A DNA stretch of 64,000 nt, from the NCBI GenBank assembly GCA_947165675.1, contig CAMVBJ010000012.1, positions 1 to 64,000 on the forward strand. The letters run 5' to 3'. Under the pieces are notes generated by a model, which saw only the letters and a program-made list of their open reading frames with translations, did not search any database and had not been told where the DNA came from. The stretch is from an uncultured Prevotellaceae bacterium. Its GTDB lineage: Bacteria; Bacteroidota; Bacteroidia; Bacteroidales; Muribaculaceae. Position numbers and translations under genes: made by a program. Position 1 is the first letter of the stretch. The number at the start of each line of letters is the position of its first letter. Below, in pieces: positions 1-64,000 of this stretch.

Positions 1-389
1 ACAAGGAGGAGGTCGATGACCTCTTCCAGGAAGCGCTCATCAAACTGTGGCAGGGATTTGAATCCTTTCAAGGCAAGAGCGACTTGAAGACATGGATTTA
101 CAGAGTGACCCTCAACTCTTGTATTTCCATTGACCGCAAGAAGAAAAGCCGCAAGACTCAACCGCTCATGGAGGGCATCGACCTGTTTGACAAAAACGAT
201 GCCGACAACCGTCAGACCGACATGCTGCATGAGCGCATCCAGCGGCTACAGCCCTTTGACCGCGCCATCGTCTTACTGTGGCTCGAAAACATGAGCTATG
301 ACGAGATTGCCCAGATAGTGGGTATCAATGTGAAGAACGTGTCGGTGCGGCTCTATCGCATCAAGGAACAACTCAAACAAATGAACTAA
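1..389 (+). CDS. ECF-type RNA polymerase sigma factor (5' end missing)
   Basis: Sigma-70 family factor of the extracytoplasmic type, which directs RNA polymerase to a small regulon. The reading frame is already open at base 3, so the N-terminus lies outside the window. The visible 128 codons carry the end of region 2 (DLFQEALIKLWQGF, then KTWIYRVTLN) and region 4 with its helix-turn-helix (LENMSYDEIAQIVGINVKNVSVRLYRIKEQL). Region 3 is absent, as in ECF factors. Two membrane-protein genes follow in the same direction after 16 and 33 bases, the place where an anti-sigma factor often sits. The family is clear; its stimulus cannot be read from the sequence. Confidence 0.93.
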   Translation, partial: KEEVDDLFQEALIKLWQGFESFQGKSDLKTWIYRVTLNSCISIDRKKKSRKTQPLMEGIDLFDKNDADNRQTDMLHERIQRLQPFDRAIVLLWLENMSYDEIAQIVGINVKNVSVRLYRIKEQLKQMN

Positions 390-405
390 AAACCACACAA
401 CCGAT

Positions 406-1032
406 ATGGAAACAATCAGCAACAACAACTTCAACGAGCTGAACGAACTCGACGACCTGCGCCAGCAGATTACCGCACTCAAGAACAAGGTTGATCAACA
501 AGGCCGCCTCAACGAGACGCTCGTGAAAAAGGCCCTTCAGAGCAAGATGAGGGGGCTGCATCGCAACCTGCTTATCTACTGCTTGGTCTGTGGCCTCTTT
601 GTACCATTTATCATTTGGGACTTTATAGCATCAAGGTTCTCATGGCCATTCATCATCTTCACCCTCTTGATATTTGTAGCCTCATTCATCGCCGAGTACT
701 TCATTAACCGCATGAAGATCAGCAACATGGGAAATGACCTTGTAGAGACTGCCCGCAAACTGCTGCAGATGAAGAAGAACCGCAAGACTCAATTGACCAT
801 CGGCTTGTGCGCGATTGCCGTCTGGATTCCCTGGTACATCTATGAGATATACAAGAATATGGTTTCTCAGGTAGCCCCGGAATCAGTCACCTTCTTCTTG
901 ACTTGTATCATTATAGGCATGATCATCGGTAGTGGCCTCGGTCTTACCATCGGCTTGACCATGTATCGCCGCATGCAACGCACCAACGACGAGATGATTG
1001 ACCAAATCAATGACATGACCAGCGAACAATAA
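406..1032 (+). CDS. Membrane protein with N-terminal coiled coil, downstream of ECF sigma factor
   Basis: Unrecognised protein of 208 residues. Residues about 10-50 are charged and heptad-like (ELDDLRQQITALKNKVDQQ), suggesting a coiled coil. Four hydrophobic segments follow at about 56-74, 78-96, 130-148 and 160-185, and a polar tail ends the protein. It starts 16 bases after the sigma factor gene and is very probably cotranscribed. Its position suggests a regulatory partner of the sigma factor, but no anti-sigma domain is visible, so this is inference only. Confidence 0.8.
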   Translation: METISNNNFNELNELDDLRQQITALKNKVDQQGRLNETLVKKALQSKMRGLHRNLLIYCLVCGLFVPFIIWDFIASRFSWPFIIFTLLIFVASFIAEYFINRMKISNMGNDLVETARKLLQMKKNRKTQLTIGLCAIAVWIPWYIYEIYKNMVSQVAPESVTFFLTCIIIGMIIGSGLGLTIGLTMYRRMQRTNDEMIDQINDMTSEQ

Positions 1033-1065
1033 GCATATTACTAATTCCTCAAAAATCAATCTATT

Positions 1066-1431
1066 ATGGCCGAGAAAACAAAAAAGAACCTGTTCTCAGG
1101 CATGACAATCATCGGCATTTTAGGCTTCCTCCTCTATATTTGGGGCGATCTCACACACAGTTTTGACAAACAAGCGCTTCACGCAATCGAACACTCATCT
1201 TTGGGTCTGGCGTTAATCGGCACTTTTTTCAATCGATGGAAGTCCGGCATGAGCCACGGGACCAAAGTGATGCTGACCATCATGACTGTGTTCATTATTG
1301 CCGCAATCATTGTTGCAATCATTACTGCGCTTATCGGACAACCCGACCCTACCCTCTACAAAGTAAACGTGGGGTTAATCTTAGCGGGGTTAAGTCTCGC
1401 TTGCATCCTTTTATTCAAGATGGAAAATTAA
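1066..1431 (+). CDS. Small hypothetical membrane protein
   Basis: Unrecognised protein of 121 residues with hydrophobic stretches near residues 12-28, 44-55, 68-88 and 98-116, so probably three or four membrane spans. It lies 33 bases after the previous membrane protein and probably ends the sigma factor operon. An alternative +1-frame reading (1236-1442) is a shadow. No function can be assigned. Confidence 0.7.
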   Translation: MAEKTKKNLFSGMTIIGILGFLLYIWGDLTHSFDKQALHAIEHSSLGLALIGTFFNRWKSGMSHGTKVMLTIMTVFIIAAIIVAIITALIGQPDPTLYKVNVGLILAGLSLACILLFKMEN

Positions 1432-1536
1432 AAGATGGTTGACTCTCACCTGGGAGCAACGGTGTAAAGACCTGTAAAATCGGCGTCTATTTGACAAAAA
1501 CGGCGTACATTGGCCCACTGTTGATAAAAAAAACAC

Positions 1537-1544
1537 TATCTTTG
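1537..1544 (+). promoter_or_regulatory. Promoter -7 box for the M16 protease
   Basis: TATCTTTG fits the Bacteroidetes -7 consensus TAnnTTTG. No well-spaced TTTG box is seen upstream. The start codon is about 115 bases downstream, giving a long leader. Confidence 0.6.
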
Positions 1545-1659
1545 CAGGTTAATTGGAAGATTTAACACTCAACGTGTTGCAACCAAACCGTGATTCCAGA
1601 AGTCTAACAAAAGAATAAAACTGTATCAATAACTTTATAAAAACTAATTTTTCTATCAC

Positions 1660-4491
1660 ATGAAGATGAAAAAAATCTTTGCTGCAATGTTCATGATGCT
1701 CATGGCATTCAGCACCAGCACCGTCAAGGCGCAGTCGATGGGTCCGATTCCCGTTGACGACCAAGTGCGCGTCGGCAAGTTGGATTGCGGACTGACCTAC
1801 TACATCCGCCACAACGACTATCCCGAGCACCGTGTGAACTTCTACATCGCCCAGCGCGTGGGCTCCATCCAGGAGGAGGAGAGCCAGCGTGGTCTCGCCC
1901 ACTTCCTGGAGCACATGGCCTTCAATGGCAGTGAGCACTTCAACGGCGAGGGCAAGAGCATCATCGACTATACCCGCTCGCTGGGTGTAGCCTTCGGTAA
2001 GGACTTGAACGCCTATACCAGCATTGCCGAAACCGTCTATAACATCAACGACGTGCCCAGCACGCGCCAGAGCGCTATCGACTCGTGTCTGCTCATCCTC
2101 AAGGACTGGAGCAACGGCCTGCTGCTCACCGACGAGGAGATTGACAAGGAGCGTGGCGTGATCCACGAGGAATGGCGCCTGCGCCGCAGCGCCCAGCAGC
2201 GCATGCTCGAGAACCAGCTCGAGACGCTGTATCCCGGCTCGAAGTACGGTAAGCGCATGCCCATCGGCCTGATGAGCGTGGTCGATGGCTTCAAGTATAA
2301 CGAGCTGCGCGATTACTACCACAAGTGGTATCGTCCCGACAACCAGGCCCTGGTGATCGTGGGTGACGTGGATGTTGACCACATCGAGGCCCAGATCAAG
2401 GAGCTCTTCAAGGACGCCGTTCTGGATCCCAATGCCGCCCAGGTGACCCCCGAGCCCGTGCCCGACAACGAGCAGCCCATCATCGTCATCGACAAGGACA
2501 AGGAGCAGCAGTATAGCCAGATAACCGTCATGTTCAAGCATGAGACCATGCCCAAGGAGATGAAGGGCGACATGGTATATCTGGTGATGGATTATGCCAA
2601 GAGCATGATGAGCAGCATGCTCAACCAGCGCCTCTCTGAGAAGGCCCAAGAACCCGAATGCCCTTTCCTGCAGGCATACGCCTATGATGGAAACTACCTG
2701 TTTGCCAACACGATGGACGCCTTCACCTTAGGCATCATGCCCAAGGAGGGCCAGACCGAGGCCGCTACCCAGGCCGTAGTCACCGAGGCCATGCGTGCCG
2801 CCAAGCACGGCTTCACAGCCACCGAGTATGAGCGCGCCAAGGAAGAGTACACCAGCCAACTTGAGAAGCAGTACAACGAGCGCAACAAGATTCCCAATGC
2901 ACGTCTTGCCGCCCAGTACTACCGCAACTACCTCGACAACGAGCCCATGCCCTCGATCGAGCAGGAGTACCAGATTATGAGCATGATCGCTCCCCAGATT
3001 CCCGTGGATGTCATCAACCAGATGCTGCCCGAACTCATCACCACCGATGGCAAGAACCTCGTCGTGATGAACTTCAACCAGGAGAAGGACGGTGCCGTAT
3101 ATCCCACTCCCGAGGGTCTAAAGGCCGCCGTTGACAACGGCTTGAACGCTCAGGTAGAGGCTTTTGTCGATAACGTGAAGCAGGAGCCCCTGATTGCCAA
3201 GCTGCCCAAGAAGGGTAAGATCAAAAAGGAGAACTACAACAGCCAGTTTGACTATAAGGAGCTTGAGCTGAGCAATGGCGCTCGCGTCATCCTCAAGAAG
3301 ACCGACTTCAAGGAGAACGAGATCCGCATGGTTGCCCGTGCCCGTGGTGGCCAGTCACTCTACGGTGAGCAGGATTGGGCCAACACCGGTTTGCTGAGCT
3401 ACATCACCATGATGAGCGGATTGGGCAACTTCTCCAACACCGAGCTCCAGAAGGCAACTGCCGGCAAGCAGGCCAGCGCTAATCTGAGCATGAACGAATA
3501 TACCGACGTCGTTAGCGGTCAATCTACCGTTAAGGACCTCGAGACCATGTTCCAGCTCGCATACCTCACCTTTACCGACATCCGCAAGGACGAGAAGAGC
3601 TACAACCAGTTGATGACCCAACTCGAGACCCTGCTCAAGAACCAGGGCCTGACCCCCGAGTCAGCATTTAGCGACTCGGTTGAATATACCCTCAACAACC
3701 ACAACTGGCGCAACAAGCCCTTCCATGTTGAGGACTTAAAGACCATCAACTATGACCGCGTGCTCCAGATTGCCAAGGAGCGCACCGCCAATGCCGCCAA
3801 CTACACCTTCTTCTTTGTGGGCAACTTTGACGAAGCCGTTATCCGCCCCCTCATCGAGCAATACATCGCCAGCCTGCCCGGCAAGCGCAGCAAACTCAGC
3901 AACTGGGTGAACTTTGACACCCATCCCGAGGGCGAGGTTCTCAACCACTTTACCCGCAAGATGGAGACCCCCAAGGCCAATGCCCAGATCTACTGGTATG
4001 ACACCAAGACGCCTTATAGCCTCGAGAACGACATCAAGGCCAGCATGCTGGGACAAGTGCTGAGCAAGATCTACTTGCAGAAGATCCGTGAGGATGCCGG
4101 TGCTGCCTACTCAGCCGGCGCACAGGGCTACAGCACCATCAATGGCGACCGTCCCTTCACCGTAGTTCTGGCCAGCTGCCCGATGAAGCCCGAGATGAGC
4201 GAGGTGGCCCTCAAGATCATGAATGAGGAAATCGTCAACGCTTGCAACAGCATCGACGCTACCTCCCTCAAGGAGATCAAGGAGCTCATGATCAAGGATC
4301 ACAACACCGAGATCAAGGAGAACGGCTACTGGATGCAGACGCTGGTTAGCTACGTGTGCCGTGGCCTCGATGATCACACCGCCTATGAGCAGATCGTCAA
4401 TGCCCAGACTCCCGAAACCATCGCCGCCTTTGCCCGCCAGATCCTGGCAGCCGGCAACAAGGTAGAGGTTGTCATGCTCCCCGAGGAGTAA
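1660..4491 (+). CDS. M16 family zinc metallopeptidase, secreted, two-domain
   Basis: Insulinase/pitrilysin-type protease of 943 residues. A signal peptide ends near AQS (residues 1-26), so the enzyme acts in the periplasm or at the surface. The inverted zinc motif HFLEH lies at residues 81-85, with the third glutamate ligand expected in ERGVIHEEW near 165. Residues about 190-370 and 660-850 are M16C-like domains, and the second peptidase-like half (from about 520) lacks HxxEH, as usual in this family. The length fits PqqL-like proteins. It stands alone between its own promoter and a strong terminator. It probably degrades peptides; the substrate is unknown. Confidence 0.92.
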   Translation: MKMKKIFAAMFMMLMAFSTSTVKAQSMGPIPVDDQVRVGKLDCGLTYYIRHNDYPEHRVNFYIAQRVGSIQEEESQRGLAHFLEHMAFNGSEHFNGEGKSIIDYTRSLGVAFGKDLNAYTSIAETVYNINDVPSTRQSAIDSCLLILKDWSNGLLLTDEEIDKERGVIHEEWRLRRSAQQRMLENQLETLYPGSKYGKRMPIGLMSVVDGFKYNELRDYYHKWYRPDNQALVIVGDVDVDHIEAQIKELFKDAVLDPNAAQVTPEPVPDNEQPIIVIDKDKEQQYSQITVMFKHETMPKEMKGDMVYLVMDYAKSMMSSMLNQRLSEKAQEPECPFLQAYAYDGNYLFANTMDAFTLGIMPKEGQTEAATQAVVTEAMRAAKHGFTATEYERAKEEYTSQLEKQYNERNKIPNARLAAQYYRNYLDNEPMPSIEQEYQIMSMIAPQIPVDVINQMLPELITTDGKNLVVMNFNQEKDGAVYPTPEGLKAAVDNGLNAQVEAFVDNVKQEPLIAKLPKKGKIKKENYNSQFDYKELELSNGARVILKKTDFKENEIRMVARARGGQSLYGEQDWANTGLLSYITMMSGLGNFSNTELQKATAGKQASANLSMNEYTDVVSGQSTVKDLETMFQLAYLTFTDIRKDEKSYNQLMTQLETLLKNQGLTPESAFSDSVEYTLNNHNWRNKPFHVEDLKTINYDRVLQIAKERTANAANYTFFFVGNFDEAVIRPLIEQYIASLPGKRSKLSNWVNFDTHPEGEVLNHFTRKMETPKANAQIYWYDTKTPYSLENDIKASMLGQVLSKIYLQKIREDAGAAYSAGAQGYSTINGDRPFTVVLASCPMKPEMSEVALKIMNEEIVNACNSIDATSLKEIKELMIKDHNTEIKENGYWMQTLVSYVCRGLDDHTAYEQIVNAQTPETIAAFARQILAAGNKVEVVMLPEE

Positions 4492-4523
4492 TCCAAACTG
4501 AATAGCGCCCCCACAATGGCGCC

Positions 4524-4568
4524 AAATTCAGGAACCGAGGATGTCCATCATCCCCGGTTCCTGAATTT
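4524..4568 (+). terminator. Intrinsic terminator after the M16 protease
   Basis: A perfect 14-bp stem pairs 4524-4537 with 4555-4568. It lies 33 bases after the protease stop codon. Confidence 0.75.
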
Positions 4569-4570
4569 AG

Positions 4571-4599
4571 TGAAAACTGAAAACTGAAAACTGAAAACT
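4571..4599. repeat. Heptamer tandem repeat upstream of rbfA
   Basis: About four copies of the 7-bp unit TGAAAAC lie directly upstream of the rbfA -7 box and fill its -33 region. Slippage here could change promoter spacing by seven bases. Confidence 0.8.
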
Positions 4600-4605
4600 T
4601 TTCAC

Positions 4606-4613
4606 TACCTTTG
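4606..4613 (+). promoter_or_regulatory. Promoter -7 box for rbfA operon
   Basis: TACCTTTG matches TAnnTTTG and lies 31 bases before the rbfA start codon. Confidence 0.75.
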
Positions 4614-4644
4614 CAGCCGCAAAACGATAGATTATCAATTACTA

Positions 4645-4998
4645 ATGGATACAACAAGACAACAGAAAATCAGTCGCTTCGTGCAGAAGGAACTCAGCGA
4701 GATCTTCCGTCGTGAGACCGCCAAGACGCGCGGCACGCTGGTCACGGTGAGCAGTGTGCGCGTCTCGCCCGACCTGAGCGTGGCTAATGTGCGCCTGAGC
4801 ATTTTCCCCAGCGAAAACGCCCAAGCCATTATGGACAACATCAACCAGAACGAGCGTGGCATTCGCCACCAACTCGCCCAACAGACGCGCTACCAGCTGC
4901 GCCGCTGCCCCGAGCTGAAGTTCCACATCGATGATTCACTCGACTATATCGACCACATCGACCAGCTCCTGGCACAGGACAAGCCTAAAGAGAGTTAG
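4645..4998 (+). CDS. rbfA: Ribosome-binding factor A
   Basis: Single-KH-domain protein of 117 residues that binds the 30S subunit and helps mature the 5' end of 16S rRNA. The N-terminus (RQQKISRFVQKELSEIFRRE) and the core (VTVSSVRVSPDLSVANVRLSIF) are typical. The length is normal. The gene has its own promoter and is followed after 66 bases by an FtsX-like permease gene, a pairing common in Bacteroidetes. Confidence 0.95.
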   Translation: MDTTRQQKISRFVQKELSEIFRRETAKTRGTLVTVSSVRVSPDLSVANVRLSIFPSENAQAIMDNINQNERGIRHQLAQQTRYQLRRCPELKFHIDDSLDYIDHIDQLLAQDKPKES

Positions 4999-5064
4999 GC
5001 TTGAGGCGATAGGTTTTAGGCATTAGGGATTCGGGTGAAAGACTAACTGACAACTGAAAACTAA

Positions 5065-6300
5065 ATGAGCTTGCCGTTGAAGATAGCATGGCGCTACCTG
5101 GTGTCCAAGAAGGGACATCAGGCAGTTAACATCATCTCGATAGTCGCTGTGTGTGGCGTCGTGGTCGCCACGGCTGCACTCATCTGTGTGTTGAGCGTGT
5201 TCAACGGATTCCGCGGGCTCATCATGGGCAAACTGGCCATGCTCGACCCGCAAGTGGCCATTACCACCTCTGTGGGTAAGACCATCAACGATGCAGACAG
5301 TGTGATCGATGCCATCAGTGGCATTCCTGGTGTGGAAAGGGCTATCCCCGTGGTCGAGGACCAAGCCCTGGCCATCTACGCTCAGATGCAGATGCCCGTA
5401 CGCCTTAAGGGCGTTCCTGACGACTACAACACGATGAACGACATGGACTCGATCATCGTTGACGGTGAATGGAAATTGCGCGACCAGGTGTCACAGTTTG
5501 GCGTCTTCGGCGCGGGTCCAGCCGTCAGGCTAATGGTCAGGCCCGACTTCCTGGGCATGGTCAACCTGTATGCACCGCAACGCCAGGGCAGTGTCAACCT
5601 TGCCAACCCGATGGGAGCTTTCAGGCAAGACTCACTCTTCGTGTCGGCTATCTTCCAGTTGCAGCAGAACAGCTATGATGCCGACCTCATCTATGTGCCG
5701 CTCGACATGGCGCGAGGGCTCTTTGACTACGAGAACGAGGCGACACAGATTGAAGTAAAGTTAGCGCCAAATGCCCATGAGCAGCAGGTCATGAATGGTA
5801 TCGGCAGTATGCTGGGCAGTGGATATCAAGTGAAGAACCGCTTGATGCAGCAGCGCGAAGCCTACCGCCTGGTCAACATCGAGAAGTGGATGGCGTTCCT
5901 CTTGCTGGCCTTTATCTTGGTCATTGCGACGTTCAACGTCATCAGCACCTTGTCACTGCTCATCATCGAGAAGGATGCGAGCATCGCCACACTGCGTGCC
6001 TTGGGTGCCAATGACAGCCAGATTTCTCGCATCTTTGTCCTGCAAGGCTGGCTCATCACCCTGGTCGGTGCCATCACGGGCGTAGTCATCGGTCTCATCT
6101 TGTGCCTGTGTCAGCAGCAATTCGGCTGGTTGCGACTCAGTGGTGACCCTGCCAACATGATCATCAGTGCCTATCCTGTTGAGGTTCAATGGACGGATGT
6201 CATCATCACCCTTGCCCTTGTCGCCGCCGTCGGCCTCCTGACCAGCATAGTCACGGCTCTGATCATGCGTCGTCGACTCACAGCAAACTCTAACAACTAA
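5065..6300 (+). CDS. FtsX/LolE-type ABC transporter permease
   Basis: Inner-membrane permease of 411 residues of the lipoprotein-releasing (LolC/LolE) and MacB type. One N-terminal membrane helix (about 20-45) precedes a periplasmic MacB-like domain (about 50-270). Three C-terminal helices (about 275-300, 322-350, 375-400) form the FtsX domain. It is expected to extract lipoproteins from the inner membrane together with a LolD ATPase, which is not in the window. Heptamer-like ACTGA/ACTAA repeats sit just before the start. Which Lol subunit it represents is not decided. Confidence 0.88.
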   Translation: MSLPLKIAWRYLVSKKGHQAVNIISIVAVCGVVVATAALICVLSVFNGFRGLIMGKLAMLDPQVAITTSVGKTINDADSVIDAISGIPGVERAIPVVEDQALAIYAQMQMPVRLKGVPDDYNTMNDMDSIIVDGEWKLRDQVSQFGVFGAGPAVRLMVRPDFLGMVNLYAPQRQGSVNLANPMGAFRQDSLFVSAIFQLQQNSYDADLIYVPLDMARGLFDYENEATQIEVKLAPNAHEQQVMNGIGSMLGSGYQVKNRLMQQREAYRLVNIEKWMAFLLLAFILVIATFNVISTLSLLIIEKDASIATLRALGANDSQISRIFVLQGWLITLVGAITGVVIGLILCLCQQQFGWLRLSGDPANMIISAYPVEVQWTDVIITLALVAAVGLLTSIVTALIMRRRLTANSNN

Positions 6301-6311
6301 TAAATTATAAT

Positions 6312-6773
6312 ATGCTTACAATCAACTCTTACGAAGAATTTGCCGCCCACCTGGGCGAGGAACTCGGTGTCAGTGACTGGCTGACCGTGGACCAAGATCG
6401 CATCAACATGTTTGCCGACGCCACACTCGACCACCAGTGGATTCACGTGGACGTGGAGCGTGCCAAGGCCGAGAGCGCCTATCACAGCACCATCGCTCAT
6501 GGCTATCTGACCATGTCGCTGATTCCCTACTTGTGGAACCAGATTATCGAGGTAAAAAACCTGGAAATGCAAGTCAACTATGGCATGGACAAGATGCGGT
6601 TTGGACAGCCGGTGATTACTGGCAGTCGCGTGCGTCTGGTGACCAAGCTGCATAATATTGCCGACCTGCGCGGCATCTGCAAGGCCGAAATCGACTTCAA
6701 GATGGAAATCGAGGGTCAGCGCAAGCCCGCTTTGAGCGGCATCGCCTCGTTCCTGTACTACTTCAAGAAGTAA
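6312..6773 (+). CDS. MaoC-like (R)-specific enoyl hydratase
   Basis: Single hot-dog domain protein of 153 residues. The hydratase motif is intact: FADATLDHQWIHVD supplies the Asp and His, and IAHGYLTMSL follows. Such enzymes hydrate enoyl-CoA thioesters. It starts 11 bases after the permease and ends 3 bases before aroQ, so it belongs to one transcription unit. The natural substrate is unknown. Confidence 0.88.
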   Translation: MLTINSYEEFAAHLGEELGVSDWLTVDQDRINMFADATLDHQWIHVDVERAKAESAYHSTIAHGYLTMSLIPYLWNQIIEVKNLEMQVNYGMDKMRFGQPVITGSRVRLVTKLHNIADLRGICKAEIDFKMEIEGQRKPALSGIASFLYYFKK

Positions 6774-6776
6774 ACG

Positions 6777-7208
6777 ATGGTCATCCACATCATCAACGGT
6801 CCCAACCTGAACCTCGTGGGACAGCGTGAGCCCGAGGTGTATGGCAACCGCTCGCTCGACCAGTATCTGCAAGAACTGGTCGAGCAGTTTCCCCAGCACA
6901 CGATCGACATCTATCAGAGCAACATCGAGGGCGAGATTGTGGACCGCCTGCAGGCCGTGGGGTTTGACGACTGTGGCATCGTGCTCAATGCCGGTGGTTA
7001 TACCCATACATCGGTCGCCATTGCCGATGCCGTGGCAGCTATCACGGCCCCGGTTGTCGAGGTTCACATCAGCAACATCTACGCCCGTGAACCATTCCGC
7101 CACAAGTCTCTCTTATCTCCCGTCTGCAAGGGCATGATCGCAGGATTCGGCCTCGACAGCTACCGCCTTGCCCTCCATTCCTTTATCAAACTGGTTCAAA
7201 CAACTTAA
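6777..7208 (+). CDS. aroQ: Type II 3-dehydroquinate dehydratase
   Basis: Cytoplasmic enzyme of 143 residues that dehydrates 3-dehydroquinate in the shikimate pathway. The motifs GPNLNLVGQREPEVYG (with the catalytic Tyr), LNAGGYTHTSVAI and EVHISNIYAREPFRHKS (with the catalytic His) are all present. It begins 3 bases after the MaoC gene, so translation is probably coupled. Confidence 0.97.
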   Translation: MVIHIINGPNLNLVGQREPEVYGNRSLDQYLQELVEQFPQHTIDIYQSNIEGEIVDRLQAVGFDDCGIVLNAGGYTHTSVAIADAVAAITAPVVEVHISNIYAREPFRHKSLLSPVCKGMIAGFGLDSYRLALHSFIKLVQTT

Positions 7209-7240
7209 ACAACATTGAACAACAAAAACAACGTTCTTTT

Positions 7241-7666
7241 ATGATTGACACAGCCAAACTAAGAGAGCACATATTTGACATTCATAACGTTCACAAGGTT
7301 TTGGGAGCAGGGTTAAATGAGTCGTGCTACCAGGAAGGGATATAGATAGAATTCACACAGAATAATATACCATTCAAGAGGGAAGTTTCATTTCATCCGA
7401 CCTATCAAGGTACCCAGATGGAGGCGTCATTCCGTATTGATTTCTTGTGCAAAAACGATATTATCATCGAATGTAAAGCCGTCCCAAAACTGATAGCAGA
7501 CCATCGGGCACAGTTATTCAACTACATGAGACTGCTCAGGATGCCCTGCGGAATCTTAGTAAACTTCTTGCCTCAATTCGCTGAGATTGAACGATATTTT
7601 TATGACGATGAGAAGCGGGCTATCGTCCCGGCCAATAAGACCGTTGTTGGACATCGGACATCATAA
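7241..7666 (+). pseudogene. GxxExxY-family protein interrupted by an in-frame TAG
   Basis: ATG at 7241 opens a frame encoding LREHIFDIHNVHKVLGAG and the family signature GLNESCYQEGI. An in-frame TAG then occurs at 7343-7345 (codon 35). The frame resumes cleanly and carries a PD-(D/E)XK-like core (RIDFLCKNDIIIECKAV), ending at 7666. Full length would be about 141 residues, normal for the family. No frameshift or other lesion is visible, so this looks like a recent point mutation. A downstream start at 7418 could make a fragment lacking the signature. The family's role is not well established. Confidence 0.85.
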
Positions 7667-7735
7667 TAAATACATCATTTGTTGTTTATGTTGTTCATCG
7701 TTGTTCAAGTTGTCTGATAAAACGTGTTATTTGAT

Positions 7736-8371
7736 ATGTCTGAGGAGTTAGAGGAATATATTTTGGGGCATATCGATGAGGAGCCGGAGGCACTGGCACG
7801 CATCGACCATGACACCCATGTGCAGAACTACTATTGGCACATGTGCTCGGGGCACCTGCAAGGACGTCTCATTAAGATGCTCACCTGCATGATCAAGCCA
7901 CGCCGAGTGCTGGAATTGGGCACCTTCAGCGGCTACTCGGCGCTGTGTCTGGCCGAGGGGTTGCCCGATGATGACTGCCACGTTGATACCATCGAGATCA
8001 ACGACGAGCAGGAGGACTTCATCCGCGAACACTTAGCCCTGTCGCCCTACGGCAAGCGCATCCGTCTGCACATAGGTGATGCATGTGATATTGTCCCTAC
8101 CCTGGGAGAACGTTACGACCTCGTCTTTATTGACGCCAACAAGAGACAGTATGTCGACTACTATGAGCTGGTGATGGAGCACCTCAATTCTGGTGGCTAT
8201 ATCATAGCCGATAACACCCTATGGGCCGGCAAGGTGGTTGACCCCAAGGCACAACGTGAAGCCCAGACGCGAGGCATTCTCGCATTCAACGACCGCGTCA
8301 AGCAGGATCCACGCGTCGAGCGGGTCATCATCCCACTGCGCGACGGTCTCACCCTCATCCGCAAGCTATAA
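7736..8371 (+). CDS. SAM-dependent O-methyltransferase (class I, caffeoyl-CoA/catechol type)
   Basis: Cytoplasmic methyltransferase of 211 residues from ATG 7736. A GTG at 7724 is possible, but homologues begin near this ATG. The SAM-binding motif is VLELGTFSGYSALCLAEGL, followed by VDTIEIND and the metal-binding stretch DLVFIDANKRQYVDYYE with IADNTLWAGKVVD. These are typical of Methyltransf_3 enzymes that methylate catechol-like hydroxyls. The substrate is unknown. A strong bidirectional hairpin ends the unit. Confidence 0.92.
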   Translation: MSEELEEYILGHIDEEPEALARIDHDTHVQNYYWHMCSGHLQGRLIKMLTCMIKPRRVLELGTFSGYSALCLAEGLPDDDCHVDTIEINDEQEDFIREHLALSPYGKRIRLHIGDACDIVPTLGERYDLVFIDANKRQYVDYYELVMEHLNSGGYIIADNTLWAGKVVDPKAQREAQTRGILAFNDRVKQDPRVERVIIPLRDGLTLIRKL

Positions 8372-8414
8372 AAATTAAATCCCGCAAGCTGTGTAGCCTG
8401 CGGGAGTTAATTTT
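8371..8414. terminator. Bidirectional terminator between convergent genes
   Basis: A 16-bp stem with one mismatch (AAAATTAAATCCCGCA paired with its near complement) ends in TTTT on both strands. It serves the methyltransferase on + and the secreted protein on -. Confidence 0.85.
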
Positions 8415-8435
8415 GTCCTGATGTTTTACTGTCAA

Positions 8436-8954
8436 TTAGTTCTTGATGGTTGCAAAACGAGCAAATGTCAAGGTCTTTCCATCACTTACCATCTCAAGCG
8501 ACGAGTCACCCACCTTAACGGTGCTGGTCTCGGGCTCGGCAAACTGAGCCTTGAACTCGGCGCTGTTAAGCATCTGCTTAACGCCCGACACGATCATGGG
8601 GTTAGTGGTCACCTTACCATTCTGTGAAACACTCAACACATCTGCCTTAAAGGTGTCAACATTGGGGGTCAGCGTCAACTTGTCGCCCTCCAGGGTGTAA
8701 TTACCCTTGATCTCAATAGAAGTGGCAATCTCGATAGCCATCGTGGGCGCGGGCTCTGATGACTCGGTAATCTCGTCAACAAAGGAGAATGTACCATCCT
8801 CATAGAAGGTGTAAGTAAGGTTCTGGATCTCCAGCGAGCCATCCTCGGCAGTTTCTACAATGGGTTGCACACTGCGCCAGGTAGCGCAGATGGATTGTGC
8901 CTGAACGGTCATGACCGCCATCAAGGCAACGAGCGTAAATAAAATCTTCTTCAT
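8436..8954 (-). CDS. Secreted lipocalin-like hypothetical protein
   Basis: Protein of 172 residues with a signal peptide cleaved near VQAQS (residues 1-20). The rest is rich in beta-strand-like alternation (LTYTFYEDGTFSFVDE, GNYTLEGDKLTLTPN), resembling the lipocalin-like DUF families common in Bacteroidales. It probably resides in the periplasm or outer membrane. No specific ligand can be named. The gene is single, with its own promoter and terminator. Confidence 0.75.
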   Translation of the reverse strand: MKKILFTLVALMAVMTVQAQSICATWRSVQPIVETAEDGSLEIQNLTYTFYEDGTFSFVDEITESSEPAPTMAIEIATSIEIKGNYTLEGDKLTLTPNVDTFKADVLSVSQNGKVTTNPMIVSGVKQMLNSAEFKAQFAEPETSTVKVGDSSLEMVSDGKTLTFARFATIKN

Positions 8955-8980
8955 AAATTAGTTAGTTTAAGATATCGTCG

Positions 8981-8988
8981 CAAAGGTA
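8981..8988 (-). promoter_or_regulatory. Promoter -7 box for the lipocalin-like gene
   Basis: CAAAGGTA reads TACCTTTG on the minus strand, 27 bases before the start codon. Confidence 0.7.
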
Positions 8989-9340
8989 AGCACAATTTTC
9001 GTGCCAACACGTTTCGTCAACCATTTTTTTTCAAATATCTTCAAATGAACTGTTCAGCAAATCCTCATCACATCAACCTCACGCTAAGTCTCAAAGGCGC
9101 TAAGCTATTTATACTCAGCATGATAAGGTGTTATTGCATTGTACGTGATAAATATCGTTTTCATTTTTCAATCTAAGAGTCATTGCACAATAAACCGAGA
9201 TGCGCTTAAAAATCAATAACTTAGCGTCATTGCGACTTGGCGTAAGACTCGATGAGTTGAATAGATATCTTCTATTTCTGCCCTGGTACCCTGATGCAAA
9301 AATCTTTCATCGACACAGCTAAGACTAAGTTGTTATCGAC
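8989..9340. other. Intergenic region with a degenerate inverted repeat
   Basis: No open frame of note. Bases about 9081-9106 (CGCTAAGTCTCAAAGGCGCTAAG core) and 9218-9243 are imperfect inverted copies, about 20 of 26 matching. They resemble decayed ends of a small repeat element. Confidence 0.4.
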
Positions 9341-9377
9341 ATCAAGCGGGGCCACCCGATGGGCAGTCCCGCTTGAT
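9341..9377 (-). terminator. Terminator after enolase
   Basis: A perfect 10-bp stem (ATCAAGCGGG / CCCGCTTGAT) lies 27 bases past the eno stop codon. Confidence 0.7.
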
Positions 9378-9403
9378 TGTTGAATCTCTAATGCTCAGGG
9401 GAA

Positions 9404-10720
<1,317 letters not shown>

Positions 10721-10752
10721 TTATTAAAAATGTTGATATCATTTAGTGGCTG

Positions 10753-10760
10753 CAAAGGTA
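10753..10760 (-). promoter_or_regulatory. Promoter -7 box for eno
   Basis: CAAAGGTA reads TACCTTTG on the minus strand, 42 bases before the eno start codon. Confidence 0.75.
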
Positions 10761-10902
10761 CTCATTTTTAGACGCACAACAAAATATATTGGCGCTTTTG
10801 TCAAATTCGGTAAGTGCAACCGTTTGAAAACTTGAGACGTCGCATCATACGGTCCCACTATATTCAGATTTGTCGATAAAAACAAGGTTTTAGTCTAATT
10901 AT

Positions 10903-10935
10903 TTTGCGCCTGCGACATTATATTCTCTATATTTG
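10903..10935 (+). promoter_or_regulatory. Complete promoter without an annotated gene
   Basis: TTTG (10903-10906), a 21-base spacer and TATATTTG (10928-10935) match the Bacteroidetes promoter exactly. The next gene has its own promoter, so this one should start a short separate transcript. Confidence 0.65.
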
Positions 10936-10941
10936 CAATGC

Positions 10942-11105
10942 TTGTTAGGACGTCTTTTTGCAATATGTCAAGGGACGCTAATGAGCTAAGTCGAAAGACT
11001 CAACACAGAAGGACATCAGTTACATTTTCATAACCACAAGTTTATAGTTTTTTAAAACACACCAGCGACGCTTTCTCAGGACTGAGAGGGCGTCGTGCCT
11101 TTTTA
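10942..11105 (+). ncRNA. Candidate small RNA or small-peptide transcript of about 165 nt
   Basis: The interval runs from the expected start of the promoter at 10903-10935 to an intrinsic terminator. It contains a small AGTC-GAAA-GACT hairpin near 10989-11000. It also holds an ATG-initiated frame of 22 codons (10965-11033, beginning MSRDANELS, basic). It could be a regulatory RNA, a small-protein mRNA or both. I recognise no known RNA family. Confidence 0.45.
11066..11105 (+). terminator. Strong intrinsic terminator
   Basis: A 14-bp stem, including G-U pairs, joins 11066-11079 to 11082-11095 around a tight loop and is followed by TGCCTTTTTA. It ends the candidate small transcript. Confidence 0.85.
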
Positions 11106-11119
11106 CTGGGTTACGTGCC

Positions 11120-11150
11120 TTGTTCATGTCAATGATTATCGCTACCTTTG
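11120..11150 (+). promoter_or_regulatory. Promoter of the L,D-transpeptidase gene
   Basis: TTG at 11120-11122, 20 bases, then TACCTTTG at 11143-11150. It overlaps the upstream GTG candidate start at 11148 and so argues for the ATG at 11175. Confidence 0.75.
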
Positions 11151-11174
11151 TCCTCACAACCAAATAATAACTCA

Positions 11175-11795
11175 ATGATTAAGAAATTCATACTTTTCGC
11201 CCTGTTTTTCATCACCTTAGCCACCGCAGCCCATCAAGGCGCCCCTCAGTCAATCGGCGAGCAGGCAGAAAACGCCATCAACTTGCCTGCCAAGCCCACT
11301 GGAACTGCCTTTATCGTCATCTCCAAGCGGGACTTGACGCTCACGGTATATGACCACAACGCCAGTGGCGACACCGTCATGGTCGCCCAGTATCCCTGCT
11401 GCATGGGCAAGAACAAGGGGAATAAGGTGAAACGCGGAGATATGCGCACGCCCGAATCTCCCACGGGCAGACCTTTCAAGATCACCATGATTCAAGACGC
11501 GTCAACCTGGCGCCACAATTTCCATGACGGTCGTGGCAACATCAAGGCTTACGGTCACTGGTTCCTGCGCCTGGAAACGCCCGGTCACCGCGGCATCGGC
11601 ATCCACGGCAGCACTAACAACGAGAGCACTGTTCCCGGCCGTGCCAGCGAGGGCTGCATCCGCCTGCTCGACAAGGACATCATCACCCTGAAGGAGCATT
11701 TTGCCTATGTGGGCATGCCTGTCACCGTCCAGCCCGAGGACGCTGCTCCCCAGCCCTGGGAAGAACGCGCCCTCCAGGCCACAGCGACAAGATAA
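11175..11795 (+). CDS. L,D-transpeptidase (YkuD domain), exported
   Basis: Periplasmic enzyme of 206 residues that makes 3-3 peptidoglycan cross-links or attaches proteins to peptidoglycan. A signal peptide covers residues 1-19 (KKFILFALFFITLATA). The YkuD domain spans about 45-185 and ends in the catalytic motif IGIHGSTN...RASEGCIRLLDKD with the active-site Cys and His. The start at 11175 is chosen because the earlier in-frame GTG lies inside the promoter. Confidence 0.9.
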   Translation: MIKKFILFALFFITLATAAHQGAPQSIGEQAENAINLPAKPTGTAFIVISKRDLTLTVYDHNASGDTVMVAQYPCCMGKNKGNKVKRGDMRTPESPTGRPFKITMIQDASTWRHNFHDGRGNIKAYGHWFLRLETPGHRGIGIHGSTNNESTVPGRASEGCIRLLDKDIITLKEHFAYVGMPVTVQPEDAAPQPWEERALQATATR

Positions 11796-11815
11796 CATGC
11801 CACCTGGCAATCATG

Positions 11816-11858
11816 AAAAACGGCCGGCTGATTTTTCAGTCGGCCCCCTCATGTTTTT
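11816..11858. terminator. Bidirectional terminator between L,D-transpeptidase and the BspA array
   Basis: The 10-bp stem GGCCGGCTGA / TCAGTCGGCC (11822-11845) is flanked by A-runs on the left and T-runs on the right. The stem resembles the tRNA-Phe terminator repeated through the array (CCGGCTG...CAGTCGG), so it may be a diverged copy. Confidence 0.7.
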
Positions 11859-11913
11859 GGTGGAATCATCACCAAGTCTCAAGCTCGGTTGTCAAAATGA
11901 CCACCAGTTATAT

Positions 11914-13470
11914 CTAATTCTGGGTTCCGTTCAAGACAATATCGATGATGGCGTTGACGTCGGCGATGTTGATGTCGCCATCACCGTTGACGTCGGCAGC
12001 AGGGGTGCTAACATTTCCGCCCAAGATGATGTCGATGACGGCATTCACATCAGCGACGCTCACTTCAAGGTCGCCATTCACGTCGCCATGCAGTACAGCG
12101 TTCTTATCGGTGAAGTAGCCCGGGTTGCTCGTGCCGCCGTCGATGTGGGCATACTCATCATCCACATGGTTGGCATCATAAGTTGTACCCTTGCCGCCGA
12201 CCAGGCTGGCACAATGCTTGAACATAGCATCTGAGTAGATCACTGAAGCCGTGGTCCAACCACTGCCCACGTAGATGGTCCGCAGATTAGTACAGCCATA
12301 GAACATGGCTCCCATATTGGTCACCTGGGACGTGTTGAAATGACTCAAGTCAAGAACCGTTATTTTGTTGCATAAACTGAACATGTCTACCATCTTTGTC
12401 ACTTCGCTGGTATTCAGATACTTGACGCCCTGAATAGTCTGAAGGTTTGTCATGCGAGAGAACCAATCATAGGTGGCCGTTGGGCGGGCATTGGCGAACG
12501 ATGGGTCGAAGACCACCCGGGTCACACTGCTGCAGGTATTGTCGGTATACCACCTGGGTTCGGTGTAGTCTGTGTTCATGGAATAGGTCATGCCCTCGCG
12601 TCTAAGGCGCTGCTTGTCGTAGTAGAACGTCAGCGTGGTGTTCTCAGGCGTGTAGCAGGCATACGCCACAGGCGCATTCACATCGGTGAGGTAACCGGGG
12701 TTGCTGGGGCCGCCGTCGATGTGGGCATAAGTCTTGTCCACATAGCGACCATCAAAGGGAGTGCACTTACCGCCCACCAGAATGGCACAGTGCCTGAACA
12801 TATCATCTGAGTAGATCACTGAAGCCGTGGTCCAGCCACTGTCCACGCAGACGGTATGCAGGCTGGTGCAGTCCTCGAACATGCTTTCCATATTGGTCAC
12901 CTGGGACGTGTTGAAACTGCTCAAGTCAAGACTCGTCAATGCTCTGCAGTCATGGAACATGTATTCCATATTGGTCACCTGGGACGTGTTAAAGCTGCTC
13001 AAGTCAAGATTTATCAAATTGGCGCAGTTATCGAACATGCCTTCCATATTGGTCACCTTGGACGTGTTGAAACTGCTCAAGTCAAGGCTCGTCAAATTAA
13101 AACAGCTACTAAACATATAAGCCATATTAATGACCTCGCTGGTGTTCAGGTAACTCAGGCCTGTGATGGATTCAAGATCCATACCAGCAAACCAAAAGCG
13201 AGTGGACGTTGGGCGGGCAACAGCGAACGACGGGTCAAAGACCACATATTTCACAACTCCGGCCATCTGTAACCAGCCGGGGAAATAGTCTCCCGCATTC
13301 ACGTCAAAGGTCGCGGTCGAGTGGCTGTTGCGCTGGTCGTCGTAGTAGAACGTCAACGTGTCGTAGCTGACACAGGCATAGGCCTCGGCAGCATTGGCGC
13401 CAAGGGCACACATCATGGCTGCCAGCAGGGCAGCAAGTCTGAAAAGTAGTTTCTTGTTCATAGTTATCAA
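11914..13470 (-). CDS. BspA-like surface protein, DUF285 repeats, dockerin-like tail
   Basis: Exported protein of 518 residues. A signal peptide (about 1-27) is followed by two internally duplicated blocks, each opening with YAC...TLTFYYD(D/K)QR. Each block carries DUF285-type repeats of about 25 residues (FNTSQVTNMESMFEDC and variants). The C-terminal 60 residues hold two calcium-loop modules (DVNGDLEVSVADVNAVIDI, DVNGDGDINIADVNAIIDI) like dockerin type I. It is the only array member built from DUF285 rather than LRR_5 repeats. No promoter is obvious, and it starts 96 bases past the preceding gene's stop, so read-through is possible. Adhesion is the usual suggestion for this family. Confidence 0.85.
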   Translation of the reverse strand: MITMNKKLLFRLAALLAAMMCALGANAAEAYACVSYDTLTFYYDDQRNSHSTATFDVNAGDYFPGWLQMAGVVKYVVFDPSFAVARPTSTRFWFAGMDLESITGLSYLNTSEVINMAYMFSSCFNLTSLDLSSFNTSKVTNMEGMFDNCANLINLDLSSFNTSQVTNMEYMFHDCRALTSLDLSSFNTSQVTNMESMFEDCTSLHTVCVDSGWTTASVIYSDDMFRHCAILVGGKCTPFDGRYVDKTYAHIDGGPSNPGYLTDVNAPVAYACYTPENTTLTFYYDKQRLRREGMTYSMNTDYTEPRWYTDNTCSSVTRVVFDPSFANARPTATYDWFSRMTNLQTIQGVKYLNTSEVTKMVDMFSLCNKITVLDLSHFNTSQVTNMGAMFYGCTNLRTIYVGSGWTTASVIYSDAMFKHCASLVGGKGTTYDANHVDDEYAHIDGGTSNPGYFTDKNAVLHGDVNGDLEVSVADVNAVIDIILGGNVSTPAADVNGDGDINIADVNAIIDIVLNGTQN

Positions 13471-13521
13471 GATTTATTGGAAAGCAGAATACTATAGGCG
13501 GTTTGGAGTATCTTGTGAGGC

Positions 13522-13545
13522 ACCTCCGGTCTCGGACGGATGAGT
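13522..13545 (-). repeat. Weak copy of the tRNA-Phe-derived junction
   Basis: ACCTCCGGT(C/T)TCGGACGGATGAGTC is shared with the junctions at 15764-15788 and 17902-17926, but the terminator half is lost here. It marks the boundary between the third and fourth surface-protein genes. Confidence 0.6.
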
Positions 13546-13566
13546 CAAAATGACAACCAGTTATAT

Positions 13567-15477
13567 CTAATTCTGGGTGCCGTTCAGGATGATGTCGATG
13601 ACGGCGTTGATGTCGGCGATGTTGATTTCGCCATCACCGTTCACGTCGGCAGCAGCAGCGTCATCATTTCCACCCAAAATGATGTCGATGACGGCATTCA
13701 CATCAGCAATATTGACCTCACGGTCGCCATTCACGTCGCCAGGCACATCAGGCTTCAAGTCGTCAACAATCTGCCCGAAATAGGGATTCCAGTTCTCGTC
13801 AGCCCGATAGGCATCAGCCGTCCCCTGCAGCACATGAAGCGTACGACCAGAGTAATCACCATTTTCCAAATAGAATTGTTTATCCCCGTTCGATACTCTC
13901 GAAAGGTCAGCAATGTAGCAATACACATCCGTCAGCCCAGTGCAATTGTAGAACGCATAGATACCTATAGCAGTTACCGACTTAGGGATGACGACACTGG
14001 TCAGCCCAGTGCAATTGTAGAACGCATAGAAACCGTAATAACCGATAGCAGTTACCGAGTTGGGGATAATCGTGTTCTTGCCGCCTAAAAGTAAAGTATT
14101 AGAGGCGGTCTCTATGATTGCATTGCAGTTGTTGCGCGAATCATATATTAGATTGCCACTTTCTACCACGATGCTGGTCAACTCAGGACAGTTAAAGAAG
14201 GCATTGAAACCGATAGAAGTTACCGAGTTACCGATGACGATGCTGGTCAGACCAGTGCAGCCATCGAAAGCCCTTTTGCCGATAGAAGTTACCGAGTTAC
14301 CGATGACGACACTGTTCAGCCCCGTGCACTCATAGAACGTCTCGTCACCGATAGCAGTTACCGAGTGGGGGATGCTGATGCTGGTCAGCCCAGTGCAGTC
14401 ATAGAAAGCCCTGCCGCCGATGTAGGTGACCGAGTTGGGGATGACGATGCTCGTCAGCCCTGTGCAGCCATCGAACGCTTGGTAGCCGATGGAGGTGACG
14501 GAATTGCCAATGGTCACGCTCGTCAGACCGCTGCAGCCAGCGAACGCCCCGCTACCGATCTCAGTTACCGAGTTGGGGATGACAATGCTGGTCAGACCAG
14601 TGCAGCTCGAAAACGTCCCAGATTTGATATAAGTTAGCGACTCGGGGATGACGATGCTGGTCAGGCCAGCGCAGCCCTGGAATGCATAGTCGCCAATATT
14701 TGTTACCGAGTTGGGGATGACGATGCTGGTCAGGCCAGTGCAGCCCTGGAACGCATAGCTGCCAATATTTGTTACCGAGTTAGGGATGACGATGCTGGTC
14801 AGACTGGTGCAGTCCCAGAACGTTCCTAAACTGATAGAAGTTAGCGAGTCGGGGATGACGATATTGGTCAGGCCAGCGCAGCCCTGGAATGCAAAGTCGC
14901 CAATATTTGTTACCGAGTTGGGGATGACGATGCTGGTCAGGCCAGTGCAGCCCTGGAACGCACTGACACCGATAGAAGTCACCGTGTTGGGGATGACGAT
15001 GCTGGTCAACTCAGGACAGTTAAAGAAGGCATAGTCGCTGATTTTAGTTACCGAGTTGGGAATGACGATGCTGGTCAGACCAGTGCAGCCCCAGAACGCA
15101 TTGAGACCGATGGTGGTGACCGAGTTGGGGATATCGATGCTGGTCAGTCCAGTGCAGTCTAAGAACGCCCCGTCACCGATAGCAGTTACCGAGTTGGGGA
15201 TATCGATACCGGTCAGTCCAGTGCACTCATAGAAAGCCTTGTCACCGATAGAAGTCACCGGGTAGGTGGTTCCATTGTAGGTAACGGTGGCTGGGATGAC
15301 GACAAAGCCTGAATACTCATTGTCATATACGGTTTCATAACTTCCTTTGTACGTGACAGTGGCTTCGTTGCCGTTGATGTTGTAGTAGATGCCGTCGACC
15401 TCGAAGTCGTGGGCCGTGGCGAGTGACGGCAGCAGGAGAGCCAGCAGCAGGACGGACATTTTAAAAATCAGTTTCAT
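13567..15477 (-). CDS. BspA-like LRR_5 surface protein with dockerin-like tail
   Basis: Exported protein of 636 residues. A signal peptide ends near ATAHD (residue 23). A short beta domain (YYNINGNEATVTYKGSYE) precedes roughly 19 leucine-rich repeats of 23 residues (CTGLTSIVIPNSVTSIGDYAF type). A cap (GRTLHVLQGTADAYRADENW) and two dockerin-like calcium loops (DVNGDREVNIADVNAVIDI, DVNGDGEINIADINAVIDI) complete it. The LRR units are nearly identical at DNA level, especially 14640-14960, so copy number could vary by recombination. The family often contributes to adhesion or host interaction, but no ligand can be inferred. Confidence 0.9.
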   Translation of the reverse strand: MKLIFKMSVLLLALLLPSLATAHDFEVDGIYYNINGNEATVTYKGSYETVYDNEYSGFVVIPATVTYNGTTYPVTSIGDKAFYECTGLTGIDIPNSVTAIGDGAFLDCTGLTSIDIPNSVTTIGLNAFWGCTGLTSIVIPNSVTKISDYAFFNCPELTSIVIPNTVTSIGVSAFQGCTGLTSIVIPNSVTNIGDFAFQGCAGLTNIVIPDSLTSISLGTFWDCTSLTSIVIPNSVTNIGSYAFQGCTGLTSIVIPNSVTNIGDYAFQGCAGLTSIVIPESLTYIKSGTFSSCTGLTSIVIPNSVTEIGSGAFAGCSGLTSVTIGNSVTSIGYQAFDGCTGLTSIVIPNSVTYIGGRAFYDCTGLTSISIPHSVTAIGDETFYECTGLNSVVIGNSVTSIGKRAFDGCTGLTSIVIGNSVTSIGFNAFFNCPELTSIVVESGNLIYDSRNNCNAIIETASNTLLLGGKNTIIPNSVTAIGYYGFYAFYNCTGLTSVVIPKSVTAIGIYAFYNCTGLTDVYCYIADLSRVSNGDKQFYLENGDYSGRTLHVLQGTADAYRADENWNPYFGQIVDDLKPDVPGDVNGDREVNIADVNAVIDIILGGNDDAAAADVNGDGEINIADINAVIDIILNGTQN

Positions 15478-15536
15478 TGCCTTAAGTATTAAAAGTTAAT
15501 ATCACTTGATAGAATCATTTTTAAAGTTTTATCCCG

Positions 15537-15544
15537 CAAAGGTA
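15537..15544 (-). promoter_or_regulatory. Promoter -7 box for the third array gene
   Basis: CAAAGGTA reads TACCTTTG on the minus strand, 60 bases before the start at 15477. Confidence 0.7.
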
Positions 15545-15710
15545 ATCAATGTCCTAAAAGAAGACAAGCCTTTCGCCAAGGAGAGACTAAAAAAATTCAA
15601 AAAAATCATATAATCAGCGGCCTCCAACGGATCCTTTCAAGGATATTGCGATTCAGCGGATAAAAGCGGGGGATGACCCGAGATTGCTAAACAATGTGGT
15701 GACCCGACCT

Positions 15711-15772
15711 AAGAAAAACGACCGGCTGCGTGGGCAGTCGGCCGCTTTGTGTTATTGATGTGGTACCTCCGG
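15711..15772 (-). repeat. Copy C of the tRNA-Phe 3' end plus terminator
   Basis: On the minus strand this reads CCGGAGGTACCACATCAA, the last 12 bases of tRNA-Phe plus its flank, followed by the GC-rich hairpin and a T-run. It differs from copy B (17846-17909) at only about four positions. It lies downstream of the second array gene and should terminate its transcription. The remaining intergenic space from 15545 to 15710 shows nothing else. Confidence 0.85.
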
Positions 15773-15824
15773 TTTCGGACGGATGAGTCTCGATCTCGGT
15801 TGTCATTTCGGCAACCAGTTATCT

Positions 15825-17447
15825 CTAATGCCAGGAGCCGCTCAGGATGATGTCAATCAAGGCATTGATGTCGGCGATGTTGATTTCTCCGTCACCGTTC
15901 ACGTCGGCAGCAATAGTGTCATCATTTCCACCCAAGATGATGCTAATGGCGGCATTCACATCAGCAATGTTGACCTCAAGGTCACGATTCACGTCGCCAA
16001 TGAATATATCTTCCACAATCTGCACGAAATAGGGATACCAGTTCTTGTTAGCACGGTAGGCATCAGCCGTCCCCTGCAGCACATGTAGCGTACGGCCAGA
16101 GCCATAGTAATCACCGAATTGTTCATACCCGCCCGATACGCTCGAGAGGTCAGCAATGTAGCAATACACATCCGTCAGCCCCGAGCACCAGGAGAACGCC
16201 TCGTCACCGATTGAAGTTACCGAGTTGGGGATGTCGATGCTGGTCAACCCAGTGCAGTAGTAGAGCGCATAGTCACCGATATAAGTTACCGAGTTGGGGA
16301 TGACGATGCTGGCCAGTCCAGTGCAGCTATGGAACGCCCCACCAGCAATGCCTAATGTTCCTTCTTTGAAAGTCATATTCGTTCCGCTTGGCATCGTGCC
16401 TTTATAGCCATAAGCGAACATGCCGACATAGACCATTCCGTCTGGCTGGTTATTGTACCATGCTGTATTATCGAACGCATAGCCACCGACATAAGTTAAC
16501 GAGTTGGGAATGTTGAAACTTGTTAGTCCAGTGCAGTCAGCGAACGCATCGTCACCGATAGAAGTCACCGAGTTGGGGATATCGATGCTGGTCAAACCAG
16601 TGCAGCCAGAGAATGCACCGTCACCGATAGCAGTTATCGAGTTGGGGAAAATCGTGTTGTCGCAGCCCAAAAACAAAGTATTAGAGGCAGTCTCTATAAT
16701 TGCATTGCAGTTGTTGCGCGAATCATATCTTGGATTCCCACTTTCTACCACGATGCTGGTCAGCACGGGGCAATCAAAGAACGCCATACCATTGATCTCA
16801 GTTACCGAGTTGGGGATGACAATGCCAGTCATTCCAATGCAGCCCTCGAACGCATAGCCAGCAATGCCTAATGTTCCTTCTTTGAAAGTCATATTCGTTC
16901 CGCTTGGCATCGTGCCTTTATACTTATAAGCGACCTTGCCAGCATAGACCATTCCGTCTGGCTGGTTATTGTACCATGCTGTATTATTGAACGCATAGCC
17001 ACCGATTGCTGTTACCGAGTTGGGGATGTCGATGCTGGTCAGTCCAGTGCAGTCCTCGAACGCCTGGACACCGATTGCTGTTACCGAGTTGGGGATGACT
17101 ATGCTGGTCAGTCCAGTGCAGTTATAGAACACCACGCGACCGATAGAAGTTACCGAGTTGGGGATGTCGACGCTGGTCAGACCACGGCAGTTATAGAACG
17201 CCTGGTCACCGATAGAAGTTACCGGGTAGGTGATTCCATTGTAGGTGACGGTGGCTGGGATGACGACAGAGCCTGAATACCCACCGGAAAAAGGATAATA
17301 AGAATGATCGTAAGTTCTAAATGTCACGGTAGCCTCATTGCCGTTGATGTTGTAATAGATGCTATCGACCTCGAAGTCGTGAGCCGTGGCGAGTGCAGGC
17401 AACAGGAGGGCCAGCACCAGGATTGAGGATGTGATAATGTTTTTCAT
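15825..17447 (-). CDS. BspA-like LRR_5 surface protein with dockerin-like tail
   Basis: Exported protein of 540 residues with a signal peptide ending at ATAHD (residue 23). LRR_5 repeats are interrupted twice by a 45-residue module (AWYNNQPDGMVYAGKVAYKY...GTNMTFKEGTLGIAG). A third insert, NPRYDSRNNCNAIIETASNT, is shared with other members. The C-terminus has the GRTLHVLQGTADAYRA cap and two dockerin-like loops (DVNRDLEVNIADVNAAISI, DVNGDGEINIADINALIDI). It has its own promoter and ends in copy C of the tRNA-derived terminator. Confidence 0.9.
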   Translation of the reverse strand: MKNIITSSILVLALLLPALATAHDFEVDSIYYNINGNEATVTFRTYDHSYYPFSGGYSGSVVIPATVTYNGITYPVTSIGDQAFYNCRGLTSVDIPNSVTSIGRVVFYNCTGLTSIVIPNSVTAIGVQAFEDCTGLTSIDIPNSVTAIGGYAFNNTAWYNNQPDGMVYAGKVAYKYKGTMPSGTNMTFKEGTLGIAGYAFEGCIGMTGIVIPNSVTEINGMAFFDCPVLTSIVVESGNPRYDSRNNCNAIIETASNTLFLGCDNTIFPNSITAIGDGAFSGCTGLTSIDIPNSVTSIGDDAFADCTGLTSFNIPNSLTYVGGYAFDNTAWYNNQPDGMVYVGMFAYGYKGTMPSGTNMTFKEGTLGIAGGAFHSCTGLASIVIPNSVTYIGDYALYYCTGLTSIDIPNSVTSIGDEAFSWCSGLTDVYCYIADLSSVSGGYEQFGDYYGSGRTLHVLQGTADAYRANKNWYPYFVQIVEDIFIGDVNRDLEVNIADVNAAISIILGGNDDTIAADVNGDGEINIADINALIDIILSGSWH

Positions 17448-17485
17448 TTTAGTCGTTGGGTTTTAAGCGTTAATGATTGTTGTCG

Positions 17486-17493
17486 CAAAGATA
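17486..17493 (-). promoter_or_regulatory. Promoter -7 box for the second array gene
   Basis: CAAAGATA reads TATCTTTG on the minus strand, 39 bases before the start at 17447. The flank out to about 17600 matches the flank of the first array gene (20040-20145). Confidence 0.7.
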
Positions 17494-17593
17494 AACTTAG
17501 CCATAAGAGTAAACAAGCCTTTCACAAACAAAAAAGCCAATCGCCAGGGAAAAAAAGAAAAAGTGTCAAATATTTTGTCAGTGAACTGCCCCT

Positions 17594-17830
17594 ATCCGTT
17601 CATCCGTTCATTCATGCATGCGTGAGAAAACAGGGAAAAGTCAGGTCTCAGTCGCCATCACGTACCCATTCGTATGAACGGACGAACGAATGAATTATAA
17701 CTGTAGTATTAAGAGAAATTAATTATATATGATTAGAATAGGTTTGTGTCAAAACTTGCGATGACACAACCTTTCTATACGTTCATCCGTTCGTTCATAT
17801 TTATATATAATAGCGAACGAACGGATGAAC
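17594..17830. repeat. GTTC/GAAC tetramer palindrome element, copy 2
   Basis: Contains tetramer-rich arms at 17594-17614, 17671-17695, 17781-17796 and 17815-17830. The last two form a perfect 16-bp inverted repeat with an 18-base loop. The hairpin at 17744-17769 (TTGTGTC...GACACAA) is, read on the minus strand, 24 of 26 identical to 56623-56648 in the restriction locus. No coding sequence is visible. It lies between copy B of the tRNA junction and the promoter of the second array gene. Confidence 0.75.
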
Positions 17831-17845
17831 AGGCCAGCATTTCCC

Positions 17846-17909
17846 AACAAAAAAACGACCGGCTGCACGGGCAGTCGGCCGCTTTGTGTTATTGATGTGG
17901 TACCTCCGG
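17846..17909 (-). repeat. Copy B of the tRNA-Phe 3' end plus terminator
   Basis: 64 bp, 58 of which match 20395-20458, the 3' end and terminator of the intact tRNA-Phe gene. Twelve bases are tRNA sequence (acceptor strand, discriminator and part of the T-stem) and the rest is flank. It lies downstream of the first array gene. Confidence 0.9.
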
Positions 17910-17961
17910 TTTCGGACGGATGAGTCTCGATCCCGGTTGTCATTTTGGCAACCAGTTATAT

Positions 17962-19995
17962 CTAATTCGGTGTGCCGCTCAGGATGATGTCAATCAAGGC
18001 GTTGATGTCGGCGATGTTGATTTCTCCGTCACCGTTCACGTCGGCAGCGGTAGTGTCATCATTTCCGCCCAAGATGATGTCGATGGCGGCGTTCACATCA
18101 GCAATATTGACCTCAAGGTCACGATTCACGTCGCCCAGGAATATATCTTCCACAATCTGCCCGAAATACGGGTACCAGCGTTCATCGGCTTGGTAGGCAC
18201 CAGTCATCCCCTGTAGAACATGAAGTGTGCGACCTGAGTAGTCGCCATCATACAAATACCACCAACAACATGGATCACCGTACTCGTTCGATACTCTTAA
18301 GGGGTCAGCAATGTAGCTATACACATCCGACAGTCCAGTGCACCATTCGAACGCTTTGAAGTCAATTCTAGTCACCGAGTTGGGGATGACGATGCTGGAC
18401 AGTCCAGTGCAGCCACCGAACGCCTGTTGACCGATCTTAATCACCGAGTTGGGGATGACGATGCTGGTCAGCCCCGTGCAGCCAGAGAACGTATTGTCAC
18501 CGATCTCAGTTATCGAGTTGGGAATGACGATGCTGGTCAGCCCAGAGCAGTTACCGAACGCATGGATGCCGATCTTAGTTACCGAGTTGGGGATATCAAT
18601 GCTGGTCAGTCCACTGCATCCCTTGAACGCCATGAAACCGATAGCAGTTACCGAGTTGGGGATGACGATGTCGGTCAGCCCCGTGCGGCCATCGAACGCA
18701 TAGTCGCCGATCTTAGTTACCGAGTTGGGGATAATCGTGTTCTTGCAGCCAGCAATTAAAGTATTAGAGGCGGTCTCTATAATTGCATTACAGCCGTTGT
18801 GCGAATCATATCTTGGATTGCCACTTTCTACCACGATACTGGTCAGACCTGAGCACCAATCGAACGCCGTGCGGTCAATCCCAGTTACCGAATTGGGAAT
18901 GACGATGCCGGTCAGCCCAGTGCAGTCAGCGAACGCTTCGCCAGCGATAGAATCTACCGAGTTGGGGATAACGATGCTGGTCAATCCTCTGCAAAACACG
19001 AAAGTATCGCCACGGATAACAGTTACCGAGTTGGGAATATTGACGCTGGTCAGACCTGTGCAGTGTGCAAACGCCCCGGCACCGATATCAGTTACCGAGT
19101 TGGGAATGACGATGCTGGTCAGACCTGTGCAGTATCTGAACGCATCGCCAGTTATACTTGTGGTTCCATTTCTTAAAGTTATATTCGTTCCGCTTGGCAT
19201 TGTGCCTTTATACTTATAAGCGACCGTGCCGGCATAGACCAATCCGTCGGGCTGGTTATTGAACCATGGAGTATCATAGAACGCATCCTCGCCAATCTTT
19301 GTTACAGACTTGGGGATGTCCATGCTAGTCAGGCTCTCGCAGCAAGCGAACGCCCAATCACCGATATAAGTTACCGAGTTGGGAATGACGATGCCGGTCA
19401 GCCCAGTGCAGTCAGCGAACGCATAGTCAGAAATACTTAATGTTCCTTCTTTTAGTGTGATGCTTGTCCCCGGGGGCATTGTGCCTTTATATTTATAAGC
19501 GACCAATCCCGCATAGACCAATCCGTCTGGTTGGTTGCTATACCAACCAGTGCCAGAGAATGCCCCGTCGCCGATGGTGGTGACGGAGTTGGGAATGTTG
19601 ATCGTAGTCAGGAAGGAGCATTCACTGAACACCTCATCATCAATAGTAGTGACGGAGTTGGGGATGCTGATTTCGGTCAAACTCTTGCAGCGAGAGAACG
19701 CCCCGTAGTCGATGTAAGTAACGGAGTTGGGGATGTTGATGTCGGTCAAGTAAATGCAGCGAGAGAACGCCAAATCGCCAATGGTGGTGACGGCGTAGGT
19801 TGTACCGTCATGGGTGACGGTGGCAGGGATGGTTACTGAGCCTTTGTATTCATTATTACCAAAGGTGACGGTGGCGGTGGCGTTGATGCGGTTGATGTTG
19901 TAATAGATGCCATCGACCTCAATGTCGGCAGCCGTGGCTACGGCTGGCAACAGGAGAGCCAGCAGCAGGAGGATAGATGTCATTAGGTTTTTCAT
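17962..19995 (-). CDS. BspA-like LRR_5 surface protein with dockerin-like tail, largest array member
   Basis: Exported protein of 677 residues from ATG 19995. The frame is open upstream to 20085, but the start at 19995 gives a proper signal peptide (MKNLMTSILLLLALLLPAVATA) and lies just after the promoter. LRR_5 repeats are broken twice by the WYSNQPDGLVYAG / WFNNQPDGLVYAG module and once by NPRYDSHNGCNAIIETASNT. The tail has the GRTLHVLQG cap and two dockerin-like loops. It is the array member nearest the intact tRNA-Phe and ends in copy B of the tRNA-derived terminator. Confidence 0.9.
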   Translation of the reverse strand: MKNLMTSILLLLALLLPAVATAADIEVDGIYYNINRINATATVTFGNNEYKGSVTIPATVTHDGTTYAVTTIGDLAFSRCIYLTDINIPNSVTYIDYGAFSRCKSLTEISIPNSVTTIDDEVFSECSFLTTINIPNSVTTIGDGAFSGTGWYSNQPDGLVYAGLVAYKYKGTMPPGTSITLKEGTLSISDYAFADCTGLTGIVIPNSVTYIGDWAFACCESLTSMDIPKSVTKIGEDAFYDTPWFNNQPDGLVYAGTVAYKYKGTMPSGTNITLRNGTTSITGDAFRYCTGLTSIVIPNSVTDIGAGAFAHCTGLTSVNIPNSVTVIRGDTFVFCRGLTSIVIPNSVDSIAGEAFADCTGLTGIVIPNSVTGIDRTAFDWCSGLTSIVVESGNPRYDSHNGCNAIIETASNTLIAGCKNTIIPNSVTKIGDYAFDGRTGLTDIVIPNSVTAIGFMAFKGCSGLTSIDIPNSVTKIGIHAFGNCSGLTSIVIPNSITEIGDNTFSGCTGLTSIVIPNSVIKIGQQAFGGCTGLSSIVIPNSVTRIDFKAFEWCTGLSDVYSYIADPLRVSNEYGDPCCWWYLYDGDYSGRTLHVLQGMTGAYQADERWYPYFGQIVEDIFLGDVNRDLEVNIADVNAAIDIILGGNDDTTAADVNGDGEINIADINALIDIILSGTPN

Positions 19996-20030
19996 CTTCG
20001 ATTGTTTTTTCGTGTTAATAATTGCTGATG

Positions 20031-20038
20031 CAAAGATA
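20031..20038 (-). promoter_or_regulatory. Promoter -7 box for the first array gene
   Basis: CAAAGATA reads TATCTTTG on the minus strand, 36 bases before ATG 19995. It lies inside the longer open frame, which supports the shorter start. Confidence 0.75.
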
Positions 20039-20170
20039 AGTATCGTCTTGAAAGAAAACAAGCATTTTACCAGCAAAAGAGCCAATTGTCAAGAAAAAAA
20101 CGAAAAAGTGTCAAACGATTAGACAGTGAACAGCCCCTATTTTCCTGCTTTGCGTCCGTCCGTTGAGCTT

Positions 20171-20333
20171 GTTGCAAAACTCGACACGTTTTTTTAATCG
20201 GCCTAACGGCCGAGAAATTAAGCAAATTTTGTATAAAAAATTAAACAAAATCATTTTTTTTAATTTTATTTATAATTTTGTAAAATTTCTCGCGCTAAGA
20301 GCGATCTTCTTTTCGAGGTCTTAGTTTTGCAAC
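20171..20333. repeat. MITE-like element with GTTGCAAAACT inverted ends
   Basis: A perfect 11-bp inverted repeat (20171-20181 with 20323-20333) bounds an AT-rich, non-coding 163-bp segment. An inner hairpin (AATCGGCCTAACGGCCGA) sits near 20195. It lies between tRNA-Phe and the first array gene, and no transposase is attached. Confidence 0.5.
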
Positions 20334-20394
20334 AGCCACGGTGAGAAAAGGAAAACAAGCAATTCAGGTCACAGCCTCAATCACGTACTCATTG

Positions 20395-20431
20395 AACAAA
20401 AAAACGGCCGGCTGCGCGGGCAGTCGGTCGC
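20395..20431 (-). terminator. Terminator of tRNA-Phe (master copy A)
   Basis: The stem CCGGCTGC / GCAGTCGG with GC-rich extension is followed by seven T on the minus strand. This hairpin, together with the tRNA 3' end, recurs as copies B and C in the surface-protein array. Confidence 0.85.
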
Positions 20432-20446
20432 TCCGTGTTTTTGATG

Positions 20447-20518
20447 TGGTACCTCCGGGGATCGAACCAGGGACACGCGGATTTTCAGTCCACTGCTCTA
20501 CCACTGAGCTAAGGTACC
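20447..20518 (-). tRNA. tRNA-Phe (GAA)
   Basis: A full cloverleaf is readable on the minus strand: acceptor GGTACCT/AGGTACC, D-arm TTAGCTCAGTGGTAGAGCA, anticodon arm GTGGA-CTGAAAA-TCCGC with GAA at 20484-20486, and T-arm CTGGTTCGATCCCCGG. The discriminator base is A and CCA is not encoded. It is the anchor of the tandem surface-protein array. Confidence 0.97.
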
Positions 20519-20533
20519 TTTCAAAAGCGAGTG

Positions 20534-20541
20534 CAAAGATA
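20534..20541 (-). promoter_or_regulatory. Promoter -7 box for tRNA-Phe
   Basis: CAAAGATA reads TATCTTTG on the minus strand, 16 bases before the mature tRNA 5' end. Confidence 0.7.
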
Positions 20542-20582
20542 CGGCGAGTTTTTAACCTGACCAAATTTTTTGGCAAAAATTT

Positions 20583-22331
20583 TCAAAAATCTTTTTTAAT
20601 GGGCTTATCTTGGACATATAGAATCTTGCCTTGTGGATGGTAAAGGGCGAACCATCGGTTTTGCCAAACCATGCGGTAGCCATTGGTTTCCATATAGCGG
20701 ATGAGTGCATCCATCTTAGCTTGACTTAGGAACTTATCCTCTTGTGGATACGCTTGCAAATATTGGTCGCTGGGCTCGCTCCAGTAGGGGCCAAGGTTGT
20801 TGAACTTCTGCCGTAAGATAGCAGGATGCACACCACCCATTGCGTCAAGTCGGGCTGCCAGTGCCTCGGCACTGAGCAGCTCGGGCCATGAGCACCCGAT
20901 AGCAGGGACAGAACCAGTCATGTGGTTGATCATGGGGATGCTACCGTAACACAGGAGGGTGTCACCCTCATCGACAAACTGCATCAGTTCGGGTAACGTC
21001 TCGTTGATGATGCGGGCACGCTCGGGCGTGGTGCGAATGCCCTCAGCGCCATCCACCGAGACGATTCCTGCCGTCTTGTACCACAGGTGACCACCGTCAA
21101 AGTAGGCGCCCACAGTCAACGTCTGCAACAGCCCCACAACGACAAACGCCAGCGGGAAAACGATGTTGCCCCGTCGCAACCACAGGAGAGCAGCCACTGG
21201 TGCCGCCATCCATGCAATGATGCCACCATTGTTTGTCGCACCATCACTGCCCAACGGGAATACCAGTAGCATCAACAGGCCGAGCCATGCGGCAATAGCA
21301 CGAACTCCACCTTGTTTTATAATAATGTAAATAGTCCCCACAACACACATGACCCACAACGGGTGCATGATGTGAGATTGATGCCACATGAAGTAAAGCG
21401 TAACGGCAGCCACGAGTACATAAGCGCAATATCGTAGCAGTCCATTGTTGACATATCGCCTAACAAGCCACAAGATGACCCATAGTGCCAACATCTTAGC
21501 ACCCACCAGCAGACACTGTCCATAGAAAGCGACCATCTCCATCACCAGCCCACCAGCATTGTGGCTTGCAGCACCACTCCTGCCTGTAGCGACACCCACC
21601 AGGTCGGCTATATTCTGCTTAAAGACTTCCCAGTGGCCAAGGGTCATCATCAGTCCCACAATGGTCACCATACCGAATGCAATGCCCAGCAGCATCACGC
21701 CACATTGCCGCCAGCAGTCTTGCCAAGACCGCGGAGTGTAGAACTTGGCTACAAGCGGCATCATCACCAGGCAGCAAGCCAGCACATTAGGGATGCGCGT
21801 AAACGTGTTCACGCCCACGACTACGCCAGCCAGCAACAAGTGGCACCATCGGCCTCCAGTGAGTCCCCGATAGGTCAATGCCAGGACGACTACCCAGAGC
21901 AGGGCACTCAGCAGGTCGTTGTTAAACGTGAATGGGAAAGCCACCAGCGACGCCACCACCATGAGGTAGCCCAGGATGACCGCTGTGGCAGGCAGAATGC
22001 GCCGTAGCGTGCAAGCCAATATCGCCATCACGCCCACATTGCACAACACGCCGGCAACGCGCATCGCCATCCACTTGCCACCCGCGGGCAACAAGGCATT
22101 GAGCACGCCTCCCACCACACCGCTCAGGTAGTACATGAAGTTGTACTCCACGGACTGGGGGTGCTTGAAGATGTTGTCAAAGAAAGTGAGGTAATAGCCC
22201 GAGTCACACAGGTCGATGCCAAAAGAGGCCACCACCAGTTGCCACAACGTCAGCACCACAATGACCACCGTCACTGTGGTGCCATAGTGGCTATTGATCC
22301 ATCCCTTGATATGTTGTAACAGTCTCATCAC
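20583..22331 (-). CDS. Polytopic membrane protein resembling GT-C glycosyltransferases
   Basis: Protein of 582 residues with about ten to twelve hydrophobic helices in the first 410 residues and a soluble C-terminal domain. An acidic motif after the first helix (GIDLCDSGYYLTFFDNIF) sits where GT-C fold enzymes using polyprenyl-phosphate sugars carry their catalytic aspartate. This suggests sugar transfer to lipid, protein or cell wall in the periplasm, but the family is not securely identified. The promoter box lies 8 bases before the start, so the mRNA may be almost leaderless. The gene stands alone, upstream of tRNA-Phe on the same strand. Confidence 0.65.
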   Translation of the reverse strand: MMRLLQHIKGWINSHYGTTVTVVIVVLTLWQLVVASFGIDLCDSGYYLTFFDNIFKHPQSVEYNFMYYLSGVVGGVLNALLPAGGKWMAMRVAGVLCNVGVMAILACTLRRILPATAVILGYLMVVASLVAFPFTFNNDLLSALLWVVVLALTYRGLTGGRWCHLLLAGVVVGVNTFTRIPNVLACCLVMMPLVAKFYTPRSWQDCWRQCGVMLLGIAFGMVTIVGLMMTLGHWEVFKQNIADLVGVATGRSGAASHNAGGLVMEMVAFYGQCLLVGAKMLALWVILWLVRRYVNNGLLRYCAYVLVAAVTLYFMWHQSHIMHPLWVMCVVGTIYIIIKQGGVRAIAAWLGLLMLLVFPLGSDGATNNGGIIAWMAAPVAALLWLRRGNIVFPLAFVVVGLLQTLTVGAYFDGGHLWYKTAGIVSVDGAEGIRTTPERARIINETLPELMQFVDEGDTLLCYGSIPMINHMTGSVPAIGCSWPELLSAEALAARLDAMGGVHPAILRQKFNNLGPYWSEPSDQYLQAYPQEDKFLSQAKMDALIRYMETNGYRMVWQNRWFALYHPQGKILYVQDKPIKKDF

Positions 22332-22338
22332 AATGTGA

Positions 22339-22346
22339 CAAAGGTA
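22339..22346 (-). promoter_or_regulatory. Promoter -7 box very close to a start codon
   Basis: CAAAGGTA reads TACCTTTG on the minus strand. Only seven bases separate it from ATG 22331, implying a leaderless or near-leaderless transcript. Confidence 0.6.
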
Positions 22347-22449
22347 GCAAAAAAAATCGCGCCCAGCAGTGCCGCCCCATTTTTTTTATCAGTTTCATAC
22401 CCACGAGAACAAAAAAAGCAGTAAATTCGCACTGATAATCAAACCTGAC

Positions 22450-22514
22450 GACTAGCAACTAATGACTAATGACTAACGACTAATGACTAGCGACTAATTA
22501 GTGACTAGCGACTA
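22450..22514. repeat. Degenerate heptamer tandem repeat (GACTARY) upstream of DUF2851 gene
   Basis: About nine copies of a 7-bp unit (GACTAGC, GACTAAT, GACTAAC), broken by one TAGT insertion, end 5 bases before the start codon at 22520. They fill the whole leader of the gene. Confidence 0.85.
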
Positions 22515-22519
22515 AAAAA

Positions 22520-23800
22520 ATGGAAGGTCTCTTACAATACATCTGGCAACACAAGCTGTGGCTCAGTGAGGACATGGTGACCAACGATGGTCGCCGTGTG
22601 CGTGTCCTTGACCCTGGCCTGTTCAACACCGACTCGGGACCCGACTTCTTCAATGCCAAGGTTGAGATTGATGGGCACACCTGGGTGGGCAACGTCGAGA
22701 TACACGTGCGTGCCAGCGACTGGAAGCGTCACCACCATGACGAGGACCCGGCCTACGACAGCGTCATCCTGCACGTCGTCGAGAAGGACGACGCTCCCGT
22801 CACCCGCATCAACGGCGAGCTCATCCCCCAGGTGGAGCTCAGGGTGTCGCCCCGTTTCAACGAATCCTATGACCGCCTGGTCAACGCTCAGGTGGAACTG
22901 CCATGCGCGTCACGCCTCAAAGAGGTTCCCCAGCTCATCATCACCGAGTGGATCGAGGCTTTAGCGTTCGAACGGCTGCATGGCAAGGTGGACCGTGTGC
23001 GCGAGCTCTACGACCGCTACCACGGCAGTTGGGAAGACATCTGCTATGCAATGCTGTCCAGGACATTGGGCTTCGGCATCAACAACGAAGCCTTTGAGCG
23101 ATTGGCGCGCGTCACGCCCCTGCGCCTGTTGCACAAGCACAGTGATTCCATCCTCCAGGTCGAGGCATTGCTCTTCGGCCAGGCAGGATTATTGAACGGA
23201 GCCCACGCCGATGACCCTTACTACCAGCAGTTGATGCGGGAATACGCCTTCCTGGCCAACAAATTCTCATTGCGCCCCATCGAGGGCACGGCATGGCGCT
23301 TGTTCCGCAGCCGTCCACAGAATTTCCCCTACCGCCGCATCGCCCTGTTGGCCCAATTTGTCCAGGGCGGTTTCAACCTGATGAACGACATCATCCAGGC
23401 CAACGATACTCAAGCCTTGCGCCAACTCTTTGACATCGAGTTAAGCGGCTACTGGACGACACACTACTCATTTGGCAAGCCATCGCCCAGTGCGGGCCGT
23501 GCACTGAGCAAAAGCAGCATCGATATCGTGCTCATCAACACTGTTGCCCCACTCTATTATGCCCGTGGCGAGATGAATGATGACTACCAGATGACCGACC
23601 GTGCCATCGCCCTGCTTGAGGACCTGCGCCCTGAACAGAACAGCATTGTCACCCTCTTTGGCAAAGCCGGCATCAAGTGTGAGGACGCGCTCACCAGCCA
23701 AGCCCTCATTCAACTGCGTCGCAACTATTGTGAGGCCCGCAAATGCATCTACTGCCGTCTTGGCCACCGCCTCCTCGCCACCGACGCGCGCAATCATTAA
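22520..23800 (+). CDS. DUF2851 family protein
   Basis: Cytoplasmic protein of 426 residues, a family widespread in Bacteroidetes with unknown function. Typical stretches are the N-terminal LLQYIWQHKLW, DPGLFNTDSGPDFFNAKVEIDGHTWVGNVEIHV, and the Cys-rich end NYCEARKCIYCRLGHRLL. The middle (SDWKRHHHDEDPAYDSVILHVV) recalls a nuclease-like fold, which is only a suggestion. It lies convergent to the next surface-protein gene. Confidence 0.88.
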   Translation: MEGLLQYIWQHKLWLSEDMVTNDGRRVRVLDPGLFNTDSGPDFFNAKVEIDGHTWVGNVEIHVRASDWKRHHHDEDPAYDSVILHVVEKDDAPVTRINGELIPQVELRVSPRFNESYDRLVNAQVELPCASRLKEVPQLIITEWIEALAFERLHGKVDRVRELYDRYHGSWEDICYAMLSRTLGFGINNEAFERLARVTPLRLLHKHSDSILQVEALLFGQAGLLNGAHADDPYYQQLMREYAFLANKFSLRPIEGTAWRLFRSRPQNFPYRRIALLAQFVQGGFNLMNDIIQANDTQALRQLFDIELSGYWTTHYSFGKPSPSAGRALSKSSIDIVLINTVAPLYYARGEMNDDYQMTDRAIALLEDLRPEQNSIVTLFGKAGIKCEDALTSQALIQLRRNYCEARKCIYCRLGHRLLATDARNH

Positions 23801-23852
23801 CAACTGAATATTCTGAAAAGTCTGAGGCTAACGCTCTCGTTATTAAAACTCG

Positions 23853-23882
23853 GGTCAAAAGTCCACCAGTTGACTTTTGACC
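23853..23882. terminator. Bidirectional terminator between convergent genes
   Basis: A perfect 11-bp stem pairs 23853-23863 (GGTCAAAAGTC) with 23872-23882. Confidence 0.7.
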
Positions 23883-23915
23883 AGATAGTCTTTAGGAAAC
23901 CCTTAAATAAAACAC

Positions 23916-25277
23916 TTAGTTGCCGCTCAGGAGTTGGTCGATAAGGGCGGTCACGTCCTTGATAGTGACATTGCCGTCGCCGTCCACGTCGGCATGATAG
24001 GGATTGACCGAACCGTCATCTCCGCCTAGCAGATAGTCGATGACATGAGTCACGTCCTTTATGGTGACCACACCATCGCCATTCGCATCGCCACTATGCT
24101 CCATCTCGACCATCGTGCCAAAGCATCTGGCAAACTGCACCTCGGCCTGATAATCCTCTAATGTTCCCGCAGGCACATGCAGCGTTCGACGATCAACATT
24201 CATGGGATTGCGGTCAAAGATGTAGTTATATAACGTGACAAGTGATAAATCTGGCATATAGCAATACACATCATCCAATTGGAAGCAAGAATTGAATGCT
24301 CGAACTCCAATCGATGTGACCGAAGCGGGAATATCAATTTGACAAATCGAGGTGCAGTAGCAGAAAGCTTCCGTCGGGATATATGTGATTGTGTTGGGAA
24401 GGTGAACTGTCGTGAGCCCTCTGCACTCAAGGAAAGTGCCCATGCCAAGTGAGGTCACCGAGTTAGGAATCGTAATCGACTCCAACCCTATACAACCATA
24501 GAATGCCCACCCACCGATAGCCGTCACGGTATTCGGGATAAGCGTTGAACGGCAACCAGCAAACAGCGTATTGCTGGATGTCTCGATAATCGCATTGCAG
24601 TTGTCGCGGGAATCATACACCGGGTTATCGTCATCAACGGTGAGGTTGCGAAGATTGTAGCATTGGGCGAATGCTCTGAGGCCGATGGATGTGAGCGAGG
24701 CCGGTATGTCGATACCCTCGAGAACCCGGCAGCCATTAAAGGCATCCACACCTATTGAGACGAGGGTGTTCGGAAACTCAATACCCGACAGACTGGTGCA
24801 ATCAGCAAACGCAAATTCTCCCAATGAAGTCAACGAGGTTGACAAGGAAACGCTGGTAAGCGATTTACAGTCAGCAAAAGCATAATCATTGATAGAAACA
24901 ACCGAGTTGGGAATATCAATGCTGGTCAAAGCAGTGCAGCCCAAGAAAGCCCTCCAGCCAATGGATATAATAGTAGATGGGAGCGTAACACTTGTAAGTT
25001 CATTGCTGTACAAGAAAGCTTCATCGTCGATTGCCACGACCTCATAAGTATTACCTCCGTAATTGACCGTCTCGGGGATAACCACATCACCACTGTAGTG
25101 AGTTATCACAGGCTCCACGATGCCCTCATCATTGAAAAAGTAATCCGTGTGATTAGTGACCGTGACTTCTCCGCTATTCAGTAAATTGTAGTAGATGCCA
25201 TCGACCTCGAAGTCGTCAGCTACCATGGTCACTGTTGATGCAACCATCATCAGTAATACAAAGAGAATCTTTTTCAT
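23916..25277 (-). CDS. BspA-like LRR_5 surface protein with dockerin-like tail
   Basis: Exported protein of 453 residues with a signal peptide of about 20 residues (ILFVLLMMVASTVTMVA). A short beta domain with DGIYYNLLNSGEVTVTNHTD leads into about ten LRR_5 repeats. The shared insert NPVYDSRDNCNAIIETSSNT and the cap RRTLHVPAGTLEDYQA follow. The dockerin-like tail differs from that of the tRNA-linked array (DGVVTIKDVTHVIDYLLGG, DGNVTIKDVTALIDQLLSG), so this pair is a separate branch. It starts 33 bases after the next gene's stop and is probably its operon partner. Confidence 0.88.
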   Translation of the reverse strand: MKKILFVLLMMVASTVTMVADDFEVDGIYYNLLNSGEVTVTNHTDYFFNDEGIVEPVITHYSGDVVIPETVNYGGNTYEVVAIDDEAFLYSNELTSVTLPSTIISIGWRAFLGCTALTSIDIPNSVVSINDYAFADCKSLTSVSLSTSLTSLGEFAFADCTSLSGIEFPNTLVSIGVDAFNGCRVLEGIDIPASLTSIGLRAFAQCYNLRNLTVDDDNPVYDSRDNCNAIIETSSNTLFAGCRSTLIPNTVTAIGGWAFYGCIGLESITIPNSVTSLGMGTFLECRGLTTVHLPNTITYIPTEAFCYCTSICQIDIPASVTSIGVRAFNSCFQLDDVYCYMPDLSLVTLYNYIFDRNPMNVDRRTLHVPAGTLEDYQAEVQFARCFGTMVEMEHSGDANGDGVVTIKDVTHVIDYLLGGDDGSVNPYHADVDGDGNVTIKDVTALIDQLLSGN

Positions 25278-25310
25278 ATCGGGTTTTATTTCTTAATTGT
25301 GAGGTTATCA

Positions 25311-26159
25311 TTACTGAGCCCCGCTCAGGAGTTGGTCGATGAGGGCGGTGACGTCCTTGATGGAAACGTTACCGTCACCGTCCACGTCAGCATAGACTGA
25401 ACTATCATTACCTTCCAGCAAATCGTCAATCAAACTTGTCACATCCTTTATGCTCAACTTGCCGTCATTATCCACATCACCTATTCCCAATTCATCTTCG
25501 ATAGAGATAATCTTAGAAAACTTAGACCAAATCTCTGCCGCCATATACTTATGTAGAGACTCTCGAGGTACACGCAAAGTTGCTTTAGAATAAGAACTGA
25601 AACAATCTCCATAAATAACGCTGTTACCATTCTCCTCAAGTACTGGCGGTTCTATTGCTTCACAAATCACGTTAGTCAGGTTACTACACCAGCCAAAAGC
25701 AGATGGACCTATAGTCTCTACCGAACTTCCTAAAGTGACATCTGTCAGATCATAACAGAAAGAGTATGCTGCAGAAGCTATATACTTTACTGAAGCTGGA
25801 ATAACAGCCCTCGTCATATCCCTGCATCCATTAAAGGCCTGGAAGCCAATGGAGATGACTGTGTTGGGTATTTCCACATAATCTAAAGAATTAGACCACG
25901 CAAAAGCGTTATCCCCTATAGATACCACTGTATAAGTCACTCCACCATAAGTCACAGTTTCTGGAATTCTTGCGTCATACCATCCGGTATATGAGCCTAA
26001 GCCAGATTCTGGGTCATAATCAGAACCACCGTGAGTAACTTCAACGGTTCTTGAATCCAGCCTATTGTAATAAATTTCATTAACTTCAAATTGATAGGCG
26101 GTAGCAAGCGTTGATGAAAAGAGTCCCGTAATTAGGGTAAAAAGAATCTTCTTAATCAT
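25311..26159 (-). CDS. Short BspA-like LRR_5 surface protein with dockerin-like tail
   Basis: Exported protein of 282 residues, signal peptide about 1-21 (IKKILFTLITGLFSSTLATA). It has only about five LRR_5 repeats and a simple cap. The dockerin-like tail (DVDNDGKLSIKDVTSLIDDL, DVDGDGNVSIKDVTALIDQL) matches that of the 453-residue neighbour. The coding sequence is visibly more AT-rich than its neighbours. It is the first gene of a likely two-gene operon; no clear promoter box was found. Confidence 0.85.
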   Translation of the reverse strand: MIKKILFTLITGLFSSTLATAYQFEVNEIYYNRLDSRTVEVTHGGSDYDPESGLGSYTGWYDARIPETVTYGGVTYTVVSIGDNAFAWSNSLDYVEIPNTVISIGFQAFNGCRDMTRAVIPASVKYIASAAYSFCYDLTDVTLGSSVETIGPSAFGWCSNLTNVICEAIEPPVLEENGNSVIYGDCFSSYSKATLRVPRESLHKYMAAEIWSKFSKIISIEDELGIGDVDNDGKLSIKDVTSLIDDLLEGNDSSVYADVDGDGNVSIKDVTALIDQLLSGAQ

Positions 26160-26361
26160 AGTCTTATTTTTTAGTTAATAATCTGAACTTTTGACACATA
26201 GGAGTTTTTTATAATAGTGCGAATATATAGAGGCTCAAACTAAAAAACAAATATTTTCGGTGTAAAACTGAAAAATAATGTTTATTTTCAGAAAAACTGT
26301 CTAATATTTTTACATTTTAGGCACATACGGCAAAGAATAAGGGAAACGCACTACAAACAAG

Positions 26362-26397
26362 CGGATCACTTTAGCCAGTGTCAGCTATTGTGATCCG
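26362..26397 (-). terminator. Hairpin after the dockerin remnant
   Basis: A perfect 8-bp stem (CGGATCAC / GTGATCCG) with a 20-base loop and no strong T-run. The rest of 26160-26361 is AT-rich sequence with nothing recognisable. Confidence 0.45.
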
Positions 26398-26419
26398 TCG
26401 TTATAGTAATATGCCTACA

Positions 26420-26602
26420 CTAGTTACCGCTCAGGAGTTGGTCGATAAGGGCGGTCACGTCCTTGATAGTGACATTGCCGTCGCCGTCCACGTCGCAGTA
26501 GGCGGGAATCTCCTCACCACCGAGCAACTGGTCAATCAAGTTGGTCACATCGTTGATAGCAATGTTGCCTTTATCTCTTGAAAATAAAAACAGAGAGTCA
26601 AA
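26420..26602 (-). pseudogene. Orphan dockerin-like module, remnant of a surface protein gene
   Basis: The minus strand is open for 60 codons and encodes only the tail of a BspA-like protein: DKGNIAINDVTNLIDQLLGG, then DVDGDGNVTIKDVTALIDQLL and a stop. No start codon and no LRR part are present, and a stop codon precedes it at 26603-26605. The second module is nearly identical to that of the 453-residue protein. It is probably the 3' scar of a deleted family member. Confidence 0.8.
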
Positions 26603-26677
26603 TTATTTACCGACAATTGTAAAACATTTGACTCTCATGATATTACTTAATTCCCTGGTACGGGAGAGCGTCCAGGG

Positions 26678-29113
26678 TCACACCGAGTCGGGCAGCGATG
26701 ACGGCTCTTCAATCCTGAGCTTCTCGTCGGGATTGATGTCATCGGTCAAGGGCACAAACAGGGAATCATCCTCCATCTCAAGCATTGTGGAATCAAACTC
26801 CTCGACCTCGCCAATGGCCGAGCACCCTGAATAGAGGGCTGCATCAATAGGCTCCTTGCATGGCTGGAAGCGCTGGTGATAACGCTGGAACTGCGGGTCA
26901 CTCAGCACGAGTTGCAGGAAGCGTCCGCAGATGGGTAACGCCGTGCGGCTGCCCTGTCCCAGGGCACCCCAGCGGAAGTGAATCTGGCGGTACTCGCCAC
27001 CCACCCATGAGCCACAGACGAGCCCAGGTGAAACTGCAACAAACCAGGCGTCGGCATGACGGTTGCTGGTACCCGTCTTGCCACCCAAGTCCACGTCATA
27101 GAGTGGACGGGTAATATAGCCGTTCAGGGCCATACCAGTGCCACCGGCATCGGTACGGCATGCCAAGAGCATCTGCTGCATGAGCCAAGCTGAGCGGTAA
27201 GAAATCGCACGTTCCTGATGGCTCGGTGCATGATAGATTTCCTTGCCGTCGCGATCCACGATACGAGTAACAATGACGGGGTCGCTACGCATACCGTCGT
27301 TGACCACAGTGCAATAGGAATTGACAAGCTCCATCAGGTCCACATCACTGGCACCTAATGAAAGTGCCGGTTTAGGCTCCATCGGCGACTTGATGCCCAT
27401 GTCACGAGCCAACTGGGCTATCTCGGCAAAACCGACCTCTGAGCCCACACGCACGGTCACACTGTTGATACTCTGGGCGAAGGCGGCACGCAGTGTCATC
27501 TCCGCGCCTGTGAAGGTACCGTTGGCATTGGTTGGGCGCCAGTGCTCAAGTTCACGCTTTTCCTCATTATAAACAAGCGTGTCGATATACTCGTCCAGGC
27601 GACGGTCACAGGGCACAAGACCACGCTCCATGGCGGCCGTATAAACAAACAACTTGAAAGTCGAGCCAGGCTGATGTTTGGCGCGCACCTTGTCATACTT
27701 CCATGTGTCAAAGTCCACATCGCCAACCCAAGCCTTGACATGACCATTGCTCGGCTCCATGGCAATAAAGCCACAGTGCATGAAGTGAAGCATGTAACGC
27801 ACCGAGTCCATCGAGCTCATCTCCATGTACAGCGAGTCGTTCTCGTAGTCAAACAGGTGCACCATGTGAGGTTGATTCATGTAATAGTTGACCGAGTCGA
27901 GATCATTAGGATAGCGGGCCAGCAGCTCATGGTAAATGGGCGTGTTGCGTGCCTTGTCCTCAACAAAGTTTGCAATCGGCTGGTTGTTATCATCGAGCCA
28001 GCAGTCCTGGTTACCCCAGTGACTCTTGAAATTTTGCTGCACGACCTTCATCTTCTCGCTCACCGCCTGTTCGGCATACTCCTGCATCCTGGAATCGAGC
28101 GTGGTGTAGATCTTGAGTCCGTCGCGTTCCAAGTCGAGCTTCAAGCCCCGAGCCTTGGCAATATCTTCAATCTCACGCGCCACAGCCTCGCGGAAGTAAG
28201 GTGCCACACCGTCATAATTGGTTTCAAGGGTATATTTCAAGTCGATGGGCAACGAGGAGACGCGCTCATATTCGGCTTGAGTGAGATCACCGCGATCGAC
28301 CATGTTTTTCAACACCTGGTTGCGGCGGCGCAAACTGTTCTTGGGATTAATGCGGGGATTGTAGGTGCTTGTGGCCTTGAGTAGTCCCACGAGCACGGCG
28401 CTCTCCTCGAGTTTCAGTTTACGCGGAGTGGTCTTGAAATAGGTATTGGCTGCGGTCTTGATGCCATAGGCATTGCTGCCGAAATCGACCGTATTGGCAT
28501 ACATCTCGAGGATTTCCTTCTTGCTGTAGAAGATCTCCAGCTTGGTGGCGATGATCCACTCCTTGCTCTTCATGATGAGCATCTTCACACCAGGGATATA
28601 GCCCAACAAACCCGTCGAGTAGTCGCTGCGGGTGCGGAACATGTTCTTCACCAGTTGCTGGGTGATGGTGCTCGCGCCACGGGGACGTCCATGAAGTATC
28701 ATATCCTTGACCGCAGCACCCAGACCGCTGAAGTCGATGCCGTGGTGGTGGTAGAATCGCTCGTCCTCGGTGTCGATGAGCACCTGGAAGAACTGAGGGT
28801 TAATCGAGTCATAGGGGACTGGCGTGCGGTTCTCGTCATAGTACTTGCCAATGGTCTTGCCGTCGGCACTATACAAGTAGCTCGCCTCGGGATTACGTGG
28901 ATGCATGATGCTGTGGGTGCTGGGCGACTTGCCAAAGAGCCACAACAGATTGACGTCAACAGCGACGAGGTACAACAAGAACAGCACAATAAACGTACCC
29001 AGTCCTGCCAGTGTCTTCACCCACCAGGGGCGTCCGCGGTACAATCCCTTGTACCACACCTTGAAGCGGTGCCAGTTGCGGGTTATGATATTTCCTTTAG
29101 TTTGATCGTTCAT
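26678..29113 (-). CDS. Class A penicillin-binding protein (PBP1A type)
   Basis: Bifunctional peptidoglycan synthase of 811 residues from ATG 29113. An in-frame ATG at 29179 would overlap the upstream gene by 26 bases and is less likely. One membrane helix (about 33-55) is followed by a GT51 glycosyltransferase domain with catalytic ExD (IDTEDERFYHHHGID, near residue 116) and RGASTITQQLVKN. The transpeptidase domain has PGSTFKLF (SxxK), QSINSVT (SxN) and GGKTGTSN (KTG). It acts in the periplasm on lipid II. It lies 40 bases after a glycosyltransferase gene, probably in one operon. Confidence 0.96.
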   Translation of the reverse strand: MNDQTKGNIITRNWHRFKVWYKGLYRGRPWWVKTLAGLGTFIVLFLLYLVAVDVNLLWLFGKSPSTHSIMHPRNPEASYLYSADGKTIGKYYDENRTPVPYDSINPQFFQVLIDTEDERFYHHHGIDFSGLGAAVKDMILHGRPRGASTITQQLVKNMFRTRSDYSTGLLGYIPGVKMLIMKSKEWIIATKLEIFYSKKEILEMYANTVDFGSNAYGIKTAANTYFKTTPRKLKLEESAVLVGLLKATSTYNPRINPKNSLRRRNQVLKNMVDRGDLTQAEYERVSSLPIDLKYTLETNYDGVAPYFREAVAREIEDIAKARGLKLDLERDGLKIYTTLDSRMQEYAEQAVSEKMKVVQQNFKSHWGNQDCWLDDNNQPIANFVEDKARNTPIYHELLARYPNDLDSVNYYMNQPHMVHLFDYENDSLYMEMSSMDSVRYMLHFMHCGFIAMEPSNGHVKAWVGDVDFDTWKYDKVRAKHQPGSTFKLFVYTAAMERGLVPCDRRLDEYIDTLVYNEEKRELEHWRPTNANGTFTGAEMTLRAAFAQSINSVTVRVGSEVGFAEIAQLARDMGIKSPMEPKPALSLGASDVDLMELVNSYCTVVNDGMRSDPVIVTRIVDRDGKEIYHAPSHQERAISYRSAWLMQQMLLACRTDAGGTGMALNGYITRPLYDVDLGGKTGTSNRHADAWFVAVSPGLVCGSWVGGEYRQIHFRWGALGQGSRTALPICGRFLQLVLSDPQFQRYHQRFQPCKEPIDAALYSGCSAIGEVEEFDSTMLEMEDDSLFVPLTDDINPDEKLRIEEPSSLPDSV

Positions 29114-29153
29114 ATTTTCATCGTGAAGATTAAGACTCAGAGTATCCGTTGAA

Positions 29154-29909
29154 TTATTGGTTATTGGCACTGGAGCCAAATCGGCGCTTCAGATAGCGCG
29201 GAATGAAGGTCAGATGTCGCACGATCGCCTTGCCCGTGCCATAATGCCGGCTCATGATGCGAAAGCGCTCCCACAACGAGGCGCGGTGATAACGCGTGGT
29301 CATGCCATCGGCAAGGTAGCTGATGATGGGCGCAGGACCAGCATATGCGTTGGCGGGAGACTTACGCAGCACCTTGATGCACCAGTCATAGTCGGCACTC
29401 AGCTTGTACTGCAAGTCATACTGAGGCACCAAGTCACGCCGTGCCACAAAGGCCTGGTGACACACCACCATTCCATTCAGGAAACTGCCTGCGGTCAATC
29501 GCTTGGGCGCCGTCAAGTGACGCATGCCCACCACGTTGCGGTTTTTATCCACAAGCTGGGTCTGGCCATAGATCACGCCTGGATTGTCGGCCGTCAGCAA
29601 TGCCAGACGCGCCAGCACCGTGTCGTCGGCAAAGGTATCGCCAGCATTCAGGAAAATGAGGTACCGACCACGAGCCCGGGAGATGCCCTTGTTCATCGCA
29701 TCATACAATCCATTGTCAGGCTCACTGAACACACGCAGGCCAGCAATCGATGCCTGACGCACGATGGCAAGAGTGTCGTCGGTCGAAGCGCCGTCGATAA
29801 TCAGCATCTCATAGTCACTGCTCGTCTGCCGTTGCACGCTCTGCATCGTGGGTGCGATAACACCCGCAGCATTCCACGTTACAGTTATGATAGAAAATAG
29901 CGGATCCAT
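29154..29909 (-). CDS. Family 2 glycosyltransferase
   Basis: Cytoplasmic enzyme of 251 residues with a GT-A fold. Motifs are FSIITVTWNAAG, MLIIDGASTDDT (nucleotide-sugar binding), NKGISRARGRYLIFLNAGD with a DxD-like position, and LSADYDWCIKVLRK. Such enzymes build surface polysaccharide or glycoprotein glycans; donor and acceptor are unknown. It has its own promoter and precedes the PBP gene. Confidence 0.92.
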   Translation of the reverse strand: MDPLFSIITVTWNAAGVIAPTMQSVQRQTSSDYEMLIIDGASTDDTLAIVRQASIAGLRVFSEPDNGLYDAMNKGISRARGRYLIFLNAGDTFADDTVLARLALLTADNPGVIYGQTQLVDKNRNVVGMRHLTAPKRLTAGSFLNGMVVCHQAFVARRDLVPQYDLQYKLSADYDWCIKVLRKSPANAYAGPAPIISYLADGMTTRYHRASLWERFRIMSRHYGTGKAIVRHLTFIPRYLKRRFGSSANNQ

Positions 29910-29934
29910 GCCTATATAATGGTTTTAGTGGACG

Positions 29935-29942
29935 CAAAATTA
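29935..29942 (-). promoter_or_regulatory. Promoter -7 box for the GT2-PBP operon
   Basis: CAAAATTA reads TAATTTTG on the minus strand, 26 bases before the GT2 start codon. Confidence 0.6.
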
Positions 29943-30010
29943 TAGAATTCTCAGAAATTTTACAATCAAATGACCATTTTTTGCGTTTATAAACCATAAT
30001 TATTAGGATT

Positions 30011-30505
30011 ATGACAAAGATAAATACAATTTTCAGCATCATTACAGTCCTCTTGACGATGGTCATGATGACTTCATGTGACAAGATTGACAACAAGGCC
30101 ATACCGCGCTTTACCGTACGCATCGACCTGGGTGGCTATGCCCTGTGGAACACCTATGGCGTCCATGGCATGGGCGAGTACCGCATCTTCAACCGCGACA
30201 AGGGTATCCCTGCCAATTTCCCCTACAACGTCAACACCTACACGGGCTATGGCGGCGTACTGCTCATGATGGGCCTGGAAGCACCGATGGCCTACGACCT
30301 GGCATGTCCCGTTGAGTCCAGCCAGGACGTGGTCCTCAGTATCGACCCTGATAATTTTGAGGCCGTCTGCTCCAAGTGCGGTTCGCGTTACAATCCCCTG
30401 ACGGGTGCCGGAGGCCCCGTGCGCGGTGTTGCCATCAACAGCAAATTGGGCATGCGCATCTATCGTGTCACCCCCAACAACGGTGGCTACTTCATCAGCA
30501 ACTGA
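30011..30505 (+). CDS. Lipoprotein with degenerate Rieske-like domain
   Basis: Protein of 164 residues. A lipoprotein signal ends at MMTSC (Cys near residue 23). The C-terminal half follows the layout of a Rieske domain: LACPVE, about 20 residues of strand, then VCSKCGSRYNPLTGAGGPVRG, which parallels CxCHGSxFxxxTG...GPA. Both cluster histidines are missing (CPV instead of CxH, KCGS instead of CHGS). It therefore probably cannot hold a normal 2Fe-2S cluster but might bind metal through the remaining cysteines. It is an isolated gene with its own terminator; function unknown. Confidence 0.7.
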   Translation: MTKINTIFSIITVLLTMVMMTSCDKIDNKAIPRFTVRIDLGGYALWNTYGVHGMGEYRIFNRDKGIPANFPYNVNTYTGYGGVLLMMGLEAPMAYDLACPVESSQDVVLSIDPDNFEAVCSKCGSRYNPLTGAGGPVRGVAINSKLGMRIYRVTPNNGGYFISN

Positions 30506-30607
30506 TGAGGTCGAAGCGACGCTGCCGAAAAAACAAAATGTTCCACGATACGTTACGGTGATTTCACCCGAGAAACAAGTGCCAAAATCACTTTTTCGAT
30601 AAAACAG

Positions 30608-30640
30608 GCCCGCAAGATTGCAAAATGCAATTTTGCGGGC
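30608..30640 (+). terminator. Hairpin after the Rieske-like gene
   Basis: An 8-bp stem (GCCCGCAA / TTGCGGGC) with an additional inner AT stem. There is no clear T-run. The following 200 bases hold a second hairpin (30763-30797) and nothing coding. Confidence 0.55.
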
Positions 30641-30856
30641 TCAACTACTATCGTCGGAGAGTGGTTAAGATGGCAAAAGTTCAAAAAACAAATCTTATAG
30701 GATGCCATTTATTGTTAAAAAGTGTAAAACTTTTCATTTTTAATTTCCATAATTTAAACTTTCAAACCCGCCGAGACCGCCCACTATAAGGGGTTTGGCG
30801 TGGAACAATTTGTTAAAACCGCTGATTTTCAAAAGTGTTTACAAGTGTTTAAATAG

Positions 30857-30888
30857 TTTGGTCAGGATTCAGGGATGAGTTACCTTTG
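30857..30888 (+). promoter_or_regulatory. Promoter of the NlpC/P60 gene
   Basis: TTTG (30857-30860), 20 bases, TACCTTTG (30881-30888). It overlaps the upstream in-frame start at 30886 and so supports ATG 30988, leaving a leader of about 95 bases. Confidence 0.8.
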
Positions 30889-30987
30889 CAACAACAAACC
30901 TGGGCGCACGGTGTTGAAATCGTTCTTGACACCCTTAACGAGAAAGCCGCCGATGAGCGGATTCTCCAGTCCACTAAAATAATTATT

Positions 30988-31521
30988 ATGAGTTTTATTA
31001 AAAGTAAAATAAGTTTATCTGCATTATTCGTTCTCTTAGCAATCACCATTACCAGCTTCTCGTCACAGGGCCAGCAGTTGTCCAATCGCAAGCACGGGAC
31101 AGTGCTTGAACAGCTTGAACAAAACAGCCGCAACAACATCGTTGATCAAGTCATCAATTACGCATACCGCTTCCGTGGTACGCCCTATCGTTATGGTGCC
31201 ATGTCACCTCGTGGCTTTGACTGCTCGGGATTTACCAGCTATGTGTTCAAGCGCTTCGGCATCGACCTGGACCGCTCGTCAAGGGGGCAGATTTTTGATG
31301 GTGTGCGTGTCAAGAAGAGCGATCTTCAGCCAGGCGACCTCGTGTTCTTCCAGGGTCGTTCAGGCCGCGGTGGCGTGGGACACGTGGGCATTGTCACCCG
31401 TGTCAACGACGACAACACCTTCCACTTCATCCACTCGGCTTGCAGCAGCGGTGTCACCGAGAGCAAGAACACCGAGTCCTACTACAGCCGTCGCTACGTA
31501 GGCGCCTGCCGAGTACTGTAA
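30988..31521 (+). CDS. NlpC/P60 family peptidoglycan endopeptidase
   Basis: Exported cysteine peptidase of 177 residues that cleaves stem peptides of peptidoglycan. The start at 30988 gives a signal peptide (FIKSKISLSALFVLLAITI) and follows the promoter. The NlpC/P60 domain covers about 45-177: FRGTPYRYGAMSPRGFDCSGF contains the catalytic Cys, GGVGHVGIVTRV the His, and FIHSACSSGV the third polar position. It has its own promoter and terminator. Confidence 0.93.
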   Translation: MSFIKSKISLSALFVLLAITITSFSSQGQQLSNRKHGTVLEQLEQNSRNNIVDQVINYAYRFRGTPYRYGAMSPRGFDCSGFTSYVFKRFGIDLDRSSRGQIFDGVRVKKSDLQPGDLVFFQGRSGRGGVGHVGIVTRVNDDNTFHFIHSACSSGVTESKNTESYYSRRYVGACRVL

Positions 31522-31561
31522 GCTACTATCCAGACAGTAAAACAAAATCACAATAGCACAC

Positions 31562-31595
31562 GATGCGCTTCTTTCAATGACGAGGGAAGCGCATC
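31562..31595 (+). terminator. Terminator after the NlpC/P60 gene
   Basis: A perfect 10-bp stem (GATGCGCTTC / GAAGCGCATC) 40 bases past the stop codon. Confidence 0.7.
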
Positions 31596-31619
31596 TTGCA
31601 ATTCTTAGGGTACCACCCC

Positions 31620-31650
31620 TTTGCCAGTGTGCACATTATTAGTAAATTTG
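31620..31650 (+). promoter_or_regulatory. Promoter of the secreted esterase-like gene
   Basis: TTTG (31620-31623), 19 bases, TAAATTTG (31643-31650). It lies inside the longer open frame that begins at 31596 and supports ATG 31674. Confidence 0.75.
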
Positions 31651-31673
31651 CACCAATCAATCGACGTTTAACA

Positions 31674-32999
31674 ATGATATCTATACGGCTTTTAATACCA
31701 GCATTCATGGCAATGCTGGCTCTGAGGATGACAGCGGGACACGTGCTCATCGACGGAGTGCTCGACAAGTCGGAGTACTATGGGGGCACTGTACACACCT
31801 TCCAGGTCTATGTGCCCGACCAGTATGACGGCAAGCGGCCGGCAGCACTGTATGTAGGACTCGACGGCGTGTTGTGCCATGCACCTGAAGTGATAGACTC
31901 CCTCATCACTGCGGGCAAGATGCCGGTGACCATAGGTGTGTTCCTGCAACCAGGTGTTGTCAAAGCCGCTGACGGCACCGTGCTGCGCTATAACCGCAGT
32001 TATGAATTTGACTCAACAACCGACCATTTTGTCCGTTTTCTCGATGAGGAGGTATTACCTGCCGTCGAGCAGATGAAAACCCCACGCGGCAAGCCCATCC
32101 GCCTGTCACGTCGCCCCCAGGACCGCATGATCATGGGATTGAGCAGCGGAGGCATCGCCGCCTTTAACGCCGCCTGGCACCGTCCTGACCTGTTCGGAAA
32201 AGTGTTTACCGGTGTGGGCACCTTTGTGGCGATGCGCGGTGGCAACGACCTGCAGGCCCTGGTCAGGAAGACCGAGCCTCTGCCCTTGCGCATATTCATC
32301 CAGGATGGCAGCAACGACGTGTGGAATCCCCTGTTCGGTCACTGGTACGAGGGCAACCAGATGCTCGCCAGCGCCTTGCAGTTTGCAGGCTATGATGTGC
32401 AATGTGACTGGAGTGATGGAGGCCACAACGTGACGCGCTCAACCCAGATTTTCCCGCAGGCGATGGAGTGGATGTGGCGAGACTGGCCATCACAACTCAC
32501 CCAAGGCAAGACCCATAATGACTTCTTGCAGGAGTTACTCGTCGAGGAAGACAATGGCTGGAACAGAATCAGCGGCGGAGTGGCTAAGGAGCCTGTTAAG
32601 CGCATCATTTACCCCGACTTGACCACGGTAGCCTGGACACAGGGCGAAGACGAAAACTTCGTGTGGCAATTCATCCTGCAAGACAGTCGCCTGACCTGTG
32701 GCGAGCCCTTCTACTGGCTGCACAACGATGACCCGTCCGATAACTTGGAAGTGACGACCATCACCTTTGACGCGGGCGGCAACTTGTGGGTCGCCACCAG
32801 GATAGGGATCCAGATCTGCGACCAGAATGGCCGTGTGCGTGCCATCCTGCGCCTACCGCAAGGCTGCGGTCGTGTCAATGAAATTCTAATCGGCAACGGC
32901 ACGGTAACGCTGAGTACCGAGGATGCCACGTGGCAACGGCGCTTCAACGTCACAGCACCCACTCCAGGGGTACGCCCTCCCAGTCAAGGACAAGGATAA
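31674..32999 (+). CDS. Secreted esterase-like alpha/beta hydrolase with C-terminal propeller-like domain
   Basis: Exported protein of 441 residues. The signal peptide covers about 1-22 (SIRLLIPAFMAMLALRMTAG). Residues about 25-280 resemble the enterochelin/feruloyl esterase group: MIMGLSSGGIAAFNAAWHRPDLF holds the nucleophile Ser in GLSSGG, FIQDGSNDVWN the acid region, and DWSDGGHN the catalytic His. Residues about 300-441 carry a separate module (NLEVTTITFDAGGNLWVATRIGIQICDQNGRVRAIL) like a blade pair of SMP-30/gluconolactonase propellers. Release of ester-linked groups from carbohydrate or siderophore is plausible; the substrate is unknown. Confidence 0.8.
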   Translation: MISIRLLIPAFMAMLALRMTAGHVLIDGVLDKSEYYGGTVHTFQVYVPDQYDGKRPAALYVGLDGVLCHAPEVIDSLITAGKMPVTIGVFLQPGVVKAADGTVLRYNRSYEFDSTTDHFVRFLDEEVLPAVEQMKTPRGKPIRLSRRPQDRMIMGLSSGGIAAFNAAWHRPDLFGKVFTGVGTFVAMRGGNDLQALVRKTEPLPLRIFIQDGSNDVWNPLFGHWYEGNQMLASALQFAGYDVQCDWSDGGHNVTRSTQIFPQAMEWMWRDWPSQLTQGKTHNDFLQELLVEEDNGWNRISGGVAKEPVKRIIYPDLTTVAWTQGEDENFVWQFILQDSRLTCGEPFYWLHNDDPSDNLEVTTITFDAGGNLWVATRIGIQICDQNGRVRAILRLPQGCGRVNEILIGNGTVTLSTEDATWQRRFNVTAPTPGVRPPSQGQG

Positions 33000-33053
33000 G
33001 GGCCACAACAAAAATCCCTCTACCATAATCAACAAACTATAAACTATTTTTAC

Positions 33054-33061
33054 TACCTTTG
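33054..33061 (+). promoter_or_regulatory. Promoter -7 box for the Rel/Spo gene
   Basis: TACCTTTG, 30 bases before the start codon at 33092. Confidence 0.75.
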
Positions 33062-33083
33062 TAGTTTGAATCAAAAACAAATC

Positions 33084-33095
33084 ATGGACCAATGA
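33084..33095 (+). other. Three-codon upstream ORF overlapping the Rel/Spo start
   Basis: ATG GAC CAA TGA ends in a stop that overlaps the Rel/Spo ATG as ATGA. A ribosome finishing the mini-ORF would be positioned to restart at 33092. It may be chance. Confidence 0.4.
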
Positions 33096-35317
33096 CGCCG
33101 AACAACAATATAACGCCCGAGATGGAAGACCAAATGATCGATCAGGCCTACCAGTATCTGCTCAACGGTTACTTGTCGAGCAACCACCGCAAGAAGGTTG
33201 AAATCATCGACAAGGCATTCAAGTTTGCCCGCGACGCCCACAAGGGTATCCGCAGGCGCTCTGGCGAGCCCTACATCATGCACCCCATAGCCGTGGCGAC
33301 CATCGTCAGCCAGGAAATCGGCCTGGGCTCGACCAGCATCAGTGCCGCCCTGCTTCACGACGTGGTTGAGGACACCGACTATACCGTCGAGGACATCAAG
33401 GCACAATTTGGCGAGAAAATCGCCCGCATTGTTGATGGATTGACCAAGATTTCGGGAGGCATCTTCGGCGACAAGGCTTCCTTGCAGGCCGAGAACTTCC
33501 GCAAACTGCTGCTCACCATGGCCGATGACGTGCGCGTTGTGCTTATCAAGATGGCCGACCGCCTGCACAACATGCGCACCCTCTCGTCCATGCCGCCCAA
33601 CAAGCAATACAAGATTGCCGGCGAAACGCTCTACATCTATGCCCCACTGGCCCATCGCTTGGGCCTTTATGCCATCAAGACAGAGCTGGAAGACTTGAGT
33701 TTCAAGTATAACCATCCCGCCGAACACAAGCGCATCTCGGACCTGATCAATGCCAGCGAAGAGGAACGCAACGAACTGTTTGCCCGATTCTCGGCCCCCA
33801 TCCGCGAACGTCTCGACAACATGGGGCTCAAGTATGACTTCAACGTGCGTGTCAAGTCCTGCTACTCCATCTGGAACAAGATGCAGAAGAAGCGTGTCCC
33901 CTTTGAGGAAGTCTATGACCTGTATGCGGCACGCATCGTGTTTGCCTGTGACGATGAGAGCCAGGCCAAGCGCGTCTGCTGGAACATCTATAACGAGATT
34001 ACCGAGGTCTATACCAAGCATCCCGACCGCGTGCGCGACTGGCTCACCACCCCCAAGGTCAACCAGTACCAGGCGCTGCACGTCACTGTCATGGGTCCCG
34101 ACGGCAACTGGGTCGAGGTACAGATCCGTAGTCAGAAGATGGACGAGATCGCCGAGCGTGGTTTCGCCGCCCACTGGAAATACAAGATTGGCGAAGGCGA
34201 GGAGGAGGAAGAGTTGTCCAAGTGGCTCAGCACCATCACCGACATCCTCAAGGACCCTGAGCCCAATGCCATCGACTTTCTGGACACCATCAAGCTCAAC
34301 CTGTTCGCCAGTGAGATCGTGGTCTTTACCCCCAAGGGCGAGACCATGACGATGCCCAAGGGGGCATCAGTGCTTGACATGGCATTTGCGATCCACACTG
34401 ACATCGGCAGCCACTGTGTTGCCGGTAAGGTCAATCACGAACTCGTCCCCCTCTCCTATAAGCTCAACAGTGGTGACCAAGTGGAAATCATTTCAAGCAA
34501 CTCGGTGGAGCCAACGCCCGAGTGGGAGAAGTTTGTTGTCACAGCCAAGGGCAAAACCCGTCTCAGATCCGCTTTGCGCCACAAGCGTCGCGTCACCATT
34601 GACAAGGGAGAAAAGCGCTTCATGGACTTTCTGGCCGAGCACAACATCGAGTTCAGCAACGAGTTGCTGTCACAAGCCATCGGCCGCCAGCGCGTAGCCG
34701 GCAAGGAGGAGCTCTTCTTCATGATCGGTAACGGCGAGATCATGCTCAACGAGGACATGGTCATCAAGAAAGAGCAGGGCACCCGCTTCAACTGGTGGCG
34801 ACGCAACCCCTTCAAGGGCAAGGAAGAGCCCAAACAGACTACCAACAAGGCCAGCGAGGCAATCGATACCAAGGCCATCTACAGTCTGGTCACCCGCAAT
34901 GGCGTGAGCAATTACCAGATTGCCGACTGCTGCCACCCCATCCCTGGTGACGATGCAGTGGGTTTCCTTACCGAAGACAACAAGGTCATTGTCCACAAGA
35001 TGGACTGTAGCACCCTGGCACGCCTCAAGGCCAGCTATGGCTCACGACTGTTACAGACCCGATGGGAAGACTACAGTGACCGTTTCCAGGCCACCATCCA
35101 CATCAAGGGCATCGACCAGAAGGGCATCCTGCAGTCCGTCGTCAACATCATCTCGACCAACATGTCCATCAACATGAAGCGGATGAACGTCACGTCGGAC
35201 GATGGCGTGTTCAAGTGCGACCTCGTTGTTCTCGTCAGCGATGCCACCGTAGTGACCAACCTGTGCCGCGAAATCAAGAAAATCAAGGGCATCAACAGCG
35301 CCACACGCATGAGTTAA
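33092..35317 (+). CDS. Bifunctional (p)ppGpp synthetase/hydrolase
   Basis: Rel/SpoT-type stringent-response enzyme of 741 residues. The hydrolase HD domain (about 50-200) has HPIAVATIV and LLHDVVEDTDYT (HDxxED). The synthetase domain (about 230-350) has RVKSCYSIWNKM, DLYAARIVF, YQALHVTVMGPDGNWVEVQIR and GFAAHWKYK. A TGS domain follows near 400-460 (VFTPKGETMTMPKGASVLDMAF). The C-terminus has the conserved cysteine/histidine segment (IADCCHPIPGDDAVGF) and an ACT domain. Both catalytic sets look intact. A PgpH-type HD phosphodiesterase gene follows after 62 bases. Confidence 0.95.
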   Translation: MTPNNNITPEMEDQMIDQAYQYLLNGYLSSNHRKKVEIIDKAFKFARDAHKGIRRRSGEPYIMHPIAVATIVSQEIGLGSTSISAALLHDVVEDTDYTVEDIKAQFGEKIARIVDGLTKISGGIFGDKASLQAENFRKLLLTMADDVRVVLIKMADRLHNMRTLSSMPPNKQYKIAGETLYIYAPLAHRLGLYAIKTELEDLSFKYNHPAEHKRISDLINASEEERNELFARFSAPIRERLDNMGLKYDFNVRVKSCYSIWNKMQKKRVPFEEVYDLYAARIVFACDDESQAKRVCWNIYNEITEVYTKHPDRVRDWLTTPKVNQYQALHVTVMGPDGNWVEVQIRSQKMDEIAERGFAAHWKYKIGEGEEEEELSKWLSTITDILKDPEPNAIDFLDTIKLNLFASEIVVFTPKGETMTMPKGASVLDMAFAIHTDIGSHCVAGKVNHELVPLSYKLNSGDQVEIISSNSVEPTPEWEKFVVTAKGKTRLRSALRHKRRVTIDKGEKRFMDFLAEHNIEFSNELLSQAIGRQRVAGKEELFFMIGNGEIMLNEDMVIKKEQGTRFNWWRRNPFKGKEEPKQTTNKASEAIDTKAIYSLVTRNGVSNYQIADCCHPIPGDDAVGFLTEDNKVIVHKMDCSTLARLKASYGSRLLQTRWEDYSDRFQATIHIKGIDQKGILQSVVNIISTNMSINMKRMNVTSDDGVFKCDLVVLVSDATVVTNLCREIKKIKGINSATRMS

Positions 35318-35379
35318 CGCCCCCGTTTATCGTGCCGTCCCACCCGCAACAGGGACGCCACCATTAATTCATCAACGAG

Positions 35380-37473
35380 ATGCAGAAGTCCAAGAAAAAT
35401 AACATCACCATCACCCTGCTGCTGATATTGTCGGTCTTACTAATTGCAACGACCCTCTTCTTCAGCCGCGAGGAAACCATGTTCTACAGTTTTGACGTCG
35501 GCAAGCCCTGGCTCTACTCGAGACTTGAGGCCGATTTCCAGTTTGACATCGAGCTGGACGAAGCCACACGCAAGCACATCACCGACAGTGTGAACAAGAA
35601 TTTTGCCAAGATCTACACGATGGACCGCAAGAAGGGAGAGCAACAGCTGGCCCTGCTATACCGTGCGCTGGGCAACCGCCCGGGCCGGACGGAGCTCCTC
35701 AAGGCCGTGGACCAGCTCTATAGCGACGGTATCGTGGATAATGATGCCGCCAACGACATCCGTGCCGGCAAGCAGTTGCGCTTCCTGGTGGGCAACAACG
35801 AGCTCCAAGTCGTTGACGCCACAGGCATGAGGACCATCAAGCAGGCCTACTCCTGGCTCACCGACTCGTTACGCAGCAATACAGCCCTCCAAGAGGCCCT
35901 CAAGGCCGTCCCGATTAACGATTACCTCGTGCCCAACATGAAAGTTGATGAGGAAGAGAACGAGAAATGGCTGGGTGAGGATCTGAGGCATGCGCTACGC
36001 TCCCCTGGCACAGTCCAACAAGGCGAAGTCATCATCACCCGAGGCGAGATTGTAACGCCCCACAAGGCGGCCGCCATCGAGAGCTACCAGAACGAATGCC
36101 AGCGTCGCGACAGGCAACGTAATGTTGACCAGACGATGACCCTACTGGGGCGGATGCTGATTGTAGCCACCCTCATGCTCGCCTTCTACTTCTTCATGAG
36201 GCAGTTGCGCAAGCAGGTTTTCGCCAACATGCGCCAGATGGTTTTCCTCATCTCGTTTATCACCGTGTTTGTCATCGCTGTGTTCCTGTGTGTCAAGTTC
36301 AAGTATTCATTACTCTACGTGATCCCCTTCGGCTTGGTGCCCATCATCGTATCATCATTCTTCGATGACCACACTTCATTCTTTGTACACATCGTGACGG
36401 TGCTCATCTGCTCCCTTATCGCGACAAGTCATCAGGCCGAGTTCATCATCAACCAGTTCCTGGCTGGCATTATCGCCATCGTTGCTGTCAAGGAGTTGAC
36501 CAAGCGCACCCAGCTCGTGCGTTGTGCGACTTACATCTTCCTGGCCTACAGCATCACCTACATCGCCATGACACTGATTGCCGACGGCGACCTGGATAAC
36601 CTGGACAAGTACCACTTCGGCTACTATCTGATCAACTGCGTCATTCTCTCGTTTGCCTTCCTGGTGATACCCATTGTGGAAAAGGCCTTTGGTTTCACCT
36701 CATCGATGACGCTGCTCGAGCTTGCCGATATCAATAACCCCACCCTGCGACAACTCTCCACGTTGTGCCCCGGCACATTCCAGCACTCGCTCCAAGTGGC
36801 CAACTTGGCCGGCGAGGCCGCTTTCAAGATTGGAGCCAACATGCAGCTCGCACGCGCTGGTGCCCTCTATCATGACATCGGCAAGACCAAGAACCCTGCT
36901 TTCTTCACCGAGAACCAGATTGGCGAGAACCCTCATGACCACCTTGTCCGTCCCGAGGACAGTGCCAAGATTGTCATCGACCACGTCACCAATGGTCTGA
37001 AGATTGCCGACGAAGCCGACTTGCCCAAGGTCATCAAGGACCTCATCGCCCAACATCACGGCAAGGGCATCACTCGATACTTCTACTACAAGGCCAAGGA
37101 AAGCCGCCCCGACCAGGAGGTGGATAAAGCCCCATTTACCTATCCAGGCCCCAACCCGCAGACCAAGGAGGCCGCCATCCTCATGATGGCCGACGCCTGT
37201 GAGGCAGCAACCAAGAGCCTGAGCGACCACAGCGAGGAGGCCATTGCCGCCATGGTGGGCAAGATCATCGACGGCCAGGTTGCTGAGGGCCTGCTGCGTG
37301 AGGCACCCATCAGTTTCCGTGACGTGGAGACCATCAAGCAACTGTTTGTCGAACGCTTAAGGACGGCTTACCACATGCGCGTGGCCTACCCCGAGAACGT
37401 CAAGCGCGAGGCGCCACAGACGCCCGATAACGGTGATACTACCGACGACGTGACCGGTGACACGGCAAAATAA
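35380..37473 (+). CDS. 7TM-HD family protein (PgpH-type, likely c-di-AMP phosphodiesterase)
   Basis: Membrane protein of 697 residues. One N-terminal helix (about 9-29) precedes an extracytoplasmic 7TMR-HDED-like domain (about 30-250), about seven helices (about 255-440) and a cytoplasmic HD domain (about 460-680). The HD motif is complete: GTFQHSLQVANLAGEAA, LYHDIGKTKNP and LIAQHHGKGITRYF. Homologues hydrolyse cyclic di-AMP. Close linkage to the Rel/Spo gene suggests joint control of the two nucleotide signals, which is inference. Confidence 0.92.
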   Translation: MQKSKKNNITITLLLILSVLLIATTLFFSREETMFYSFDVGKPWLYSRLEADFQFDIELDEATRKHITDSVNKNFAKIYTMDRKKGEQQLALLYRALGNRPGRTELLKAVDQLYSDGIVDNDAANDIRAGKQLRFLVGNNELQVVDATGMRTIKQAYSWLTDSLRSNTALQEALKAVPINDYLVPNMKVDEEENEKWLGEDLRHALRSPGTVQQGEVIITRGEIVTPHKAAAIESYQNECQRRDRQRNVDQTMTLLGRMLIVATLMLAFYFFMRQLRKQVFANMRQMVFLISFITVFVIAVFLCVKFKYSLLYVIPFGLVPIIVSSFFDDHTSFFVHIVTVLICSLIATSHQAEFIINQFLAGIIAIVAVKELTKRTQLVRCATYIFLAYSITYIAMTLIADGDLDNLDKYHFGYYLINCVILSFAFLVIPIVEKAFGFTSSMTLLELADINNPTLRQLSTLCPGTFQHSLQVANLAGEAAFKIGANMQLARAGALYHDIGKTKNPAFFTENQIGENPHDHLVRPEDSAKIVIDHVTNGLKIADEADLPKVIKDLIAQHHGKGITRYFYYKAKESRPDQEVDKAPFTYPGPNPQTKEAAILMMADACEAATKSLSDHSEEAIAAMVGKIIDGQVAEGLLREAPISFRDVETIKQLFVERLRTAYHMRVAYPENVKREAPQTPDNGDTTDDVTGDTAK

Positions 37474-37502
37474 AGCCTCATGTCAGGCAATAAGTCGCAC
37501 CA

Positions 37503-37540
37503 AATTGTGTTTATTATATATAATTGTGTTTATTATATAT
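37503..37540. repeat. Two perfect tandem copies of a 19-bp AT-rich unit
   Basis: AATTGTGTTTATTATATAT occurs twice without a gap, about 45 bases before the next start codon. It could act as a binding site or be a slippage product. Confidence 0.8.
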
Positions 37541-37584
37541 AAATGTAACAACAACGTAAAACAAACACTCATTCCACATCAATT

Positions 37585-38076
37585 ATGGTGATGCAAACCA
37601 TATTACTCGTTGCTGGCGTGGCATGTCTCATCGCAGCTCTGGTGCTCGTGTTGCGACCACAGTGGGTGGCCGCAGTGCCTGCCTATGCTGGATTGTGGCT
37701 CATGCACTGGAGCTACTACATCTACGTGCCCACGATGACCTTCATCTTCTGGGGCATTGCCACAGTCATTACCGTGGGACTCTTCTACCTCTCGCCCAGT
37801 GGCGAGCCCGACGGTCACAGCTCCAGCAACCTGTATGTGGGATTCACCGCCATGGCTGGCGGTATGCTGGGCATTTTGCTTGCCCCACGGTTGATGGTGC
37901 TGGGTGTCGTTCTGGGGGCAGCTTTCGGACAACTGGCTTATAGCCGCACTCCTGCCGGCAAGTGGATGCTCAATCCCTCCACTCTGTTCATACGCTATTT
38001 TGCCGCTAAATGCCTGCCTGCCATTGTCGCCGTTTCCATCGTGAGCATCGCCATCATGGGCGTTGTCATCGACTAA
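37585..38076 (+). CDS. Hypothetical membrane protein
   Basis: Unrecognised protein of 163 residues with five likely membrane helices (about 4-24, 28-48, 50-68, 85-112, 137-160). A glycine-rich stretch (AMAGGMLGILLAPRLMVLGVVLGAAFGQ) is its most distinctive feature. It ends 24 bases before the DUF4919 gene, and the two are probably cotranscribed. Confidence 0.7.
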   Translation: MVMQTILLVAGVACLIAALVLVLRPQWVAAVPAYAGLWLMHWSYYIYVPTMTFIFWGIATVITVGLFYLSPSGEPDGHSSSNLYVGFTAMAGGMLGILLAPRLMVLGVVLGAAFGQLAYSRTPAGKWMLNPSTLFIRYFAAKCLPAIVAVSIVSIAIMGVVID

Positions 38077-38092
38077 ATTAAACCACAAACAA

Positions 38093-38097
38093 AGGAG
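38093..38097 (+). promoter_or_regulatory. Shine-Dalgarno-like site before the DUF4919 gene
   Basis: AGGAG sits three bases before ATG 38101. Such sites are rare in this window, where most starts have AT-rich leaders. The spacing is short, so its use is uncertain. Confidence 0.4.
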
Positions 38098-38100
38098 ATC

Positions 38101-38838
38101 ATGAAACATCTTATACATACCCTCATCACCCTCACACTGGCACTCACCATTGCCACCACGGGCTGGGCTCAATCGCGCCAGGAGGTACCCGAACGCAATC
38201 CTCAGAGCAAGTTCGCCATCAAGAAGGTAGATTTTGACCACGTCCACGAGGTCATCACCAACCCCAAGAACGCTTACTACTACCCAAAACTGATGAAGGC
38301 CTACAACAGCAATGACACCACACTGAGTATCGAAGCTTGGAGAAACTTCTACTACGGCTACACCTTCCAGGAAGACTACAACCCCTTCCGCGAGAGCGTC
38401 TATAGCAACGTGGTCGAGCAGTTGTACTACAAGCAGCCTCACTCCAGGGCCGAGTGTGACAGCATCGAGAAGTATGCCGAGTTGTCGCTCAACGACAACA
38501 TGTTTGACCTCAACCAGATGAATTTCTACATCTACGTGCTCAAGGAAAAGAAGAAACACGCCCGTGCTGCCGTCTGCCAGTACCGCCTGGACCGCCTCAT
38601 CGCCGCCATCATGTCGAGTGGCAAGGGCACTAAGGAGGAGCCCTGGGTCGTTATCGCTCCCGAGCATGAGTACAACATCATCAACTTCCTGGGCTTTGTC
38701 GCCACCGACCACGAGACCCAGGAGGGAGGCATCGACTACATCAAGGTACAACCCGTCGCTGGCAAGAGCGCCGAGGGCTTCTATTTCGACATCTCCCGCA
38801 TGATGCAGATTGCCGCCCTCAAGTTCCCCGACATCTAA
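38101..38838 (+). CDS. DUF4919 family exported protein
   Basis: Protein of 245 residues with a signal peptide to about residue 23 (TTGWAQS). The family is common in Bacteroidales and uncharacterised. Typical stretches are YYYPKLMKAYNSNDTTLSIEAWRNFYYGY and EEPWVVIAPEHEYNIINFLGF. It probably works in the periplasm. It follows the small membrane protein by 24 bases and is ended by a strong hairpin. Confidence 0.85.
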   Translation: MKHLIHTLITLTLALTIATTGWAQSRQEVPERNPQSKFAIKKVDFDHVHEVITNPKNAYYYPKLMKAYNSNDTTLSIEAWRNFYYGYTFQEDYNPFRESVYSNVVEQLYYKQPHSRAECDSIEKYAELSLNDNMFDLNQMNFYIYVLKEKKKHARAAVCQYRLDRLIAAIMSSGKGTKEEPWVVIAPEHEYNIINFLGFVATDHETQEGGIDYIKVQPVAGKSAEGFYFDISRMMQIAALKFPDI

Positions 38839-38915
38839 CCAACCACCCCACAAAAAAACTACAAATTTCACAAATTCAACAAATTAAATCTTCAAGACAA
38901 CAATTATTATTAAAC

Positions 38916-38981
38916 AACAAGAAATACAAGAAATACAATTTTACTGACAATCAATTAATTGTATATCTTGTATTTCTTGTT
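38916..38981 (+). terminator. Long hairpin terminator
   Basis: A 25-bp stem (38916-38940 with 38957-38981) has one mismatch and is followed by TTTTCATTTTTT. It contains the repeated ACAAGAAAT motif. Confidence 0.8.
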
Positions 38982-39037
38982 TTCATTTTTTGTGGACAAA
39001 GAGTGGGTTTTATTGGTTGCGAATGGAATTATTTGAT

Positions 39038-39045
39038 TACCTTTG
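39038..39045 (+). promoter_or_regulatory. Promoter -7 box for the acyl-CoA ligase gene
   Basis: TACCTTTG. It lies inside the longer open frame beginning at 39003 and supports ATG 39069. Confidence 0.75.
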
Positions 39046-39068
39046 CAGCTAATAAACCCGTATCCGCT

Positions 39069-40733
39069 ATGATGAAGGAAAACCTGATCAAGATTTATGA
39101 GCGCAGTTTCATCGACAACTGGGAACTGCCCGTGTTGACTGACTACAATACCGGCGAACGCCTCACCTATGGTGATTTTGCCCGCAATATCGCCAAGCTG
39201 CACCTGCTCTTTGAGAGCTGTGGCGTGAAGCAAGGCGACCGCATTGCCCTCATCGGCAAGAACATTCCTAACTGGATAACCACGTTCATGGCCACCATCA
39301 CCTATGGAGCCGTCATTGTGCCCATCCTGCAAGAATTCAACCCCGCCGATGCCCAGCACATCATCAACCACAGCGAGGCGACAATGCTGTTCATCAGCAA
39401 GAACATCTGGGAAAACCTGGAGTTTGACAAGATGCCTCGCGTGCGCGCCGTCTTCCAGATCGAGGATATGAGCCTGGTTGCCGAAAAAGATGATTCCGAC
39501 ATTGTCGCCAAGGCCAAGGAGGGACTGGAAGATGCCTTCAAGAAGAAGTATGGTGAGGGTTTCTACCGCAATGATATCCATTATGCCGAGGTGCCCAACG
39601 ATGCCCTGGTCGAGATCAATTACACGTCAGGAACGACAGGATTCAGCAAGGGCGTGATGCTCACTGCCAACAATCTGGCAGGCAACGTCGTGTATGGCAT
39701 CAACTCAGGCCTTCACTATAAAGGGTCGAGAGGTTTAGCCTTCCTGCCGCTGGCTCATGCCTTTGGCTGCGCATTCGACATGCTGACCCCGCTGGCCGTG
39801 GGCTCACATATCACCCTGCTGGGCCGTATTCCCTCACCCAAGATCCTGGTCAAGGCCATGTCAGAGATCAGGCCCAATCTGGTTCTCACCGTGCCACTGG
39901 TACTCGAGAAAATCTATACCAAGATGATTGTGCCCATGATCAGCAAGGGCGCCTTGCGCTGGGCACTGGCAGTACCCTATCTGGACAAACGCATCTATAG
40001 CCAGATACGCAACAAGTTGATAGAGGCCTTCGGTGGCGAGTTTGAAGAGGTCATCGTGGGCGGTGCTCCCTTCAACGCCGAGGTCGAGGACTTCCTGTAC
40101 AAGATCAAGTTCCCTTTCACCGTGGGCTACGGCATGACTGAGTGCGGTCCACTGGTGAGCCACACCCCCTGGCGAGAGTTTGTTCCCCACAGTGCTGGAC
40201 GCATCTTGCCCGGCATCATGGAGTGCAAGATCCTGAGCGATGACCCCGAGAACATTCCAGGCGAGATCTGTGTGCGTGGCGAGAACGTCATGCAGGGCTA
40301 TTTCCACAACACCGAGGCCACCGACAAGGTTCTCCACGACGACGGATGGCTACACACGGGCGACATGGGTACACTGAATGCTGATGGCACATTATTTATA
40401 AGGGGACGTTTGAAGACGATGCTCTTGAGCTCAAGCGGACAGAACATCTATCCCGAGGAAATTGAGGCCAAGTTGAACAACATGCTCTACGTGAGCGAGA
40501 GCCTCGTGGTCATGCGCGAAGGCAAACTGGTAGCCCTGGTTTATCCTGACTACGATGCCATGGACCAGTTGGGAGTCACCCGCGACAAGCTGCCAGGTCT
40601 CATGGAGGACATCCGCACCGAGCTCAACAAACTGGTGGCCCCCTATGAGCGAATCGCCAAGATCCAGCTCATCGCCACCGAGTTTGAAAAGACGCCAAAA
40701 CGCAGCATCAAACGTTACCTCTACAGTAACTGA
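39069..40733 (+). CDS. Long-chain fatty acid-CoA ligase (AMP-binding)
   Basis: Adenylate-forming enzyme of 554 residues that activates fatty acids to acyl-CoA. Motifs are the P-loop-like INYTSGTTGFSKGVMLT, VGYGMTECGPLVSH, and GWLHTGDMGTLNADGTLFIRGR. The C-terminal lysine region (KTPKRSIKRYLY) is intact. The start at 39069 is chosen over 39003 because the promoter overlaps the longer version; 39072 is also possible. It is a single gene between its promoter and a terminator. Confidence 0.92.
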   Translation: MMKENLIKIYERSFIDNWELPVLTDYNTGERLTYGDFARNIAKLHLLFESCGVKQGDRIALIGKNIPNWITTFMATITYGAVIVPILQEFNPADAQHIINHSEATMLFISKNIWENLEFDKMPRVRAVFQIEDMSLVAEKDDSDIVAKAKEGLEDAFKKKYGEGFYRNDIHYAEVPNDALVEINYTSGTTGFSKGVMLTANNLAGNVVYGINSGLHYKGSRGLAFLPLAHAFGCAFDMLTPLAVGSHITLLGRIPSPKILVKAMSEIRPNLVLTVPLVLEKIYTKMIVPMISKGALRWALAVPYLDKRIYSQIRNKLIEAFGGEFEEVIVGGAPFNAEVEDFLYKIKFPFTVGYGMTECGPLVSHTPWREFVPHSAGRILPGIMECKILSDDPENIPGEICVRGENVMQGYFHNTEATDKVLHDDGWLHTGDMGTLNADGTLFIRGRLKTMLLSSSGQNIYPEEIEAKLNNMLYVSESLVVMREGKLVALVYPDYDAMDQLGVTRDKLPGLMEDIRTELNKLVAPYERIAKIQLIATEFEKTPKRSIKRYLYSN

Positions 40734-40789
40734 TTTCGGAGCCAAAAACGGCTATTTTGTCAAGGCATATATGTAGTATTAACAAAAAT

Positions 40790-40819
40790 TAACAGACATC
40801 CACACAAGGGTGTCTGTTA
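40790..40819 (+). terminator. Terminator after the acyl-CoA ligase
   Basis: A 12-bp stem (TAACAGACATCC / GGGTGTCTGTTA, one mismatch region) is followed by TTTTA. Confidence 0.8.
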
Positions 40820-40913
40820 TTTTAACTTATTGATAGACAGCCTATAACAAAGTGTTTTGTGAATCATTTTCATGGTCGGGCAAAAAAAGTGAATAAAAAA
40901 AAGTCGAAAAAAG

Positions 40914-40943
40914 TTTGCAGGTGAAAATTTTGTTATAATTTTG
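40914..40943 (+). promoter_or_regulatory. Promoter of the small lipoprotein gene
   Basis: TTTG (40914-40917), 18 bases, TAATTTTG (40936-40943). It lies 57 bases before the start codon. Confidence 0.65.
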
Positions 40944-40999
40944 CAGCGATTTTAACAACTGAAAATTAATTGTTTTATTATTTAAAATTACAGAAGAAA

Positions 41000-41221
41000 A
41001 TGAAGAAGTTAGTTTTAGCTCTTGCTGTTATCGCTAGCGTTAGCATGATTTCATGCCAGTCCAACAACACCGAGGCCACCGCTGAGGAGGCTGTTGACAC
41101 CACCGCCGTTGTTGAGGAGACCGTTGACACCGCTGCTGCCGTTGTTGATAGCGCTGCTGCTGTTGTTGATAGCGCCGCTACCGAGGCTCCCGTTGAGGCT
41201 GAGGCTGCTCCCGCTGAGTAA
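41000..41221 (+). CDS. Small low-complexity lipoprotein (Ala/Val/Glu/Asp/Thr-rich)
   Basis: Protein of 73 residues. A lipoprotein signal ends at SMISC (Cys 19). The mature part is nearly all A, V, E, D, T and S and includes the perfect repeat DSAAAVVDSAA. It is very acidic and probably unstructured. Strong promoter and terminator signals frame it, and codon choice is narrow (mostly GCT, GTT, GAG), which suggests high expression. No function is known. Confidence 0.8.
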   Translation: MKKLVLALAVIASVSMISCQSNNTEATAEEAVDTTAVVEETVDTAAAVVDSAAAVVDSAATEAPVEAEAAPAE

Positions 41222-41247
41222 GCAAGACTTTACAACAAGAGAGTTTG

Positions 41248-41284
41248 AAGCTGTTCCCGCCGTTAGGCCCGAGCAGCTTTTTTA
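41248..41284 (+). terminator. Terminator of the small lipoprotein gene
   Basis: AAGCTG pairs with CAGCTT and is followed by a run of T. Confidence 0.8.
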
Positions 41285-41304
41285 TATGTGTTAGTATAAT
41301 CAAT

Positions 41305-41351
41305 TCACCCTATAGCAACTATCTCGACACGACAGAGAAGCTATAGGGTGA
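41305..41351. terminator. Second hairpin, terminator of nagB
   Basis: A perfect 12-bp stem (TCACCCTATAGC / GCTATAGGGTGA) lies 30 bases past the nagB stop codon. Confidence 0.65.
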
Positions 41352-41380
41352 TATTGTAATATCTTGACAGATGCCTGTGA

Positions 41381-42190
41381 TTACAGCAGGGTGTCAGGGT
41401 CGAGGTTGGCGGCCTCAATGTCCTTGAAGTAGCGATAGGTGCTCACCTTGAGCTCATCGACGGCCATCTCGTCGGCGATAATGACAGCATGGGGATGCAT
41501 CTGCAGGGCGCTCAGGGTGCACATGTGGGACACACCACCCTCGACAGCCTGTTGCAGGGCGCGAGCCTTGCCGTGACCGTTGACGATGATCATCACCTCG
41601 CGGGCATCCATCACAGTGCCCACACCCACTGTCAATGCCGTCTTGGGCACCTTGTTCAAGTCGCCGTCAAAGAAGCGGCTATTGGCGATGATGGTGTCAC
41701 GGGTGAGCGTCTTCTGGCGCGTACGTGACGTGAGCGACGAGCCTGGCTCGTTGAAGGCGATGTGCCCGTCGGGACCCACACCACCCATGAACAGGTCGAT
41801 GCCACCAGCCGCCTGGATACGCGCCTCGTAGTCTGCACACTCCTTTACCAGGTCGGGGGCATTCCCGTTCAGTATATTGACATTCTCGGGTTTAATATCG
41901 ATGTGGGAGAAGAAATTATTCCACATGAACGAGTGATAACTCTCGGGGTGCTCCTCGGGCAGGTTGCAATACTCGTCCATATTAAAGGTAATGACATGCT
42001 CGAACGATACCTTGCCGGCCTTGTTCATGGCGATGAGTTCACGGTACATGCCCAGAGGGGAACTCCCCGTTGGACAGCCTAATTTAAAAGGTTTCTCGGC
42101 CGTGGGATTGGCCTCATTGATGCGCTTGGCGACAAAGCGGGCAGCCCACTTTGACACGTTCTCGTAATCTGGTTCAATGATAAGTCTCAT
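41381..42190 (-). CDS. nagB: Glucosamine-6-phosphate deaminase
   Basis: Enzyme of 269 residues converting glucosamine-6-phosphate to fructose-6-phosphate and ammonia. Motifs are [42 protein letters not shown] and [12 protein letters not shown]. Length is that of the E. coli enzyme. It is monocistronic and divergent from surE with a short shared promoter region. Confidence 0.97.
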
Positions 42191-42226
42191 AATTCTTGAT
42201 TTTGATTAGAATTGCATTTCACTTGG

Positions 42227-42234
42227 CAAAGTTA
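42227..42234 (-). promoter_or_regulatory. Promoter -7 box for nagB
   Basis: CAAAGTTA reads TAACTTTG on the minus strand, 37 bases before the nagB start. Confidence 0.7.
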
Positions 42235-42267
42235 AACCATTTCTGCCAATTCTACACAAAAAAGTTG

Positions 42268-42275
42268 TAACTTTG
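42268..42275 (+). promoter_or_regulatory. Promoter -7 box for surE
   Basis: TAACTTTG, 27 bases before the surE start. The divergent nagB box lies 33 bases away, so the two promoters share their upstream region. Confidence 0.7.
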
Positions 42276-42301
42276 CACCCACATTCAACAAAGCAAACCT
42301 C

Positions 42302-43078
42302 ATGGACAACAATAGACCACTCATCCTCATCAGCAATGATGACGGATACCACTATAACGGTATCCACTCGCTCATCAAAGTGGCTCAGTGCTACGGCGAC
42401 GTGTTTGTCGCAGCACCAGCCGAACATCAGAGCGGCAAGTCGAGTGCCATATCACTCGACCGCCCCGTGCGAGCCCATCTTGTGGAGCGACGCGAGGGGT
42501 TCACAGCCTATGAGGTGAGCGGCACTCCCGCCGATTGTGTCAAGCTCGCCATCAGCCAGCTCATGACGGACCGCCAGCCCGATCTGGTGCTGGCCGGCGT
42601 CAACCACGGCTACAACATGGGCATCAGCTCACTGTACAGCGGCACGATGGCGTGTGTGTATGAGGGCATCATGCACGGTGTTCCCTCGATTGCCTTCTCC
42701 TATGGCGTGTTCACCCGCGATGCCGACACAGACGCTTGTCAGCCACTGATCGAGCAGGTATTGAAATCAGTATTGGCCAAGGGTCTGCCCGAGGGTGTCT
42801 GCTTGAATGTGAACATCCCTCCATTCACTCAAGGTGACATCAAGGGACTCAAGGTCACCACGAGCGACCTGGGCCGCTGGGTCAACGAGTGGGAAAAACG
42901 CGAGCACCCCATGGGAGGCGACTACTACTGGATGACGGGCGACTATGAGATGGCCGATGAAAACGACGACCGCACCGACATGTACTGGTTGCGCCGCCAT
43001 TACGCCACCGTGACGCCATGCCACATCGATCAGACCGACCACGAGTCGCTGGGCAAGATCGCCGACATGCTGTTGTAA
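42302..43078 (+). CDS. surE: 5'/3'-nucleotidase SurE
   Basis: Metal-dependent phosphatase of 258 residues acting on nucleoside monophosphates. Motifs are [14 protein letters not shown] (metal-binding DD), [24 protein letters not shown] and [13 protein letters not shown]. The length is typical. The glutamyl-tRNA synthetase gene follows after 40 bases. Confidence 0.96.
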
Positions 43079-43118
43079 TCAACATCTACACTTTAACATA
43101 AAACTAACAGACAAGATA

Positions 43119-44657
43119 ATGGAACGACGAGTAAGAGTGCGCTTTGCGCCTTCACCCACAGGTCCGCTTCACATTGGCGGCGTGCGTACTGCACTGTATA
43201 ATTACCTGTTTGCCCGCCAGCATGGCGGCGACATGATCCTGCGCATCGAGGACACCGACAGCACCCGCTTTGTGTCCGGCGCCGAGGAATACATCAACGA
43301 GGCCCTGCAGTGGCTGGGCATCGGCATCGACGAGGGCGTGCGCGAGGGCGGCAACTACGGTCCCTACAAGCAGAGCGAACGCCGCGACCTGTACCGCAAG
43401 TACATGCAGCAACTGGTCGATGACGGCAAGGCCTATTATGCATTTGACACGCCCGAGGAGCTCGACGCCAAACGTCAAGAAATCAAGAATTTTCAATATG
43501 ACGCACGCACACGCGGCATGATGCGCAACTCGCTGTCACTGCCTGCCGACGAGGTAAAGGCTCTCATGGACAAGGGTGAGAAATGGGTGGTCCGATTCCG
43601 CATCGAGCCAAACCAGGATGTCGTGGTTCATGACCTGCTGCGCGGTGATGTGACCATCAACTCGTCGATTCTCGACGACAAGGTGCTCTACAAGAGTGCC
43701 GACGACCTGCCCACCTATCACCTGGCCAACATCGTCGATGACCACTTGATGGAAGTGTCCCACGTCATCCGTGGTGAGGAATGGCTGCCCAGCGCCCCAC
43801 TGCACGTGCTGCTCTACAAGGCATTTGGCTGGGAAGACACCATGCCTGCATTTGTCCACCTGCCACTGCTGCTTAAACCTGATGGCAAGGGCAAGTTGAG
43901 CAAGCGTGATGGCGACCGCCTGGGATTCCCGGTGTTCCCACTCGACTGGAACGACCCCAAGAGCGGTGAGCGCTCCAGCGGTTACCGCGAGGCGGGCTAC
44001 CTGCCTCAAGCCGTGGTCAACTTCCTCGCCCTGCTGGGCTGGAACCCCGGTGATGACCGTGAGATTTTCTCGATGGACGACCTTATCAAGGAGTTCTCTA
44101 TCGACCACTGCTCACGCAAGGGCGCCAAGTTTGACTTTGAGAAAGGCAAGTGGTTCAATCACGAATACCTGATGAATATGGACGATAACGAGCTTGCCCA
44201 GATGTTCAAGCCCGTCATGGAGCAGCATGGCGTCAACGTGACCGATTACAGTGACGAGTTTATCGCTCAGGTCGTGGCGCTGGTCAAGAGCCGTGCCAAC
44301 TTTGTGGGCGACTTGTGGGACCAGGCCAACTTCTTCTTCATCCGCCCCACCAGCTACAGCGAGAAGGACATCCGCAAGCGCTGGAAGCCAGAGACACCCG
44401 AACTCATGCGACAGCTTGCTGGACTGCTTGACACGACCGATATGGAAAATGCCGAGGCCTGTGAAGCTGTTGTTATGGATTGGATCGACAAGAACGGCTA
44501 CCACAAGGGCAACGTGATGAACGCCTTCCGCCTCACTGTCGTCGGCGAGTGCCGTGGACCACACATGTTTGAGATCACCAAGCTGCTGGGCCACGATGAG
44601 ATACTTGCACGTCTCAACACTGGCATCGAAAAGATTCAACTCCCCGCCGATGCGTAA
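43119..44657 (+). CDS. gltX: Glutamate-tRNA ligase
   Basis: Class I aminoacyl-tRNA synthetase of 512 residues. The HIGH-type motif is [18 protein letters not shown] and the KMSKS-type motif is [12 protein letters not shown]. The C-terminal anticodon-binding helical domain follows. The ATG of the next gene overlaps the end of gltX by 8 bases, pointing to translational coupling. Confidence 0.98.
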
Positions 44658-45738
44658 CTGGCTGTTCGCCATATTGACTCTCATTCTCACCATTCCGCCT
44701 CTTGCAGCCCAGGAGGTGGAATGGAGTGTTGATGCCAGCACAGTCATCAACAACCGTGAGGGGGGCGACGACAGAGAAACACCCGACCAGACTATAGCCT
44801 TCACGCGCCTGGCTCCTGAAGTGGGCGTTTCCCTGATGGAGGGTACTCATGTGCTCAAGGGAGGTGTCGTATGGTTCCAGCCCATGATCGACAACATGAA
44901 TGGCTACAAGATATTGCCCACACTCTACTACCGCTACAACGATAAGAGCGGATGGCACGTGACCGCCGGACTGCTGCCCCGCTCGCTCATGGTGGAGCGC
45001 AGCCCCCGCTACATGTGGAGCGATTCGCTCAATTATTGCCAGCCCAACATCCGCGGCATCATGGTTCAACTCATCAAGCCCACGGGATATACCGAGGCGC
45101 TGGTGGACTGGCGTCAATTACAGACCGAGAATCAGCGCGAGGCCTTCACCATCATGGCCAATACCGACTGGCGAATCGCTGGCCCGATGAGATTAGGCGG
45201 TCACATCCAGTACAGCCACTTGGCAATGTCCCGTCACCATGGCGAGGATCAGCATGTCAACGATGACGTGATCATCAACCCGATGGCATCTCTTGACTTG
45301 TCAGGTCGCACTATTCTCGACTCGCTGCGCCTCTCGGCGGGAGCCATTATTGCCATGCAGCGTGACCGTGGCACTGACCACTGGGACAGGCCTGCTGGAT
45401 TTCTTGCCACAGCGACAGCACGCTGGCGCTGGATCGAGCTGGACGAGACCTTCTACACGGGTCAGCGCCTCATGCCACTGTATGCCAAGTTCGGCAGCCA
45501 ACTCATCCAGGGCGACCCTCACTACAACAACAAGACCTACAGCCGCACCGACCTCGTATTCCATATCGTGAGCAACCGTTTTATAGACTTGACGGGGTCT
45601 CTCACGCTTCATGTGACCGACAAGTATACAGGCTTCTGGCAACAAGTAGCCTGCCGCTTCTACCTTGACAACAACTTGTGGAAACGGCGTCATGACAACA
45701 ACTACCTCAAGAGCGGTCGCTTACAACAACTCTACTAA
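44650..45738 (+). CDS. Putative outer-membrane beta-barrel protein
   Basis: Exported protein of 362 residues from ATG 44650. The signal peptide covers about 1-21 ([19 protein letters not shown]). The rest alternates polar and hydrophobic residues with many aromatic strand ends ([38 protein letters not shown]), as in beta-barrels, and ends near VACRFYLDN. No named family is recognised. It overlaps gltX by 8 bases and precedes waaA by 21 bases, so the three probably form one transcript. Confidence 0.75.
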
Positions 45739-45759
45739 TAACTAAAAACTCAGAGTCCT

Positions 45760-47016
45760 ATGGATCCTATTTATAATATAGGTGTAGCCACCTATCGCAA
45801 CGCCGTTAAGATCGCCGCAGTGCGTAACCCCAAGGCTAAATTGATGTTACGCGGACAGCGGCGCTGCTTCCGCACACTGCAACGCAAACTGGACCCCACT
45901 GGCGGCTACATCTGGATTCACGCCTCGTCGCTGGGCGAGTTTGAGCAGGGACGTCCACTTATCGAGAGAATCAAGCGTGATCGCCCCGATGCCCGCATCC
46001 TGTTGTCGTTTTTCTCACCGTCGGGCTACGAGGTGCGCAAGAACTTCAGCATGGTGGACACCGTGGTCTATCTGCCCTTTGACCTGCCTGCCAATGTGAA
46101 GAAATTCCTCGACATCGTTAAGCCATCAGTGGCCATCTTTGTCAAGTATGAATTCTGGGGCAACTACTTGAGCGCTCTCAAGCACCGGGGCATACCCACC
46201 TACATCATCTCGGCCATCTTCCGGCCCAAGCAGATCTTTTTCCGCCCCTGGGGCGGCATGTTCCGCAAGATGCTCAAGTGCTTCGACACACTGTTTGTCC
46301 AGAACGAACTGTCACGCGACCTGCTGGCAGGCATCGGAATTGACAACGTGGTGATTGCTGGCGACACCCGCTTTGACCGCGTAGCCGACGTGCGCGCCGC
46401 TGCACGCGAGTTCCCCCTCGTGGCCAAGTTTGTCGATAATGCCAAGTTCACGCTTGTCATGGGTAGTTCCTGGCCCCCAGACGAAGATATCGTCATCCCT
46501 TACTTCAATGCCCACCCTGACATGAAACTCATCATCGCGCCCCACGAGTTCGATCGCCACCGCCTGCATGTGCTCATGTCCAAGCTCTCACGCCCAGCCC
46601 GCTTCTACAGCGAGGCCACGACCAATAATGTTTCTAATGCCGACTGCCTGATTATCGATAGCTTCGGCTTGCTGTCATCTCTCTACCGTTATGGGCAGGC
46701 CGCCTATGTGGGAGGCGGTTTTGGGGCAGGCATCCACAACATCAACGAGGCCGCCGTGTACGGCATTCCCGTGATCTTTGGCCCCAAGCACCACAAGTTC
46801 CAAGAGGCCAGCGACCTCATCGCCCTTGATGGCGCCATGAGCATCCACGATGCCGACAGTTTCTCGGCAGCCATGGACCCCCTACTCGAGAACGAGCCCC
46901 TGCGGCTCAAGTGCGGCAAGACCGCCGGAGACTACATCCAGACCCACTTGGGCGGCACCCAACTCATCTATGACCACATCTTCAATACCCAATCCAGCCC
47001 ACAATCCGAACCCTGA
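45760..47016 (+). CDS. waaA: 3-deoxy-D-manno-octulosonic acid transferase
   Basis: Inner-membrane-associated GT30 enzyme of 418 residues that adds Kdo to lipid A precursor. The catalytic Glu lies in WIHASSLGEFEQGRPLIE, and the second-domain donor site in GGGFGAGIHNINEAAVYGIPVIFGPKHHKF. The N-terminal membrane anchor usual in E. coli is short here, as in other Bacteroidetes. The upstream neighbour is a putative outer-membrane protein. Confidence 0.95.
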   Translation: MDPIYNIGVATYRNAVKIAAVRNPKAKLMLRGQRRCFRTLQRKLDPTGGYIWIHASSLGEFEQGRPLIERIKRDRPDARILLSFFSPSGYEVRKNFSMVDTVVYLPFDLPANVKKFLDIVKPSVAIFVKYEFWGNYLSALKHRGIPTYIISAIFRPKQIFFRPWGGMFRKMLKCFDTLFVQNELSRDLLAGIGIDNVVIAGDTRFDRVADVRAAAREFPLVAKFVDNAKFTLVMGSSWPPDEDIVIPYFNAHPDMKLIIAPHEFDRHRLHVLMSKLSRPARFYSEATTNNVSNADCLIIDSFGLLSSLYRYGQAAYVGGGFGAGIHNINEAAVYGIPVIFGPKHHKFQEASDLIALDGAMSIHDADSFSAAMDPLLENEPLRLKCGKTAGDYIQTHLGGTQLIYDHIFNTQSSPQSEP

Positions 47017-47053
47017 TTGCTAATATACAATTTAAAAAAAAGTTGTAAAATCG

Positions 47054-47084
47054 TTGAATATTAGCGAGAAATGTTATACCTTTG
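47054..47084 (+). promoter_or_regulatory. Promoter of the DUF177-rpmF unit
   Basis: TTG (47054-47056), 20 bases, TACCTTTG (47077-47084). It lies 26 bases before the start at 47111. Confidence 0.75.
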
Positions 47085-47110
47085 TGGCGCTTTAACGAAA
47101 ATTTCAGGAG

Positions 47111-47656
47111 ATGGTAGATGCTTTGAAGTTGAGACTCAAGACGTTACCGTTTGGCACTCATACGGTTGAGTGTCATCTTGACGAGTCGTTTTTTGACCTT
47201 GACGAGCAGACCGAGGTGCGACGAGCTACCGTGGATGTCACGCTCAATGTGACCCGCAAGAGCGAGAGCACTTACCGCCTGGAGATCGCATGCGACGGCA
47301 CAGTGACCATACCCTGTGACCGATGCCTTGACGATCTGGATTTGCCGGTGGAAACGGACTACTGCCTGAACGTTGAGCAAATGGGCACCGAGCTTGACGA
47401 CACTGCCGACGAGCTCTTGATCGTGCCATCGGACTGGCGAGAGCTGGATGTCGCGCCCATCGTGCGCGACACCGTGTTGCTTGCCATACCGATGACGCAC
47501 TGTCATGAGAACGAAGACGACTGCAATGCCGACATGCTTGACTTGCTCGACAGTCATCGCGCCGAGGCCGTCCCCGACGATGCCGATGGCGACCCAAGTG
47601 AAACAACCGGCACCGACCCTAGGTGGGAGGTGCTTAAAAGATTGAAAGAACAATAA
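47111..47656 (+). CDS. YceD/DUF177 family protein
   Basis: Protein of 181 residues of the family usually encoded just before ribosomal protein L32 and linked to 23S rRNA metabolism in plants and bacteria. The conserved motif IPCDRCLDDLDLPVE is present. The C-terminal third is acidic and ends in DPRWEVLKRLKEQ, a normal family ending. rpmF follows after 21 bases. Confidence 0.9.
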   Translation: MVDALKLRLKTLPFGTHTVECHLDESFFDLDEQTEVRRATVDVTLNVTRKSESTYRLEIACDGTVTIPCDRCLDDLDLPVETDYCLNVEQMGTELDDTADELLIVPSDWRELDVAPIVRDTVLLAIPMTHCHENEDDCNADMLDLLDSHRAEAVPDDADGDPSETTGTDPRWEVLKRLKEQ

Positions 47657-47677
47657 CTTTTAAATAACAACAAGAAA

Positions 47678-47860
47678 ATGGCACATCCTAAAAGAAGACA
47701 GTCAAAGACTCGTACCGCTAAGCGCCGCACCCACGACGTGGCTGTGGCTCCGACCATCGCTCAGTGCAGTAACTGTGGTGCATGGCATGTTTATCACACC
47801 GTATGCCCCGAGTGCGGTTACTACCGTGGCAAGAACGTGATGAACAAGGAGGAAGCCTAA
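47678..47860 (+). CDS. rpmF: 50S ribosomal protein L32
   Basis: Ribosomal protein of 60 residues. The basic N-terminus (HPKRRQSKTRTAKRRTHD) and zinc ribbon CSNCGAWHVYHTVCPECGYY with all four cysteines are typical. It is encoded between the DUF177 gene and fabH, a conserved order that in many bacteria also includes plsX, which is absent here. Confidence 0.98.
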   Translation: MAHPKRRQSKTRTAKRRTHDVAVAPTIAQCSNCGAWHVYHTVCPECGYYRGKNVMNKEEA

Positions 47861-48037
47861 ATCGTACCGATGCCGTGGACACGGTTCTTGCCGCACGCGG
47901 CACACACGATTAGAGCAAACGAAATATCCTGAATGGGCTGAATCCACATGCTGGTGTTCATCCGCATTTGGGATATTGAATTTAACAGGCTTGCTTCAAT
48001 TTTATCTTAAAAAAGAATAGAAAACGCTTTCGAGCTT

Positions 48038-49021
48038 ATGCTGAACGCAAAGATCACAGGCATCGCGTCATTCCTCCCCGATGATGTGCTGGATAACGAG
48101 ATGCTTTCACAGATGGTGGATACTAACGACGAGTGGATCACCACACGAGTTGGAGTCAAGGAACGTCGCATTCTCAAGAAGCCCGTCGGCTCGTCCTATA
48201 TGGGCATTCAAGCCGTGAACAAGCTGCTTGAAGAGACCGGTGCCGACCGTGATGACATCGACTTGGTTATCTGCGCTACATCCAATCCCGATCACCGATT
48301 CCCCTCCACAGCATCAATAATTGCCCACGGCACTGGCATTGAGAAAAAGTGCTATGCCTATGACATTCAGGCTGCGTGCGCAGGATTCCTTGTGGCTCTA
48401 TACGACGCCACAGGCTACATCCGCTCGGGCATGTACAAGAAGATTATTGTGGTCGCCGCCGAGAAAATGTCGAGCATGACCAACTACAAGGACCGTGCAA
48501 CGTGTCCGCTCTTTGGCGACGCTGCCGCTGCCGTGCTTGTAGAGCCCACCGACGAACCCATCGGAGTCATGGACGCAATCTTCCATGTTGACGGTTCAGG
48601 ACTGGAGCACTTGGTTTATAAGGCAGGCGGTTCGGCTCTGCCAGCCAGTCACGAGACCATTGACGCTGACTTCCACTACGTTTATCAGGAAGGTCGCGCA
48701 GTCTATCGTCACGCCGTGATTGACATGCTCACATCGAGTAAAGAAGTGATGGCACGCAATAACCTCACCAACGATAGCATCCAGTGGTTTGTACCCCACC
48801 AGGCCAACCTACGCATCATTGAGGCCGTCGGCTCACGACTGAACATCGCTGAAGACAAAGTGCTCGTCAACATCCAGAAGCGTGGCAACACCAGCGCTGC
48901 CAGCATTCCCTTGTGCCTTGACGAGTACAAGCACCGCCTCAAGAAGGGCGATAAGATGGTTCTCACCGCCTTTGGCGCTGGTTTCACTTGGGGAGCTCTC
49001 TATCTCATCTGGTCGCTATAA
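48038..49021 (+). CDS. fabH: 3-oxoacyl-ACP synthase III
   Basis: Condensing enzyme of 327 residues that starts fatty acid synthesis by joining acetyl-CoA to malonyl-ACP. The Cys-His-Asn triad is visible: IQAACAGFLVAL, VPHQANLRIIEAV and KRGNTSAASIPL. The gap of 177 bases after rpmF holds no further gene or plain promoter. A hairpin terminator follows. Confidence 0.97.
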   Translation: MLNAKITGIASFLPDDVLDNEMLSQMVDTNDEWITTRVGVKERRILKKPVGSSYMGIQAVNKLLEETGADRDDIDLVICATSNPDHRFPSTASIIAHGTGIEKKCYAYDIQAACAGFLVALYDATGYIRSGMYKKIIVVAAEKMSSMTNYKDRATCPLFGDAAAAVLVEPTDEPIGVMDAIFHVDGSGLEHLVYKAGGSALPASHETIDADFHYVYQEGRAVYRHAVIDMLTSSKEVMARNNLTNDSIQWFVPHQANLRIIEAVGSRLNIAEDKVLVNIQKRGNTSAASIPLCLDEYKHRLKKGDKMVLTAFGAGFTWGALYLIWSL

Positions 49022-49040
49022 AGCGCACAGACACATCATT

Positions 49041-49082
49041 GAAGCATCACTACTCCCGTTAATGCCAGAGTAGCGATGCTTC
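49041..49082 (+). terminator. Terminator after fabH
   Basis: A 15-bp stem (GAAGCATCACTACTC / GAGTAGCGATGCTTC, one G-U pair) is followed by CTTGAATA. Confidence 0.8.
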
Positions 49083-49141
49083 CTTGAATAATAAAACTAA
49101 TTGCGACTAAAAGCTAATCACAAAACTAACAAGTAAACACA

Positions 49142-50023
49142 ATGCATCGAGCAGGATTTGTCAACATCGTGGGCAACCCCAATGTGGGGAAATCAACACT
49201 GAGCAACCGCCTGGTGGGCGAGCGCCTGTCCATCATCACCAGTAAGGCCCAGACCACACGCCACCGCATCATGGGCATCGTCAACGGTGATGATTACCAG
49301 ATTGTCTTCAGTGACACACCAGGTGTACTCAAGCCCAAGTTCCGCCTCCAGCAGAGTATGCTGGAATACTCCACCGGCGCACTCGTCGATGCCGATGTGC
49401 TTCTATATGTCACCGATGTCGTTGAGAGTCCGACCAAGAATCAAGACTTCCTCGACCGCGTGGCTCGTGAGAAGATACCCATTCTGCTCGTCATCAATAA
49501 GATTGACCTACTCAAGGGCAACGATGACCTGATACGCATTATTGACCAGTGGAAACAGCTCCTGCCCAGTGCCGAGGTGTTTCCCACCAGCGCGCTCGAG
49601 AACTTCAATGTCGATAACATCATGAAGCGCATCGTCGAGCTCTTACCCGAGAGCCCCCCTTACTTCGGCAAGGACGCCCTTACCGACCGCAGCAGTCGAT
49701 TCTTTGTCACCGAGATTGTCCGCGAGAAGATACTCCTCACCTATGACAAGGAAGTGCCTTATGCCACCCAAGTCATCGTCGAGAAGTTTGACGAGAGTGA
49801 CACTGCCATCCACATCATGGCTGTCATCTATGTCGAGCGCGATAGCCAGAAAGGGATCATCATCGGTCACCAGGGCAAGATGCTCAAGCGTGTGGGCACC
49901 GAGGCTCGCAAGGACATCGAAAAATTCTTTGAGAAGAAAGTTTTCCTTGAACTGTATGTCAAGGTAGAAAAGGACTGGCGTAACCAGGAGAACAAGCTGC
50001 GCGCCTTTGGTTACATCGAGTGA
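49142..50023 (+). CDS. era: GTPase Era
   Basis: Ribosome assembly GTPase of 293 residues acting on the 30S subunit. G-motifs: [12 protein letters not shown] (G1), DTPG (G3), NKIDLL (G4). The C-terminal KH domain includes GIIIGHQGKMLKRVGTEARKDI. der follows after 42 bases; the two ribosome-assembly GTPases probably share a transcript. Confidence 0.97.
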   Translation: MHRAGFVNIVGNPNVGKSTLSNRLVGERLSIITSKAQTTRHRIMGIVNGDDYQIVFSDTPGVLKPKFRLQQSMLEYSTGALVDADVLLYVTDVVESPTKNQDFLDRVAREKIPILLVINKIDLLKGNDDLIRIIDQWKQLLPSAEVFPTSALENFNVDNIMKRIVELLPESPPYFGKDALTDRSSRFFVTEIVREKILLTYDKEVPYATQVIVEKFDESDTAIHIMAVIYVERDSQKGIIIGHQGKMLKRVGTEARKDIEKFFEKKVFLELYVKVEKDWRNQENKLRAFGYIE

Positions 50024-50065
50024 ATTAAGAATTTAAAACTAACAATTTAAACTAACAAGTTATAT

Positions 50066-51379
50066 ATGGGACGTTTAGTAGCAATCGTGGGTAGGCCCAA
50101 CGTAGGCAAGTCAACACTGTTCAACCGCTTGACTCAAACTCGTGCAGCCATTGTTAATGACACCAGTGGCACCACACGCGACCGCCAGTACGGCAAGATG
50201 GAATGGAACGGCATGGAAATGTCGGTCGTCGATACCGGTGGATGGGTCGTCAACAGCGAGGACATCTTTGAGGAAGAAATCAACAAGCAGGTGCACCTGG
50301 CCATCGACGAGGCCGATGTCATCCTCTTTGTCGTGGATATCAAGAACGGTATCACTGACCTTGACGACCACGTGGCCGACATCCTGCGTCGCACTTCCAA
50401 GCCCGTTATCGTCGTGGCCAACAAGGACGACAACAACCAGAGCATGTATGCCGAAGCCGAGTTCTACGCCCTGGGCTTGGGACAACCCTTCTCGATATCG
50501 GCTGCCAATGGCAACGGCACTGGCGACCTGCTTGACGAGGTGGTCAAGAAGATGCCATCCAAGGCCGAGGAGAGCATCGAGGAGGACCTGCCACGATTTG
50601 CCATCGTGGGCAGGCCCAATGCGGGCAAGTCCTCACTCGTCAACTCACTGATGGACGAGCAGCGCAACATCGTCACCGACATCGCTGGCACCACCCGTGA
50701 CAGTATTTACTCGCGCTACAACAAGTTCGGCTTTGACTTCTACCTTGTCGATACAGCCGGCATTCGCAAGAAGAACAAGGTCAACGAGGATATCGAGTAC
50801 TACTCGGTGCTGCGCTCCATCCGTGCCATCGAGAACAGCGACGTGTGCATCCTGCTCATCGACGCCACTCGTGGCATCGAGTCCCAGGACGTCAACATCT
50901 TCTCCATTATCCAGAAGAACCGCAAGGGGCTTGTCGTCCTCGTCAACAAATGGGACGCCGCCGAGAACAAGACCCAGCAGGCAATCGACCACTTCGAGGC
51001 GACCATCCGCGAACGCTTTGCACCGTTCACCGACTTCCCCATCATCTTTGGCTCAGCATTGACAAAGCAACGCATCCACAAGGTGCTCCAGACATCGATT
51101 GACGTCTATAACAACCGTCGCACCACGATTCCCACCTCGCAACTCAACAACCTGCTGCAAGCCGACATCCAGGCCTTCCCACCACCTGCCGTCAAGGGCA
51201 AATATGTCAAGATCAAGTACATCACGATGCTCAAGGGCGCCCATGTGCCCACATTCATCTTCTTCTGCAATCTGCCGCAGTGGATCAAGGATCCCTACAA
51301 GCGCTACCTGGAGAACAAGATACGCGAGCACTGGAACCTGCACGGCACGGTAATCAACCTGTTCTTCCGCGAGAAGTAA
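50066..51379 (+). CDS. der: GTPase Der (EngA)
   Basis: Tandem-GTPase ribosome assembly factor of 437 residues for the 50S subunit. The first G domain has [17 protein letters not shown] and NKDD; the second has [20 protein letters not shown] and NKWD. The C-terminal KH-like domain (about 350-437) includes [21 protein letters not shown]. Length and order are standard. Confidence 0.97.
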
Positions 51380-51421
51380 ACAAGTACAATCACGTCTCAT
51401 GCGACGTCTCCACTACCAATC

Positions 51422-51458
51422 TTCTGCGTGATAACCCGTTCCAGATATTCACGCAGAA
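51422..51458. terminator. Hairpin after der
   Basis: A perfect 10-bp stem (TTCTGCGTGA / TCACGCAGAA) followed by AAAATTCCG, so no clear T-run on +. It may end the era-der transcript. Confidence 0.5.
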
Positions 51459-51496
51459 AAATTCCGAATTTTTATGCTGAAATTTTAGCTAAAAGT

Positions 51497-51528
51497 TTTG
51501 GCTGATCACAAAGATTGTATTACCTTTG
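51497..51528 (+). promoter_or_regulatory. Promoter without an obvious gene
   Basis: TTTG (51497-51500), 20 bases, TACCTTTG (51521-51528) is a complete promoter. The next gene starts at 51767 and has its own -7 box at 51727. Between them lies a 200-base AT-rich stretch with no credible ORF. Confidence 0.6.
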
Positions 51529-51726
51529 CAGTGGAAATTAATAGGCTGATATATTGAAATCTGCTACTAAATTACAAAAAGGGCAACAAACAACAAGAAC
51601 ATATATACTTGAATTTTGGTTATGAAGATGGTGTGCTTTTGTGAAAAAGTGCACTTTCGCTTTTTTATACCCCCATCTTCCTTAAAAAACCATTGTATGA
51701 AAACTATAAAAACGAAAACTATTTCG

Positions 51727-51734
51727 TACCTTTG
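51727..51734 (+). promoter_or_regulatory. Promoter -7 box for the coiled-coil protein gene
   Basis: TACCTTTG, 32 bases before ATG 51767. Confidence 0.7.
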
Positions 51735-51766
51735 CCAACAAATAGATTACCAAACGACCCAACATT

Positions 51767-52471
51767 ATGAGCAAATTCAGATTCCTGGTCATCTCTATGA
51801 CCGTCATGATTGCCGCTGCCATGACACCTGCTGCCGTGGCTCAGCAGGCTACCCAGAATGTGCAACAACTCGAGCGGGACATCGAGATGCACGAGAAGAA
51901 CATCAAGCAAAATGAAGACTCTATTAAGAGTCTTGAGGACCGCATTGAAAACCTCAAGTCCCAGATCAAGGAACTCGAGTCACAGAAGAAAGCCCTTGAG
52001 AAAGATGTCAAGAACGAGACCAAGATGCGCCGTGACAAGTTTACACTGAGAGACGAACTGGTCTATGACGAGGAGATTGCCGATGTCCTCTACAATCCCT
52101 ACAATAAGGGCGACGTCGATGAAGCACTCGACAGCTTCGAGGGCATGGAAACCAAGGAGGTCATCAAGAAGAAAGAACTGGTGGAGAAGTACGGCGAGTA
52201 CACCAAGGACCTCAAAGACTTCATGGAGAAGATGAAAAATCAGTTGACAGCCAACAAGTGGAAATACCTCTCATCGACCACCGACCTGTACAAGAAGTTT
52301 GAAAAAGGCCTCAAGGGCACCAAGTACTGGAAAGTCTATAACAAGAAAGAGAAAAACGAGAGTATTGACTATCTGGACCGCATCGTTGACAAGATCATGC
52401 TCTTCAAGAATGAAGGCCTCAAGAGCGAAAGCCAGTTCAACCAAATCCTCAACATGCTCTACGCCAACTAA
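51767..52471 (+). CDS. Exported coiled-coil protein
   Basis: Protein of 234 residues. The signal peptide ends near AVAQQ (residue 26). Residues about 30-85 form a long heptad coiled coil (LERDIEMHEKNIKQNEDSIKSL and on). The rest is helical and lysine-rich (KKKELVEKYGEYTKDLKDFMEKMK). No family is recognised. It probably resides in the periplasm. The gene is single, between its promoter and a hairpin. Confidence 0.75.
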   Translation: MSKFRFLVISMTVMIAAAMTPAAVAQQATQNVQQLERDIEMHEKNIKQNEDSIKSLEDRIENLKSQIKELESQKKALEKDVKNETKMRRDKFTLRDELVYDEEIADVLYNPYNKGDVDEALDSFEGMETKEVIKKKELVEKYGEYTKDLKDFMEKMKNQLTANKWKYLSSTTDLYKKFEKGLKGTKYWKVYNKKEKNESIDYLDRIVDKIMLFKNEGLKSESQFNQILNMLYAN

Positions 52472-52496
52472 CCCCCAGGCTAAATCGTCACCATCA

Positions 52497-52553
52497 ATTA
52501 CGCGGATTAAACCAATCGGCACCCTCATGGCCCTTGCGTTTAATCCGCGTAAT
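52497..52553 (+). terminator. Hairpin after the coiled-coil gene
   Basis: A perfect 16-bp inverted repeat (ATTACGCGGATTAAAC and its complement) with a 25-base loop. It closes the housekeeping region just before the restriction locus. Confidence 0.65.
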
Positions 52554-52614
52554 GGATATTAAACTCATGCCATGAAACGAAATTTACCGCATTTTCATGT
52601 GTTTTCCTGAAAAT

Positions 52615-52635
52615 GTTCGTCCGTTCGTTCGTCCG
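52615..52635. repeat. Left tetramer repeat of the restriction island
   Basis: Tandem GTTC/GTCC tetramers. Bases 52615-52633 are the exact inverse complement of 61567-61585, so the two form a 19-bp inverted repeat around the whole restriction locus. The repeat also covers the -33 position of the hsdM promoter. Confidence 0.8.
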
Positions 52636-52652
52636 TTTTGGAAGATATTACC

Positions 52653-52660
52653 TATCTTTG
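52653..52660 (+). promoter_or_regulatory. Promoter -7 box for hsdM
   Basis: TATCTTTG, 27 bases before the hsdM start. The matching -33 position (about 52628-52632) falls in the tetramer repeat and reads TTCG instead of TTTG. Confidence 0.65.
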
Positions 52661-52686
52661 TGGTTCAATGAAAGAACACCAAGCCA

Positions 52687-54183
52687 ATGATTACAGGAGA
52701 GATTAAAAACCGTATAGACAGCATTTGGGACACCTTTTGGACCGGTGGCATCACCAATTCCATCACCATTCTCGAGCAGATGACCTATCTGTTCTTTATG
52801 AAGATGCTCGACGATGCTCAGCGCACCAAGGAGGCCAATGCCAACGCGATGGGAGTGGCGGTGTCCGAGCCGACCATCGGCTATGGAGCATGGCACAACC
52901 CCGAGACCGACCGCAACGTCCCCTACGAAGACCTGCGGTGGAGCACATTCAAGCACTATGACCCCGAGACGATGTACCGCATCGTCAGCAAGGACGTGTT
53001 TGTGTTCATCAAGAACCTGAGCAGCGGCAAGGAGTCGGCCTACAGCCGTTTCATGGAGAATGCGACCTTCCTGATTCAAAGCCCCCGCACCCTCACCAAG
53101 ATTGTCGAGGGCATTGACCACCTTGACATGAACAACCGTGACACGATGGGCGACGTCTATGAGTATGTGCTCAGCAAGATGGCGGCTTCGGGCAACAACG
53201 GCCAGTTCCGCACGCCCCGACACATCATCCGTATGATGGTTGAAATTATGCAGCCCTCCTTGAAGGACACCATCTGTGACCCTGCTATGGGCAGTGCAGG
53301 CTTTATCGTCGAGAGTGCCAAGTATGTGCGTGAGCATTACAAGTCTGAACTGTTGAAGAAGGAGAATGCCCACCACTACAAGAATGAGATGCTGCACGGC
53401 TTCGACACCGATTTCACCATGCTGCGCATCGGAGCGATGAACCTGATGCTGCATGGTGTCGATAATCCTGACATCCAGTACCGGGACAGCCTCTCGACCG
53501 ACAACACCGACGAGAACCGCTACACCCTTTGCCTGGCCAATCCTCCTTTCACAGGAAGTCTCGACAACGAGGCGGTGAGCAAGTCCCTGCTTGCCATCAC
53601 CAAGACCAAGAAAACAGAGTTGCTGTTCGTCAGTCTGTTCATCCGTATGCTGCAGATGGGTGGCCGTTGCGCCTCTATCGTTCCTGACGGCGTATTGTTC
53701 GGCAACAGCACGGCTCACAAGGCCTTGAGGCGGGAACTGATCGACAACCAACGGCTGCAAGCGGTGATTTCGATGCCTTCGGGCGTGTTCCAGCCCTATT
53801 CGGGAGTTTCCACGGCAGTCCTCGTGTTCACCAAGACCAATGCGGGCGGCACGGATAAGGTATGGTTCTACGACATGAAGGCCGATGGCTATACACTTGA
53901 CCAAAAGCGTACAGAGTGCCCCGAGAATGACATTCCCGACGTCATCGCCCGCTTCAAGAACATGGATGCCGAGGCAACAAGGACCCGCAAGGACCAATCC
54001 TTCCTTGTTCCTGTCGAGGAAATCCGCGACAACGACTACGACCTCAGCATCAACAAATACAAGGAAGTGGAGCGTGTCAAGGTCGAATACGAAGCCCCCG
54101 AAGTCATCTTCGGCAAGATAACCTCCCTGCAACAGGACATCAACAACGCCATGGCGGAGTTCAGGGAGAAGTTTCTATCATAA
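52687..54183 (+). CDS. hsdM: Type I restriction-modification DNA methyltransferase subunit
   Basis: N6-adenine methyltransferase subunit of 498 residues. The HsdM N-terminal helical domain (about 1-130) is followed by the catalytic domain with SAM motif DPAMGSAGFIVE and catalytic NPPF (CLANPPFTGSL). The C-terminal helix region would join HsdS. It is the first gene of the locus. Its stop codon overlaps the start of the HUH protein gene (TAATG), and its usual partner hsdS is displaced by 3 kb. Confidence 0.96.
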   Translation: MITGEIKNRIDSIWDTFWTGGITNSITILEQMTYLFFMKMLDDAQRTKEANANAMGVAVSEPTIGYGAWHNPETDRNVPYEDLRWSTFKHYDPETMYRIVSKDVFVFIKNLSSGKESAYSRFMENATFLIQSPRTLTKIVEGIDHLDMNNRDTMGDVYEYVLSKMAASGNNGQFRTPRHIIRMMVEIMQPSLKDTICDPAMGSAGFIVESAKYVREHYKSELLKKENAHHYKNEMLHGFDTDFTMLRIGAMNLMLHGVDNPDIQYRDSLSTDNTDENRYTLCLANPPFTGSLDNEAVSKSLLAITKTKKTELLFVSLFIRMLQMGGRCASIVPDGVLFGNSTAHKALRRELIDNQRLQAVISMPSGVFQPYSGVSTAVLVFTKTNAGGTDKVWFYDMKADGYTLDQKRTECPENDIPDVIARFKNMDAEATRTRKDQSFLVPVEEIRDNDYDLSINKYKEVERVKVEYEAPEVIFGKITSLQQDINNAMAEFREKFLS

Positions 54184-55328
54184 TGATACAGGCATCTTAT
54201 CGCCCTCGCAACCCGGGCCACGATTACTACGGCCGGGGCACCTACCTCATCACGCTGGTAGTGAGCGAGAGGGCGCCGTTGCTTGGACGGCTGGGCAATG
54301 ATGTCAAGCACCCCCATGTCGCCCTGTCACCGCTGGGTGAAGTGGTGAAGCAGACGTGGGAGACCATTCCCGAGAAACAGGTGTCCCATGGCAACCGTGT
54401 GGCAGTGCATGCCTGCGTGTGCATGCCCGACCATTTCCATGGCGTGCTCGAGGTGCTGGAGCCCATGCAGTGGAGCCTGGGCGACATCATGCAGGCCTTC
54501 AAGGCGGCATGCACCAGCCACTGGCAGCGGCAACACGGCTACGGCCCCTCCATCAACCGCCCGATATCGGTCGATTGCAGCAGCCAGCAAGTGCCGGCAT
54601 GGCTGCGCGAGAAGGCCCGCCTCCACGACAACGAGGGCGCGCTCATCCGCGCCATGTCCAAGCGGCAGCGACAGGAGTACTACACGCTGGTGGGCAGGGA
54701 GCAGCGACCGCTATTCGACGAGAATTACGATGATACGGTGTGCCTCGACCAGCGCCACCGCCAGGCCATGATCGCCTACGTCCACGATAACCCGCGGCGC
54801 GCCATTTTGCGGAGGGCCTTGCCACAGTTGATGCAGCGCACCCTGCATGTACAGATTGGGGGGCGCGACTATGGCACCTTCGGCAACCTCTTCTTGTTGC
54901 GATGGGCCAATAAGGTGCAGGTGCAATGCCACCGCCTGCATCCCGCCAGCAGGGAGCCCTACGAGACCACGGCCGACTATGCCCGGCAGCATCAACAATG
55001 GGTCGATGCCATCATGCGTGGTGCTACCGTGATGGTCACCCCCGGCATCTCTCGTGGCGAACTGATGATGAAAAACGAATGCCTCAAGAACGGTTATCCG
55101 CTCATCCATATCCAGAAAGAACCCATCACCGACTATTGGAAACCCGAACGAACGCGATTTGAGGCCTGCGCCAACGGCAGCCTGCTCATTCTCGCTCCAT
55201 GGGGCCTCGATGCGATGGCAGCGGTTAACGGCGTGCCTGCCGACACCGACTACAGCCGTTTCCACAACATGAACCATCTTGCCGCCGAGATATGCACATT
55301 CAACGGCAAGGCCACAATCCTGAGATAA
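54183..55328 (+). CDS. Y1/HUH transposase-like protein with C-terminal Rossmann-like extension
   Basis: Protein of 381 residues. The N-terminal half is a Y1_Tnp (IS200/RAYT-type) domain: strand TYLITLVVSERAPLLG, the HUH motif in MPDHFHGVLE (His84, His86), and a candidate nucleophile Tyr182 in DENYDD followed by AYVHDNPRRA. The domain joins and cleaves single-stranded DNA. Residues about 275-381 are an extra module (VMVTPGISRGELMMKN, YPLIHIQ, SLLILAPWGL) whose strand-loop-helix pattern recalls SLOG/DprA-like folds; this is inference. It starts on the last base of the hsdM stop codon and must be translationally coupled. No IS ends directly flank it, so it looks like a domesticated RAYT-like gene. 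Confidence 0.85.
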   Translation: MIQASYRPRNPGHDYYGRGTYLITLVVSERAPLLGRLGNDVKHPHVALSPLGEVVKQTWETIPEKQVSHGNRVAVHACVCMPDHFHGVLEVLEPMQWSLGDIMQAFKAACTSHWQRQHGYGPSINRPISVDCSSQQVPAWLREKARLHDNEGALIRAMSKRQRQEYYTLVGREQRPLFDENYDDTVCLDQRHRQAMIAYVHDNPRRAILRRALPQLMQRTLHVQIGGRDYGTFGNLFLLRWANKVQVQCHRLHPASREPYETTADYARQHQQWVDAIMRGATVMVTPGISRGELMMKNECLKNGYPLIHIQKEPITDYWKPERTRFEACANGSLLILAPWGLDAMAAVNGVPADTDYSRFHNMNHLAAEICTFNGKATILR

Positions 55329-55350
55329 CCACCCTCATGAACCCTCGATT

Positions 55351-55374
55351 ACAACTACTGATAACGGTAGTTGT
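55351..55374 (+). terminator. Hairpin after the HUH gene
   Basis: An 8-bp stem (ACAACTAC / GTAGTTGT) is followed by TGTTATTTTAC. Confidence 0.55.
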
Positions 55375-55406
55375 TGTTATTTTACAAATAATTCTCGCCG
55401 TTTTTT

Positions 55407-55439
55407 CTTGTAAGATATGGTATTTTTACCATATCTTTG
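55407..55439 (+). promoter_or_regulatory. Promoter and operator-like palindrome of the AAA ATPase gene
   Basis: CTTG (55407-55410), 21 bases, TATCTTTG (55432-55439). A perfect 11-bp dyad (AAGATATGGTA / TACCATATCTT, loop TTTT, 55412-55437) fills the spacer and overlaps the -7 box, a place where a repressor would block transcription. Confidence 0.65.
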
Positions 55440-55497
55440 CACCATGAATTGCGAAACACGCAATTCCTTGAGTTTAATTTTTTAAAAAATTAGTAAC

Positions 55498-56586
55498 ATG
55501 AACAACACATCCAATGAACCATTACGGTGGCAAGACTGCCTGTTAGCCGAGGAAAAGGCTAAAAAAAAATTCACCAGCATCAAAGAGAAGTATGTAATCG
55601 ATGGCGACGTCGATTATCCCGAACCCGAGTACCTCATCCGCATCGGCGACGTGCCCACCCTGCCCAAGGGCAACCTGGTGGCCGTGAGTGCCAAGTGGAA
55701 AAACGGAAAAACGTTCTTCTGCGACATCCTGAGCGCCATCTTTCTGGGCTCCGACACGTTCACCAACTGCGAGAGCCTGGTCAAGAAGGGCAAGGTGCGA
55801 TTTATCGACACCGAGCAGGCGAGGAACGACAGCGCCCGCATCCTCAAGACCATCCGAGCCATCATTCCCGAGGAAAGGCATGGCGACATCGAGGTCTCCT
55901 GTCTGCGTGATGCCGATATCGACAGTTACGACGCCGATAATGATGATGTTTCCCGCTATGAGTTTGTGAGCCAGTCCATCGAGATTGAGCGTCCCGATCT
56001 GGTCATCGTTGACGGCATTGCCGACCTCATCTACAACTACAATGACGTGACCGAGAGCCAGGACATGGTTCACAAGCTGGCTACTCTCGCCAACAAGCAC
56101 AACTGCTGCATCGTCGTGGTCATGCACCAGAACAAGGGCAGCCATGACAAGATGATGAAGGGACACATCGGCACCATGCTCTACCAGAAGTGCAGCGACG
56201 TGTTCCAGGTCGAGAAACACGGCGATATATTTCTCGTCAGCCATCCCGTGTCTCGCCATCGCCAAAGCCAAGGACTGGTTTTCAAACTCGACGAGAACGC
56301 CATCCCCAAGGACGGCGCAGCCGACCGCCATCGGCAGATGCAACTCGAGAGGCAACAGAGCGAGCAGCAGGTGAGGGAAATCCTCGCCGACGTCATTCCC
56401 CAGGACGGCACGCCCATCAGGCGCAGCGACATCGTTGAGCGACTCACCGAGAAGCATCCTTTCCAGCGAACCCGTTGCTACGAACTCATCAAGCAAGCCC
56501 TGGCAACGGGGTTGCTCGAGGAGGTGGACAGGTCAAGGGTAAGGCTCAAGCCTGCAGCCGACGTTTCGTCCGTTCGTCCGCTATAA
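55498..56586 (+). CDS. RecA/RepA-like AAA ATPase
   Basis: P-loop ATPase of 362 residues of the AAA_25/RepA type, common on mobile elements. Walker A is AKWKNGKTFF (about residue 64) and Walker B is RPDLVIVDGIADLI (about 165). A histidine-containing loop VVMHQNKGS follows. Residues about 295-350 form a winged-helix-like domain (IRRSDIVERLTEKHPFQRTRCYELIKQAL). The last residues (SSVRPL) are encoded by GTCC/GTTC tetramers. It lies between hsdM and hsdS under its own operator-like promoter. It could be a helicase loader, a regulator or a defence accessory. Confidence 0.8.
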   Translation: MNNTSNEPLRWQDCLLAEEKAKKKFTSIKEKYVIDGDVDYPEPEYLIRIGDVPTLPKGNLVAVSAKWKNGKTFFCDILSAIFLGSDTFTNCESLVKKGKVRFIDTEQARNDSARILKTIRAIIPEERHGDIEVSCLRDADIDSYDADNDDVSRYEFVSQSIEIERPDLVIVDGIADLIYNYNDVTESQDMVHKLATLANKHNCCIVVVMHQNKGSHDKMMKGHIGTMLYQKCSDVFQVEKHGDIFLVSHPVSRHRQSQGLVFKLDENAIPKDGAADRHRQMQLERQQSEQQVREILADVIPQDGTPIRRSDIVERLTEKHPFQRTRCYELIKQALATGLLEEVDRSRVRLKPAADVSSVRPL

Positions 56587-56598
56587 TATATATAAATT

Positions 56599-56711
56599 GA
56601 ACGAACGAATGAACGGATGAAATTGTGTCATCGATAGTTTTGACACAACAATTTCATTTCTGTCATTAAACTATACAATACCTACCCTTTCATCCGTTCA
56701 TTCGTTCGTTC
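56599..56711. repeat. 113-bp nested palindrome of GAAC/GTTC tetramers, copy 1
   Basis: A perfect 24-bp inverted repeat (56599-56622 with 56688-56711) encloses 65 bases. Inside is a hairpin TTGTGTCA/TGACACAA (56623-56648) that is 24 of 26 identical to the minus strand of 17744-17769. A further tetramer run (56564-56580) forms the end of the ATPase gene. The structure could form a cruciform or, as RNA, a long hairpin. Confidence 0.85.
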
Positions 56712-56753
56712 GCATGTACACATTTTATTCACACTTTAAATATTTCAAGTACT

Positions 56754-56981
56754 ATGACACACAATATCAATTTAACTGAATTAGTTGACCTGCTCGCCGA
56801 CTACATTGTCACCGGCATTCACATCAACATCGACAGCGAAAGTGAGGTAAAGACCATCTCGGTACACAACCTCAAGACCGGCAAAGCGGTGAAGTTCACC
56901 TTCAAGGTTCCCGTCCGCGGTGTTTGCCAAATTGGTGACTGGGAGGAAACGACCGAGCCGGTAAACAAGCCTAAAGATTAA
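56754..56981 (+). CDS. Small hypothetical protein
   Basis: Protein of 75 residues: helical start (TELVDLLADYIVTGIHI), then strands (VKTISVHNLKTGKAVKFTFKV) and a charged end. Codon use fits the neighbours and there is a good terminator after it. I do not recognise it. Its place between the AAA ATPase and hsdS suggests it belongs to the island; a regulator or antitoxin-sized accessory is possible but unsupported. Confidence 0.6.
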   Translation: MTHNINLTELVDLLADYIVTGIHINIDSESEVKTISVHNLKTGKAVKFTFKVPVRGVCQIGDWEETTEPVNKPKD

Positions 56982-56983
56982 TC

Positions 56984-57016
56984 CGCACGTACGTCCGTAC
57001 GAACGAATGGACGGAC
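56984..57016. repeat. Tetramer repeat downstream of the small protein
   Basis: CGTACGTCCGTACGAACGAA and following bases form another partly palindromic run of the GTCC/GAAC family, just before a terminator. Confidence 0.65.
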
Positions 57017-57027
57017 AGCCCTGCATT

Positions 57028-57064
57028 GGTGGTGCTCTCGACAAAAAGGGCACCACCTTTTTTA
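57028..57064 (+). terminator. Intrinsic terminator before hsdS
   Basis: An 8-bp stem (GGTGGTGC / GCACCACC) is followed by a run of T. It separates the accessory genes from hsdS-hsdR. Confidence 0.85.
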
Positions 57065-57112
57065 TTAAATATTATTCCACCACAAAACCTGCCCCATTCA
57101 AACAGAAATTTG

Positions 57113-57120
57113 TAACTTTG
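57113..57120 (+). promoter_or_regulatory. Promoter -7 box for hsdS-hsdR
   Basis: TAACTTTG, 20 bases before the hsdS start. The specificity and restriction genes are therefore transcribed separately from hsdM. Confidence 0.7.
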
Positions 57121-57140
57121 CACCAAACGACCAATAACCA

Positions 57141-58232
57141 ATGAACAAACAAGACTGGACATATAAGAAACTGGGAGAGGTTGCAACTATTGTTGGAGGC
57201 AGCACTCCAAAATCAAATATTGAAGAATATTGGGGTGGCACAAACTATTGGGTCACACCTGCCGATTTAGATGGAAATAAATATCAAGGTGCAACTCCTC
57301 GAACCATAACTGATTTGGCCGTACAAAAAACCAATCTTCAATTACTCCCTATTGGTACAGTATTATTATCATCACGTGCACCTATTGGAAAAGTTGCTAT
57401 CACCACTGTTCCTATGTATTGTAATCAGGGATTCAAGAATGTAGTTTGTTCAGATCTCCTTATAAATGAATTTGTTTATTGGTATCTATTTGGAAAAGTT
57501 GACTACCTAAATTCATTGGGTAGAGGAGCAACATTTAAGGAGATTTCTAAAAGAGCCACAGAACAAATCCCTATTCCTGTGCCGCCGATTGCGGAGCAGG
57601 AGCGGATTGTTGCGGAACTTGATTTGCTTTCGGGCATCATCGAGAAGAAGAAAGAACAACTCAAAGCCTACGACCAACTCGCACAGTCCATCTTCTACTC
57701 CATGTTTGGCGACCCCATCGACAATCCTAAAGGATGGGAAACCAAAACGATTGGCAATACATGTACTATTACTTGTGGCCAAGACTATAAGACTGTCGAA
57801 GATGAAAATGGAAAGTACCCTATATACGGAACAGGAGGAATAATGGGTTGGGCCAATCAGTTCAGATGCCCAAAAGATTCTGTAATCATTGGAAGAAAGG
57901 GCAATATCAATAACCCGATTTTAGTAAATGCTGATTTTTGGAATGTTGATACCGCATTTGGTGTCACTCCAAATAACGAAGTGCTGAGTGCAATTTATTT
58001 CTTCTTTTTTTGTAAAGAGTATGATTTTACGCAGCATGATGTTTCTGTTACGATACCAAGTTTGCGAAGAACTGACATCTTAAAAATAAAGTTGCCTGTT
58101 CCTCCTCTTTCGCTTCAGCAGGAGTTTGCTGAGAAGATAGAGGCGATTGAGAGGCAAAAGGCTTTGGTTCAACAATCCATTGACGAGACGCAGACGATGT
58201 TTGACTGCACGATGGATAAATACTTTGGATAA
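57141..58232 (+). CDS. hsdS: Type I restriction-modification specificity subunit
   Basis: DNA-recognition subunit of 363 residues with two target recognition domains (about 5-145 and 195-330). Each is followed by a conserved coiled-coil spacer (PVPPIAEQERIVAELDLL and PVPPLSLQQEFAEKIEAI). The recognition domains are AT-rich (57170-57570, 57745-58085), whereas the first spacer (57580-57740) has the GC content of the rest of the island. This fits domain exchange. The hsdR gene starts 3 bases after the stop codon. Confidence 0.95.
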   Translation: MNKQDWTYKKLGEVATIVGGSTPKSNIEEYWGGTNYWVTPADLDGNKYQGATPRTITDLAVQKTNLQLLPIGTVLLSSRAPIGKVAITTVPMYCNQGFKNVVCSDLLINEFVYWYLFGKVDYLNSLGRGATFKEISKRATEQIPIPVPPIAEQERIVAELDLLSGIIEKKKEQLKAYDQLAQSIFYSMFGDPIDNPKGWETKTIGNTCTITCGQDYKTVEDENGKYPIYGTGGIMGWANQFRCPKDSVIIGRKGNINNPILVNADFWNVDTAFGVTPNNEVLSAIYFFFFCKEYDFTQHDVSVTIPSLRRTDILKIKLPVPPLSLQQEFAEKIEAIERQKALVQQSIDETQTMFDCTMDKYFG

Positions 58233-58235
58233 ACT

Positions 58236-61200
58236 ATGAGGAACTTCGACTATCTACAGGAATTGGGTTTGACTGACCTGCATCGCTTCTGCTCGGCAGC
58301 CGAGGAAATGCAGGTGAGTAATCCTGACCTGAGTGCCGTCAGCGCCAGGAAGGCCTTGGAGTATATCGTCAGGGCTCTCTATGTGATGAAAAACATCGAG
58401 GTGCCCGAGCGGGTATCCCTGTTTGAACTTGTGGATGGCGAGGTGTTCCGTGGGTTCATCGGCGACCAGCGGGTAATGAAGGCCGTTCACTATGTACGCA
58501 AGGTGGGCAACAACGGGGCTCATGGCAAGCATGTGTCAGGGGGCGAATCGTTCTTCTGCCTGCTCAACCTCTACAATGTGGTGGCCGCGATATTGCACAA
58601 ATTGACCTTCATCAAGGAGGTCGTCCCGTTTGACAGGAACCTGATCCCCAGCAGTCCCCAGGCAACGGTCATCACGCCCCCCAAGGTCGAGGTAAGTCCC
58701 ACATCGGCCATCGTCGAGGCGGCAGACAAAGAGGCCGTCGAGGACAAGACTCCCGTGGTGGAAGTGGAATCGGATATCTCCGAGGCCGAGACTCGAAAAC
58801 TCTACATCGACCTGATGCTGAAAGAGGCAGGCTGGGACGTGCTGGAGACCGAAGGAGCCATCCAGCCCTCAAAGGCCTGCATCGAAGTCGAGGTCGAAGG
58901 CATGCCCAACAATGAGGGCAAAGGCTACTGCGACTATGTGCTGTTCGGCAGCAACGGTCTGCCCCTGGCAGTGATTGAAGCCAAGCGGACAAGCGTGTCT
59001 CCCGTCAAGGGCAAACATCAAGCCGAACTGTATGCCGAGTGCCTGGAAAAGCGCTACGGCGTGAAGCCCGTCATCTACTACAGCAACGGCTTTGAGACAC
59101 ATATCATCGACGGGCTGGGCTATCCTCCCCGCCCGCTCTACGCCTTCCACACCGAGGCCGACCTGGAACTGCTCCTGCTGAAAAGGAAGCGGCACGATAT
59201 CGCCGATTTCGGCGTGAAAGACAGCATCACCGACCGCCATTACCAGAAAATGGCCATCAAGGCGGTGTGTGAACACTTCAACAGCAAGCACCGCCGAGGC
59301 CTGCTTGTCATGGCGACAGGAACGGGCAAGACGAGAGTCGCCATCTCGCTGGTCGATGTGCTGGCATGTAACGGATGGGTGAAGAACGTCCTGTTCCTTG
59401 CCGACAGGACTCCCCTGGTGAGCCAGGCACACAAGAACTTCGTGAAACTGCTGCCCCACATGACCACCTCGGTCCTGAGCGAGGACAAAGACCCCGACAC
59501 GACCGCCCGCATCACCTTCTCGACCTATCAGACGATGATCAACTACATCGACACCGACGAGAAAGCCTTCAGTGTCGGTCGGTTTGACCTGATTATCATC
59601 GACGAGGCGCACAGGTCAATCTTCGGCAAGTATTCAGCCATCTTCAACTACTTTGACGCTCTGCTCGTAGGCTTGACAGCGACACCCCGTGACGAGGTGG
59701 ACAAGAGCACCTATGAGACCTTCCAAATGGAACAGGGCGTGCCCAACTATGCCTACGAACTGGAGGATGCCGTGGCCGAGGGCTACCTGGTCAACTACAA
59801 GGGCTTCAAGCGTGGATCACTCATCCTGAAAGAGGGTATCAAGTACAATAACCTGAGCGCAGAGGAAAAGGAACAGCTCGAAAAGGTGTGGGAGTATGAA
59901 CAGGCTGTCAAGGCTATTGAAGGAGATCCCCAACACCGAGATATCGAGAGCAAGGAGATATTCAATTACATCTTCAACCTCGACACCATCGACCGTGTGC
60001 TGCAAGACCTGATGGAGAACGGTCTGAAGGTGCAGAGCGGGGAGCGTATCGGCAAGTCCATCATCTTTGCCTACAACCATCGCCACGCTGAAATGATCGT
60101 CGAGCGGTTCTACTACTTATACCCTGAATACTCATCAGATTTCTGCGCCCTTATCGACAACTATGTCACCTATTCAAAAGACCTCATCGACAAGTTCGAA
60201 ATCAGGGATGGCAACCCGCAGATAGCCGTTTCGGTCGATATGCTTGACACAGGCATTGACGTGCCCGATGTGTTGAACCTTGTGTTCTTCAAGGTGGTCA
60301 AGAGTAAAATCAAGTTCATGCAGATGATTGGCCGAGGCACACGCTTGTCACAGGGCATCTTCGGGCCAGGGAAAGACAAGGAGTTCTTCTACATCTTTGA
60401 TTGGTGCAGGAACTTCGAGTATTTCGACAAGAACCCCGATGGTCAGACAGCAGCCGTTGCACCGTCGTTGACCGAGAAGATTTTCAGTATTCGGGCTAAG
60501 ATAGCGTTCCACTTGCAGCATCAGCAGTGGCAAGAAGACGAGTATGCCCGGGGGCTACATGACGAAATCAAGACGCTGTTGAAAGAACAGGTCGCCTCGC
60601 TCAGTGACAGCCACATCTCAGTAAGGGAAAAATGGGCTGACGTGAGCCACTTCAAGGGCAACGACTCATGGACATACATTTCGGAAGTTGATGTCAACAC
60701 ATTGAGCAATGTTATCGCTCCCTTGCTGCCCAAGAACACCCTCGACGAGAGTGCCAAGAAATTTGACGTGTTGGTGATGCTGATTGAATTGTCGCTGATT
60801 GGCGGGGAAGGCAATGCCACCAAAGCCGTGCACTCGGTTCAAACGATTGCCGAGAAACTGCAAGAGAAAGCCACCCTGCCCCAGGTACAGGCCAAGATGG
60901 GCACGATCAAGGAAGTATTGACCGATGTGGCTTGGCAGAACGTCTCGCTCAAGTGGCTTGAAAAAGTCCGCAACGACCTGAGAGACCTCATCAAGTTCCT
61001 CATCGGGCAAGGCGGGCAGTGGTTCACTGTGGACATCGAGGACGAAATCAGCGACGAGGGTACGATGGAGGGCATCACACCCCGTGTGTCCTACAAGCAG
61101 AGCGTGCTGGACTTCCTGTCGAAGAACAGAAACCTGCCCGTACTCCAAAAGATCTACGATATGGAGCAACTGACAGCAGCCGACTTCACCGAACTTGAAC

Positions 61201-61550
61201 GCATCCTGTGGCAAGAACTTGGCAGTAAGGATGATTACGACAAGTTCACCCATGGGATGCCCTGCGGCGGCAATGTCGCCATGTTTGTCCGCTCCCTGGT
61301 CGGCGTTGACCGCAAGAATGCGGTGAGACGGTTCTCGGAGTTCATCTCTGGGAACGAATTGAATGCCGAACAGGAGGACTTCCTGAATACCATTATCGCC
61401 TATGTGTGCGAGAACGGAGACATCACCAAGGAGATCGTCGTTAACGAGTCGCCCTTCGACGAGCAGCTGTCAGTATTCACCCCCTACATGCTGCCCCTGG
61501 CCAAGTACATCGACACCATCCACGGCGTCATCACCCCACAGACGGCATAA
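58236..61550 (+). CDS. hsdR: Type I restriction-modification restriction subunit
   Basis: Endonuclease and translocase subunit of 1104 residues. An N-terminal DUF4145-like helical domain (ARKALEYIVRALYV, about 1-125) and a linker precede the HSDR_N nuclease domain (YCDYVLFGSNGLPLAVIEAKR, about 240-260). The SF2 helicase motor follows, with MATGTGKTRVAISL (Walker A), IIDEAHRSIFGKYS (DEAH), GLTATPRDE and QMIGRGTRLSQG. The C-terminal region (about 760-1104) is helical. All motifs look intact, so an active enzyme is expected. Confidence 0.95.
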   Translation: MRNFDYLQELGLTDLHRFCSAAEEMQVSNPDLSAVSARKALEYIVRALYVMKNIEVPERVSLFELVDGEVFRGFIGDQRVMKAVHYVRKVGNNGAHGKHVSGGESFFCLLNLYNVVAAILHKLTFIKEVVPFDRNLIPSSPQATVITPPKVEVSPTSAIVEAADKEAVEDKTPVVEVESDISEAETRKLYIDLMLKEAGWDVLETEGAIQPSKACIEVEVEGMPNNEGKGYCDYVLFGSNGLPLAVIEAKRTSVSPVKGKHQAELYAECLEKRYGVKPVIYYSNGFETHIIDGLGYPPRPLYAFHTEADLELLLLKRKRHDIADFGVKDSITDRHYQKMAIKAVCEHFNSKHRRGLLVMATGTGKTRVAISLVDVLACNGWVKNVLFLADRTPLVSQAHKNFVKLLPHMTTSVLSEDKDPDTTARITFSTYQTMINYIDTDEKAFSVGRFDLIIIDEAHRSIFGKYSAIFNYFDALLVGLTATPRDEVDKSTYETFQMEQGVPNYAYELEDAVAEGYLVNYKGFKRGSLILKEGIKYNNLSAEEKEQLEKVWEYEQAVKAIEGDPQHRDIESKEIFNYIFNLDTIDRVLQDLMENGLKVQSGERIGKSIIFAYNHRHAEMIVERFYYLYPEYSSDFCALIDNYVTYSKDLIDKFEIRDGNPQIAVSVDMLDTGIDVPDVLNLVFFKVVKSKIKFMQMIGRGTRLSQGIFGPGKDKEFFYIFDWCRNFEYFDKNPDGQTAAVAPSLTEKIFSIRAKIAFHLQHQQWQEDEYARGLHDEIKTLLKEQVASLSDSHISVREKWADVSHFKGNDSWTYISEVDVNTLSNVIAPLLPKNTLDESAKKFDVLVMLIELSLIGGEGNATKAVHSVQTIAEKLQEKATLPQVQAKMGTIKEVLTDVAWQNVSLKWLEKVRNDLRDLIKFLIGQGGQWFTVDIEDEISDEGTMEGITPRVSYKQSVLDFLSKNRNLPVLQKIYDMEQLTAADFTELERILWQELGSKDDYDKFTHGMPCGGNVAMFVRSLVGVDRKNAVRRFSEFISGNELNAEQEDFLNTIIAYVCENGDITKEIVVNESPFDEQLSVFTPYMLPLAKYIDTIHGVITPQTA

Positions 61551-61566
61551 CGGCACGCACATACCC

Positions 61567-61590
61567 GACGAACGAACGGACGAACGAACA
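61567..61590. repeat. Right tetramer repeat of the restriction island
   Basis: GAAC/GGAC tetramers starting 16 bases after the hsdR stop. Bases 61567-61585 are inverse complementary to 52615-52633. The tRNA gene's 3' end lies 45 bases further right. Confidence 0.8.
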
Positions 61591-61634
61591 AAAAACAAAA
61601 ATCACCGGCACCATCAAGCGTCGGCGATTTATTG

Positions 61635-61708
61635 TGGTCCCACTTGGGCTTGAACCAAGGACTCCCTGATTATGAGTCAGGTGCTCTAACCAACTGAGCT
61701 ATAGGACC
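61635..61708 (-). tRNA. tRNA with CAU anticodon, probably tRNA-Ile2
   Basis: A complete cloverleaf is readable on the minus strand: acceptor GGTCCTA/TGGGACC, D-arm TAGCTCAGTTGGTTAGAGCA, anticodon arm CCTGA-CTCATAA-TCAGG with CAT at 61672-61674, T-arm TTGGTTCAAGCCCAA, discriminator A, no encoded CCA. C4-G69 and C5-G68 match TilS substrates, favouring lysidine-modified Ile2 over elongator Met. The restriction island abuts its 3' side. Confidence 0.9.
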
Positions 61709-61744
61709 GGCTTGTGAGTAAGTGTGTCCTCACAAAAGCGGATG

Positions 61745-61752
61745 CAAAGTTA
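61745..61752 (-). promoter_or_regulatory. Promoter -7 box for the CAU tRNA
   Basis: CAAAGTTA reads TAACTTTG on the minus strand, 37 bases before the tRNA 5' end. Confidence 0.7.
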
Positions 61753-62102
61753 CAAATTATTTATGAATTGGCAACCATTTCCCCGTTTTTTTTAGCATAA
61801 TGGCAAAAAGCAAGCATAAAAGTCTATTTTCTGGCTGCTTTCTGCAAAAAAAACACTATAAAGCTACAAAATGCGCAAAAAATCGAATTTTTCACATTTT
61901 TTAAACATTAAAAGCAATGAAATTAGAGAAATAATTATTTAATTTGCAACGTTAATTGAAGAGTACATCTAATTAAACGTTTATTAGATGACAAAGATAA
62001 ATGCTTTTATGGGGTAAATATAGTTTTCAAGTATTAGTAATTATGAGGGTCTCAGCAGTGATTGCCAAGACCTTTTTTATTTCCCTTTTCTGAATCCTCT
62101 TT
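61753..62102. other. AT-rich intergenic region with a palindrome and a hairpin
   Basis: No ORF. A near-perfect 25-base palindrome (CATCTAAT...ATTAGATG, 61966-61990) is centred on AAACGTTT. A small hairpin (GGTCT / AGACC, 62048-62072) followed by six T points right, so a short + strand transcript may end here. No matching promoter was found. Confidence 0.45.
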
Positions 62103-62765
62103 TTAATCATTTTTGGTCATCGCCATCAGTGTGATGATACCTTCCCGTCCCATATTCATCATCAGGTCAAGGATGCTCAGGTCTGGGGTGAAGCCGCCGC
62201 TTGCTGTCCACATCTGGTGATAAGGCACATCAGCGATAGGCAAGACATCAGGTTTCTTCATGGCGATGCGTCCCCTCAGGTCTATCGTCTGTTCATTGTC
62301 ATGCGCCTCTACCCCATCCAGGTAACGTGTCGTTAACGGCAGGTCCATGAAATCGACAATCAGCTCATGCAGCTGGCTGTTGAAATCGTGCAGATAACGT
62401 TGTGACCCGTTGATGATGCAGGACAGATCATCGGCGACATAGTCAAAGTAAGGGGAGCGACCATAAGCCGAGAAAAGAGCGCCCCAATGCAAGCGACGCC
62501 AGTCGCCATGTTCCGAAATGATGACGTCCTTGAGGGGTGTCATCATGTTGTTGGTGCCACCCACAAGAGGAACGGTGAGCGTCTGCACACCGTTAGGGCC
62601 GTCGATGCGGTAGCGATGGTGGCTGTGACGCAAGGGCAGGCGTTTTTCCCCGAGGTCAACGAGTAGATGCTCAGACTGGAGAGCCGCAGCATAGCACCGC
62701 ACACTGGCAGCACACATACTGCCCATGACGACAGCCGATGGGAAGGATGCTGATGAGTTGCTCAC
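62103..62765 (-). CDS. WbqC-like family protein
   Basis: Protein of 220 residues of the WbqC-like family, found in polysaccharide loci and elsewhere in Bacteroidetes. Typical stretches are QTLTVPLVGG, WRRLHWGALFSAYGRSPYFDYV and the short C-terminal FTPDLSILDLMMNMG. The start overlaps the end of the signal peptidase gene by 4 bases (ATGA), so translation is coupled. The biochemical role is unknown. Confidence 0.88.
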   Translation of the reverse strand: MSNSSASFPSAVVMGSMCAASVRCYAAALQSEHLLVDLGEKRLPLRHSHHRYRIDGPNGVQTLTVPLVGGTNNMMTPLKDVIISEHGDWRRLHWGALFSAYGRSPYFDYVADDLSCIINGSQRYLHDFNSQLHELIVDFMDLPLTTRYLDGVEAHDNEQTIDLRGRIAMKKPDVLPIADVPYHQMWTASGGFTPDLSILDLMMNMGREGIITLMAMTKND

Positions 62766-64000
62766 TTCTTGTCGGGGTTGGGCATCTTGAAGATGCGGTT
62801 CCAGCGGATGCCACCGTCAAAGAGCCTATGGTCCTTATCAAACGAGATCAGGATGATTGACGGTGTGCCCACAATGTGATCCTCGGGCACAAAGCCCCAG
62901 TAGCGCGAGTCGAGCGAGTTATCCCGGTTGTCGCCCTGCATCCAGTAGTAGTCCATCTTGAACGTGTAGCTGGTGGCAGGCTGGCCGTTGATGATAATCT
63001 GATTGCCCTTTACCTCAAGCGTGTTGCCCTCGTAGTTCTTGATGCAGCGCTCATACAATGGCAGGTTCTGGAGAGTGAGATCGATCTTGGCGCCTTTCTT
63101 GGGAATCCAGATGGGGCCATAGTTGGCGTGAGTCCAGCCGTAGTCGGTGCCCACGGGATAGGTTATGATTGATTCATCAACATTGGGCTGGATGCGTTCA
63201 AGCATCTTGACCCAAGGCTTGGACTGGAGCGTCTTCTTCATTTCGGCCGTGAGGGGTAATATGTACTGGTTTCCTTGAGCATGGCGGTCCTCCATGCTGA
63301 TGCCTAATTCATCAAACAGTGCCTCGTCAATGAAGGTACCATCGGTCTCGACGTAGTAGAAGTACTGCACATTCTTGGGCTGGGGAACAGCCTTGCCATT
63401 CACATAGACGATACCGTCCCTAATCTGCAACGTCTCGCCAGGCAAGCCCAAGCAGCGCTTCACGTAGTTGTCACGGCGGTCAACAGGACGGTAAATCACA
63501 TCGCCAAAGATATCCTTATTGTTGCGCACCACATCACGACCACGCTCCTGACACAAGGTATAGTAGTCGGGGTTGGGCATCTTCAAGGCTACAGTGTCGC
63601 CAGCAGGGAAGTTGAACACTACGATATCCATGCGCTCGACGTTGCGAAGGCCCTTCAAGCGATGGTAGGACAGTTGCGGCGTCTCGATGTAAGACTTGCA
63701 GTTAAGAATGGGAAGCGTGTTCTGGGCCAACGGGAAATGAAGTGGCGTCTGTGGCACACGCGGACCATAGGTCACCTTATTGACCCACAGGAAATCGCCC
63801 GTCAACAGCGACTTCTCGAGTGATGACGAGGGAATCTGGTAATTCTGACCGATGAACAGGAACAGGAAATACACGAGCACCAGAGCATACACGATCGCAT
63901 CGACCCAGCTCATGATGGTCCTCAATGTCTTGTTCTCCAATCCCTTCCAAGCGCCCCAGGGCAGGAACTGTGTCAGATAGATGTCGCCCAGTAGCAGCAG
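62762..64000 (-). CDS. lepB: Signal peptidase I (N-terminus beyond the window)
   Basis: Inner-membrane serine protease that removes signal peptides. The frame is open to the window edge, so the start lies beyond 64000; the in-frame TTG at 63940 is not a likely start. Visible are a membrane helix (WVDAIVYALVLVYFLFLF), the catalytic Ser region QIPSSSLEKSLLTGD, the catalytic Lys region VKRCLGLPGETL, and the C-terminal box GDNRDNSLDSRYWGFVP. A long insert between the Lys motif and the GDNRDNS box is typical for Bacteroidetes. Confidence 0.95.
   Translation of the reverse strand: MLLLGDIYLTQFLPWGAWKGLENKTLRTIMSWVDAIVYALVLVYFLFLFIGQNYQIPSSSLEKSLLTGDFLWVNKVTYGPRVPQTPLHFPLAQNTLPILNCKSYIETPQLSYHRLKGLRNVERMDIVVFNFPAGDTVALKMPNPDYYTLCQERGRDVVRNNKDIFGDVIYRPVDRRDNYVKRCLGLPGETLQIRDGIVYVNGKAVPQPKNVQYFYYVETDGTFIDEALFDELGISMEDRHAQGNQYILPLTAEMKKTLQSKPWVKMLERIQPNVDESIITYPVGTDYGWTHANYGPIWIPKKGAKIDLTLQNLPLYERCIKNYEGNTLEVKGNQIIINGQPATSYTFKMDYYWMQGDNRDNSLDSRYWGFVPEDHIVGTPSIILISFDKDHRLFDGGIRWNRIFKMPNPDKK

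Follow-up and report, generated by a model that had tools for sequence, protein, structure and literature searches.

The window, that is, the whole stretch of 64,000 nucleotides that was analysed, contains a type I restriction-modification locus in which hsdM, hsdS and hsdR occur together on the forward strand. A conserved gene for a 234-aa protein (51767..52471, forward strand) forms the left flank and is followed by a tetramer arm (52615..52638, minus strand), which consists of RRAY units when the minus strand is read. Next comes hsdM, encoding the type I DNA methyltransferase (52687..54183; Pfam N6_Mtase 5.3e-67 and HsdM_N 4.3e-13; PADLOC MTase_I 2.1e-179), whose stop is overlapped by the start of a gene for a 381-aa RAYT-like protein of the HUH/Y1 transposase family (54183..55328, forward strand). 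The adjoining module, also on the forward strand, comprises a gene for a RecA/DnaB-like AAA_25 ATPase (55498..56586; Pfam AAA_25 8e-13) with a variable C-terminal part in an alignment of 17, an array of hairpins and an ORF of 75 aa (56754..56981). This ORF gave no family match in Pfam, NCBIfam, PADLOC or PHROG; a tetramer run (57001..57016, forward strand) stands 3′ of it, and a hairpin follows that resembles a terminator by eye. The specificity gene hsdS (57141..58232; Pfam Methylase_S 4.4e-53), whose relatives can be aligned only in part, and the restriction gene hsdR (58236..61550; Pfam ResIII 1.2e-41 and others; PADLOC REase_I 2.2e-165) complete the locus.

The left outer arm thus lies between the 234-aa gene and hsdM, while the right outer arm (61567..61589, forward strand) lies between hsdR and a tRNA-Met(CAT) gene on the minus strand (61634..61708). 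A scan for RNA families with seven sources reached the gathering score for two tRNAs only. As originally predicted, the reverse complement of positions 52615-52633 is identical to 61567-61585, and no other 19-mers in the window form an exact inverted pair with a spacing above 200 bp. The arms were also said to bracket hsdM to hsdR and nothing more. They do span this interval, but the RAYT-like gene, the AAA_25 gene and the 75-aa ORF also lie between hsdM and hsdS.

The internal tetramer runs were likewise recovered, near 56564-56580 and at 56599-56618, 56692-56711 and 57001-57016. Most belong to an array with a defined layout on the forward strand. Hairpin H1 (56564..56622) is made up of a pyrimidine arm, an A/T centre with TATATA and the inverse purine arm. 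The conserved hairpin H2 (56623..56648), TTGTGTCATCGATAGTTTTGACACAA, carries the pattern TGTCATCGNNAGTNNTGACA at 56626-56645, and H3 again consists of an arm and, at a distance, its inverse. Array arm 2 (56688..56711) is a perfect 24-bp inverse of the right arm of H1 (56599-56622), and the strand 56563-56720, folded as DNA, gave a z of -7.9 against shuffles. A second, stand-alone H1-H2-H3 array without an AAA gene is found between LRR-type genes in the same window (17592..17830, minus strand; fold z -7.2); therefore, the repeats are not confined to the restriction locus. Solo arrays without cargo also occur at further intergenic sites. Across 26 arrays, the arms of H1 remain complementary while their units change (0.567 vs 0.332), and H2 shows little compensatory change and weak covariation.

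In the genome of the window, five consecutive RRAY units were matched 32 times compared with one match of the reversed control, and the tetramer family occupies about ten places. The same search in 98 other genomes of the family gave nothing comparable when set against the control of each genome. Among 49 genomes, which stand behind 50 of the 80 RAYT loci fetched (nearly all labelled MAG or uncultured), the 14 whose RAYT falls in the closest group had 114 matches vs 6 for the control, and the other 35 had 57 vs 53, both summed by hand. The H2 pattern gave 41 matches in 101 genomes of the genus against one for its reversed control. The excess over the reversed pattern, together with the shared H2 core, indicates that the tetramers are neither a random microsatellite nor a product of mutational bias, and that, in agreement with the prediction, they are not scattered at random.

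To place the locus among relatives, the tRNA-Met site was read in 20 stretches of genus relatives, hand-picked among the 70 genomes that have the 234-aa gene and mainly from those not already read through RAYT. Seven of them (L247, L254, L257, L258, L259, L261 and L266) are empty sites of about 55-95 bp that hold a hairpin only and are free of tetramers. The search for empty sites proposed with the original prediction was therefore successful, and the locus is a presence/absence island. The remaining stretches hold a related hsdM-S-R only (L248), an unrelated type I system (L253), another ORF named by reading as carboxypeptidase-regulatory-like (L250, L263 and L265) or two LRR genes, also named by reading (L252). 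One starts with hsdM and is then cut (L255), another is cut (L262), and five have no tRNA within the stretch (L249, L251, L256, L260 and L264). Relatives of the locus further occur at the same hotspot behind other genes (L072), downstream of the 234-aa gene in inverted orientation (L140) and at another place (L097). The locus in the window is accordingly a restriction island that fills a tRNA-Met hotspot.

The borders of this island vary. Both are armed in the window, in L069 and, by coordinates, in G192 and (over two contigs) G197. The right arm is absent in L070 and the left arm in L248, and neither L140 nor L097 has border tetramers in the stretch read. Relatives with the same genes and different borders, which the prediction itself had listed as evidence against a cassette, thus exist. 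The exact tracts in common with L140 (55092-57131 and 59505-61225) end inside the RAYT-like gene, just before hsdS and inside hsdR, with no end at the outer arms. Of the proposed self-contained cassette, the island nature is retained, but its fixed limits are not: border variation, repeats without cargo and tracts that ignore the outer arms together show that the repeats are not simply cassette ends.

The arrays are linked to the AAA_25 gene. With AAA_25 presence defined as E <= 1e-100, H2 was present in 17 of 21 genomes with AAA_25 compared with 2 of 80 without it, after removal of two coding false matches (4 of 80 if these are kept). Among RAYT-negative genomes, the corresponding values are 6/9 and 0/72 (2/72 with the coding matches). 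Belonging to a single genus, these genomes are not independent of one another. By hand count, an AAA gene is found no further than 1 kb away from 18 of the 41 H2 copies, and the 20 AAA loci fetched contain RRAY arrays in four cases and H2 in ten. Elsewhere in the genus, AAA_25 loci show this layout again, with arms built from other units. Similarity between arms was 0.456 within and 0.185 between elements (0.558 vs 0.173 for the left and right arms of the same element), a value that none of 2000 shuffles reached, although this is not an unbiased test, as the arms of the 11 elements were chosen by eye. In two of ten elements the left and right arms are unlike (L198, 0.0; L202, 0.12). One alignment, in which the row for L206 covers a wrong stretch, contributed to none of the counts. 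The array family is hence tied to AAA_25, with a layout conserved despite different units. Searches of solved structures with the AAA_25 and RAYT-like proteins returned nothing at E <= 0.01.

In fuller relatives, the AAA_25 element is extended by a terminase-large-subunit-like (TerL-like) gene and one for a DUF6371 protein, and its sides bear arms of one common short unit. Such arms are present on both sides in four of six fuller units, with letters that differ from those of the window. As predicted, the repeats are one family that marks module borders. Inverted ends, as in TIR transposons or MITEs, are therefore found in these four units and in the window locus, the exact ends being putative. 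Two of the four doubly armed units have an extra arm just past a restriction cargo. Other restriction genes adjoin three of the six units, namely GmrSD/HNH with an EcoRI-type methylase beside the arms in L267, the same gene clusters in L271, and EcoRII with a C5 methylase beside the arms in L269. Restriction genes thus stand next to arms in unrelated members of the family, and the repeats also stand alone between genes without cargo. A recombinase-like ORF, named by reading, was noted about 7 kb outside the unit of L271.

Presence and absence at a defined site was observed for two members of the array family. The solo array C5, located after luxR, is present in the genome of the window and absent from all 29 other loci fetched (the site matches in 86 of 101 genomes; 30 loci were fetched, 27 of them with a gap measurement). 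In L268, the TerL/AAA unit separates a PLA1 from a GYF gene. This site was matched in 94 of 101 genomes; in 20 of the 30 loci fetched, no more than 200 bp lie between the two genes, as counted by hand from offsets with that limit. Both cases demonstrate insertion polymorphism of the array family, as known for TIR transposons and MITEs. No clear target-site duplication was seen at the borders read (L268 and C5), and another inverted repeat lies outside the arms of the L268 unit.

The RAYT-like protein was considered as a possible partner of the repeats. Residues H84, H86 and Y199, which we take to be its putative catalytic residues, are invariant in 19 sequences, in agreement with a HuH motif and the Tyr of a YxxxNP motif. 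Its score against NCBIfam REP_Tyr_transpos (2e-10, 40.7 bits) lies under the cut-off of 80 for this curated family, and a Pfam scan gave no match.

Combined, these data are compatible with a tRNA-side restriction island that carries a mobile element family with palindromic arms of short units and was perhaps moved by this family; we give this reading an even chance and infer its mechanism. The tetramer runs would be the arms of mobile palindromic arrays travelling with an AAA_25 ATPase element. A stripped form of this element (AAA_25, array and 75-aa ORF) would sit inside the island between the RAYT-like gene and hsdS, with half-arrays at both outer borders. In the most likely mechanism, the short-unit arms would serve AAA_25 or another element protein as recognition sites, either inverted ends or origins; the DNA between arms would then be mobilised, occasionally with neighbouring restriction genes, and solo arrays would represent non-autonomous copies. 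The outer pair may at some time have mobilised the restriction genes together. Points against this reading are the inconstant border arms, the limited share of AAA loci with RRAY arrays or H2, the scant compensatory change in H2, the lack of a target-site duplication, the second inverted repeat outside the L268 arms, the unlike arms of L198 and L202, the mostly array-less RAYT relatives, the ends of the L140 tracts and the shared genus of the genomes.

Several other explanations have to be weighed against this one. The outer arms could be independent solo half-arrays flanking an island that is remodelled by homologous recombination and by insertion beside the tRNA but never moved as an arm-bounded unit. 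This is a serious possibility, though below even odds, as solo arrays are known at other sites, relatives have a single arm or none, the tracts shared with L140 do not match the outer arms, and the restriction-modification operon with RAYT occurs without a four-unit tetramer run in other rumen Bacteroidales records (L082, L092 and L139). However, the outer arms are oriented as inverted ends and are identical at 19 of 19 positions across 9 kb, the window and the three relatives named above have an arm at each border, and arms are found at none of the seven empty sites. Alternatively, the arms could be REP- or TIR-like sequences of the RAYT-like gene, spread by RAYT as in REPtrons or TIRtrons, which we regard as unlikely. 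RAYT genes flanked by TIRs are described by Di Nocera et al. (PMC3733652), and Quentin et al. (PMC6006769) report, for the mostly Bacteroidetes genes of subclass 2.6, atypical secondary structures on the flanks with copies elsewhere. RRAY runs of at least four units occur in 11 of the 13 loci with the closest RAYT (L069-L078, L097, L140 and L141; at least 85 percent identical) compared with 2 of 67 others and 0 of 80 in the reversed control. In L071, H1 lies directly 3′ of RAYT, and H2 correlates with RAYT carriage (13/20 genomes with vs 6/81 without, or 8/81 with two coding matches). Against this, H2 is present in only 2 of 8 RAYT-positive genomes lacking AAA_25 vs 6 of 9 AAA_25-positive genomes lacking RAYT, L069 has RAYT with neither AAA nor an internal array, and only one of 80 loci has H1 at a distance of 500 bp or less from RAYT. 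The RAYT relatives are mostly without arrays, and RRAY runs occur anywhere in only 13 of 80 loci, so that, judged on RRAY runs and H1 only, a repeat directly flanking the gene in most members was not found. The stronger tie of H2 to AAA_25 and the array-less RAYT loci thus weaken the idea that the repeats belong to RAYT alone.

It is also conceivable, if rather doubtful, that the arrays are replication origins of satellite-like elements, with iteron-like repeats, AAA_25 as the helicase and the border arms as origin leftovers. The A+T centre is flanked by short repeats, AAA_25 weakly matches PHROG DnaB-like helicases, DUF6371 weakly matches a phage primase and a neighbouring gene in a relative matches the PHROG terminase large subunit (4.2e-17); moreover, the phage satellite PLE has its own iterons and initiator (PMC7145576). 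On the other hand, no integrase or capsid gene was recognised within the six fuller units by reading and clusters. A virus origin was not supported either, since pattern scans of viral_contigs, which may miss distant relatives, found no relative with the exact H2 pattern or with patterns derived from a single TerL-like protein and from the AAA_25 alignment. Finally, the tetramer runs might be immobile slippage products or plain terminators, as they are intergenic, often located where a gene ends, and fold into strong hairpins. The common H2 core and fixed order, the rarity of the runs and the lack of the C5 array in 29 relatives already disfavour this explanation, and we consider it highly improbable.

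Returning to an island with a mobile, arm-bearing element, a broader and more tentative proposal is a Bacteroidales mobile family (TerL-like, AAA_25, DUF6371) in which one element-specific repeat unit writes the sides, the origin-like centre and the cargo borders. This unit could serve as an address that accepts a new restriction or other defence module when arms of the same unit flank it, and the type I locus of the window might be one such composite. No description of this family was found in the literature searched, which mostly comprised papers available without subscription. Restriction systems pass from genome to genome, but the way in which single modules are acquired and swapped is often unclear. 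Should the arms act as signals for ends or for exchange, the sequence alone would allow the borders of cargo to be predicted, and repeat-coded exchange would become testable. The natural series of one layout with varied repeat units and linked ATPase variants is also suited for tests of co-evolution between DNA sites and proteins.

In comparison with known systems, the repeats resemble those of REP/BIME with RAYT (REPtrons) and of TIRtrons in being short, dispersed, intergenic and palindromic, with a RAYT-like HUH gene nearby and solo copies. However, REP elements are palindromes of 20-40 bp with a GTAG or CGTC foot, according to PMC3733652, whereas the arms described here are runs of 4- to 9-base units at about ten places of the genome with a stronger tie to AAA_25 than to RAYT. 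Inverted side arms, presence/absence polymorphism and short versions without genes are shared with MITEs and cargo-carrying TIR transposons; in contrast to these, no DDE transposase was recognised and no target duplication found here, and the arms are short-unit tandem runs that vary from element to element. Similar to phage satellites (SaPI, PICI, PLE), there is a helicase-like ATPase, which fuller relatives combine with primase-like and terminase-like genes; an A+T centre is flanked by iteron-like repeats, and defence genes are nearby. Of the replication and packaging genes of such satellites, the relatives have TerL-like and helicase-like ones and the window copy keeps AAA_25 only; the very small gene set, without a recognised integrase or capsid gene inside the units or a match in viral contigs, sets these elements apart. 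Finally, the locus matches type I loci and defence hotspots beside tRNA genes in its hsdM, hsdS and hsdR genes, its variable hsdS and a site that holds different systems among relatives, but it differs from usual type I loci by the RAYT-like gene and the AAA_25/palindromic array module between hsdM and hsdS.

In the window, the tetramer runs at 52615-52633 and 61567-61585 form an exact inverted pair, and no second pair of such length and spacing occurs within these 64 kb. The two outer arms enclose hsdM, a RAYT-like gene (54183-55328) whose start overlaps the hsdM stop, an AAA_25 ATPase gene (55498-56586), a palindromic array, a 75-aa ORF, hsdS and hsdR, and tRNA-Met(CAT) on the minus strand follows next after the right arm. 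The tetramer pattern itself is true and non-random, as originally predicted: in the 3.12-Mb genome (G000), five in-phase RRAY tetramers gave 32 matches, compared with 1 for the reversed pattern, spread over six contigs and about ten places. An excess over the control like this one was found in 0 of 98 other family genomes, and some genus genomes show an excess (for example, 22 versus 0 in G225 and 17 versus 1 in G215).

Many of the RRAY copies are ordered arrays of three hairpins, H1-H2-H3, not bare runs. H1 consists of an arm (a run of units), a TATATA centre and the inverse arm; H2 reads TTGTGTCATCGNNAGTTTTGACACAA; and H3, delimited by eye, consists of an arm, a CATGNNCGTG-like stretch, a CACGCATG-like stretch and the inverse arm. 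This order is present at 17592-17830 in the window and on contigs C5 and C47, and partly at 56564-57016. The array strands fold far better than shuffled sequence (z of -7.9 and -7.2), and the arms of H1 remain complementary while the unit changes. Around the array at 17592-17830, LRR-type genes within 12864-19612 contain tandem repeats, mostly of 69-bp units.

The H2 pattern gave 41 matches in 101 genus genomes compared with 1 for the reversed control. Matches in L222 and L232 were coding false hits without arms and were dropped. With AAA_25 relatives counted at E <= 1e-100, H2 was then present in 17 of the 21 genomes with such a relative, compared with 2 of 80 without (4 of 80 if both false hits are kept); p-values for this link overstate the evidence because the genomes share ancestry. 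Sorted by gene content, H2 occurred in 2/8 genomes with RAYT only, 6/9 with AAA only, 11/12 with both and 0/72 with neither (2/72 with both false hits). In four of the 20 AAA loci fetched (L198, L200, L202 and L204), RRAY arrays lie upstream of the AAA gene, whose 3' end also bears a run. Several of the other loci carry an H1-type palindrome of another unit directly after the AAA stop: GAAAT/GAAT in L197, CGGAAGAAA in L208, TGAGAAGAA in L207 and GTGGAAAAG in L201, L213 and L215. At the same place, L212 and L216 have a different inverted repeat, GTGTGTCATAA ... TTATGACAC.

Fuller elements are present in six loci (L267-L271 and L203). There, a terminase-large-subunit-like gene faces AAA_25 and is accompanied by a DUF6371 gene and, in most, a small ORF; the family tests used the L197/L271 copy, and the other copies were assigned via similarity clusters. 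Arms of the element's own unit flank both sides in L267, L268, L271 and L203, and were found only on the right in L269 and only on the left in L270. With arms picked by eye, likeness within elements exceeds that between elements, with two exceptions. In L267 and L271, a further right arm lies just past a GmrSD/HNH gene and an EcoRI-type methylase (families tested in L267), and EcoRII and a C5 methylase adjoin the element unit in L269. Two sites bear on mobility. The L268 unit sits between PLA1 and GYF genes, and in 20 of 30 loci no more than 200 bp separate these two genes; the arms of the unit are candidate ends, since another inverted repeat bounds it outside them. The array after luxR in G000 was absent from all 29 other loci fetched, and the luxR-mlaE gap is 37-219 bp in 26 measured loci versus 501 bp with the array. 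Beside this solo array (L303; C5 31373-31609), the next stretch between luxR and mlaE resembles, by eye, the AAA-element promoter region.

A hotspot lies between tRNA-Met and a conserved 234-aa gene. It was empty and tetramer-free in 7 of the 20 stretches fetched. Of the others, L248 holds a related restriction unit that lacks RAYT and AAA, L253 has an unrelated type I system, and further stretches contain other genes or are cut. At its left border beside the 234-aa gene, L248 has an extra copy of a terminator-like hairpin and an inverted tRNA-Met 3'-end fragment. Further hotspot loci, brought in via RAYT, contain RAYT without the restriction locus (L076), an hsdM stub plus RAYT (L071), RAYT plus AAA without the restriction locus (L077), the restriction operon plus RAYT with AAA missing (L069), genes in an altered order (L078), or the whole restriction-RAYT-AAA locus inverted downstream of the 234-aa gene (L140; G237, C54). 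Across 80 RAYT loci, an hsdM-cluster gene lies within 3.5 kb of RAYT in 16. In L082, L085, L092, L094 and L139, hsdM- and hsdS-like genes flank RAYT on either side, those of L085 being a distant family (hsdM, 29 percent).

Comparison of the window with L140 revealed two exact common tracts, one at 55092-57131 (2040 bp) that comprises the AAA module including its array and one at 59505-61225 (1721 bp), in surroundings of about 85-91 percent identity; therefore, modules have been exchanged between genomes, although a binning artefact may possibly account for the identical tracts. None of the tract ends coincides with an outer arm: they fall within RAYT, shortly ahead of hsdS, and within hsdR. 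Border arms stand on both sides of the locus in the window and in L069; coordinates place them on both sides in G192 too, and in G197, there on two contigs. Only the left arm is found in L070 (degenerate) and L071, and only the right in L248; L073 has the right arm, its left side being cut. The stretches read at L140 and at L097, which lies away from the hotspot, contain no border tetramers. The original prediction of an exchangeable locus whose module borders are marked by one repeat family is borne out; its further proposal, that the outer pair delimits a single self-contained cassette, is a possible reading, the arms being candidate ends.

Combined, the most likely mechanism is a family of mobile elements that is linked to AAA_25 and has palindromic arms built of short units. 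The restriction locus would carry a reduced member of this family, and may perhaps itself be its cargo.
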